This document shows, one piece after another, positions 1 through 34,350 of a DNA stretch of 34,350 nt; position 1 is the first letter of the stretch; each line of letters begins with the position of its first letter. The translations under genes and the position numbers were made by a program. The notes below the pieces were generated by a model, which made no database searches, was not told the DNA's origin, and was given only the letters and a program-made list of their open reading frames with translations. The DNA is taken from contig MEPU01000005.1 of NCBI GenBank assembly GCA_001771815.1, forward strand, positions 66,346-100,695. The letters run 5' to 3'. Source of the stretch: Bdellovibrionales bacterium RIFCSPHIGHO2_01_FULL_40_29 (GTDB lineage: Bacteria > Bdellovibrionota > Bdellovibrionia > Bdellovibrionales > Bdellovibrionaceae).

Positions 1-804
1 CAAAACGTGGTCCTGTTCTGGCGACCTTTTTACTTTATACTCTTTCAAAAAATGCAGAAGATTATCAGAAATTGGAACAATTCTGGCGCGACCTGATTTA
101 GTCGAGCCTAAGCCATTCTTTGAAGTCCATTGCTTAGATACCGATATAATTTTTGAATCAAAATCTATATCCGTCCATTTCAATGCAAACAATTCTCCAG
201 ATCGCATTCCAGTCATCAGGGCCAATGCCCAAATCGGATAGAATTTATGATCTGTTAACTTTGCTTCCTTCAAAAATATTTCAACCTCAGTATTTGTCAG
301 AACTTTTTGTTCGACTTCTGGCACTTTAACCTGAACACCAACACAGGGATTCCGATCTATAAGTCCGTCTTCGACAGCCATTTGAAAAAGTCTTTTTACC
401 ATCTTCAAAATAGTCTTTCGATTGTTTTGAGACACAATGTCCTGACACTTATTAAAAATTGTTTCATACACATCAGTTTTAGAAATATTTTTAATTTCTA
501 TATTTGACCAATGTGGATGAATCCATTTTTTAATCTGGGTTTCATAATTATAGATGGTCGATGGTTTATATTCGATTTTCATGCGTTTAACGCATTCATC
601 GAACCACTCGTGCCACCTAAACGGCACAGCTTCTTCCTTTAACTGAGCAAGTTCACGTTTAAATTCAAATTCAATGGTTTGAGCTTTTCTTAAGCTTTCA
701 ATGGATCTTTTTCTTCTTTGGAATCTTCTTCCGATAGAATCACATCCATTGATATAAACCTCAAAAACCTTTTTACCATTTTCATCATAAGATTTGATTG
801 CCAT
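1..804 (-). CDS. int: Tyrosine recombinase (integrase), 3' end cut by window edge
   Basis: The visible 268 codons start at the ATG at 804. They give an N-terminal SAM-like arm-binding and core-binding region (about residues 60-155) followed by the start of a tyrosine recombinase catalytic domain. The box I signature TGMRSGELFALKW is at about 198-210, with R201 the expected first catalytic arginine. A basic strand with K236 (STKSGRARIVP) fits the catalytic lysine hairpin. The HxxR box and nucleophilic tyrosine lie beyond base 1. The gene sits 1 bp after the excisionase-like gene and is the distal gene of the transfer operon, as expected for the integration module of a conjugative element. The element end and attachment site should lie left of the window. 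Confidence 0.93.
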   Translation of the reverse strand, partial: MAIKSYDENGKKVFEVYINGCDSIGRRFQRRKRSIESLRKAQTIEFEFKRELAQLKEEAVPFRWHEWFDECVKRMKIEYKPSTIYNYETQIKKWIHPHWSNIEIKNISKTDVYETIFNKCQDIVSQNNRKTILKMVKRLFQMAVEDGLIDRNPCVGVQVKVPEVEQKVLTNTEVEIFLKEAKLTDHKFYPIWALALMTGMRSGELFALKWTDIDFDSKIISVSKQWTSKNGLGSTKSGRARIVPISDNLLHFLKEYKVKRSPEQDHVL

Positions 805-805
805 T

Positions 806-1054
806 TTAAAACCCCTTTTTTGAAAAGAGGCTTCGACAATCAGAAAATTTGAATCGCAAACGTCTACCAATTTTGAACGCTTCAATTTGACCACGATGGA
901 CCATAATTCTTAAAGCATTTTCACTCATTGATAAATACCTTGCTGCTTGCTGCGTAGAAAGCCACTCACACTCTATTCGATTTTCAAAGATCCGGGACTC
1001 ATCTTTATTTAACCCCGATACAAGTATTTTCGACATTTTTCTCTCGAAAATCAA
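806..1054 (-). CDS. Excisionase-like helix-turn-helix protein
   Basis: An 82-residue protein with a MerR/excisionase-type winged HTH at about 30-75. The motif WLSTQQAARYLSMSENALR is followed by a wing ending GRRLRFKFSDC. Proteins of this family bind att or promoter DNA as recombination directionality factors or small regulators. The ATG overlaps the upstream gene's stop as ATGA (1051-1054), and the next gene downstream is the integrase, which together argue for an Xis role. An inner ATG at codon 7 is an alternative start. Functional assignment rests on fold plus position. Confidence 0.75.
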   Translation of the reverse strand: MIFERKMSKILVSGLNKDESRIFENRIECEWLSTQQAARYLSMSENALRIMVHRGQIEAFKIGRRLRFKFSDCRSLFSKKGF

Positions 1055-1584
1055 GGTGATTCAAGGTTTAATGAGGCTCTGTTTTTATTTAAATTTGTTA
1101 CTAAATTTGATGAACTAAAATCGCTATGAACAACGCTGTCATCAGCTGCATTTGAGTTGTAGTTTGGTTCATTTTCGCTATTTGAGGTCGCCGGAACTAT
1201 TTCTTTTTTCTTTCGGCCTCGGGTCTTCTTAAGAGTCAATTCTGACTTAACACTTGGTGTCTGAATTAATTTTAAAACATCACTAATTTCGATATTATCT
1301 CCATTCTGCTTGGCCCTAATGGCCTCTTGAGTGGCGTGTTTCAAGGCTTTTACAAGATCATAATTTTCAGATAAAAACTCTGATACTTCTTGTGGTGATA
1401 ATAGCTGAAATCTTTTTCGTATAATAAAGTTTGCAACAGACTTTTGGGTAACTTGAACCAAGTCACCCAATTCTAAATTAATTTGATCTGAAATAGATTT
1501 TATTACTGCAACCGTTGCTGAGTCTAAAATAATTCGTTCAATTTTTTGAGATTCAATTTCAGATTTCATTTTTACTGACTCCAT
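1051..1584 (-). CDS. Conserved-position unknown protein with AT-hook-like basic patch
   Basis: The family is not recognised. The protein is about 177 residues: a helical N-terminal two-thirds with a stretch reading like a dimerisation or DNA-binding helix bundle, a strongly basic segment KKTRGRKKKE resembling an AT-hook core (RGR plus lysines), and then an acidic, asparagine/serine-rich disordered tail. It lies between the lipoprotein and excisionase genes in the transfer operon, so a DNA-binding accessory role in mobilisation or recombination is possible, but this is inference. The start is uncertain: a GTG at 1608 would extend it 8 codons into the lipoprotein gene. The ATG at 1584 gives a shorter overlap and is preferred. 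Confidence 0.65.
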   Translation of the reverse strand: MESVKMKSEIESQKIERIILDSATVAVIKSISDQINLELGDLVQVTQKSVANFIIRKRFQLLSPQEVSEFLSENYDLVKALKHATQEAIRAKQNGDNIEISDVLKLIQTPSVKSELTLKKTRGRKKKEIVPATSNSENEPNYNSNAADDSVVHSDFSSSNLVTNLNKNRASLNLESP

Positions 1585-1814
1585 GACGTTGTCTTTTCTA
1601 AGATCCACATATAATGACCTTCAATATATTTATCGCCTTCAATTTTTTCAGGAACCCAAACCTTATTCACTTTTGGTGCTGTTAATGATGGCGACTTAAT
1701 ATTATCTTTAATTAAAGATTTATTAGAATCCGCTTTATTCTTATTCATTGTAGTACATGCACTCAATCCCATTACCGCTATTACCGCTATTAACGACATT
1801 ATTGCTATTTTCAA
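1572..1814 (-). CDS. Small outer-membrane-type lipoprotein of the transfer operon
   Basis: An 80-residue protein with a classical lipoprotein signal. A hydrophobic stretch ends in the lipobox LSAC, with C20 the predicted lipidated cysteine, leaving a mature part of about 61 residues. The conserved-looking core VWVPEKIEGDKYIEGHYMW resembles short tails of conjugation-associated lipoproteins. The position inside a VirB/Tra operon suggests a VirB7- or TraV-like part of the outer-membrane core complex. It is much shorter than TraV and its place after the coupling genes is unusual, so it may instead be an accessory surface protein. It overlaps the downstream gene. Confidence 0.7.
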   Translation of the reverse strand: MKIAIMSLIAVIAVMGLSACTTMNKNKADSNKSLIKDNIKSPSLTAPKVNKVWVPEKIEGDKYIEGHYMWILEKTTSWSQ

Positions 1815-1826
1815 AACATACTCCTA

Positions 1827-2714
1827 TTAGTAGTGTCTACTGAGGCCCAAATCAGCTTTACTTGCTAAGATGGGAGACCTTGAAATCATTGGATATTTAC
1901 GAACGTCTAACGCAAAATTGGCACAAAACGTTTTGCCCTCGTTTTGCAAAGGCGTTTTTAGGATCTCAATTAATTTTTTACCTTGATGTTTGCCATCAAT
2001 AATTTGTGACTGCCACTGACACTGAATGTAGTGGTCGAGCAGTACAAAACTGTGCTCACCGGCGTTGGTGGAAGAACCCTTTTTTAAATGTGTCAGAATA
2101 TAATTTTTGTAGGACTCTGATCTAACAACCCAAATCACTTGGCAAACGTCAATGGTGTTGGAGTAAAATGCTCCGACATCAGAATAATCTTGTGGTGACT
2201 TCTTTGAAAGCTCAACTTCAAGTGCAATAAGACTTTCTCTATTGTGCTTACCAAGGCCAATTTTCCACCAACCATCAGGACGATGCTCTTTGGTATGAGG
2301 AACCCACTTTGGATAATCGGACAACGCGATTTTTTTTAGCTCTTGTTCGGTAAAGTTGTCGCAGTCGGCTGGTGACCCTTTCAACCACTCGCCAAGATGA
2401 ATGGCTGTGACCCAAAAATCATGATCCTTATTTTCTGATCGAAAACCATTTTCAACAGATACTTTAAACTGAGTGGATAGGGCTTTGTAACCATCGTCGC
2501 CTAAGTGCCAGACAATTGTTTTCTGATCCCATGAACCAGTTGAGATGACAAAATCTTTTTCTTGTAAATCCAAAAGCCGAACGTAACATCCATGAACACT
2601 TCGATTGCTGTAGGCCAATTGATGAATGGCGCTTGTGGAAAGTAACTTCCACCGCCAAAGCATCCAAAGACACTTCATATCTTCATCATTTATTTTAAAC
2701 TGTCGCTTCTTCAA
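1827..2714 (-). CDS. Replication-relaxation-like protein (winged helix plus nuclease-like domain)
   Basis: A 295-residue protein. Residues about 10-75 form a winged-helix domain (LWMLWRWKLLSTSAIHQLAY, then a LLDLQEKDFV helix and wing). The centre carries HRPDGWWKIGLG followed by SLIALEVELSKKSPQDY, an acidic D...ExE...K arrangement seen in replication-relaxation-like proteins and suggestive of a PD-(D/E)XK fold. The start overlaps the end of the FtsK-type coupling gene by 20 bp, so the two are probably translated together. In the absence of an HUH relaxase this is the best candidate for the DNA-processing or DNA-recognition protein of the element. Family placement is from memory of the pattern, not a search. 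Confidence 0.55.
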   Translation of the reverse strand: MKKRQFKINDEDMKCLWMLWRWKLLSTSAIHQLAYSNRSVHGCYVRLLDLQEKDFVISTGSWDQKTIVWHLGDDGYKALSTQFKVSVENGFRSENKDHDFWVTAIHLGEWLKGSPADCDNFTEQELKKIALSDYPKWVPHTKEHRPDGWWKIGLGKHNRESLIALEVELSKKSPQDYSDVGAFYSNTIDVCQVIWVVRSESYKNYILTHLKKGSSTNAGEHSFVLLDHYIQCQWQSQIIDGKHQGKKLIEILKTPLQNEGKTFCANFALDVRKYPMISRSPILASKADLGLSRHY

Positions 2715-4146
2715 CTGACTTTTCCTTGAGTGGTGAACATTTATCCAATTCGGCTTTAGTTTGATCAGGACTTAAAAACGCAGTCTGTACTTCAAACTGA
2801 TCAAGACCTGATTTCCAAACAGCACGACCTGGTATTGACGGCAGTTCTTTGGCTCGGCCATTTCCTAAAATAGAAAAACTTGCGCCAAGTGTTGCCATGG
2901 GGAAGGAAATAATTCCAGTCAGGTTGGCCTTGATCTGCGAACTAATCGCTTTTGAATCTGGCTTTTGAGTCGCTACAATCAAATGAATTCCAACCGCTCG
3001 ACCTTGAGCCGCCAGACGAATTACTTTCCTTGTCATTTCTTGGACTTGGCTGACGTTAATTTTCCCACCTGCTAGAAACAGTTCGGCAGCCTCATCAATC
3101 ACAATAATATTGCGATTCAATTTAAATGTTTCTGCTTTAACACCTTCTGGTAATTTCAACTGATCCTTTGGCTTTTGTTGAAATTCTTCAATGTCTTTGC
3201 ATTGATTGACTTTTAAAAGTTCAAATCTTTCCGTGAGCAATTGATCCAGCACATGAAACTGACTACTGCTATCATTTGGCGTTGATATGACTTTGATTCG
3301 ATCTCGATTTTCAAAGAGTTGGAATTCTAAGCCGCCTTTCATATCAATCAAAGTAAAATTGTAATCCGTGTTGTTGCAATAAAGAGTGGTAATGACCTGT
3401 CGAAGAAAAGTTGATTTACCTCCGCCGGTTTGACCACCAATTAACAAGTGTGGCGTTTCGGTTAGACTTGAATAAATTGTCTTTGCTCTTGTCTGACCAA
3501 CCAAAAACCGATGCTTGCCAATAGATTTCAAATCTTTCATTTCAAACATTTTTGAAATCTCAAAATGCGAATACAATATATCTACAGTACCGCTAGATTT
3601 ACTTTCGCTAATCTCATCAATATAGACTTGAAGTGAACTTTCAAGCCGATCCTTGGATTCATCAAATTTTGCTTTTGACATGAAGGCATTTGTGACACGA
3701 AGTCTTCTAACCAATTCATCCACTGGTTTGTCGAAAATAAAATTTGGCAACTTACCCATTGGACTTTTAAGGCCAGTCTCTTGGAAAACTTCAGTCAATC
3801 TTTGAATCATGTTCGTTTTCTTTCTGGTTTGAATTGCACCCCAAATCCAAAAACCCATCGTGGCCCCAATAAAGGAATACACAGAGTATGCCACTGGATT
3901 TTGTGGATAAAACCAGCCAAGCTTTAAAAACCTAAACATTTTTTGATCAAGATGGCTTAATAACAAAACATCAAAGATTGCACCCCATATTAGTATTGGT
4001 AGATATGGAATCGTATCTTTTCTGATTCCATAGATAATTTCAACGATTGGCTGACCAATTCCAAAGACAAGATTTTTGCATAATTTAATAAAGGCATCTG
4101 TTTGAACTTGTGTTGATTTCAAGTTCTTACTTTGACTGAATATCAA
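2695..4146 (-). CDS. FtsK/TcpA-type coupling ATPase
   Basis: A 483-residue protein with two N-terminal membrane segments (about 44-62 and 83-103) and a RecA-like FtsK/HerA motor domain. Walker A is GGQTGGGKSTF at about 235-245, Walker B is NIIVIDEAAELF at about 344-355, and an arginine/sensor region reads HLIVATQKPD. The C-terminal portion around ISFPMATLGASFSILGNG is typical of FtsK-like pumps. In conjugative elements such proteins replace VirD4 and bring DNA to the type IV channel, as TcpA does in Gram-positive systems. The gene lies between the VirB10-like and replication-relaxation-like genes. A separate chromosomal FtsK role is unlikely given its size and context. Confidence 0.85.
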   Translation of the reverse strand: MIFSQSKNLKSTQVQTDAFIKLCKNLVFGIGQPIVEIIYGIRKDTIPYLPILIWGAIFDVLLLSHLDQKMFRFLKLGWFYPQNPVAYSVYSFIGATMGFWIWGAIQTRKKTNMIQRLTEVFQETGLKSPMGKLPNFIFDKPVDELVRRLRVTNAFMSKAKFDESKDRLESSLQVYIDEISESKSSGTVDILYSHFEISKMFEMKDLKSIGKHRFLVGQTRAKTIYSSLTETPHLLIGGQTGGGKSTFLRQVITTLYCNNTDYNFTLIDMKGGLEFQLFENRDRIKVISTPNDSSSQFHVLDQLLTERFELLKVNQCKDIEEFQQKPKDQLKLPEGVKAETFKLNRNIIVIDEAAELFLAGGKINVSQVQEMTRKVIRLAAQGRAVGIHLIVATQKPDSKAISSQIKANLTGIISFPMATLGASFSILGNGRAKELPSIPGRAVWKSGLDQFEVQTAFLSPDQTKAELDKCSPLKEKSVEEATV

Positions 4147-4148
4147 AT

Positions 4149-5057
4149 TTACTCCCCTTCAAACAAAACATAAAATTCTTTGCCGCTATCGACTTGAATT
4201 ACGGACTTCTTACTTTTCAAATCTGATAAAACTTCTTGTGACTGATCGAGAGCAGCTTTTGATGCGCCGTTAAGTGCCGCATTTTTTAAATCTGACTTTT
4301 TAGTGGCAACACCGTTTTGAACCTGGCTTTCTTGCAATCCTTCGGCAACACCACCTAAAAAATTTAATCCAGCACCCGTTGCCAACAGAACAGCATATTT
4401 ACTTAGCTTTTTTCCTTTGACGCCAACTGTTTGATCAGACAGATCACAACCCTGAGCTTGAATACTTTGTGATTTACCATCTTTGTATACAAGCTTGGTA
4501 AACTGAACACTTAGTCGGTCTTCGCCGGAACTGCCAGAACCAACCAGAATGGTGCCTTCAGGCGCAATATCTTCACCGTTAATTGCCAGAGCCTCTGCAA
4601 GAATGGCCTTTAAAGGACCATTAGAGGCACCCGTAATGAATTTTGCTTTAACCATTGTTCCCGGAGGAATCTTTCCTAAATTGGGTCTTCCAATAACCTG
4701 AGGTGCAGAAAAATAAACCACGGTTTTTACTTTGCGACCAAAAGACTGGGGCTTGTTGAATTCAGAATTTCCGCTGGCTATTTTAATTTTATCTGACTCT
4801 GATAAGTTAGAGCCCATTTGCTCGCTAAAACCTATGGGTTTTGAATTTTCTGTCGGGGTTGGCTTAAAAAACTCTGACATAATCGAATAAGCACTGCCTA
4901 TCAAAATAAATAGACTGAACATCCACGCTGTTACTTTGGCATTAATACTTAGCTTTCGACCTTCTTTGCGATAGAGTAATTTTTCAAGACCCCATCGTCG
5001 TTTATGCCCGTCATCCCCGACCAGGCTTACTTTAACTTCTTCGTCCAACGTTACCAC
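4149..5057 (-). CDS. virB10: VirB10/TraB/TrbI-like T4SS core protein
   Basis: A 302-residue protein with a cytoplasmic tail of about 40 residues, one membrane segment at about 42-60, a short periplasmic linker and the C-terminal beta-barrel domain. The hallmark IPPGTMVKAKFITG, the later IAPEGTILVGSGSSG and a TKLVYKDGKS strand are typical of the VirB10/TrbI family, which spans both membranes and gates the channel. The linker lacks the long proline-rich region of many relatives, so the protein is at the short end of the family. It starts immediately after the VirB9-like gene (gap 0) and ends 2 bp before the coupling ATPase gene. Confidence 0.88.
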   Translation of the reverse strand: MVTLDEEVKVSLVGDDGHKRRWGLEKLLYRKEGRKLSINAKVTAWMFSLFILIGSAYSIMSEFFKPTPTENSKPIGFSEQMGSNLSESDKIKIASGNSEFNKPQSFGRKVKTVVYFSAPQVIGRPNLGKIPPGTMVKAKFITGASNGPLKAILAEALAINGEDIAPEGTILVGSGSSGEDRLSVQFTKLVYKDGKSQSIQAQGCDLSDQTVGVKGKKLSKYAVLLATGAGLNFLGGVAEGLQESQVQNGVATKKSDLKNAALNGASKAALDQSQEVLSDLKSKKSVIQVDSGKEFYVLFEGE

Positions 5058-5483
5058 CTATTTGAAAGGAACTTTTATTTTTGATTCTTCGGGATCACGA
5101 ACAAGAATTAAATTATCGTGATTAACTGAAGACGACATAAGTTGAAACCCGCATCTTCGCCCAAATAGATACACAAAGAGATTCGTTCGCGAATTTGACG
5201 ATAACGCCGTTAAGGCAAGATCATTTTTGATGTACTCAATTGCAAATTGATTTTTTCCACCTAAAACCACATTATCAGGCTTTACAGGAAAATTTATAAT
5301 CGTGCTGAAACTTGGTCTTACATAAACTTGAATCATTTTGGATTCGACACACTTGACAGTTCTTAATGACGTTTTTGCCTCAGCATCGTTGACAAGCACT
5401 TGCAGCATTGCCGCCATGCCTAGAAAAATTAAAATAATCCTCAATTTTTTCAAAATTGAAAAATTCCTATCTTTCAAAGTCAT
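5058..5483 (-). CDS. VirB9/TraK-like T4SS core protein, short form
   Basis: A 141-residue exported protein. The signal peptide spans about 1-36 and ends AEA. It is followed by beta-rich sequence (SFSTIINFPVKPDNVVLGG, LFVYLFGRRCGFQLM) like the N-terminal domain of VirB9/TraK/TrbG, which forms the inner part of the outer-membrane core complex. The usual C-terminal domain that contacts VirB7 and VirB10 is absent. The protein is therefore about half the length of VirB9 and shorter than TraK. It has a 4-bp overlap with the VirB8-like gene and abuts the VirB10-like gene, the standard B8-B9-B10 order, which is much of the evidence. Confidence 0.65.
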   Translation of the reverse strand: MTLKDRNFSILKKLRIILIFLGMAAMLQVLVNDAEAKTSLRTVKCVESKMIQVYVRPSFSTIINFPVKPDNVVLGGKNQFAIEYIKNDLALTALSSNSRTNLFVYLFGRRCGFQLMSSSVNHDNLILVRDPEESKIKVPFK

Positions 5484-6028
5484 TTTGATTCACCCGTTTT
5501 TGATTTGTCTTCAATTTGCTTAGTAGAAACAATCAACAAACCATAAGGGTTTGCAAGTGATCTTGATTTAGATTCAAGTTTTACTGCAAGCGAAAACTTG
5601 AACGCAGATCTAACGTCGCCGACCGAAATTACTCGATCTGCATCGACCTTAAAGCCTTCGACAGTTTCAGTGACAAAGTTAACAATTAAGCGTTGCTTCA
5701 TGTTTCGAGATGCAAATTCCTTTTGTTCCTGATCTCGAAGTTTTAATTCATCTGGAGACAACAATCCATCTGTTGCCATCACCAAAGAGTCAAATCTTTG
5801 CGACAAAGCTTCCCGTAAGAAATTTTCTACTTCTTGCTTCGAATGTTCATCTTTAGTTGGCTGAACAGATCTTGAAAAGCAACCACGTTCAATAATCACT
5901 GAGTCTTTGAAAGACATTTTCAAGGTGATCAATGTTAAAAGAACTGATAGTGCCCCTAAAAGTATTGTGACGACTTTTAAATTAAAATTTTGCGATACGA
6001 CTGAAGACCACGCTTCTGTGTATTTCAT
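5480..6028 (-). CDS. VirB8/TraE-like T4SS inner-membrane protein
   Basis: A 182-residue protein with a short cytoplasmic end, one membrane helix at about 18-36 and a periplasmic domain. The layout (long helix with VENFLREALSQRFDSL, acidic helix ELKLRDQEQKEF, then strands QRLIVNFVTETVEGFKVDADRVISVG) fits the TraE branch of the VirB8 family, which nucleates assembly under the outer-membrane core. It lies between VirB6-like and VirB9-like genes, with a 4-bp ATGA overlap to the latter. Sequence similarity is diffuse, so the call depends on topology and order. Confidence 0.75.
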   Translation of the reverse strand: MKYTEAWSSVVSQNFNLKVVTILLGALSVLLTLITLKMSFKDSVIIERGCFSRSVQPTKDEHSKQEVENFLREALSQRFDSLVMATDGLLSPDELKLRDQEQKEFASRNMKQRLIVNFVTETVEGFKVDADRVISVGDVRSAFKFSLAVKLESKSRSLANPYGLLIVSTKQIEDKSKTGESK

Positions 6029-6043
6029 GATATAAACTCCCCG

Positions 6044-6961
6044 TTATGCTTTAATTTGTTTTTGCGATTTATTATTTGCTGAATGTTTCTGATTTTTTTT
6101 ATTAAAACTTTTGTTTCCACTGCTCTTTGAAAAATAGCTTTTCCCATTAGAAATCGTCTTTGAAGCTAAACTTTTCGTTGCACCAATAGTTCGACTTGGA
6201 CTAATGGTCATTCCCCCAATTGCTAATGAACTTAAATCCTTACCCATCGCCGAAAGTCCACTTCCCGCTAGCGCGTGAACGATAAATGGAGTGAGTAACA
6301 ACGACCCCGCCAAAATGATATTAAAGCCAATCGCCGTCAAAAAGCTTACTTGTGTTCCGTCTTGATTGATCTGACTTAAAGCGCTACTCCATAGTAGCGT
6401 TGCAATGACTGACCAAACAATTTTCCAGCAGGCCACTTCTATCAATGATCTAAATAAAGCTGATGTTGCTGACGCCGTGACTGGCAATACATAAAGCGCT
6501 ATCAAAAGTGGCGAAAACACATACAGCATCACCCAAACATAAATGTAGAAGCTATCGGCAATATGAATCGAAAAATACAAAATGAAAAATGTTAGAAAAC
6601 TGATGAGTAGCATGATTGTTTCTTTGAAACTGACCCATGACCATGAAAGTTCACCAACTTTATCCCCCATTTTATCTAATATCATTTTAAAATTATTCAA
6701 ATCACCAAGTCTTGCGGCCATAGCGTCTGTGACATCTGCAATCGTATTCGTAATTTCTGGATAAGCATGAAGCAAAAGTGCTGCTATCAGAGCACGACCG
6801 ACGATTGTCCCAAAGTTGGGAACGCCGCCGATGGGCCATTTAAAGTATTCTATGGCGATCCCTAATAGCATTAGCACTGTAATCACAAGATAAAAGTATC
6901 CTGAAAATATCTCGTGAATCTTTTTTGCTTCTGTTGCTAGCCAAGCAATATCTGAAATCAT
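6044..6961 (-). CDS. VirB6/TrbL-like polytopic membrane protein
   Basis: A 305-residue protein with about six hydrophobic segments (near 20-40, 52-66, 108-135, 138-160, 175-195 and 205-235). It ends in a basic, serine/lysine/asparagine-rich tail (about 255-305), likely cytoplasmic. Such proteins form part of the inner-membrane platform through which substrate passes. The central segment before the third helix contains an amphipathic loop, as in TrbL/VirB6. The gene follows the VirB5-like gene by 9 bp and precedes VirB8-like, which is the expected order. Confidence 0.75.
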   Translation of the reverse strand: MISDIAWLATEAKKIHEIFSGYFYLVITVLMLLGIAIEYFKWPIGGVPNFGTIVGRALIAALLLHAYPEITNTIADVTDAMAARLGDLNNFKMILDKMGDKVGELSWSWVSFKETIMLLISFLTFFILYFSIHIADSFYIYVWVMLYVFSPLLIALYVLPVTASATSALFRSLIEVACWKIVWSVIATLLWSSALSQINQDGTQVSFLTAIGFNIILAGSLLLTPFIVHALAGSGLSAMGKDLSSLAIGGMTISPSRTIGATKSLASKTISNGKSYFSKSSGNKSFNKKNQKHSANNKSQKQIKA

Positions 6962-6970
6962 AATTTCTCC

Positions 6971-7654
6971 TTAAAATCTAGGCGCTACAAACTGAATTTT
7001 TTCTTTCTTCATAGCGACCCGTAGGGTATTGGCAGTTTCCAGATACTGTTTCGTTGAATCTTTTTCTTTTTTGTTTTGCACAGCCATCGTTTGCGCCTGA
7101 AGTTTTAATCCAGTGGCCTGGGTTCTAAGGCTTTGATTCATAACCTGAAGCATAACTCCTAAAGTTTGAGCCGTTAGTTTTTGGGCCCCACCTGGAGAAA
7201 CGTCATGACTAAATTCTTTAATGGCCTCGCCAAGTTCATCGATGTTTTGGGTGTACTTATAAATATCATTATTCAATGTTACGGCTTCAGCTACGTTTTG
7301 ATCTGTGTCTGAATAAACTTTTGAATTTGGCGAGCTTGTGACTATTCCATAAATCGTTTGCAGCTTTATAAGCGCGTCACCGACATTTTGCCAGTCCTTG
7401 TAAATTCCTGGATCAATATTTGGATCAATAGTTCTTGCCAGTTGCAATGAGTCGTTGATACCGCGATTAATTTCAGTCAAAAGGTTTAGCTGATCCTTTC
7501 CATTATCAACCATGTTTTTTAGCTCTGTTAGCTGCTTTATTGCGTTCGCTAGTATCTGCGCCAGATAAACTAGGTCGCCACCAAACATATCTGCCTTTGC
7601 AGGTGATGAAACCAACATTGAAGCCGCCATGAAAAATGAAATCAATTTTTTCAT
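6971..7654 (-). CDS. VirB5/TrbJ-like exported T4SS protein
   Basis: A 227-residue protein with a clear signal peptide (MKKLISFFMAASMLVSS, cleavage probably after AKA near 21). A long, mostly helical mature region is rich in Q, N and L (IKQLTELKNMVDNGKDQLN, LRTQATGLKLQAQTMAVQN). This is the pattern of TrbJ/VirB5, the minor pilus or entry component. Its start overlaps the VirB4 stop by 4 bp. The Q/K-rich C-terminal helices would form the usual coiled-coil bundle. Confidence 0.78.
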   Translation of the reverse strand: MKKLISFFMAASMLVSSPAKADMFGGDLVYLAQILANAIKQLTELKNMVDNGKDQLNLLTEINRGINDSLQLARTIDPNIDPGIYKDWQNVGDALIKLQTIYGIVTSSPNSKVYSDTDQNVAEAVTLNNDIYKYTQNIDELGEAIKEFSHDVSPGGAQKLTAQTLGVMLQVMNQSLRTQATGLKLQAQTMAVQNKKEKDSTKQYLETANTLRVAMKKEKIQFVAPRF

Positions 7655-10068
7655 AATTGAGTCCGTGTCTGTTGATGAGCAGCAACACCTCGTGGAAAAT
7701 CTAAAGCAAGTTTTTTTAAAATTTCAAGCTGTGAAATTTCAGGATTTTGCTTTTTGTAGTCTTCAATTTTACCTAGATCACGACCGTCGGTTGTTGCAAG
7801 CCAGTATTCAAGAGGCGTTGATTCAATAATAACGACAGCTCTGGAATCTTCGGCCATTAGAAAGGCTTCTGAATAAGATCCCCGCTCTTGACCTAATGAG
7901 GCAATCAGATCCACTTCGTTTGGATTAAGTCCTAATACCTCTTTAAGACGATCCTTATCTGCGCCTTTTTGCTTCAGGACCCACTTAATCGATGAATTCG
8001 GAAGAATCGCGTTGGCGATTTTACTTTTTGCGAAGTCATCAATATTTTGTGAGATAGCAATCGCGGATGCCATGTACTTTCTAAATGTTCTGAACACCTC
8101 CGCTATAAATAATGAAGCTGAGTCATTTTCCATCAACTTCCAACACTCATCAAGAATCAGAAATTTCATTTTAGATTTATCAGCTTGGACTTCACGCCAA
8201 ACAAAATCTGTAATGATAAACAAACATGCCGATTGTAGATCTGGATATGACTCCATTCCTTTCAGGTCAAAGCAGACAACAGAACGCTTTAGTTCTAAAG
8301 TCGTTTTTTGATCAACAAATTTCCCATAAGGCGAATTTCCGCACCAACTTGTTAAAATTTTGCCAATACGCTGAATATTAATGTCTTCATGATCAAGTAG
8401 AAGTTTTCTTAAATCTGATAGTCTTGGATTTTTTGAAAACTCATAAACTTTTTCAATCGCTGATTCAATTTCAGACTTTTCAAGTTTACCCAACTGAAGC
8501 TTTTCATTTTCTTTAGTCATGATTTCAACAAGACTTAAGATGAATTTTACTTTCTGACTGGTGGGTTTCGTTTCCCCAATCGTCAAATCAAACGGATTTA
8601 TTGACAAATCGGTATCAACACCCAGTTGAATATACTGGCCGTTAAAATTATCACAGATCTTTTTGTAAGAACCCCCAATATCAACGATAAATATTTTCGG
8701 ATTTTCCTTCATCATTTGCATCATCAGAATGTTAGTCATATAAGACTTACCACTTCCCGACCCACCGCTGACTATTTGGTTCGAATTCGTCAGCTCGCTT
8801 GTGAATGGATTGAAACTGACAAGACTACCTAAACGCGACCTAAGCAAAATCTTAGGATCTGTATGACCACCCCAAGGACCATAAACTGGAAGTAGATCAC
8901 ACAAATTTGAAGTTTTGATTCTTTTTACTCGTTCTTTACAGCGTGAATTTGGAATGGCTGATTCACTAAAAATATCAAACGCAGCCAAAGTTTCTTCCAT
9001 TGCCTCAGCACCGGCCATTTCACGAATCTTTACTAAAACTTCTGAGACTTTATTATCTAAGTCATCTAATGATGTCGACCGCACTAGAACTTGCAAGTTC
9101 ATGTGAAAAACCTTTTCACCGTGTGAAACCATCTGCTCAAGTAAAGTTTCAAGATCTCGAAATTTAGCTTCGGATTCTAAATCAGTAACGCCCACTCTTT
9201 TTCCTGAAACCATAGAAAATGCGATCCTGCGTTGGGTCTGCAAGGTCTCTAGCTCTTTTTGTTGATTCGGCACATGGACTGTGAGCGACAATCTGGTATC
9301 AAACGGAAGCTCCCGCAGTTTTGCCGCCATAACTGCATAAGTTTGATCCGGCAACAGCTTTAGCGTGATGACTCTGTAATTGTAGTCGCTCATCACAAAG
9401 CCTTTTTGATCAATGCCAACATCAGTGAATAGTAATCCGCTTCGAATATTGTCAGGGTTAACAGAGCCTAGAGCAATTTTACGATTTGGATTCCATTGCT
9501 GATACATGAGCTTCAGAAGAATTTCAGGACTCAAAAGTTCTGGTTCAAGACCCATTGCCGATAAACTTGAATTCAGGTCGTGCGAAAGTCGCTCGCTGGC
9601 TGCAAGCTCGTGCTTTAGTTTATCTTCTGCAATCATTTGAAAATCAGATGTATTCGAAAAAAAACTGGCCTTCTTCAATAACGAACTTATTGGTTTTCTT
9701 CTAACAAACAACATAAGCCCATGACTGGGTAGCAATCCGTCAGAATCTAATTCAGAAAACTTTAAAACCCTTGCTGCTGTTAGCTCACGAACGACATCAC
9801 TCTCTGAAATGTCTGACAGTTGATGCTTACTGATGATTTCATTATTGCCAGATTTGATGTCGCTCACCAGTTGAAAATCTATTTCTGGAGGCAATCCATT
9901 CAAAAATTGAATCAATTTTTGGGAATAATCATTGGCTTGATCTACGGACCAACAACTTGCATCTGTGGGTTTAAGCTTAAAACCTATGCCGAATGAACCA
10001 TCGGTAAAAATGATGTGATTTTCTTCCAGTCCCCAGACTTGCAAGTAATCAGCTAATTTTGCACTCAT
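7651..10068 (-). CDS. virB4: VirB4/TraC-family T4SS ATPase
   Basis: An 805-residue protein of the usual VirB4/TraC length. The N-terminal domain (about 1-400) carries the TraC-type pattern ending before the P-loop SGGSGSGKSYM at about 430-440. Walker B is KFLILDECWKLM at about 633-644, followed by ISQNIDDF and the C-terminal LKQKGADKDRL segment. The ATPase drives pilus biogenesis and substrate transfer at the inner membrane. It overlaps the TraL-like gene upstream and the VirB5-like gene downstream by 4 bp each, so it is tightly coupled. With no VirB11 present, this and the FtsK-like protein are the only motors seen for the apparatus. Confidence 0.95.
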   Translation of the reverse strand: MSAKLADYLQVWGLEENHIIFTDGSFGIGFKLKPTDASCWSVDQANDYSQKLIQFLNGLPPEIDFQLVSDIKSGNNEIISKHQLSDISESDVVRELTAARVLKFSELDSDGLLPSHGLMLFVRRKPISSLLKKASFFSNTSDFQMIAEDKLKHELAASERLSHDLNSSLSAMGLEPELLSPEILLKLMYQQWNPNRKIALGSVNPDNIRSGLLFTDVGIDQKGFVMSDYNYRVITLKLLPDQTYAVMAAKLRELPFDTRLSLTVHVPNQQKELETLQTQRRIAFSMVSGKRVGVTDLESEAKFRDLETLLEQMVSHGEKVFHMNLQVLVRSTSLDDLDNKVSEVLVKIREMAGAEAMEETLAAFDIFSESAIPNSRCKERVKRIKTSNLCDLLPVYGPWGGHTDPKILLRSRLGSLVSFNPFTSELTNSNQIVSGGSGSGKSYMTNILMMQMMKENPKIFIVDIGGSYKKICDNFNGQYIQLGVDTDLSINPFDLTIGETKPTSQKVKFILSLVEIMTKENEKLQLGKLEKSEIESAIEKVYEFSKNPRLSDLRKLLLDHEDINIQRIGKILTSWCGNSPYGKFVDQKTTLELKRSVVCFDLKGMESYPDLQSACLFIITDFVWREVQADKSKMKFLILDECWKLMENDSASLFIAEVFRTFRKYMASAIAISQNIDDFAKSKIANAILPNSSIKWVLKQKGADKDRLKEVLGLNPNEVDLIASLGQERGSYSEAFLMAEDSRAVVIIESTPLEYWLATTDGRDLGKIEDYKKQNPEISQLEILKKLALDFPRGVAAHQQTRTQL

Positions 10069-10388
10069 GTAGACTTCCTTTGTAAAAGAGTTGGAGCAGG
10101 CGTTTGATTTGTTGGATCATCAAAGGCTGAAAGAATACCCGGCTTGATTTGAAATCTGAGCCAATGAATTAGGTAATTGTCAGGCTTTCCGCGCTTAGTG
10201 AGTTTAATCGTTAAAGCGATTGCAGCACTTGGCAGCCAGACAAAAAGCATCTTCAAGTTGGTTGTTCCAAACAGAAAATTTAAAATCGACATCGTTAAAA
10301 AAATGAAAAGCAAATCTGGAATTTCATAACCCATGATCATCATTTTTTTGTCCAAGCATCGACTGACTTCGGTCACTTTTAATTCCAT
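10065..10388 (-). CDS. TraL/VirB3-like membrane protein
   Basis: A 107-residue protein with two adjacent membrane helices (about 24-42 and 45-62) and a cytoplasmic C-terminal part containing the TraL-like run KRGKPDNYLIHWLRFQ. TraL/VirB3 proteins sit in the inner membrane next to VirB4, and some are fused to it. Here the stop overlaps the VirB4 start by 4 bp (ATGA). It lies just downstream of the pilin gene, the canonical B2-B3-B4 order. The ending is proline/threonine-rich. Confidence 0.8.
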   Translation of the reverse strand: MELKVTEVSRCLDKKMMIMGYEIPDLLFIFLTMSILNFLFGTTNLKMLFVWLPSAAIALTIKLTKRGKPDNYLIHWLRFQIKPGILSAFDDPTNQTPAPTLLQRKST

Positions 10389-10443
10389 TTTAAAAACTCC
10401 AAAAAAGTTAGGCCTCCGATTAAACGAAAGCCCTTTGTTAAAA

Positions 10444-10728
10444 TTAGTGAATCAATGATTGAATCCAACTCACGATACTAGGCGCTCCGAAACCAATAGC
10501 GGCGCCTATGATGGCAAGAACCAAATGGTTTCTGGCATTGGGACTACCGGCAACAAACGAAAGCCCTGCGAAGACAAGACCGATGATGGCGACCAACGGT
10601 AATATTGTTCCGATCAGTTTTGATTGAACTGCTGCAAGGCTGGACTCGACGCTACAGAAACCAAGCAATGGAAACGCAACTATAAGAATCAATGTGATAG
10701 CAGAAAACACTTTTTGATTGTTCAACAT
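10444..10728 (-). CDS. VirB2/TrbC-type major pilin
   Basis: A 94-residue protein with an N-terminal signal/membrane segment (about 8-25, FSAITLILIVAFPLLGF) and two further hydrophobic helices (about 38-62 and 68-90). They are separated by a short polar loop, SPNARNH. This hairpin topology and length match VirB2/TrbC/TraA pilins. It lies 55 bp upstream of the TraL-like gene and is probably cleaved after the first segment. The 55-bp gap is one of the larger ones in this operon. Confidence 0.85.
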   Translation of the reverse strand: MLNNQKVFSAITLILIVAFPLLGFCSVESSLAAVQSKLIGTILPLVAIIGLVFAGLSFVAGSPNARNHLVLAIIGAAIGFGAPSIVSWIQSLIH

Positions 10729-10731
10729 GAC

Positions 10732-11091
10732 CTACTCCTTATGATTTTGTTTTTGTGGATAAAGTGACATGTACACATAGGCCCGTAACATCGGAAATCG
10801 AACTTCTAAATAGCTTTGAAGTTTTGAATCCAAAACACCATTCCCAACGGGATTCAGAAATTTCAATTGCTTTTTATTATCGACGATCATTCGGGAATAG
10901 ACTGTGTACTTATCAGCAGCATTTTGATTTTTAACCAGATAGTAAGTATATCCTGGAAACATCATAAGCCTAATTTTGTAGTAGCTCACGCCATCATCTT
11001 TAAATGCGGCTCCCACTAAAAGCTTTGCTTCAATTACGTTGTCTTTACGAAATCCGGTGAAGATTTCATGTTTTTCACTTTGCATATTCAT
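10732..11091 (-). CDS. Unknown protein upstream of the pilin gene
   Basis: The family is not recognised. A 119-residue soluble protein with no signal peptide or membrane segment. It is rich in aromatic strands (SYYKIRLMMFPGYTYYLVKN, then a helix-like C terminus AYVYMSLYPQ), suggesting a compact alpha/beta fold. It lies 3 bp before the pilin gene and 1 bp after the preceding gene, so it is part of the transfer operon. A regulatory, single-strand-binding-like or chaperone role could fit but nothing in the sequence decides it. Confidence 0.7.
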   Translation of the reverse strand: MNMQSEKHEIFTGFRKDNVIEAKLLVGAAFKDDGVSYYKIRLMMFPGYTYYLVKNQNAADKYTVYSRMIVDNKKQLKFLNPVGNGVLDSKLQSYLEVRFPMLRAYVYMSLYPQKQNHKE

Positions 11092-11092
11092 T

Positions 11093-11428
11093 TTAAATTC
11101 CTTTGTTAGTTAAATTACGATCACACGTAACGCGAACTTCTTTTTGAAGTTCTAAAAATTTGTTAAAAACTAGATTTCTAGATTTTTCAGTAGGAGTTAA
11201 TAATTCCCACAAAAAACTCAGATCAGTTTCTAACTGCCTAAGGTTCAATTTTGTTTGTTCGTCGATTCGTTGAACTTGTTTTAAAAGCTCAAGTTGATTC
11301 TCTATTTCTTGAATTTTACGAGTCATTTTTGAATTAACTGCCAGCTCGAGCACACTCAAAGTTCCGTACCAGTCACGAAACAGTTTTTGAATTTTAGATG
11401 ATTCATGACTTAAAAATATTTTTGCCAT
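11093..11428 (-). CDS. Unknown small coiled-coil protein
   Basis: The family is not recognised. A 111-residue protein, almost entirely helical. A heptad-like stretch in the middle (KIQEIENQLELLKQVQRIDE then LNLRQLETDLSFLWELL) predicts a coiled coil at about 38-80. There is no signal peptide. It overlaps the preceding gene by 19 bp and is followed 1 bp later by the next, so translation is coupled. The coiled coil suggests oligomerisation or an adaptor role in the transfer operon, but that is inference. Confidence 0.7.
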   Translation of the reverse strand: MAKIFLSHESSKIQKLFRDWYGTLSVLELAVNSKMTRKIQEIENQLELLKQVQRIDEQTKLNLRQLETDLSFLWELLTPTEKSRNLVFNKFLELQKEVRVTCDRNLTNKGI

Positions 11429-11631
11429 AAGTCTTTCGCCCGATTTCTATCAATTTCTTTTTGCGGCTCAAAATCTTTGAATTCCGGTGGCAGCGGCTCA
11501 CTGACCATAAATTCTTTGTTAAACCAACTTCGAACTTTTCGAGTGGCTTCGCTCACTTTTCGTCGTGAAATTTTAAAGTTTTCAGATTCAAAAAAAATCT
11601 GCTCTAAAATCCCTGGCTTTTTCTGTTGCAC
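11410..11631 (-). CDS. Unknown 73-residue first gene of the transfer operon
   Basis: The family is not recognised. This is the leading gene of the minus-strand operon, basic and helical in the middle (SRRKVSEATRKVRSWF), suggesting nucleic acid or protein binding. Translation begins at a GTG at 11631 supported by a near-perfect ribosome site, GGAG with 5-6 bases of spacing (11634-11641 on the plus strand read in reverse). First-position small basic proteins in such operons are often regulators, but no HTH is clear. Confidence 0.7.
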   Translation of the reverse strand: MQQKKPGILEQIFFESENFKISRRKVSEATRKVRSWFNKEFMVSEPLPPEFKDFEPQKEIDRNRAKDLWQKYF

Positions 11632-11651
11632 TTATTCTCCTTTTTTAGTTG

Positions 11652-11842
11652 TGAGACTCTAACGGTCTCGAAAGGTAATAAGAGCAAAGCCGTGCCAAGC
11701 GGTTTGAACAGTCGCGAAAAATGTTAAGTGCTTAATTTTATTTTGATTTTATGATTTAACTCGAGTCTCAACGTTGAGACTGAGTCTCACGAGTCTCAGC
11801 GCGAGTCTCACTGACGTCATGCAAAATGAGACTGGAGTCTCA
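11652..11842. promoter_or_regulatory. Cluster of TGAGACT/AGTCTCA operator-like sites
   Basis: The 311-bp gap between the transfer operon and the plus-strand gene holds a repeated half-site. AGTCTCAACGTTGAGACT at 11764-11781 is a perfect 18-bp palindrome. GAGTCTCA recurs in direct orientation at 11763, 11782, 11791, 11803 and 11835. TGAGACT-GG-AGTCTCA at 11827-11842 is a second inverted repeat. A looser pair, GAGAC...GTCTC, sits at 11653-11669 close to the start of the operon. The layout looks like a cooperative operator or activator array. Protein identity is not shown by the sequence; the NtrC-type regulator at 16185-17555 is a candidate. Confidence 0.7.
11683..11698 (-). promoter_or_regulatory. 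Sigma-54-like promoter element with short spacing
   Basis: Read on the minus strand, TTGGCACG at 11698-11691 and TTGCT at 11687-11683 match the -24 and -12 elements of sigma-54 promoters. The GG and GC doublets are separated by 9 rather than the usual 10 bases, which normally impairs function. The operon's first GTG is about 50 bases downstream and the palindromes are about 65-145 bases upstream, the usual geometry for NtrC-type enhancers. It may be a degenerate or chance match. Confidence 0.35.
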
Positions 11843-11942
11843 GGCTAGGCGAAATTGAAACTGGTGCAAAACTGTACCTGAGCCTTCAATATTATGCTAC
11901 TATCCTTCATACGAATAGTAATATTTCGGAAAGAAGTTAAGA

Positions 11943-12674
11943 ATGACTGTTGCATATTCAGCGTACTCAAAAGATAAAAAACAATTTGTCATGGGAGCGG
12001 ACAATCTTGAAGGTTGGTCAGGAGGAATTGTTTCTAAAATAAGAGTAGTTTTGGATAGATTCGCTATTTGTGTAACCGGATGTGATAATACAATTCATGC
12101 TTTCGACGGTATGATAAAAGTGATTTCTGACGATATAGAGCTTGAAGCTGGATGGTTTGATATACATGAGGTTATGAGCGATCTTGTGCTTTGGACAAAA
12201 AAATACACCGAGCAGCAAGTCATAGAGCACGCCCTCACCCCCGAGGTAAAACGTTGTTTAAATGCACCACAGGATTGCGAGCCGACCGTCATAGTTTTTG
12301 ACTCCAAAACTTTCGAGTTATTTGAAGTTGAGATGAAAAATATTTATCCACCACAAAAGTTCGATGTCAAATCGGCCAAGAAGAGTCCTCTCAAAGAAGG
12401 AGTTTTGCATCTTCACGCAATGGCAACAAATAGAACACTACAGGTATCGGAGATTCCCTTACCGTTAGAGATTTTTGATCAGCCAAAATTAGAACTTGAA
12501 GCTTTAATAAATCTAGATAAAGATTTTCATAATCTTGCAAGGTCAAGCCAGCCTGGCACACCTAATATTGGAGATTTAGGCTCTTTCTGTTATTTTAATG
12601 ATGGTAAAGTAATATATGTAAATTTGTGCTCTCCGGGTTCTTCAAAAGAATCTGATAACATTATTAAAAAATAA
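11943..12674 (+). CDS. Proteasome-like Ntn-hydrolase candidate
   Basis: A 243-residue protein with no signal peptide. It opens with MTVAYSAYSKDKKQF and then VMGADN and IVSKIRVV, ending the region with FAICVTGCD. This order matches 20S proteasome beta-type proteins: a threonine that becomes N-terminal after Met removal (T2), an aspartate (D20), a lysine (K32) and a glycine after a hydrophobic strand. The C-terminal half is less characteristic. It is preceded by GGAAAGAAG about 6-14 bases before ATG and transcribed away from the transfer operon. If active it would be a self-compartmentalised or monomeric peptidase/amidase, but catalytic competence is inferred from these few residues only. Confidence 0.5.
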   Translation: MTVAYSAYSKDKKQFVMGADNLEGWSGGIVSKIRVVLDRFAICVTGCDNTIHAFDGMIKVISDDIELEAGWFDIHEVMSDLVLWTKKYTEQQVIEHALTPEVKRCLNAPQDCEPTVIVFDSKTFELFEVEMKNIYPPQKFDVKSAKKSPLKEGVLHLHAMATNRTLQVSEIPLPLEIFDQPKLELEALINLDKDFHNLARSSQPGTPNIGDLGSFCYFNDGKVIYVNLCSPGSSKESDNIIKK

Positions 12675-12697
12675 ATTCGTAATGATATATCAATTTT

Positions 12698-12805
12698 CAA
12701 CTAAAACTCGACGGCTGTTACCAGCCCCAGCTCTTTCGACCGCCTAAAAAAAGTATCCCTTGATACATTCAAAGCCTTCGCAGCAAGCGTTCGATTGCTA
12801 TTGGC
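12698..12805 (-). pseudogene. Displaced C-terminal fragment of the NtrC-type regulator gene
   Basis: Bases 12717-12805 align without gaps to 16201-16289, with about 84 of 89 identical. The matched part encodes the Fis-type HTH end LAAKALNVSR...FFRR.KELGLVT. Read on the minus strand, the copy continues in frame for AVEF to a stop near 12698 instead of the native GRRA ending. It has no start or upstream domains, so it is a remnant. Four of the five base differences change an amino acid. Confidence 0.8.
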
Positions 12806-12831
12806 TGCACCTCAAGATGAAGTAATTTTAT

Positions 12832-13200
12832 TCAACAAAAAACTTCTACAGCAAATTGGTTTGGATCTACGAAGCAAATTGCATCTTCTCTTTGAGTAAG
12901 AATTTTAATATCCTTTTGCTTTAGCTCTTCGACTAAAGATTTTAGTTCTTGCTGACTACCACCTTTAAAGGCGATGTGATTCATACCCGCAGCCTGCCTG
13001 TTATTAATGAACTGGCGGTGTGCCGGCTCTACTTCTACGAAGACCAGGTAAGTTTGATTTTTATGAGCATAGCTAATTCCAGCATCCCAATTCTGATATT
13101 CGGTGTATCCCATTTTGGAAAGAAACCATCCCCAAAACAGTTTAGTTTTCTCTAGGCCGTTAACATAGTACTCGACGTGATGAATTTGTCCATATTCCAT
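12832..13200 (-). CDS. VOC-superfamily (glyoxalase/bleomycin-resistance-like) protein
   Basis: A 122-residue single-domain protein with the VOC layout. It opens with IHHVEYYVNGLEKTKLFWGW (a metal-ligand-type histidine in the first strand), has a second half-site at MNHIAFKG, and ends FVDPNQFAVEVF with the usual final-strand glutamate. Such proteins are metal-dependent lyases, dioxygenases or antibiotic-binding proteins. Substrate cannot be read from sequence. It is the last gene of the minus-strand accessory block, next to the regulator fragment, and is preceded by a GAGGA ribosome site. Confidence 0.85.
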   Translation of the reverse strand: MEYGQIHHVEYYVNGLEKTKLFWGWFLSKMGYTEYQNWDAGISYAHKNQTYLVFVEVEPAHRQFINNRQAAGMNHIAFKGGSQQELKSLVEELKQKDIKILTQREDAICFVDPNQFAVEVFC

Positions 13201-13292
13201 GAGTTCCTCTTTGAGAGACTTTTATCGCTACAAGAGCATTCTGTAAAGAAGACTAATCTAAATGACAGATTCGCGCTATTCTGTAAGCTCGG

Positions 13293-13459
13293 TTTTATAC
13301 GATTTGACCGATTTTTTTGAAATAGCACCCACTGATTAGAAGGTTCTAAGTTTCGAGACTGATCCGAAAGGTTCGCCTTTAAAGGGTGTTCGTATCTACG
13401 ATCAGAACAAAGTCATTTGCAGCTTCAAAATGCTCAGGGGTTCTGAGTCTTGAAGCTGC
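13293..13459. repeat. Structured intergenic repeat, copy 1
   Basis: Collinear, diverged copy of 13932-14098. Shared blocks in order are ttttatacgatttgac (identical 16 bases), a gattagaa block, cctttaaagggtgttcg (1 mismatch) and cttcaaaatgctcagg (1 mismatch). It carries a TCGTA/TACGA hairpin at 13390-13401. It also has a 10-bp stem GCAGCTTCAA/TTGAAGCTGC (13419-13428 with 13450-13459) whose loop holds a nested CTCAG/CTGAG pair. It lies just 3' of the small secreted-protein gene and contains no ORF. Confidence 0.65.
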
Positions 13460-13472
13460 ACAGAGAAGTGGA

Positions 13473-13826
13473 TTAATGGCCAGCTGGAACAAAGGTACCG
13501 CTTGGGTACAGGATTCCATTTGCCTTCTGTAGCTTGCAAAATTTAATATCTTCGATGTTGCCAGTATTCACCGCAACTTTTTTAAGGATAACCATATCCA
13601 GGTTCCCACCGATGACAGTTGATGAGTGCATCACAAGAGTTCTATTTGCTAATAAATCATAAAAAGAACCGTTTAGGAAAGTCTGTGATTGTTTGATCTG
13701 AAAAGACACATTCAAATTATTTTGGAATTCTCTATCAGAGAAGCAAGAATAGATTCCTTCGTACTGATTGGCAAACACTGTCGAAGACATTAACAACAAG
13801 CTCAAAATTGTTATCAGTTTTTTCAT
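13473..13826 (-). CDS. Small secreted protein of unknown function
   Basis: The family is not recognised. A 117-residue protein with a strong signal peptide (about 1-19, ending VFA before NQYEG). The short mature beta-rich domain of about 98 residues has two cysteines (in IYSCFSD and IKFCKLQ) that could form a disulphide. It is preceded by AAGGAG 5 bases before the ATG. It lies between two copies of the structured repeat, one 3' of this gene and one 3' of the DUF952 gene. It is probably periplasmic or secreted. Confidence 0.75.
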   Translation of the reverse strand: MKKLITILSLLLMSSTVFANQYEGIYSCFSDREFQNNLNVSFQIKQSQTFLNGSFYDLLANRTLVMHSSTVIGGNLDMVILKKVAVNTGNIEDIKFCKLQKANGILYPSGTFVPAGH

Positions 13827-13931
13827 GAGAACTCCTTTAATTAAGTTTCGTTATCTTACAAACAACCTCCATGGAAGGTTCGTGCCAAAACCAAATCAAT
13901 CACGGCAGGTCGTCGTGTTACTTGAACTCTA

Positions 13932-14098
13932 TTTTATACGATTTGACTGAATTTTTAGAAGTAACGCTCGTTGATTAGAAAGCTCAGGAATCCATCCAGT
14001 TCAGGATTGACTGCCTTTCAAGGGTGTTCGCGCCTGCGAACGAAACAAGAGCACCTGATACTTCAAAAAGCTCAGGTGCTATGGACTTTGGAACACCA
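13932..14098. repeat. Structured intergenic repeat, copy 2
   Basis: Second copy of the 13293-13459 element, offset 639 bp, so the repeat unit contains one gene. The hairpin equivalent to TCGTA/TACGA of copy 1 is here GTTCGC-gcct-GCGAAC (14026-14041). The bases differ but pairing is kept, which favours a functional structure. A second stem, AGCACCTG/CAGGTGCT (14050-14057 with 14073-14080), sits where copy 1 has its long stem. It lies immediately 3' of the DUF952 gene. Confidence 0.65.
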
Positions 14099-14108
14099 AG
14101 ATGGAGTG

Positions 14109-14444
14109 TTATCTGGTCAATTCCACAGGTAATTCAAACTCACCATTAGGCCTCGGATGAAATGGATGCACGCGGACAACAGCACTGATGTTCAATTTGC
14201 CATACAGATGGGGGAACTTTTCTTCAGTCTCTCCTTCATATTTAATCGGAGCACTTAAATTTCCCTCATCAATCTCTAATAAAACTAAGTCCTGCCGCCC
14301 TTTAAATAGGAAATTACCAACTCTGATAAATTGATCGATATTCGAACAATGAATAAACCCTTCAACTTCGAGCGACGGCACTTGGTACCATCCTTCTTTG
14401 ATGGATTTCATCCATATTTCTTTTTCAGCAATATGAAAAATCAT
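14109..14444 (-). CDS. DUF952 family protein
   Basis: A protein of about 111 residues matching the DUF952 pattern along its length: IFHIAEKEIWMKSIKEGWY, then GFIHCS, LVLLEIDEG, KYEGE, FPHLYGKLN and VVRVHPF. Family members are small cytoplasmic proteins with an ADP-ribosyltransferase-like fold, and their function is not established. An ATG at 14474 is in frame, but the ribosome-site-like AGGAGG lies downstream of it and the domain starts at MIFHI, so 14444 is preferred. Confidence 0.85.
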   Translation of the reverse strand: MIFHIAEKEIWMKSIKEGWYQVPSLEVEGFIHCSNIDQFIRVGNFLFKGRQDLVLLEIDEGNLSAPIKYEGETEEKFPHLYGKLNISAVVRVHPFHPRPNGEFELPVELTR

Positions 14445-14625
14445 AACTGAAATATATGACGTCCTCCTTATCATGTCCAGTTAGGGAATCGTTTTCAGCG
14501 ACCCGCGACATATTGGATCTGAGGATTTTGAAACCCATTTTACTATTTTTTAATAGAAGCGGACTTTGACAAAAAGGCCCATGATTAGAGTGCCTTCATA
14601 GTGTTATTACCTTTGAACTACAAAT

Positions 14626-14661
14626 ACAAAAAACCACTGATCAGAAATTGTTCAGTGGTTT
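14626..14661 (-). terminator. Rho-independent terminator of the ChaN/EreA-like gene
   Basis: A 10-bp perfect stem AAACCACTGA/TCAGTGGTTT (14631-14640 with 14652-14661) has an 11-base loop. On the minus strand it is followed by a T-rich run. It lies 38 bp after the stop of the gene at 14699-15523. Confidence 0.8.
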
Positions 14662-14698
14662 TAGATTTCATCGCTAAAAAAATAGGTTACGATCCACA

Positions 14699-15523
14699 CT
14701 ATGGAATTAAAATTGTATAGTCAAAATATTCGTAAGTTGCCTTTTGTGAATATTTCGGCCACAGCGGCAAATCTTTAATTCGATCGATTGGAAAGATAAC
14801 TGGAGATGAAGGTATAAAAGATTTATCGGTACATATAAAATTCCACTTCTCTAGAATAGGATTCGGAGGAGGCTTGTTTGCATACACAAAGTTGATAGCT
14901 GCATTCGTTAATTTCAAATTTGTTAAGCTATCTCGAATAGAACCAAAAGTTTCGTCATCAGGAGCTATATGTGCTTCGCCAACAATTTGAATGCCAGATG
15001 AGCAAGTTGAAACATCAAAGAGATTTTTGATATTAGTAGCCATAGTTGTATTGCGAAGACTTATTGGCTGTTGCTGTTTAAAGTGATCAGGATGATCTAC
15101 CAAATGAATTTGTAAACCCAGGCTTTCTGCTTGATTTACTATTTGTCGATAATATCGAATATAGGCTCTCTGCTCGGAATCTTCTGGATCAATATTTAGT
15201 TTTTGTTTAAAAGTTTCAATATCCAAGGAAATGGGAAACTCAAGAAACAGACATGCATTCCCTCGTTGAATCTGAGGAAGTCGCTGCTCAATAGCAAAAA
15301 TATCATCTGGGGAAGTATAGGCATGATTATCACCGATAATGACGAGCTGCCTATCTAATACAGACCAATCGAATTTATTGAAGGCATTACTCGTCGTCTT
15401 GACTGTTTCGTTTTTTAATTGCTGATCGCTACAAATATCTTTTGCAGAGACAGATAGGGCCCAAAAGAAGAGGAAAAAGATAAGTTTGAAAAATATACTA
15501 TACATTGAATAAAAGTTCGACAT
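14699..15523 (-). CDS. Exported ChaN/EreA/TraB-superfamily-like protein
   Basis: A 274-residue protein with a signal peptide (about 1-27, ending SVSA). Motifs resemble the ChaN/erythromycin-esterase/Tiki superfamily. LVIIGDNHAY at about 60 has the first histidine in a strand-end position, CLFLEFPISL supplies an acidic residue, and TTMATNIKNLF is followed by GIQIVGEAHIAPDD with the second GExH box. These supply the paired His/Glu of a metal-dependent esterase, protease or haem-binding fold. The substrate is unknown. The ATG follows GGAG by 7 bases, and a terminator follows the gene, so it is monocistronic. Confidence 0.65.
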   Translation of the reverse strand: MSNFYSMYSIFFKLIFFLFFWALSVSAKDICSDQQLKNETVKTTSNAFNKFDWSVLDRQLVIIGDNHAYTSPDDIFAIEQRLPQIQRGNACLFLEFPISLDIETFKQKLNIDPEDSEQRAYIRYYRQIVNQAESLGLQIHLVDHPDHFKQQQPISLRNTTMATNIKNLFDVSTCSSGIQIVGEAHIAPDDETFGSIRDSLTNLKLTNAAINFVYANKPPPNPILEKWNFICTDKSFIPSSPVIFPIDRIKDLPLWPKYSQKATYEYFDYTILIP

Positions 15524-15676
15524 TCATTCACTCCATAATTGCATCTGATAACAGTTGCTTCGCAATGCTGCTACTTTTGTGCCGAAAACACATCTTTTTT
15601 CTATAAATGCGTTATTTGATTCGAAGCCCTCATCTCAAATTAAAATAACCGAACAACATTTTTCAAAAAAAACCTA

Positions 15677-16150
15677 CTAAACAACGACTTCCCCCTCTTC
15701 ACAGTAAAATGGCCGTCGCTCATGAATGGCTCGAATCCCAACTTTCACTCTAGTTGATAAATGGACGTCAAACTTAAGCACGGCTTCAAACGGAGTCATC
15801 CAATAAAATTCTTTAATTTCCTTTTGATCCACAATAATTTTAGCATCTGAGGAAATTTTCCCAAGAAACAAAAAATGTACAGCATCACCAATTTCAATAT
15901 TTCCACGCTTATAATCAGCGCAAAGAAAGTCTACGATTTTTACATCTAAACCAATTTCTTCCTTGCATTCACGCAAAGCTGCTTCATATGGGGATTCAGA
16001 TTTATCCACCACTCCGCCGGGAACTAGCCAATTGGGTTTATATGTTGGTTCTAAGACTAATAATTTTTCATCTTGAAATATGAGAACACCAACGGCGCTT
16101 CGTTTTCTAGGCAACGAACTATAAAACTGTTTTTTTGAATTTTGCTCCAT
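15677..16150 (-). CDS. NUDIX hydrolase
   Basis: A protein of about 157 residues. The NUDIX box is complete: GGVVDKSESPYEAALRECK followed by EEIGL, matching Gx5Ex7REUxEExGU with the catalytic glutamates present. These enzymes hydrolyse nucleoside diphosphate-linked substrates with Mg. The specificity cannot be read. A GTG at 16168 is in frame, but a GGGGA site 8 bases before the ATG at 16150 decides the start. It ends with an acidic EEGEVVV tail. It is 34 bp downstream of the response regulator stop, possibly on its transcript. Confidence 0.93.
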   Translation of the reverse strand: MEQNSKKQFYSSLPRKRSAVGVLIFQDEKLLVLEPTYKPNWLVPGGVVDKSESPYEAALRECKEEIGLDVKIVDFLCADYKRGNIEIGDAVHFLFLGKISSDAKIIVDQKEIKEFYWMTPFEAVLKFDVHLSTRVKVGIRAIHERRPFYCEEGEVVV

Positions 16151-16184
16151 TTTCAAATCCCCTATCACAATAATTGATTCTTCA

Positions 16185-17555
16185 TTACGCCCGTCTTCCC
16201 GTTACCAGCCCCAGCTCTTTCGCCCGTCTAAAAAAAGTAGCCCTTGATACATTCAAAGCCTTCGCAGCAAGCGTTCGATCGCCATTGGCGTCAACAATAG
16301 CCTTCTCAAATCGTTTTCGTTCCTGGGTAAAAAGTGTCGCTCCGGTTTTTCCAAGAAATGAAACGTTTTGCTTTGGAGTCATCAAATTTGATAAATCTGG
16401 AATAGCTTTGCAAACATCTTTTTCACGAATGATCATACTATCGCGGCGATAGATCATTGTTTCAATGACAGCTTCAAGCTGGCGAACGTTCCCCGGCCAG
16501 TAGTAACTTTGCAGTAATCCGATAGCTTCAGGCGTGATCGTGAATTCATTATTAAATTTTGTCGCCAAAAAATGATAAACAAGTTCTGGGATGTCTTCGA
16601 TGCGTTTTCGAAGTGGTGGAATTTCAATTTTGAACTTGGCTATTCGGTAAATCAAGTCTTCACGAAAACGTTTTTCAGCAACTGCTTTATTCAGATCAAC
16701 GTGGGTCGCGCATATTGATTTAAAACTCACGGATCTTTCTTCGGTAGCACCTACTCGTGAAACTTTTCTCTCTTGCAGTACCCTTAGCAATTTGGCTTGC
16801 TGATTTAGCGGCATATCACCTATTTCATCTAAAAACACAAACCCACCCTGAGCCGCTTCAAAAGCACCAACACGATCCTTGTCGGCGCTTGTAAAGGCAC
16901 CTCGAACGTGACCAAACAACTCAGACTCGGCAACACCGTCGTTAATGGCCGCACAGTGAATTGGAATAAATCGCTTGGCTGAATCAGCTAACTCGGCAAT
17001 TGAACGCGCTACGACCTCTTTACCGGTCCCAGACTCGCCTGTTATCAGTATGTCTTTAACTCCGGACTGAGCGGCTTTAGCAATTTCAGCCTTAAGGTCC
17101 AGAATAATTTTAGATGATCCCACGATCATTGCACTTTTTGACTGATTCAAAATAATAGAATGCCTTCGAAGCACTTTTCTTCTGATTGATTTTTGAACTG
17201 AATCACGAATTTGATCTACGGTGGCTGGCTTTGGAATAAATTGTGTAATACCTGCATTCATGACTTCAATAAGCTTATGTGGATTTGTTTCCCCGCTAAT
17301 GACAATAACATCCACTTCGGAATCCTTGGTGGCAATTTTACGAAAAATATCTAAACCAGTCCGATTATCACCCACAAAATTCATGTCCAAAAGGACGACG
17401 TCATAAAAGAAATTTTCAATAGCCATTAAGCCTTGGTCAATATTTGTGTATAGGTCAATTTGATAACCATAATCTTCGAACATAATTGGAATCTGTCCTA
17501 ACCATTCAGAATCGTCATCAAGGGCTAAAATTCTAGGAATTCGTTCTTGATTCAT
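16185..17555 (-). CDS. NtrC-family sigma-54-dependent response regulator
   Basis: A 456-residue, three-domain protein. The receiver domain (about 7-125) has acidic pocket DDD at 14-16, phospho-acceptor D57 in VVLLDMNF, S87 and K109. The AAA+ domain (about 140-380) has Walker A TGESGTGKE at 172-180, the sigma-54 contact loop GAFTSA at 219-224 and Walker B FVFLDEIGD. A Fis-type HTH lies at about 420-450 (LAAKALNVSRATFFRRAKEL). Phosphorylation by the adjacent kinase (4-bp overlap) should drive ATP-dependent activation of sigma-54 promoters. Its last 30 codons exist as a second copy at 12717-12805. The TGAGACT palindromes are candidate binding sites. Confidence 0.96.
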   Translation of the reverse strand: MNQERIPRILALDDDSEWLGQIPIMFEDYGYQIDLYTNIDQGLMAIENFFYDVVLLDMNFVGDNRTGLDIFRKIATKDSEVDVIVISGETNPHKLIEVMNAGITQFIPKPATVDQIRDSVQKSIRRKVLRRHSIILNQSKSAMIVGSSKIILDLKAEIAKAAQSGVKDILITGESGTGKEVVARSIAELADSAKRFIPIHCAAINDGVAESELFGHVRGAFTSADKDRVGAFEAAQGGFVFLDEIGDMPLNQQAKLLRVLQERKVSRVGATEERSVSFKSICATHVDLNKAVAEKRFREDLIYRIAKFKIEIPPLRKRIEDIPELVYHFLATKFNNEFTITPEAIGLLQSYYWPGNVRQLEAVIETMIYRRDSMIIREKDVCKAIPDLSNLMTPKQNVSFLGKTGATLFTQERKRFEKAIVDANGDRTLAAKALNVSRATFFRRAKELGLVTGRRA

Positions 17556-18832
17556 AATTGAACCTCGCGGGGTATTTCAATTTCAAACTTAGCACCCTTT
17601 AAATCAACTGAATGTGACGCTTTTATATTTCCTAAGTGAGCCTCTACTATTTTTCGAGATACCAATAGTCCTAAACCAGAGCCATGAATTTTTGTGCTTT
17701 TAAGAAGTCGAAAAACATTTTCAGCTTTTTGCGGAAGCCCATGACCACTGTCTTCAATGATCACCTTAACATTGCTAGAAGAAATGTTTTCACAGCTAAT
17801 TTTTATTTTCTTATCTATGGAATTCTGATCTTCGACGGCTTCTACTGCGTTTTTCAAAATATTTGTAAAAACGCGTTCTAATTGTATTGGATCATGAACT
17901 GTGATCAGCGATTGAGGCACCTTTTCAAAATCTATTTTAATATTTTTTGAAACCATAATCGCTTGATTCGTTTCAATCGAATTTTTCAGTGTTTTGATTA
18001 AATCACATTCTGTTGGCTGAATCTTGATTTCACGACTGCCATCCAAAGCTGTGTTTATAATTGCTAATAGATTAGGAAGCTTTGTTTTAGAAACAGAAAG
18101 TAAGTTTTTAAAGCGAGCTTCAGATTGTTTTTCAGAAGCCAAGTCTGTTGCCACTTGCAGGGATTGTAAAAGTGTTCGAATATCATGAATCACACCTTGC
18201 GCCACTTGGCTGTAAACAACTTGTTCACGCTCACGAAAAGACTGATTTAACTTATCTGAAATTTCTTGAAGCTCCGAGGGCCAGCTACCACAAGTCACAT
18301 TTTCGCCAGTTGAAATTGCGACCAGTGATTCGATAGGTTTAATAATGTGTTTTTTTAAATACTTGATTTGTATCCAAAGTCCAGAAGTCACGATGATCCC
18401 AATCAGTGAAAAACAACTTATTAATAAAAAAAAGTTGAAATGATCGTAATATGAAATCCCCTTTACAGAGGCAACCAATGAATACTTAGACTCTAAATTG
18501 GGAATTGGAATCTGAACTTGAATATAATCTCTGTTTCTATTGACGAACTGATCCATCGATAAAATTTCAATTTGTTCGATATTATAATCTTTTTGCATAA
18601 GTAATCGGACAGCTTCTGAAGATCCCCGATGCTCCAGCAATAACTCCGCAGATATCCGACGAGCGGCCTTTGTTGCCTTATTCATCAATTCTAGCTTTGC
18701 TATTTCCGTAGCACTATTGTAACTAAAAAATCCAAGAGCCAAAAATAAAATCAAACTCGCCGCAAAAGCAATGGCCCCAGCAATCAGCCAGGAATGAAAA
18801 ATATAATGCTTTAGCTTCTGCGACCTTTTCAT
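17552..18832 (-). CDS. Membrane histidine kinase
   Basis: A 426-residue protein with two membrane segments (about 15-37 and 133-152) flanking a periplasmic sensor of about 95 residues and a HAMP-like linker to about 200. The H-box QGVIHDIRTLLQSL has phospho-acceptor H216. The N-box NILKNAVEAVED and the G-boxes VIIEDSGHGLP and HGSGLGLLVSRK complete the catalytic domain. It overlaps the regulator start by 4 bp and follows the binding-protein gene by 4 bp, which indicates that the binding protein presents the ligand to it. The ligand is unknown. Confidence 0.94.
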   Translation of the reverse strand: MKRSQKLKHYIFHSWLIAGAIAFAASLILFLALGFFSYNSATEIAKLELMNKATKAARRISAELLLEHRGSSEAVRLLMQKDYNIEQIEILSMDQFVNRNRDYIQVQIPIPNLESKYSLVASVKGISYYDHFNFFLLISCFSLIGIIVTSGLWIQIKYLKKHIIKPIESLVAISTGENVTCGSWPSELQEISDKLNQSFREREQVVYSQVAQGVIHDIRTLLQSLQVATDLASEKQSEARFKNLLSVSKTKLPNLLAIINTALDGSREIKIQPTECDLIKTLKNSIETNQAIMVSKNIKIDFEKVPQSLITVHDPIQLERVFTNILKNAVEAVEDQNSIDKKIKISCENISSSNVKVIIEDSGHGLPQKAENVFRLLKSTKIHGSGLGLLVSRKIVEAHLGNIKASHSVDLKGAKFEIEIPREVQL

Positions 18833-18836
18833 CTGA

Positions 18837-19964
18837 TTAATTCACAGTTTTATCGAAGATGATTTCACCTTCAAAAAGCTTGTAAACACTTACTCCCCAA
18901 GGGTTTTTAAAATATTTCGATCCATTATCTTTAAAACTTGCCGTAAATTCTTTTTTATCTTTTGGCTTATACTTACAAAGAATTTCAGATACATCTTGGA
19001 TAACTTTAAGTAATGCCTGCGCTGATCCACTTGCCGGAAATGCTGATGCAAGACTTGGGTTCTTTAAAATTTCTTTTCCTAAATCAAAAAATTCTAAACC
19101 TTTATTTACAGGAGGCATCCCTTTTACAGTCATACCGTTAACTTTTGATAACTGTGGCGAATCATGAACGAATCCATACTTGGCATCGCCCCAACCATCG
19201 CCACCAATAAAAAATACTTTAGGATTCCACTTTGAAATGATTCCCATCAGATACGCAGACACCATTGAATAATTAGGGATAAGTACGAAGTCTGGCTTTT
19301 CCTTTAGAAAGGTTTTTTCAAGATCTTCAATGTTCGGTTGTTCGCCTGAAAAATAAAGTTGATGCTTGCTTTTTAGGTTTAATTTCTTTGCTTCCACATC
19401 GAAACTTGCTGCAAAATCAACACACGACACGCAATCTTCGCTAACAATCGAAAAATATTTAGCTTTTGTTTTAAACTTCTTCTGAACTTCACGCGCCAGC
19501 ACTTTTGCCATTTGCTGATTCGACTGAGCCAGCGACAAGTGCATTGAATTCAGCTGAAACACTTCTTTGGCCGAAGCCATGATACTTACACTAGGTGTTT
19601 CTGGGGCACCCTTCACCGCCAATAAATAATGATTGCTTCTGCGCGGCCCCACAATTAGCCATGAACCTGCCGCTTCAGATTTTTTTGCTTGCTCGAAGGC
19701 TTGTAAGTTATCACTGGCATCATACAGGACTTTTTCTTCAATGAATTCGTAGCCACATGATTTTAGCTTTTCACGAGTCAGATCTTTGCCTGTTTGAACG
19801 GCGTATTCATACTCTTTTTGAAAGCGTTCAGATGAAGTCGTGTCTTTTGGGGCCAGAGCCTCCATAAATGAAATTTTAACTTTTATGGGCTGTTGAACAT
19901 CAGCCTTCGAAATAGCCGGTGCAGAAAATATGAAAATTAATAAACTTATCACCAGAAGTTTCAT
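18837..19964 (-). CDS. Periplasmic ligand-binding protein (branched-chain amino acid type)
   Basis: A protein of about 375 residues with a signal peptide (MKLLVISLLIFIFSAPAIS, cleaved near KADVQQ). A two-lobed periplasmic binding fold of the LivJ/type I class follows: IKVKISFMEALAPKD, the hinge-like WLIVGPRRSN and KVFFIGGDGWGD. No permease or ATPase gene is nearby, so it probably senses a ligand for the kinase encoded next. The start at 19964 gives an ATGA overlap with the preceding gene and leaves a clean signal peptide. An ATG 15 bases upstream (19979) would add five residues and break that arrangement. Confidence 0.85.
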   Translation of the reverse strand: MKLLVISLLIFIFSAPAISKADVQQPIKVKISFMEALAPKDTTSSERFQKEYEYAVQTGKDLTREKLKSCGYEFIEEKVLYDASDNLQAFEQAKKSEAAGSWLIVGPRRSNHYLLAVKGAPETPSVSIMASAKEVFQLNSMHLSLAQSNQQMAKVLAREVQKKFKTKAKYFSIVSEDCVSCVDFAASFDVEAKKLNLKSKHQLYFSGEQPNIEDLEKTFLKEKPDFVLIPNYSMVSAYLMGIISKWNPKVFFIGGDGWGDAKYGFVHDSPQLSKVNGMTVKGMPPVNKGLEFFDLGKEILKNPSLASAFPASGSAQALLKVIQDVSEILCKYKPKDKKEFTASFKDNGSKYFKNPWGVSVYKLFEGEIIFDKTVN

Positions 19965-20344
19965 GCAATTTTTCTCCATGTTAAAATCGCACGACCAAAT
20001 GATTCATTTGGTGACGTGAGCGTTAAAATATTATTTTCAAGCTTTGCAAAGCGGATTTGCTCTTTTCCGATGCGGTTTGGATTAGAGGCTTGCATCACTT
20101 GATGCTTTACAACTTCCCCATCAACAACAAAAGTGCCCGAATAAAAAAGTATGGAATCAAAATAATTTTGTGCTTCAACGTCCGATTTTTTTTCAACATC
20201 ACGGTTGATGCTGACGCTCATGTGACCTGATGATGTGTAGATCAGTAAGCCTTGAGCATTGCTTCCCCAATCGCGCTGTTCATTTTGCGGAGTTTCTATT
20301 AAGAAGCGCTCTAGAAGCCACGTTCCGACGATTTGATTTTTCAT
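19961..20344 (-). CDS. Lipocalin-like domain protein
   Basis: A 127-residue protein with the lipocalin-like pattern IVGTWLLERFLIETPQNEQR, followed by QGLLIYTSSGHMSVSINRD, YSGTFVVDGEVVKHQVMQAS and a closing LTLTSPNESFGR.ILTWRK. Small bacterial members of this type have a cup-shaped beta barrel and mostly unknown ligands. No signal peptide. It heads the sensor operon: a GGAGG site 6 bases before ATG, then overlap of the binding-protein start. This position suggests an intracellular partner of the signalling pathway, which is inference. Confidence 0.8.
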   Translation of the reverse strand: MKNQIVGTWLLERFLIETPQNEQRDWGSNAQGLLIYTSSGHMSVSINRDVEKKSDVEAQNYFDSILFYSGTFVVDGEVVKHQVMQASNPNRIGKEQIRFAKLENNILTLTSPNESFGRAILTWRKIA

Positions 20345-20379
20345 TTCTTACCTCCATCTGCGTGTTCATTTGGCATCTT

Positions 20380-20458
20380 TAGACAATGAGACTATTCCTT
20401 TGTCAACTTATTGAAATGAATAGGTTTTCGAGTAAAACTATTGAGACTCGAGTCTCAA
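20380..20458 (-). promoter_or_regulatory. Sensor operon promoter with TGAGACT/AGTCTCA palindrome
   Basis: TTGAGACTCGAGTCTCAA at 20441-20458 is a perfect 18-bp palindrome with the same half-site as the array at 11652-11842. Downstream on the minus strand, TTGACA (20405-20400) is followed after 17 bases by TCTAAA (20382-20377), a good sigma-70 promoter. Its spacer contains another half-site (TGAGACT at 20387-20393 on the plus strand). No sigma-54 element is seen. The arrangement suggests autoregulation. Confidence 0.65.
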
Positions 20459-20621
20459 GTTTCATTAAGTTCTTGAATTACTTGCACAAAAAATGATGTT
20501 AAAAAATTGTGAAGATGCTTAAGTTGTATGCGCAGTGCAGTATAGCGACGCACTTTATTTTATTTCCTGTCGCGGCTCTTAATCCGGGCTTCGGATCGGC
20601 ATAGTTTTCACTGGTATTGGC

Positions 20622-20650
20622 TTGTCATGAATACAATCGAATGATCTAAT
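20622..20650 (+). promoter_or_regulatory. Sigma-70 promoter of the defence operon
   Basis: TTGTCA at 20622-20627, 17-base spacer, TCTAAT at 20645-20650. Initiation would fall near 20657, before the preferred TTG start at 20691. The rest of the 346-bp gap (20345-20690) holds the sensor promoter and a small ATCCG/CGGAT hairpin at about 20582-20596, with no other gene visible. Confidence 0.6.
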
Positions 20651-20690
20651 TTTGCAATCGCACTTCACTAAAATTTCATTGGAGGAAACG

Positions 20691-20900
20691 TTGGTCGATG
20701 CTGAAAGATGGCTTTCCGTTGAAGAAATCGCCGCCCATTTAGGAATTTCAAAAGAAACGATCTATCGTTGGATTGAACGCGAGAAAGTTCCAGCACATCG
20801 CGTGGGACGACTATGGAAATTTAAAACTAGCGAAGTTGATAAATGGGTAATGTCTGGCGGTGCTGAGGCTGATAGTTCCGAACGAGGGGAACACATTTGA
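20691..20900 (+). CDS. Small excisionase-type HTH regulator of the defence operon
   Basis: A protein of about 69 residues with a MerR/excisionase-like HTH: WLSVEEIAAHLGISKETIYR and then a wing VPAHRVGRLWKFKTSEVDKW. A TTG at 20652 in the same frame precedes the likely transcription start. TTG at 20691 follows a strong GGAGG with a 5-base spacer, so it is chosen. It overlaps the methyltransferase start by 4 bp. Such proteins commonly act as transcriptional controllers of restriction-modification loci; operator sites are not obvious. Confidence 0.8.
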   Translation: MVDAERWLSVEEIAAHLGISKETIYRWIEREKVPAHRVGRLWKFKTSEVDKWVMSGGAEADSSERGEHI

Positions 20901-23629
20901 ACGCAGTAGAAATCGAAGAAGCAGTTTCAAAGTTAGCAGATCAGCCATTTGATGCTGCGAATTTTCCATATTTATTTTTAGAAGCGTTTGGAAATAAGGC
21001 AACGACTATTCAGCGCCTGCGATCAGGCTCTTCTAACAAATCTGATATCGACGGTGGAGTACTCCAGCACAACAATATTCACATTGCCGTAGCTCAACCG
21101 GGCAAGACACATGAAACACTTGCAATATTGAGAGAAAGTCCAGCAACGGTTCGCCAGAAGGCTAAATTTATACTAGCAACAGACGGCAATGATTTTCAGG
21201 CAGAAGATCTGACATCAAATATTTCTCCAATTGTCTGCGAATACAAAAACTTTCCTGATCATTTCGGTTTCTTTTTGCCACTAGCAGGAATATCGACTGT
21301 AGAACAGATCAGAGAAAGCTCATTCGACATAAAAGCTACAGGTCGATTGAATCGTCTATATGTTGAGCTTCTTAAGGACAATCCTAAATGGGGCACAATA
21401 GAGCGCCGACACGACATGAACCACTTTATGGCAAGACTCATATTTTGTTTTTTTGCTGAGGACACTGAAATTTTTAATGAGGTTAGTCTTTTTACGAAAA
21501 CTGTAGAGCAAATGAGCGCAAGTGACTCGTCGAATACGCACGAAGTGATCGGAGAAATATTTCGCGCAATGAATACTACTTGGTCTGCACGCGGACGTGC
21601 TCAGCTGCCACGCTGGGCAGACTTCTTTCCTTATGTAAATGGTGGCCTCTTTTCTGGTAGTACAGAAGTTCCTCGGTTCAGTAAAATTTCTCGAGCTTAC
21701 CTACTTAATATTGGAAAATTAGATTGGAAAAAAATTAACCCAGACATTTTTGGATCGATGATACAAGCAGTTGCAGAAGATGAGGAACGTGGAGCGCTTG
21801 GAATGCACTACACGAGTGTTTCTAATATTAGACGCGTTCTTAACCCACTCTTTTTGGATGATCTCCGTTCACAGCTTGATAAAGCTGGCGACAATCAGAG
21901 AATGCTCCTTAATCTCAGAAAGCGAATTTCTAAAATTCGCGTTTTTGATCCAGCCTGCGGATCTGGCAACTTTCTTGTTATTGCATACAAAGATATGCGA
22001 GAAATTGAAGGAGAGATTAACAAGCGAAGAAATGAAGGACATCTTAAATCAGAAATATCACTAACAAATTTTCGCGGTATAGAACTGCGGGACTTTCCCG
22101 CTGAAGTTGCTAGACTTGCGCTTATAATAGCGGAATACCAATGTGATGTTTTATACCGTGGACAGAAGGAAGCTCTTGTTGAGTTTCTTCCTTTAGAGTC
22201 AGACAATTGGATTACATGTGGCAATGCTCTTTCAATTGATTGGCTTCAAGTTTGTCCTCCAATTAATGAAGCTGAAGAAGGAGAAACATTTGTTTGTGGC
22301 AATCCGCCATACAAAGGTGGTACTGAACAAACTAAAGATCAAAAAAATGATATGTCGATTGTGTTCTCTGAATACTCTACGGTTTGGAAATCACTCGACT
22401 ATGTTTGCGGATGGTTTTTTAAATTTGCAAAATTCTCTCAATCAATGAATTCATCTTGTGCTTTCGTAAGTACAAACTCTATTGCCCAAGGCGAACAAGT
22501 AGCTCGATTGTGGCCATTGATTTTCAATTTAAACCTTGAAATCACTTTTGCCCATACCTCTTTCAAGTGGGCGAATTTAGCTGCACACAATGCAGGAGTT
22601 ATGGTTGTCATTATAGGAATTGGAAGGAAGAATTCGAGGGCTTTATTAATCGAACATGATTCTGAAGAAACTTCTGTTCAGAGAGAGGTAGATAATATTT
22701 CTCCATATTTGGTGGCTCATAAAAATACTATAATTGCAGCTGAGAGCAAGCCGATTTCGAGCATTACAGAAATGGTCAATGGAAGTAAACCTGCCGACGG
22801 GGGTTTTTTGATTTTAACTCAAAATGATGCAGTACTATTTATCAACGAAGAACCTGAAGCACAACCTTTTATACGCCGATTTGTTGGTTCAGCAGATTCA
22901 ATTCAGGGCAATAGACGATTTTGTTTGTGGATTCTTGAAAAGGAGCTCGCTAAAGTAAAGAAAATTAAGAATATTTATGAACGAATTAGTTCAGTAAAAG
23001 ATTTTCGTCAAAAAAGTAAAAAAGAACTTACTCAGAAAGGCGCATCAACTGCGTGGGCTTTTCAACAAGTAAGGCAGCAAGGCAATGAGAGAATTATTCT
23101 CGTACCAAGAGTATCATCTGAGTCCAGACCATATCTCCCAATTAGCCTATTCCAAGAGGGAACTATCGTCGGCGATGGCGCATTCGCACTTTACGATGCG
23201 CCACTCTGGAATTTTGCTATCTTGTGTTCAAAATTACACCTAGTTTGGATTGCTACAGTTTGTGGTCGCCTTAAAACAGATTTTCGTTATTCTAGCACTC
23301 TTGGATGGAATACTTTTCCTGTTCCTAAACTAACTGAAAAGAACAAGAAAGATCTAATCCGATGCGCAGAAGACATCTTACTAGCCCGTGAAGTCAACTT
23401 CCCTTCAAGCTTGGCAGATCTCTACGATCCAGAAGTTATGCCAGAAGAGTTACGCAGAGCCCACGAGCGTAACGATGAGGTTTTGGAGCGAATTTATATT
23501 GGCAGGCGCTTCAAAAATGATAGCGAAAGATTAGAAAAGCTTTTTGAACAATATACAAAAATGACTGCAACCGCTGACCATAGCCCGACGATAAAACGAA
23601 AATCCAAGAAAAAGGAAACTCAAGTATGA
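20897..23629 (+). CDS. MmeI/YeeA-like N6-adenine DNA methyltransferase
   Basis: A 910-residue protein. The N-terminal region (about 1-330) is of the MmeI/YeeA type (FPYLFLEAFGNKATTIQRL, then FILATDGNDF and FFLPLAGI), followed by the FFAEDTEIF and MHYTSVSNI signatures. SAM motif I is VFDPACGSGNFL at about 349-360. The catalytic motif IV is NPPYKGG at about 469-475, indicating adenine-N6 or cytosine-N4 methylation. The target recognition domain and C-terminal helical region fill the rest. A clear PD-(D/E)XK site is not visible near the N terminus, so cleavage may be carried out by neighbouring gene products. It overlaps both neighbours by 4 bp. Confidence 0.88.
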   Translation: MNAVEIEEAVSKLADQPFDAANFPYLFLEAFGNKATTIQRLRSGSSNKSDIDGGVLQHNNIHIAVAQPGKTHETLAILRESPATVRQKAKFILATDGNDFQAEDLTSNISPIVCEYKNFPDHFGFFLPLAGISTVEQIRESSFDIKATGRLNRLYVELLKDNPKWGTIERRHDMNHFMARLIFCFFAEDTEIFNEVSLFTKTVEQMSASDSSNTHEVIGEIFRAMNTTWSARGRAQLPRWADFFPYVNGGLFSGSTEVPRFSKISRAYLLNIGKLDWKKINPDIFGSMIQAVAEDEERGALGMHYTSVSNIRRVLNPLFLDDLRSQLDKAGDNQRMLLNLRKRISKIRVFDPACGSGNFLVIAYKDMREIEGEINKRRNEGHLKSEISLTNFRGIELRDFPAEVARLALIIAEYQCDVLYRGQKEALVEFLPLESDNWITCGNALSIDWLQVCPPINEAEEGETFVCGNPPYKGGTEQTKDQKNDMSIVFSEYSTVWKSLDYVCGWFFKFAKFSQSMNSSCAFVSTNSIAQGEQVARLWPLIFNLNLEITFAHTSFKWANLAAHNAGVMVVIIGIGRKNSRALLIEHDSEETSVQREVDNISPYLVAHKNTIIAAESKPISSITEMVNGSKPADGGFLILTQNDAVLFINEEPEAQPFIRRFVGSADSIQGNRRFCLWILEKELAKVKKIKNIYERISSVKDFRQKSKKELTQKGASTAWAFQQVRQQGNERIILVPRVSSESRPYLPISLFQEGTIVGDGAFALYDAPLWNFAILCSKLHLVWIATVCGRLKTDFRYSSTLGWNTFPVPKLTEKNKKDLIRCAEDILLAREVNFPSSLADLYDPEVMPEELRRAHERNDEVLERIYIGRRFKNDSERLEKLFEQYTKMTATADHSPTIKRKSKKKETQV

Positions 23630-25680
23630 AACCAAAAATTTCTATTTCGACTGTCACTGCAAATTATGCGTGCACTGGTAACTCGACAAAAGAAAATGAA
23701 ATGGGTATGCGCACTATGCAGGAGCGCGCATACCAAAAGCGTGGAGAACAATATTTATTAATAAAATCTCCACCTGCTTCAGGCAAGAGTCGCGCATTAA
23801 TGTTTATTGCGCTTGATAAATTACGTAATCAAGGATTAAGGAAGGCTTTAATTGTCGTTCCCGAGAAAACAATTGGTGCTAGTTTTAGTGATGAAAAACT
23901 GACTAAATTCGGCTTTTGGGCTGACTGGGTTGTGAATCCAAAATGGAATTTGTGTAATGCTCCCGGCGGGGAAAATGGAGGCAAAGTTGGTGCAGTTCAA
24001 TCCTTTTTGGCCAGTGACGATCTGATCCTAGTTTGCACTCATGCAACCTTTAGGTTTGCGGTCGATAAATTTGGAATAGAGGTATTTGACAATTGTCTTA
24101 TCGCAGTTGATGAGTTTCACCACGTTAGTGATAATCAAGATAATAAGCTCGGCACTCATTTGAAACAGTTAATGACTCGTGACAAAGTACATATAGTTGC
24201 AATGACTGGATCGTACTTTCGTGGCGATACGGAGGCTGTTCTTTCTGCACAAGACGAAGCTCGATTTGAAACTGTTACCTATACCTATTATGAGCAATTA
24301 AATGGATATCAATATCTTAAACAACTTGATATGGGCTATTACTTCTATAGCGGTTCTTATAGTGATGAAATTCTAAAAGTTTTAAATCCTAATGAAAAAA
24401 CAATTCTTCATATCCCAAATGTTAATTCACGTGAAAGCACTAAAGACAAAATAAAAGAAGTTGAACATATTCTTAATGAGCTTGGGATCTGGCAAGGTAC
24501 AGACGAAAAAACAGGATTTCATCTTGTTAAGTGTTCTGACGGCAAAGTGCTTCGAATTGCCGATCTAGTTGATGATGATTCTAAACGTGCCAAGGTACTT
24601 GAGGCATTGCGTGATCCAACTCAAAAAAACAATCGAGACCATGTTGATATGATAATAGCACTTGGAATGGCTAAGGAAGGATTTGACTGGATTTGGTGCG
24701 AGCACGCTTTGACTGTTGGATACCGCTCGAGCCTAACTGAAATTATACAAATTATTGGACGCGCTACTCGAGATGCTAAAGGTAAGATGAGAACTAGATT
24801 TACAAATTTAATAGCAGAACCAGATGCAACTGAAGAAGCCGTTGCTGACGCAGTTAATGATACATTAAAGGCAATTTCAGCAAGTTTATTGATGGAGCAA
24901 GTCCTTGCTCCTAGATTTAATTTCACTCCAAAAAATTCTGGTAGTCAGCCTTTAGATGGTTTTGATTATGGTGAAGGTGGATATGATCCATCAAAAGCTA
25001 ATGTCGGTTTCAATCAAGAAACTGGCCAATTTCAAATTGAAATCAAAGGCCTGACCGAACCTCAAAGTAAAGAAGCCAAACGTGTTTGCCAAGAAGATCT
25101 CAACGAAGTAATCGCCTCATTTGTTCAAGATAAAACCTCGATTGAGCGTGGACTTTTTGACAGCGAAATGGTGCCTGAAGAATTAACTCAAATTCGTATG
25201 GGTAAAATAGTACGGGATAAATATCCGGATTTCAGCGAAGAAGATCAGGAAGCTGTTCGCCAACATGCAATTGCAGCTTTGAATTTAACTCAACAAGCAA
25301 AGTCATATTTGAATCTAAATGACCATACTGCGGAATACGGAAAGAACACCGCTCTGATTGATGGTATTCGAAAATTCGCCATGGATGTTCGTGAATTAGA
25401 GATCGATCTCATTGATCGAATAAATCCCTTTGGCGAAGCTTATGCAATTCTAGCTAAAACAATGAATGAAGAAAGCCTTAAACAAGTTGCTAATGCAATT
25501 GCCGGTAGGAAGACGAATATTTCGATCGAAGAAGCAAGAGACCTAGCTAAACGTGCAAAAAAATTCAAAGATGAACGCGGCAGACTTCCATCTCTGACTG
25601 CTCAAGATCCTTGGGAAAAAAGAATGGCAGAGGGAATTGCAGCATTACAACGCCATACCGCGAGTAAAAAAAATGTCTGA
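23626..25680 (+). CDS. SF2 DEAD/DEAH-type helicase, restriction-subunit-like
   Basis: A 684-residue protein. Walker A is SPPASGKSRAL at about 49-59, motif II is VDEFHH at about 160, motif III-like is AMTGSYFRG, and motif VI is QIIGRATRD at about 374-382. Together they make a two-lobe SF2 translocase. The C-terminal 250 residues are helical and end with a KFKDERGRLPS segment found after some SF2 helicases. No nuclease motif is evident. Translational coupling to the methyltransferase and GIY-YIG genes suggests it is the motor of a restriction complex, or loads the nuclease. Confidence 0.88.
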   Translation: MKPKISISTVTANYACTGNSTKENEMGMRTMQERAYQKRGEQYLLIKSPPASGKSRALMFIALDKLRNQGLRKALIVVPEKTIGASFSDEKLTKFGFWADWVVNPKWNLCNAPGGENGGKVGAVQSFLASDDLILVCTHATFRFAVDKFGIEVFDNCLIAVDEFHHVSDNQDNKLGTHLKQLMTRDKVHIVAMTGSYFRGDTEAVLSAQDEARFETVTYTYYEQLNGYQYLKQLDMGYYFYSGSYSDEILKVLNPNEKTILHIPNVNSRESTKDKIKEVEHILNELGIWQGTDEKTGFHLVKCSDGKVLRIADLVDDDSKRAKVLEALRDPTQKNNRDHVDMIIALGMAKEGFDWIWCEHALTVGYRSSLTEIIQIIGRATRDAKGKMRTRFTNLIAEPDATEEAVADAVNDTLKAISASLLMEQVLAPRFNFTPKNSGSQPLDGFDYGEGGYDPSKANVGFNQETGQFQIEIKGLTEPQSKEAKRVCQEDLNEVIASFVQDKTSIERGLFDSEMVPEELTQIRMGKIVRDKYPDFSEEDQEAVRQHAIAALNLTQQAKSYLNLNDHTAEYGKNTALIDGIRKFAMDVRELEIDLIDRINPFGEAYAILAKTMNEESLKQVANAIAGRKTNISIEEARDLAKRAKKFKDERGRLPSLTAQDPWEKRMAEGIAALQRHTASKKNV

Positions 25681-26869
25681 GATATCCTCTGATGAACAAC
25701 TATTGGCAGATCTTGGCGTTGAGGTTGAAGCAGAATCTCTAATGACTGGAAATACTCGTGAGTCACGGATACTCGCAGGATTTGAAGAGATCGTTAAGTT
25801 TGTAAAAATTAACAATCGTCCCCCTTTGCATGAAGAGAATAAAGATATATTTGAACGTATTTATGCTGTTCGCCTTGATCGTATTCGGGCCTCTGAAGAA
25901 TGTATGATAATTTTGGATGGAAAAGATCAATTTAACCTGATCCAAGAAGCCTCGCCCAATTCAAATGATGCTTTATCTGAAGTTGATGACGATACGCTAC
26001 TATCAGAGCTTGGCGCTATTCCAAATGAGGAATCCGATATAACAAAACTCAAACATGTTAGAACACGTGATGAAATCCATGCTGCGGAAGAAATCGCACG
26101 ACGAACACCCTGTTTGGATTTTAATAGGTTCAAGAATCTTTTTATTCAAGCTCAAGCTGAACTTAAATCAGGAGAGCGTCAGACCAGACCATTTAAAGAC
26201 TACGCAAAAATGAAGGCTGGAGATTACTTTATTCTTAGTGGTCAAATATTGTATATCGCTGACTTTGGCGATGAATTTATCAATCAAAATAATAAGCCAG
26301 ATCGGCGCTTACGTGTAATTTATGATAATGGCACTGAAAGTAATATCCTTCTTCGATCCCTTCAGCGTGCTTTAAACAAAGACCAAACTGGGCGCCGTAT
26401 TACAGATCAAACTTTATTAGGTCCGCTCTTTTCTGGTATTCCTGAAGTAAGTGATACTGCCAGCGGAACTGTCTATGTTCTACGAAGTAAGTCTGACCAT
26501 CCTATCGTTTCGAAAAGTCGTGATGTGATTCATAAAATCGGCATAACTAGTGGTGATGTTAAGAAACGAATAGCAAATCCTAAAATTGATCCAACGTTTT
26601 TAATGGCCGATGTAGAAGTCATTGCGACCTATGAACTCTCCAATATGAGTCGGTCAAAATTAGAGAATTTGATTCACAAATTTTTTGAGCCCGTTAGGCT
26701 AGATATTGAAATCAAAGATCGCTTTGGAAACCCAGTTGTACCGCGAGAGTGGTTTCTTGTTCCTTTGTTCGTCATCGACGAGGCAATTGAGCGGATCAAA
26801 AATGGATCAATCGTTCATTGTCGCTATGATGCGAAAATCGGGAAGATTATTGAAGATCAAGTGAAATAA
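25673..26869 (+). CDS. GIY-YIG (T5orf172/MUG113-like) nuclease-family protein
   Basis: A protein of about 398 residues. The N-terminal 250 residues are acidic and helical with no known domain. The C-terminal domain (about 265-385) has the GIY-YIG layout of the T5orf172/MUG113 type: GTVYVLRSKS, then IHKIGITSGDVKKRIA, a conserved strand VIATYELSN, the helix KLENLIHKFF with catalytic-type glutamate, and REWFLVP near the end. The ATG at 25673 overlaps the helicase stop by 8 bp. It is the probable endonuclease of the modification/helicase set, cutting or nicking unmodified DNA. Confidence 0.83.
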   Translation: MSEISSDEQLLADLGVEVEAESLMTGNTRESRILAGFEEIVKFVKINNRPPLHEENKDIFERIYAVRLDRIRASEECMIILDGKDQFNLIQEASPNSNDALSEVDDDTLLSELGAIPNEESDITKLKHVRTRDEIHAAEEIARRTPCLDFNRFKNLFIQAQAELKSGERQTRPFKDYAKMKAGDYFILSGQILYIADFGDEFINQNNKPDRRLRVIYDNGTESNILLRSLQRALNKDQTGRRITDQTLLGPLFSGIPEVSDTASGTVYVLRSKSDHPIVSKSRDVIHKIGITSGDVKKRIANPKIDPTFLMADVEVIATYELSNMSRSKLENLIHKFFEPVRLDIEIKDRFGNPVVPREWFLVPLFVIDEAIERIKNGSIVHCRYDAKIGKIIEDQVK

Positions 26870-26882
26870 AAATGGAGTTGAT

Positions 26883-28001
26883 ATGAGTGAAAAATTTAGT
26901 TTTTCAGATGTTTATGATAAAAATTTAAATTTTCTGATTGGCTCAGGAGCTTCTTTTGGTTTATTTCCCACTTTACAGCTCAAAATTAAAGGACAAGATG
27001 GTTCCGCTCAAACTATCGAAACACTTGCTACAAAATTTGATAAAGACAAGGATGAAAAGAAGAGAACTCTCCTTTTTATGCACTATTACAAAACGTGCAT
27101 AGAGCCAGTTCTAGAATTTGATCTTGAGGCTACAAGTGCTGACGCAGGAAAAAAAGCAGTTATCAACAATTATGAGAAATTCATTAAAACCATACTTTCA
27201 ATTCTGAAAAAAAAGAAAAGCAATGATCTTAAAATTTGCAATATGTTCACTACTAATTACGATGGCTGTTTTGCACATGTAGCTGATGAAATTATCAAGA
27301 CTGGAGTTGAAGAATTTGTTTTAAATGATGGTACTAGAGGTTTTTTTCGTCGACATCTATCGGCTAAAAACTATAATTCACACGTCAGGCAATCAGGAGT
27401 GTTTGACAAGTTTTCAACACAAGTGCCTCAAATAAATCTTATTCATATTCATGGATCTGCATATTGGAAGAAGGAAGATGATAATATTCTCGTCGATTAT
27501 AGAGGATTTAATCAAAAAATCGACATGAGCTTAGTTCCGGATATCAGTTCTTTTTCAGCCGTTTTGAATGACGAATCCAAGAAAATTTCCGACATTCAAG
27601 ATGTTGATCTCACTGATAAACAGATCAGCGATTTTTGGGAAAAATATAACTCTCTTCCCATAGTGAATCCAACAAAATGGAAGTTTTACGAAACATTATT
27701 TGAAGAACACTACTATCAAATGCTACGCCACTTAAGCTACGAGCTTGAAAAGCCCGGCTCAGTCCTAATTACTTTCGGCTTTTCATTCGCTGATGAGCAT
27801 ATTTTGAACTTGATAAAGCGTTCGCTAGGAAATCCAACTTTGCAGGTTTTTGTTTCATGCTTTAATGAAAGTGAACGCACTCTTTTGGCTAGAAAGTTTG
27901 ATAAATTTAAAAATATCACATTTTTAACAGGAATTGGTGGAAATCTTGATTTTTCAAATTTTAATGATGAGATTTTCACTATGAAAGAATCTTCTAAATG
28001 A
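26883..28001 (+). CDS. SIR2-family NADase-like defence protein
   Basis: A 372-residue protein with SIR2 signatures. NLNFLIGSGASFGLF at about 15-29 is the NAD-binding GAS loop. The TTNYDG box is at about 122-127, IHIHGSAYW at about 187-195 carries the active-site-type histidine, and ITFGFSFADEH lies at about 297-307. It lacks the zinc-binding domain of deacetylase sirtuins. In characterised systems SIR2 with HerA forms a complex that depletes NAD or cleaves DNA on infection. It starts 13 bp after the GIY-YIG gene and overlaps the HerA start by 4 bp, linking it to the preceding restriction-like genes. Confidence 0.9.
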   Translation: MSEKFSFSDVYDKNLNFLIGSGASFGLFPTLQLKIKGQDGSAQTIETLATKFDKDKDEKKRTLLFMHYYKTCIEPVLEFDLEATSADAGKKAVINNYEKFIKTILSILKKKKSNDLKICNMFTTNYDGCFAHVADEIIKTGVEEFVLNDGTRGFFRRHLSAKNYNSHVRQSGVFDKFSTQVPQINLIHIHGSAYWKKEDDNILVDYRGFNQKIDMSLVPDISSFSAVLNDESKKISDIQDVDLTDKQISDFWEKYNSLPIVNPTKWKFYETLFEEHYYQMLRHLSYELEKPGSVLITFGFSFADEHILNLIKRSLGNPTLQVFVSCFNESERTLLARKFDKFKNITFLTGIGGNLDFSNFNDEIFTMKESSK

Positions 28002-29764
28002 GTGTCAGCATAGGCGAGGTAATCGCGGTAGAGGGTATATCAATCACGATAAAAATGTTCGAAGATTCGAACAAAGATGTTTTGTTTTTCGCTGGAGAAA
28101 AATACAAAGGTATTTCTATCCGTGAGCATCTACTTATTCAGAGGGGCTTCATAGATATTGTCTGCATTGTCGAAGGAGAATTTTTAGATGAAAACAAAAC
28201 TGAATATGAAGGAAATAGACTAATCTATACTCGGAAAATTAAAGTCAGGCCTATTGGGTATTACAAAGATAATAGTTTCAATGAGGGTGTTAAATTTTTA
28301 CCTATGATTAAAGACTTAGCCTCTTTGATTTCTGAAGATAAAATTGCAGCCATATATAATAAAAACAGCAAAAATTCTCTTTCAATCGGAAAGATGCTAA
28401 AGGAAGAGCTTCCGGTTTATCTTCCGTGGAAAAAACTATTTAATACGCATATTGGAATTTTTGGAAACACTGGAAGCGGAAAATCAAATACACTTACAAA
28501 GCTTTATACTTCATTGTTCAGTGAAAAACTATTGTCAATTAAAAATAAAAGTCATTTTATTTTGTTAGATTTTAATGGCGAGTACACAAGTGAACAGCTA
28601 CTTCAAACAACTGATAAAGAGGTCATTCATTTAAATACTAAAGATGCAAAAGATAGATTTCCACTAAGAGAAGATGAATTTTGGGAATCAGAGACCCTCA
28701 GCCTGCTATTCCAAGCGACAATAAATACTCAACGCCCTTTCTTGCGAAGGATTATTGATGGTCGAAACAAATATGCTGCAAATGCTGATAGTTTGGCTGT
28801 TTATACAAAAGCAATTTTCAGAGACGTATTTTCTTCTGCCGCGCAAAAACCTGATTGTCTTGAGTTGCTTAGAACAATTTCAAGAATTATTAAAAATGAT
28901 CTACTTTCGGAAAAGTTGAAGAATATTTCTTGGTACTCTCAAGGATCAAAGTTTACATTATTGGCTGGCTCAACCGTTGTGTATTTTAACGCCGGTGGCA
29001 CAGAGTATGATGCGAATTTAAAGGCAGATGTTGATCAGTTAAGTGTCAATGTAGATCACTTTGATGAACTTTTACTAAGAGCAAATATTCGACTTTGTAA
29101 CGATCTGCTGCATGGATATGTTCAATTCGACCATATTCAGCCGTTGCTTAAAAGAATCGAATCAAATCTTACTGGTCTAAAAAAAGTTCTCTGCGTGGTG
29201 ACTGAAGACCAGGTTAGAAAAGTTCTAACAGTTATTTCATTGCGAAAATGCAGCTCAGAAGTAAAAAAAATTCTACCTTTGCTAGTAGCAAAGCACTACT
29301 ACAATCAACATAAAAACAATGTCCAGAATCCACCTGACAAAACCCTACATCTAATTATTGATGAGGCTCACAATATCTTATCAGAGCAATCAACTCGGGA
29401 GAGCGAAAGCTGGAAAGACTACAGGCTTGAACTTTTCGAAGAGATTATCAAAGAGGGCCGAAAATTTGGAATGTTCTTGACTATTTCTAGCCAACGGCCA
29501 GCTGACATTTCTCCAACAATTGTTTCGCAAATTCACAATTTTTTTATCCATCGTCTTGTCAATGACCGCGACTTACATTTAATTGACAATACGATTAGTA
29601 CACTTGATCGCCTCTCAAGAGAATTAATTCCAACATTGCCAAAAGGAGCCTGTGTAGTCACTGGAACATCCTTTCCGTTGCCAATGGTAGTTGTCGTAGA
29701 CTTGCTTGATAGAAGCAAACAACCGGATAGTGAAGATGTTGATTTGGAAACTCTATGGAATTAG
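27998..29764 (+). CDS. herA: HerA/DUF87-type hexameric ATPase
   Basis: A 588-residue protein. An N-terminal HAS-barrel region (about 1-110, VIAVEGISITIKMFEDS then KVRPIGYY) precedes the P-loop IFGNTGSGKSNTL at about 151-163. DFNGEY at about 191, HLIIDEAHNIL at about 451-461 and FLTISSQRPADISP at about 493-506 complete a HerA motor. HerA translocases form hexamers and partner with nucleases (NurA) or SIR2. The gene is coupled by 4 bp to SIR2 and by 10 bp to the downstream nuclease gene, so either could be a partner. Confidence 0.93.
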   Translation: MSVSIGEVIAVEGISITIKMFEDSNKDVLFFAGEKYKGISIREHLLIQRGFIDIVCIVEGEFLDENKTEYEGNRLIYTRKIKVRPIGYYKDNSFNEGVKFLPMIKDLASLISEDKIAAIYNKNSKNSLSIGKMLKEELPVYLPWKKLFNTHIGIFGNTGSGKSNTLTKLYTSLFSEKLLSIKNKSHFILLDFNGEYTSEQLLQTTDKEVIHLNTKDAKDRFPLREDEFWESETLSLLFQATINTQRPFLRRIIDGRNKYAANADSLAVYTKAIFRDVFSSAAQKPDCLELLRTISRIIKNDLLSEKLKNISWYSQGSKFTLLAGSTVVYFNAGGTEYDANLKADVDQLSVNVDHFDELLLRANIRLCNDLLHGYVQFDHIQPLLKRIESNLTGLKKVLCVVTEDQVRKVLTVISLRKCSSEVKKILPLLVAKHYYNQHKNNVQNPPDKTLHLIIDEAHNILSEQSTRESESWKDYRLELFEEIIKEGRKFGMFLTISSQRPADISPTIVSQIHNFFIHRLVNDRDLHLIDNTISTLDRLSRELIPTLPKGACVVTGTSFPLPMVVVVDLLDRSKQPDSEDVDLETLWN

Positions 29765-31251
29765 TTCAAGTCCCTAAACTGCTCAGCAAAACTCGGCTAA
29801 TGCGTGGCTATCAGTGCCTAAAAAGTATCTATTTAACAATTCATCATAAAGAATTAGAGCCCCCAGTATCAACTGACTTACAAGCGATTTTTGATCAAGG
29901 AAATGAAGTCGGAGCTGTAGCACGCATAAAGTTCCCAGATGGCGTTTTAATTGATAGCCCAGCGTGGGATTTTTTTGGAGCATTGAAAAAAACACGAGAA
30001 CTTCTACAAAATGAAACTGAAGTTATTTTTGAAGCTGCGTTTGAATATAAAGGTTGCTTCGCTCGTGCTGACATTATTATTTATTCAAAAGAAACTAAGC
30101 GATGGTCAATTTTTGAAGTCAAATCTACCACTAAGGTCAAAGATGAACATTTAGATGATGTTGGACTACAGGCCTGGATAATGGCAAACGCTGGTCTGCC
30201 TATAGAAAAAATCAGTATCATGCACTTAAATACTGAGTGTCGTTTTCCTAATTTAAAAAACCTGTTTACTGAAGTCGATGTCACTGAAGAGCTTCGTAAA
30301 AGGTATAATTCAATTCCAGACAGATTAACTGTGATTTTTAAAACTATTAGAAGTGAAACTGCGCCAATTGTCGATATTGGACCACATTGCACGAGCCCTA
30401 ATGAGTGTCCGTTTATATCGCATTGTTGGAATGAGAAGAAAATTCAAAAATTAAGTGTTTTTGATTTACCAAATATTAGATCAAGAAAATGGGAATTGTA
30501 TTCTGAGGGCATTATCAGTCTAGATGACCCTAAGTTGTCTGAGCTATCTCCGACTCAGCAACGTGTTGTAGATGTGTTTAAAAGTAAAAACAGATTTATT
30601 GATACATCCGGAATCAAAAAGGCAATAGCATCTTGGGAATTTCCATTAGTGTTTTTGGATTTTGAAACCATAAACCCTGCAATTCCAAGATATGATAAAA
30701 CTGGTCCATACCAACAAGTTCCATTTCAATTTAGTATTCACATTTGGGCGTCCCCAAATTCCAATTTGGTTCATCATGAATATTTGCATGTAGATAAATC
30801 CGACCCTCGTCCAGTTTTAATACCTAAGCTATTAGAGTCATGCGGAACAGAAGGTTCTATTGTTGCTTATTACGGTCAATTTGAATCTAGCAGAATTTCA
30901 GAGATGGCTGAGTATTCAATAGAGTATAAAGAGCAACTGGAGGCACTTACTGTGCGAATAGTCGATCCATTGCCGATTATCCGTGACTTTGTTTACGATG
31001 ATTTATTTCATGGATCTTTTAGTTTGAAAAAAGTCGCACCTGCCATTTTGGGCGCAGCTTCTTCATATGATGGAATGCTAGTTGATAATGGAACAGCGGC
31101 CCAGAGAGCTTTTGAGAATATAATTGACGAAAGAACTAGCTCTAAAACGCGCACAGAATTGATTCAAGCCTCTCTTGAATATTGTAAAAAAGATACCTTA
31201 GTAATGGTCGAACTGGTGAAGTGGTTATTTGAGGTAGGCAATGAGAATTGA
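29755..31251 (+). CDS. DUF2779 protein: Cas4-like plus DEDD-type nuclease
   Basis: A 498-residue protein. The N-terminal Cas4/PD-(D/E)XK-like region (about 15-230) shows ARADIII and FEVKST, with four cysteines (C21, C212, C218, C224; CTSPNECPFISHC) placed as in the 4Fe-4S cluster of Cas4 and AddB nucleases. The C-terminal DUF2779 half (about 298-490) has FLDFETINPAIPR, IVAYYGQFESSRI and LEYCKKDTLVM, the acidic pattern of a DEDD/RNase H exonuclease. It could serve as the NurA-equivalent nuclease for HerA, or process ends generated by the restriction module. Both nuclease centres look intact. Confidence 0.82.
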   Translation: MELVQVPKLLSKTRLMRGYQCLKSIYLTIHHKELEPPVSTDLQAIFDQGNEVGAVARIKFPDGVLIDSPAWDFFGALKKTRELLQNETEVIFEAAFEYKGCFARADIIIYSKETKRWSIFEVKSTTKVKDEHLDDVGLQAWIMANAGLPIEKISIMHLNTECRFPNLKNLFTEVDVTEELRKRYNSIPDRLTVIFKTIRSETAPIVDIGPHCTSPNECPFISHCWNEKKIQKLSVFDLPNIRSRKWELYSEGIISLDDPKLSELSPTQQRVVDVFKSKNRFIDTSGIKKAIASWEFPLVFLDFETINPAIPRYDKTGPYQQVPFQFSIHIWASPNSNLVHHEYLHVDKSDPRPVLIPKLLESCGTEGSIVAYYGQFESSRISEMAEYSIEYKEQLEALTVRIVDPLPIIRDFVYDDLFHGSFSLKKVAPAILGAASSYDGMLVDNGTAAQRAFENIIDERTSSKTRTELIQASLEYCKKDTLVMVELVKWLFEVGNEN

Positions 31252-31900
31252 TCAAAAGGATCTTTTTTCAAAAGCTTTAACGCTTGAAGGAATGACAACC
31301 CAATACACTTCCGAACTTAGTAATATTGAATGCGAACCAGCTGTTGGTCAGAAGCTTTTAGGAATAGCAAATGAGCTTAGGTCATTGCTTCGATGTATAG
31401 ATAATTTAAAAGAAGCAAAGTCTTCACTTCTAGAGCTTGAAGCTTACACAATAGATGATGAAAACCGGGGAAAGTATCAGTTTGTAGCAAGATCACTTTT
31501 TTCATATGCTGTGGTAAATTACGCCTCTTGTTTTCTAAAAGGAGGTCAAGAAAAGAAAGTTCCTCTCGAACTCTTCAAAGATCGTTTAGCACAAGAAAAG
31601 TGTCACAAAGAAATAATGAATTACAGGAAGAAACTAATCGGACACCTAGATGAAAATGACGATTTGCGTGAGGATAAAGTCGTATGGGTTTTTCAAAATA
31701 CTAGCGAAAGAATAGTTCCACTAAATCCCGAACTATCATCATTTAGGACTCTACTACAGCGAGAGCCAAATGAAAATCAATGGATCATACATATTCAGAA
31801 TGTCATCGAATTACTTAAGGAAAAAGAATCCGAGATCACCCGAAGTACAAATGAAATCTTAAAAGAAATAGTAGTGGTTGAAAATGAATATGAAAAATAA
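31241..31900 (+). CDS. Helical protein with Rx5H (HEPN-like) motif
   Basis: The family is not recognised. A 219-residue protein, almost entirely helical. Residues about 126-140 read MNYRKKLIGHLDEN, with R129 and H135 in an Rx5H spacing compatible with the HEPN ribonuclease motif (Rx4-6H). The residue after R is lysine rather than the usual polar N/D/H. An upstream helix (LFSYAVVNYASCFLKGG) resembles the second core helix of HEPN domains. It could be an RNase effector or just a structural helical partner. It overlaps DUF2779 by 11 bp and the next gene by 17 bp, so it belongs to the operon. Confidence 0.65.
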   Translation: MRIDQKDLFSKALTLEGMTTQYTSELSNIECEPAVGQKLLGIANELRSLLRCIDNLKEAKSSLLELEAYTIDDENRGKYQFVARSLFSYAVVNYASCFLKGGQEKKVPLELFKDRLAQEKCHKEIMNYRKKLIGHLDENDDLREDKVVWVFQNTSERIVPLNPELSSFRTLLQREPNENQWIIHIQNVIELLKEKESEITRSTNEILKEIVVVENEYEK

Positions 31901-32393
31901 AGTTAAATTAAAAAACATTGAAGAATCTCAAGAAAAAATATCTACCGGGCTCTCCGGCCTGGCTGGAGAATATTTTGTAGCTGCCGAACTATCTCGAAAA
32001 GGTTACATGGCTAGCATTATGCTTAGAAACACGAAAGGCATTGATATACTGGCCGCCAATTCGACCGCTACCGCAACGGCAGCAATCCAAGTAAAAACTA
32101 ATCAAGGCGCTCAGAAAAGTTGGATTCTAAATAAAAAGTGTGAAGATTTTGTTGAATCCAACTTTTTCTATGTTTTTGTAAACCTTGAAACAGATTCAAA
32201 GTATCCAGATTTTCATATTGTTCCTGCTGAAATCGTCGCAAAGTTTATAAGGGAAGATTATCAAGGATGGCTGGACACTCCTGGGAAAAAAGGACAAAAA
32301 CGTAACGATACAACCATGCGTAAATTTCACGATAGAGATAATTTATATTTGGGCCGTTGGGATTTGTTACTGTTGGATCAAAATCCTATTTAG
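31884..32393 (+). CDS. Small PD-(D/E)XK-like nuclease-fold protein
   Basis: A protein of about 169 residues: GLAGEYFVAAELSRKGYMAS, then RNTKGIDILAAN and IQVKTNQG. This E...D...QxK layout is a common variant of the PD-(D/E)XK fold in small proteins near restriction loci. The Q in place of the second acidic residue occurs in active enzymes of some families but could also mark a degenerate one. The C terminus is KFHDRDNLYLGRWDLLLLD. Three starts (TTG 31878, ATG 31884, ATG 31890) are in frame with no clear ribosome site. It is the last gene of the operon. Confidence 0.75.
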   Translation: MNMKNKVKLKNIEESQEKISTGLSGLAGEYFVAAELSRKGYMASIMLRNTKGIDILAANSTATATAAIQVKTNQGAQKSWILNKKCEDFVESNFFYVFVNLETDSKYPDFHIVPAEIVAKFIREDYQGWLDTPGKKGQKRNDTTMRKFHDRDNLYLGRWDLLLLDQNPI

Positions 32394-32544
32394 AACCATT
32401 ACCAACCAACTGCCCGTTCAGCCACCTAAAGCTCACGCCACCATGCTGATGAGCTTTGGCCGCCTCGCGACCAACAATGCCTGTCGCTTCAACCAAAGTG
32501 CCAGCGACACCAAGCATAATGCTGGTCAACTTCAAAAAGTCAGC
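32386..32544 (-). pseudogene. GC-rich gene remnant, unidentified
   Basis: A 52-codon open stretch on the minus strand with the only ATG at 32517 and no ribosome site, reading LGVAGTLVEATGIVGREAA then HQHGGVSFRWLNG. It is noticeably richer in G and C than both neighbours and ends convergently inside the last defence gene. It looks like the C-terminal tail of a lost gene, perhaps chromosomal sequence next to the insertion. The family is not recognised; it may also be chance. Confidence 0.25.
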
Positions 32545-32557
32545 TTAGGATTAAGCA

Positions 32558-32914
32558 ATGGATTTCAAAACTGTTATCGAACTTGAAAAGAAACTTTTAG
32601 ATCCTTCTGTTCGAAAAGATTCTACTGCCGTGGATCAGCTATTAGATGACTCATTTATTGAGTTTGGAACTTCTGGAAGAACTTACGATAAGAAAATAAT
32701 AGTTGAGCGTCTTTCTGAAGAAGCTCCAGCAGTTGTAGAGGCCTACGACTTCTCTGCCGTGCAGCTTGCGCCAGATGTCATTCAGCTTCGTTTTAAAACT
32801 CGAAGAAGGACTGAAGATGGTTCGTTAACGGCGTCACTTAGAAGTTCCATTTGGAAAAAGTCAGGTCAAAACTGGAAAATGATTTTTCATCAAGGAACCA
32901 AAACAATACCGTGA
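32558..32914 (+). CDS. DUF4440/NTF2-like protein
   Basis: A 118-residue NTF2-like protein: an N-terminal helix VIELEKKLLD, then VDQLLDDSFIEFGTSGRTYDKK, and closing strands LTASLRSSIWKKSGQNWKMIFHQGTK. This is the DUF4440 pattern. Such proteins are small cytoplasmic folds with mostly unknown ligands. AGGA lies 7 bases before the ATG. It belongs to the flank after the defence operon and is followed by a weak hairpin. Confidence 0.85.
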   Translation: MDFKTVIELEKKLLDPSVRKDSTAVDQLLDDSFIEFGTSGRTYDKKIIVERLSEEAPAVVEAYDFSAVQLAPDVIQLRFKTRRRTEDGSLTASLRSSIWKKSGQNWKMIFHQGTKTIP

Positions 32915-32949
32915 TCAACTAGTACTGAACTTTGAAATTTAATTCTTGC

Positions 32950-32981
32950 AAGCACCAAACCTTTTTTCAAAGTGCTTTTCC
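32950..32981 (+). terminator. Weak terminator-like hairpin
   Basis: AAGCAC (32950-32955) pairs with GTGCTT (32972-32977), followed by a short TTTC run. It lies 36 bp after the DUF4440-like gene. The loop is long and the T-run short. Confidence 0.35.
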
Positions 32982-33065
32982 ATTGAGTAAATCTATCATT
33001 GTACAGTTTGATTTTTCATCCTAGATCCATAAGACAAGCTTATAGATCCCCCAAAAATTCTAAAT

Positions 33066-33094
33066 TTGAGTCTAACAGGCATTAGGGCAATACT
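33066..33094 (+). promoter_or_regulatory. Possible promoter for the metG leader
   Basis: TTGAGT at 33066-33071 and AATACT at 33089-33094 with a 17-base spacer, each four of six to consensus. It lies just before the leader ORF's ribosome site. The rest of 32915-33271 holds the terminator-like hairpin, the structured leader and an ATAAG/CTTAT inverted pair near 33030. Confidence 0.3.
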
Positions 33095-33120
33095 AAAACT
33101 GACCTTTCAAAGGAGTTGTC

Positions 33121-33213
33121 ATGCCGAGCCGGATTTTGAACCTTAGCTTCCAGATTATTCTGGGCCGCAATGGCGCTAAGGTATCCGCTTGCTCGGTGGG
33201 CATGCTACTCTAA
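33121..33213 (+). CDS. 30-codon leader ORF upstream of metG
   Basis: ATG at 33121 is preceded by a strong GGAG (33112-33115) with a 5-base spacer. The ORF runs to TAA at 33211-33213. The peptide is basic and mixed in character (MPSRILNLSFQIILGRNG...), without a Met run, signal peptide or known motif. It covers the whole hairpin described separately, so translation would interfere with that structure. Whether it is translated is inferred from the ribosome site only. Confidence 0.45.
   Translation: MPSRILNLSFQIILGRNGAKVSACSVGMLL
33123..33197 (+). ncRNA. Structured leader element before metG
   Basis: Three nested perfect or near-perfect helices: GCCGAGC/GCTCGGT (33123-33129 with 33191-33197, one G-U), ACCTTAGC/GCTAAGGT (33140-33147 with 33175-33182) and CCAGA-ttat-TCTGG (33150-33163). 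The segment is much richer in GC than its surroundings. A GGGC/GCCC pair follows, spanning to about 33225. It may be a cis-regulatory leader, or an independent small RNA. No T-box or S-box signature was recognised. Confidence 0.45.
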
Positions 33214-33271
33214 TCTCCCCCGCCCTTTAGAAATCAGAAAAATTTAATTTTTTAAAATGGAGATTTTAGTC

Positions 33272-34350
33272 ATGTCCAATCAGTATTTTATTACCACTTC
33301 TATACCTTATGTGAACTCAACCCCTCATGTTGGCCACGCTCAGGAATTTGCGTTAGCCGATGCGCTTGCTAGATTTCATCGTCAAAATAACGCCGAGGTT
33401 ATTTTGCAATCTGGAACCGACGATAACGCTTTTAAAAATGTCATATCGGCCAAAGAAGCAGGCGTCGAAACAAAATCTTTTGTCGATCAAAACGCTCAAG
33501 CTTTTCACGATTTACTTGGTCATTTAGACGTGAAAGCTGACTATTTTGTGAGAACTTCGTCGAATGATCATGCTTGTGGAGTTGCTGCTTTTATAAAACG
33601 ACTTGATCCGAAAGATATTTATACAGACTCTTATTCAGGTCTCTACTGCCAAGGTTGCGAAGACTTTTACAGTTCATCTGACTTGGTGAACGGATTGTGT
33701 CCTGACCATCAAAAAGTGCCTGACGAAATTGAAGAAAAAAATGTTTTCTTTAGACTTTCAGAGTATCAGGAAACTATTTTTAAACTCATCGAATCAGATC
33801 GAATTATTATTAAGCCCGCCTCAAGGAAAAAAGAGATTCTTAATTTTATTTCAACTGGTTTGCGGGATATTAGTATTTCGAGATCTTCTGTTCGTAGTTC
33901 CGGATGGGGCGTCCCCTTTCCAGAATATCCCGATCAAGTTGTTTATGTGTGGATAGACGCCTTGATCAACTATCTAACGGGACCAGGTTTTGGACGAAAT
34001 GAAAATTGGCAGCGTATTTGGAATGAAGACGTCTACAAAATTCATGTCATCGGAAAAAACGTCTGGAAATTTCATGCCATTTACTGGGTCGGCCTCCTGC
34101 TATCAGCAAAGCTTCCATTGCCAAATGAAATTTTCATTCACGGGTTTCTAACAAATAATGGAGTCAAAATTAGTAAATCGCTAAAAAATGGAGGCAATCT
34201 TTTGGAGCTAATTCAAAAATTTGGCTCAGACCCTTTAAGATTTTATCTTCTATCGAGCCTATCATTTACGGATGACTCTGATTTTTCTGAGGATCAATTA
34301 CTGAAGGTTTACAATGCAGATTTGGCTAACAAAATTGGTAATTTGGCTTC
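33272..34350 (+). CDS. metG: Methionyl-tRNA synthetase, 3' end cut by window edge
   Basis: The visible 359 codons cover the class Ia catalytic core. PYVNSTPHVGHAQEF has the HIGH-type motif HVGH at 19-22. A zinc-knuckle insertion carries YCQGCEDFY and LCPDHQ. VYVWIDALINYLTG and FIHGFLTNNGVKISKS follow, the latter holding the KMSKS variant KISKS at 299-303. The region after the first motif reads LQSGTDDNAFKNV rather than the commonest TGTDEHG, so it is a divergent subtype, possibly a second copy. GGAG lies 9 bases before ATG 33272. Expression may depend on the leader structure upstream. Confidence 0.93.
   Translation, partial: MSNQYFITTSIPYVNSTPHVGHAQEFALADALARFHRQNNAEVILQSGTDDNAFKNVISAKEAGVETKSFVDQNAQAFHDLLGHLDVKADYFVRTSSNDHACGVAAFIKRLDPKDIYTDSYSGLYCQGCEDFYSSSDLVNGLCPDHQKVPDEIEEKNVFFRLSEYQETIFKLIESDRIIIKPASRKKEILNFISTGLRDISISRSSVRSSGWGVPFPEYPDQVVYVWIDALINYLTGPGFGRNENWQRIWNEDVYKIHVIGKNVWKFHAIYWVGLLLSAKLPLPNEIFIHGFLTNNGVKISKSLKNGGNLLELIQKFGSDPLRFYLLSSLSFTDDSDFSEDQLLKVYNADLANKIGNLA

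Follow-up and report, generated by a model that had tools for sequence, protein, structure and literature searches.

Does a T4SS gene set that pairs an FtsK-like coupling ATPase with no visible HUH relaxase or VirB11 transfer DNA, and if so, by means of which enzyme? The question arises from the window, a stretch of 34,350 nt of Bdellovibrionales bacterium RIFCSPHIGHO2_01_FULL_40_29 (positions 66,346 to 100,695 of MEPU01000005.1, GCA_001771815.1; genome completeness 99.99%). Its transfer module occupies positions 1–11631, with all genes on the (−) strand and all reading frames intact within the window. A preliminary description suggested that the channel might carry DNA in an unusual way, or protein instead. 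In our analysis, the locus very probably represents an ICE that combines a MOBC-type relaxase, a TcpA-type ATPase, and a reduced diderm pore for conjugative DNA transfer.

The pore genes assigned in that description, equivalents of VirB2, B3, B4, B5, B6, B8, B9, and B10, are borne out by profile matches and, for VirB8, by fold. The VirB4/TraC ATPase (7651–10068; P-loop_TraG, 1.5e-45) is best scored by the TraC-F-type model (2.5e-87), with 293.6 bits reaching about half of the curated cut-off of 567. The VirB10/TrbI-like protein (4149–5057; TrbI, 3e-16) matches F TraB at the family level (hhalign 95.3%, 2.2e-8), the VirB5-like protein (6971–7654; TIGR02791, 0.0018) matches TrwJ (hhalign 66.5%, 5.4e-5), and the VirB2-like pilin (10444–10728) matches TrbC (4.3e-6). 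Weak matches to DUF3487 (2.1e-4) and TIGR03750 (6.9e-4) mark the VirB3/TraL-like protein (10065–10388). The VirB6-like membrane protein (6044–6961) is assigned by position and a Pfam TrbL match in one relative (3.5e-4); its family aligns with a 309-aa protein at the same position in a Myxococcus plasmid (hhalign 56.6%). The VirB8-like protein (5480–6028) has no Pfam match, and its structural model (pLDDT 75.7) is predicted to fold like VirB8, with Z scores of 11–13 against VirB8 structures (Foldseek, VIA), those for CagV and Brucella VirB8 being 12–13. The VirB9-like protein (5058–5483) comprises the N-terminal domain only, TIGR02781 (6.6e-4) covering profile positions 8–114 of 248. This half length is conserved, with 123–161 aa in every relative; when the family is compared with TrwF or TraK as single sequences, hhalign gives no significant match. 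A small lipoprotein (1572–1814), overlooked in the preliminary description, carries a lipobox and a conserved VWVP..IEG.KYIEGH motif. Its family has 18 members, some with a glycine zipper, and its gene occurs with pore genes and is absent from two IME-like loci (L061 and L063), making it a candidate VirB7/TraV-like component. By these matches, VirB2–6, 8, 9, and 10 together with the lipoprotein make up a pore of reduced diderm type.

The absence of VirB1, VirB11, VirD4, and an HUH relaxase also holds. When the window's ORFs and those of 24 related loci were queried for VirB11, VirB1/lytic transglycosylase, VirD4, and HUH relaxases, none was found, the sole exception being a marginal VirB11 match (E 0.007) to a tcpA ATPase. 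The whole genome contains no PF03432, PF08751, PF03389, PF07514, or PF02534, the genome-wide relaxase search covering four HUH/MOBH families. An HUH relaxase beyond the window was rejected as well, since none was found in the left flank, which holds the integrase and then chromosomal-type genes, or, for these four families, in the genome. Lacking VirB11 and VirD4, the module falls outside MPF_T (VirB/D4). The absence of VirB11 is not strange by itself, because the annotated F plasmid transfer region has none either. The module shares with F-type systems (MPF_F) the best VirB4 score to the F TraC model, the VirB10 match to F TraB, and the lack of VirB11. It differs in having no TraU/W/N/F/H/G-type gene among the module genes in Pfam/NCBIfam scans, and with TraC under its cut-off and the F-specific set absent, it is not an MPF_F member. 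By bits, the best plasmid VirB4 is that of the Myxococcus stipitatus plasmid pYRE. This plasmid has a similar order of small gene, VirB4, VirB5-size, VirB6, and VirB8-size genes, and a T4CP followed by a 240-aa gene, but its T4CP is annotated as TraM-recognition (VirD4) type, and profile comparison shows no significant similarity of the 240-aa protein to MOBC.

The relaxase candidate is encoded at 1827–2714 and consists of an N-terminal winged helix and a C-terminal PD-(D/E)XK-type motif (D147...E166-V-E168...K172...Y177). The preliminary description was right to name it as the DNA-processing candidate but missed its identity: by family profiles, it is no odd leftover but a candidate relaxase of the known, non-HUH family MOBC. 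Its family profile aligns with the gammaproteobacterial CloDF13-type MobC across wing and nuclease (hhalign 97.8%, E 8.5e-13), whereas the reversed profile and nine other genes used as controls all score ≤0.6%. It recovers all seven MOBC relaxases tested, including pAD1-like TraX (1.6e-9 to 3e-4), and has no match to MOBT or MOBF. In the alignment of 22 relaxase sequences, W20, K23, H98, D147, G148, E166, E168, Y184, and W195 are invariant and K172 and Y177 almost so; the PD-(D/E)XK-type catalytic residues (D147, E166, E168, and K172) align with MobC. The protein shares with CloDF13 MobC and pAD1-type TraX, besides profile-level homology, a winged helix, a (P)D...E-x-E...K...Y motif, and a gene adjoining that of the coupling protein. 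The T4CP gene lies directly upstream of the relaxase gene, likewise in seven plasmid MOBC loci, two of which have one small gene in between.

Winged-helix and PD-(D/E)XK domains are common, and scores for the window protein alone are weak: PF13814 Replic_Relax gives 15.2 bits (13.3 bits for one relative), under a curated cut-off of 25.3 that is a library threshold rather than a biochemical feature. The protein could accordingly be read as a regulator or restriction-type nuclease, with the relaxase elsewhere or the element defective. We regard this as very unlikely given the profile match to MOBC over both domains with negative controls, the adjoining T4CP gene, the lack of the four searched HUH/MOBH families in the genome, and the intact module frames. 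The protein is better described as a predicted member of a diverged MOBC subfamily, a membership based on family profiles. Sequence searches of the family against the PDB gave no significant match, and no homologues were found among plasmids or viral contigs. An AlphaFold model from four sequences was poor (pLDDT 45.7), which leaves the nuclease fold a prediction from sequence.

The coupling ATPase (2695–4146) is FtsK-like, as described before (PF01580 FtsK_SpoIIIE, 2e-20), and its family profile points to a more specific assignment. Against the PDB, its best match is 6o1z (2.1e-57), followed by FtsK (3.4e-36) and the VirD4-type TrwB (0.05); in bits, TcpA scores 198 and FtsK 128. The profile further matches an Enterocloster TcpA in a Gram-positive, pCW3-like Tcp locus (180.6 bits, 2.6e-56), and the tcpA gene lies between virB10 and the relaxase gene wherever both neighbours exist. 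By these profiles, the ATPase belongs to the TcpA family, with both VirD4 and FtsK more distant from it. Its membership in the FtsK/SpoIIIE superfamily and a HerA-type defence gene at 27998–29764, separate from the coupling ATPase, would fit a housekeeping or defence translocase of FtsK/HerA type, the true coupling protein then being missing. Both the score difference in favour of TcpA and the conserved gene position speak against this, and we give it next to no probability. Some matches to TcpA on Gram-negative plasmids carry an FtsK annotation or lie in unrelated contexts.

Like TcpA of the pCW3 Tcp system and Tn916 Orf21, the TcpA-type ATPase has one central FtsK_SpoIIIE domain, but here it occurs with a VirB10-containing pore and MOBC in a diderm phylum. 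In reviews, one of them from 2025, TcpA has been restricted to Gram-positive MPF_FA systems (PMC12857230) and described as unrelated to Gram-negative coupling proteins (PMC4701971); in streptococcal IMEs, it was never found together with MobC (PMC5357655). The module is not MPF_FA, since VirB10, VirB9, and a lipoprotein are part of its pore, and the VirB4 tree, which has long branches, places VirB4 only as outside the FA clade. The TcpA family assignment holds, while the system context differs. Conversely, the MOBC plasmid loci examined have annotated VirD4/TraM-recognition-type T4CPs in place of a TcpA-type partner.

The module is bordered by a tyrosine integrase (1–894; Phage_integrase, 1.5e-12) that is truncated by the window edge. 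Its full frame of 395 aa is completed in the left flank and ends ~290 bp beyond the edge. An excisionase-like HTH_17 protein of 82 aa (806–1054; 9.4e-11) has the same position in relatives. Integrase, relaxase, T4CP, and T4SS, the gene set of an ICE, are on one element, as they are in relatives; the module gene order recurs across Bdellovibrionota, and integrase and xis adjoin relaxase/tcpA/pore genes in many related loci. Most likely, the element is an ICE whose DNA is moved by conjugation. The relaxase gene is also found in IME-like elements whose surroundings lack pore genes, namely L061 (tcpA, relaxase, and serine recombinase, adjoining gcvT/gcvH), L063 (relaxase, xis, and integrase), and L064 (relaxase and serine recombinase); the recombinase and gcv names are by sequence inspection. 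The relaxase evolves together with the transfer genes and apart from the integrase, its distance correlations being 0.77 with tcpA, 0.77 with VirB10, and 0.07 with int.

These patterns bear on whether the T4SS instead secretes effector proteins from a mobile island. Protein is the cargo of some T4SSs, the hosts belong to a predatory group, and no oriT was found. Nevertheless, we consider effector secretion highly improbable: the element encodes a MOBC relaxase and a TcpA-type DNA translocase alongside the pore, with which they co-evolve, and in many loci both adjoin integrase and xis. IME-like elements that have no pore carry the relaxase as well, and short of a systematic search, no effector candidates were recognised. 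As 1827–2714 encodes a predicted MOBC relaxase adjoining the coupling protein, DNA conjugation is to be expected and protein-only secretion unlikely. In the conjugative mode, the element would be excised, and a single-strand nick would be made at an oriT by the MOBC protein. A hexamer of the TcpA-like ATPase would then take up the nicked DNA and pump it into the pore, which VirB4 would power; in the recipient, insertion would be carried out by the integrase.

Against conjugation count the lack of an oriT, attachment repeat, or right boundary and of a VirB1 or VirB11 equivalent in our searches. Attachment direct repeats of ≥13 bp between left edge and window were not found, and the contig end coincides with the right window edge. 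The metG gene at 33257 was rejected as right chromosomal flank: it encodes a divergent second MetRS (~30% identical to regular copies), and it is cut off by the end of the contig. Comparison of integration sites across the genus via the TetR gene yielded no sufficiently close ortholog, and Rfam gave no matches.

The combination of MOBC, TcpA, and a diderm pore appears undescribed in the literature searched, which also reports no such widespread ICE/IME family in this phylum of predatory bacteria. It shows that the range of TcpA-type coupling proteins extends beyond Gram-positive systems and adds a diverged MOBC subfamily missed by the curated Pfam model. Given the reported resemblance of TcpA to FtsK, a motor for double-stranded DNA, and the reported lack of a covalent DNA intermediate in MOBC relaxases (PMC12857230), the machine might move dsDNA, or nicked DNA without a covalently attached leading relaxase, through a VirB10-type pore. 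We hold this reading to be unlikely. The pairing of such a relaxase with an FtsK-like motor in a diderm makes the question of single- versus double-strand transfer testable in a new context.

Smaller features complete the module. A conserved 185-aa protein without Pfam family (1051–1608; 18 frames in 25 sequences scanned) is always encoded between lipoprotein or relaxase and xis/int, and by position only is a possible relaxosome accessory protein. Upstream of the operon, the intergenic region 11632–11942 contains eight AGTCTCA/TGAGACT repeats, the top 7-mer repeat count among 311-bp stretches sampled in the window (500 mononucleotide shuffles reached no more than 6), and may be an operator or oriT. 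These repeats are absent from the nearest relatives, which have a different GAGTGGCGCGCACTC dyad in the same place, so that comparison does not distinguish the two functions. The operon head itself is formed by three small conserved genes (10732–11631; 119, 111, and 73 aa) that are kept in closer relatives.

The module forms a single tight operon (window 1-11631) with every gene on the minus strand, in a host genome of 2.93 Mb with a completeness of 99.99%, whose closest named relatives belong to the Bdellovibrionota. The window covers positions 66346-100695 of its contig. It comprises three small genes, virB2, B3, B4, B5, B6, B8, a short B9, B10, a coupling ATPase (2695-4146) and a winged-helix/nuclease gene (1827-2714), together with a lipoprotein gene, a 185-aa gene, an excisionase-like gene and a tyrosine integrase, whose frame is completed immediately outside the window. 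Gene calls and profile matches bear out the VirB components listed in the preliminary description, with VirB8 recognized by structure. The VirB8 model (pLDDT 75.7) matched VirB8 crystal structures at Z 11-13, and this comparison of a predicted fold settles its identity. Past the integrase lie TetR, SDR and thiolase-like genes, named by sequence inspection. To the left of the integrase, an apparent tail of another tyrosine integrase (MNYVHL...; L002:15607-16000, in the locus that includes the left flank) suggests that an element had inserted here earlier.

The 295-aa product of the winged-helix/nuclease gene is a candidate relaxase of the MOBC family. HRPDG, A-x-E-V-E-L, K172, Y177, and Y184 are near-invariant in an alignment of 32 relatives, a pattern repeated in a second alignment of 22 sequences. 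In profile-profile comparison with MobC proteins from CloDF13-like, Vibrio, Shigella, Klebsiella, and E. coli plasmids, the family aligned at 97.8% probability (E 8.5e-13), placing its RPDG...ALEVELSKKS...Y on PDA...AFEVERTVKS...Y of MobC, while controls with reversed MobC and nine other module gene families gave at most 0.6% probability. In the reverse search, the family profile found 7/7 MOBC proteins tested, among them the replication-relaxation protein of the pAD1-like plasmid pTEF1, here called TraX, but neither MOBT (Orf20) nor MOBF (TrwC). Gammaproteobacterial MobC matches pTEF1 TraX at 8.7e-7; the link of our family to MOBC is about equal in strength to the link between these two. MOBC relaxases are restriction-endonuclease-like, as backed by active-site mutagenesis (PMC12857230), and CONJscan represents MobC by PF13814 (PMC5357655). 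The window protein alone scores under the Pfam cut-off for PF13814, and ordinary annotation therefore misses it.

The coupling ATPase resembles TcpA. Its family profile matched the PDB entries 6o1z/6o1w/6o1x, which we take to be pCW3 TcpA, at 2e-57, compared with 3e-36 for FtsK and 0.05 for TrwB. We identify these entries, titled "DNA translocase coupling protein", in this way because their chain shares 62% identity, across the region compared, with the FtsK-domain protein that an Enterocloster plasmid encodes alongside TcpD, TcpE, and a MOBM relaxase, and because a 2025 review cites a TcpA structure entry, printed as 6OZ1 (PMC12857230). Against coupling proteins directly, the profile scored 180.6 bits with Enterocloster TcpA, 53.8 with Tn916 Orf21, and at most 13 with every VirD4-type protein. 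TcpA has been described as unrelated to all Gram-negative coupling proteins (PMC4701971), and the 2025 review assigns it to a subset of MPF_FA systems (PMC12857230).

The pore of the Bdellovibrionota module lies elsewhere in the VirB4 tree, where it forms its own clade (support 100/99) outside the FA clade (support 100/100) and falls on the same side of the tree as F, R388, Thermus, and Myxococcus, without a firm place there. The Myxococcus stipitatus plasmid pYRE, typed as non-mobilizable, carries a T4SS (L151:8949-19368) in which the gene after that of a VirD4-type T4CP encodes a protein of 240 aa containing the stretch PDALL...VRVEYVSAKY. Profile comparison of this protein with MOBC gave no significant match; judged by the stretch itself, it is possibly an unrecognized relaxase.

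The putative relaxase recurs across the phylum, with matches in 66 of 369 Bdellovibrionota genomes at E <= 0.001 and 57 matches at E <= 1.4e-16 in the same set. Across 24 compared loci, some of them duplicated (L065/L006, L066/L005), the order B2-B3-B4-B5-B6-B8-B9-B10-tcpA-relaxase-lipoprotein-orf185-xis-int is retained wherever contig ends permit. Relaxase distances, taken without phylogenetic control, correlate with those of tcpA (r 0.77), VirB10 (0.77), and VirB4 (0.69), but not with those of the integrase (0.07). This genomic behavior, comprising recurrence, gene order, and covarying distances, lends independent support to the relaxase reading. The preliminary description had also noted a half-length VirB9, and this holds throughout: VirB9 measures 123-161 aa in all loci examined. 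Its shortness is therefore a family trait rather than a truncation.

Three further Bdellovibrionota loci with the same relaxase family look like mobilizable elements. One carries tcpA, the relaxase, and a serine recombinase (L061:7602-11961), the second the relaxase, xis, and an integrase (L063:12958-15263), and the third the relaxase and a serine-recombinase fragment near the contig end (L064:180-1928). Their recombinases are of the tyrosine or serine type, and the stretches read contain no pore genes.

In the most likely cycle, integrase and excisionase would excise the element, and the MOBC protein would nick an oriT, possibly located within 11632-11942. The DNA would then be loaded on a TcpA-like hexamer and transferred via the VirB pore, whose sole recognized ATPase is VirB4, and integration in the recipient would close the cycle. 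Region 11632-11942 contains eight copies of AGTCTCA and is a candidate oriT or, equally possibly, an operator. Three further AGTCTCA/TGAGACT copies, including the palindrome TGAGACTCGAGTCTCA, occur in the intergenic stretch ahead of the defense genes (20387-20457), possibly an operator shared with the tra promoter. Directly before the first operon gene of related loci, a dyad, GAGTGGCGCGCACTC, is conserved (L004:8400-8425, L005:8400-8420, L007:8225-8245); it is absent from the window.

Each component is, by sequence, a member of a known family. We found no description of the same combination in the open-access papers covered by the search, and as far as these show, both the combination of parts and the host phylum are new.

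The window further carries defense-type cargo (20897-31900), namely an MmeI-like type IIG restriction-methylation enzyme, a DEAD helicase, a T5orf172/MUG113 protein, a SIR2-HerA pair, and a DUF2779/Cas4-like nuclease. At its right edge, which is the contig end, lies a divergent second methionyl-tRNA synthetase gene (33257-34348), cut by that end and ~30% identical to the regular copies of the genus.
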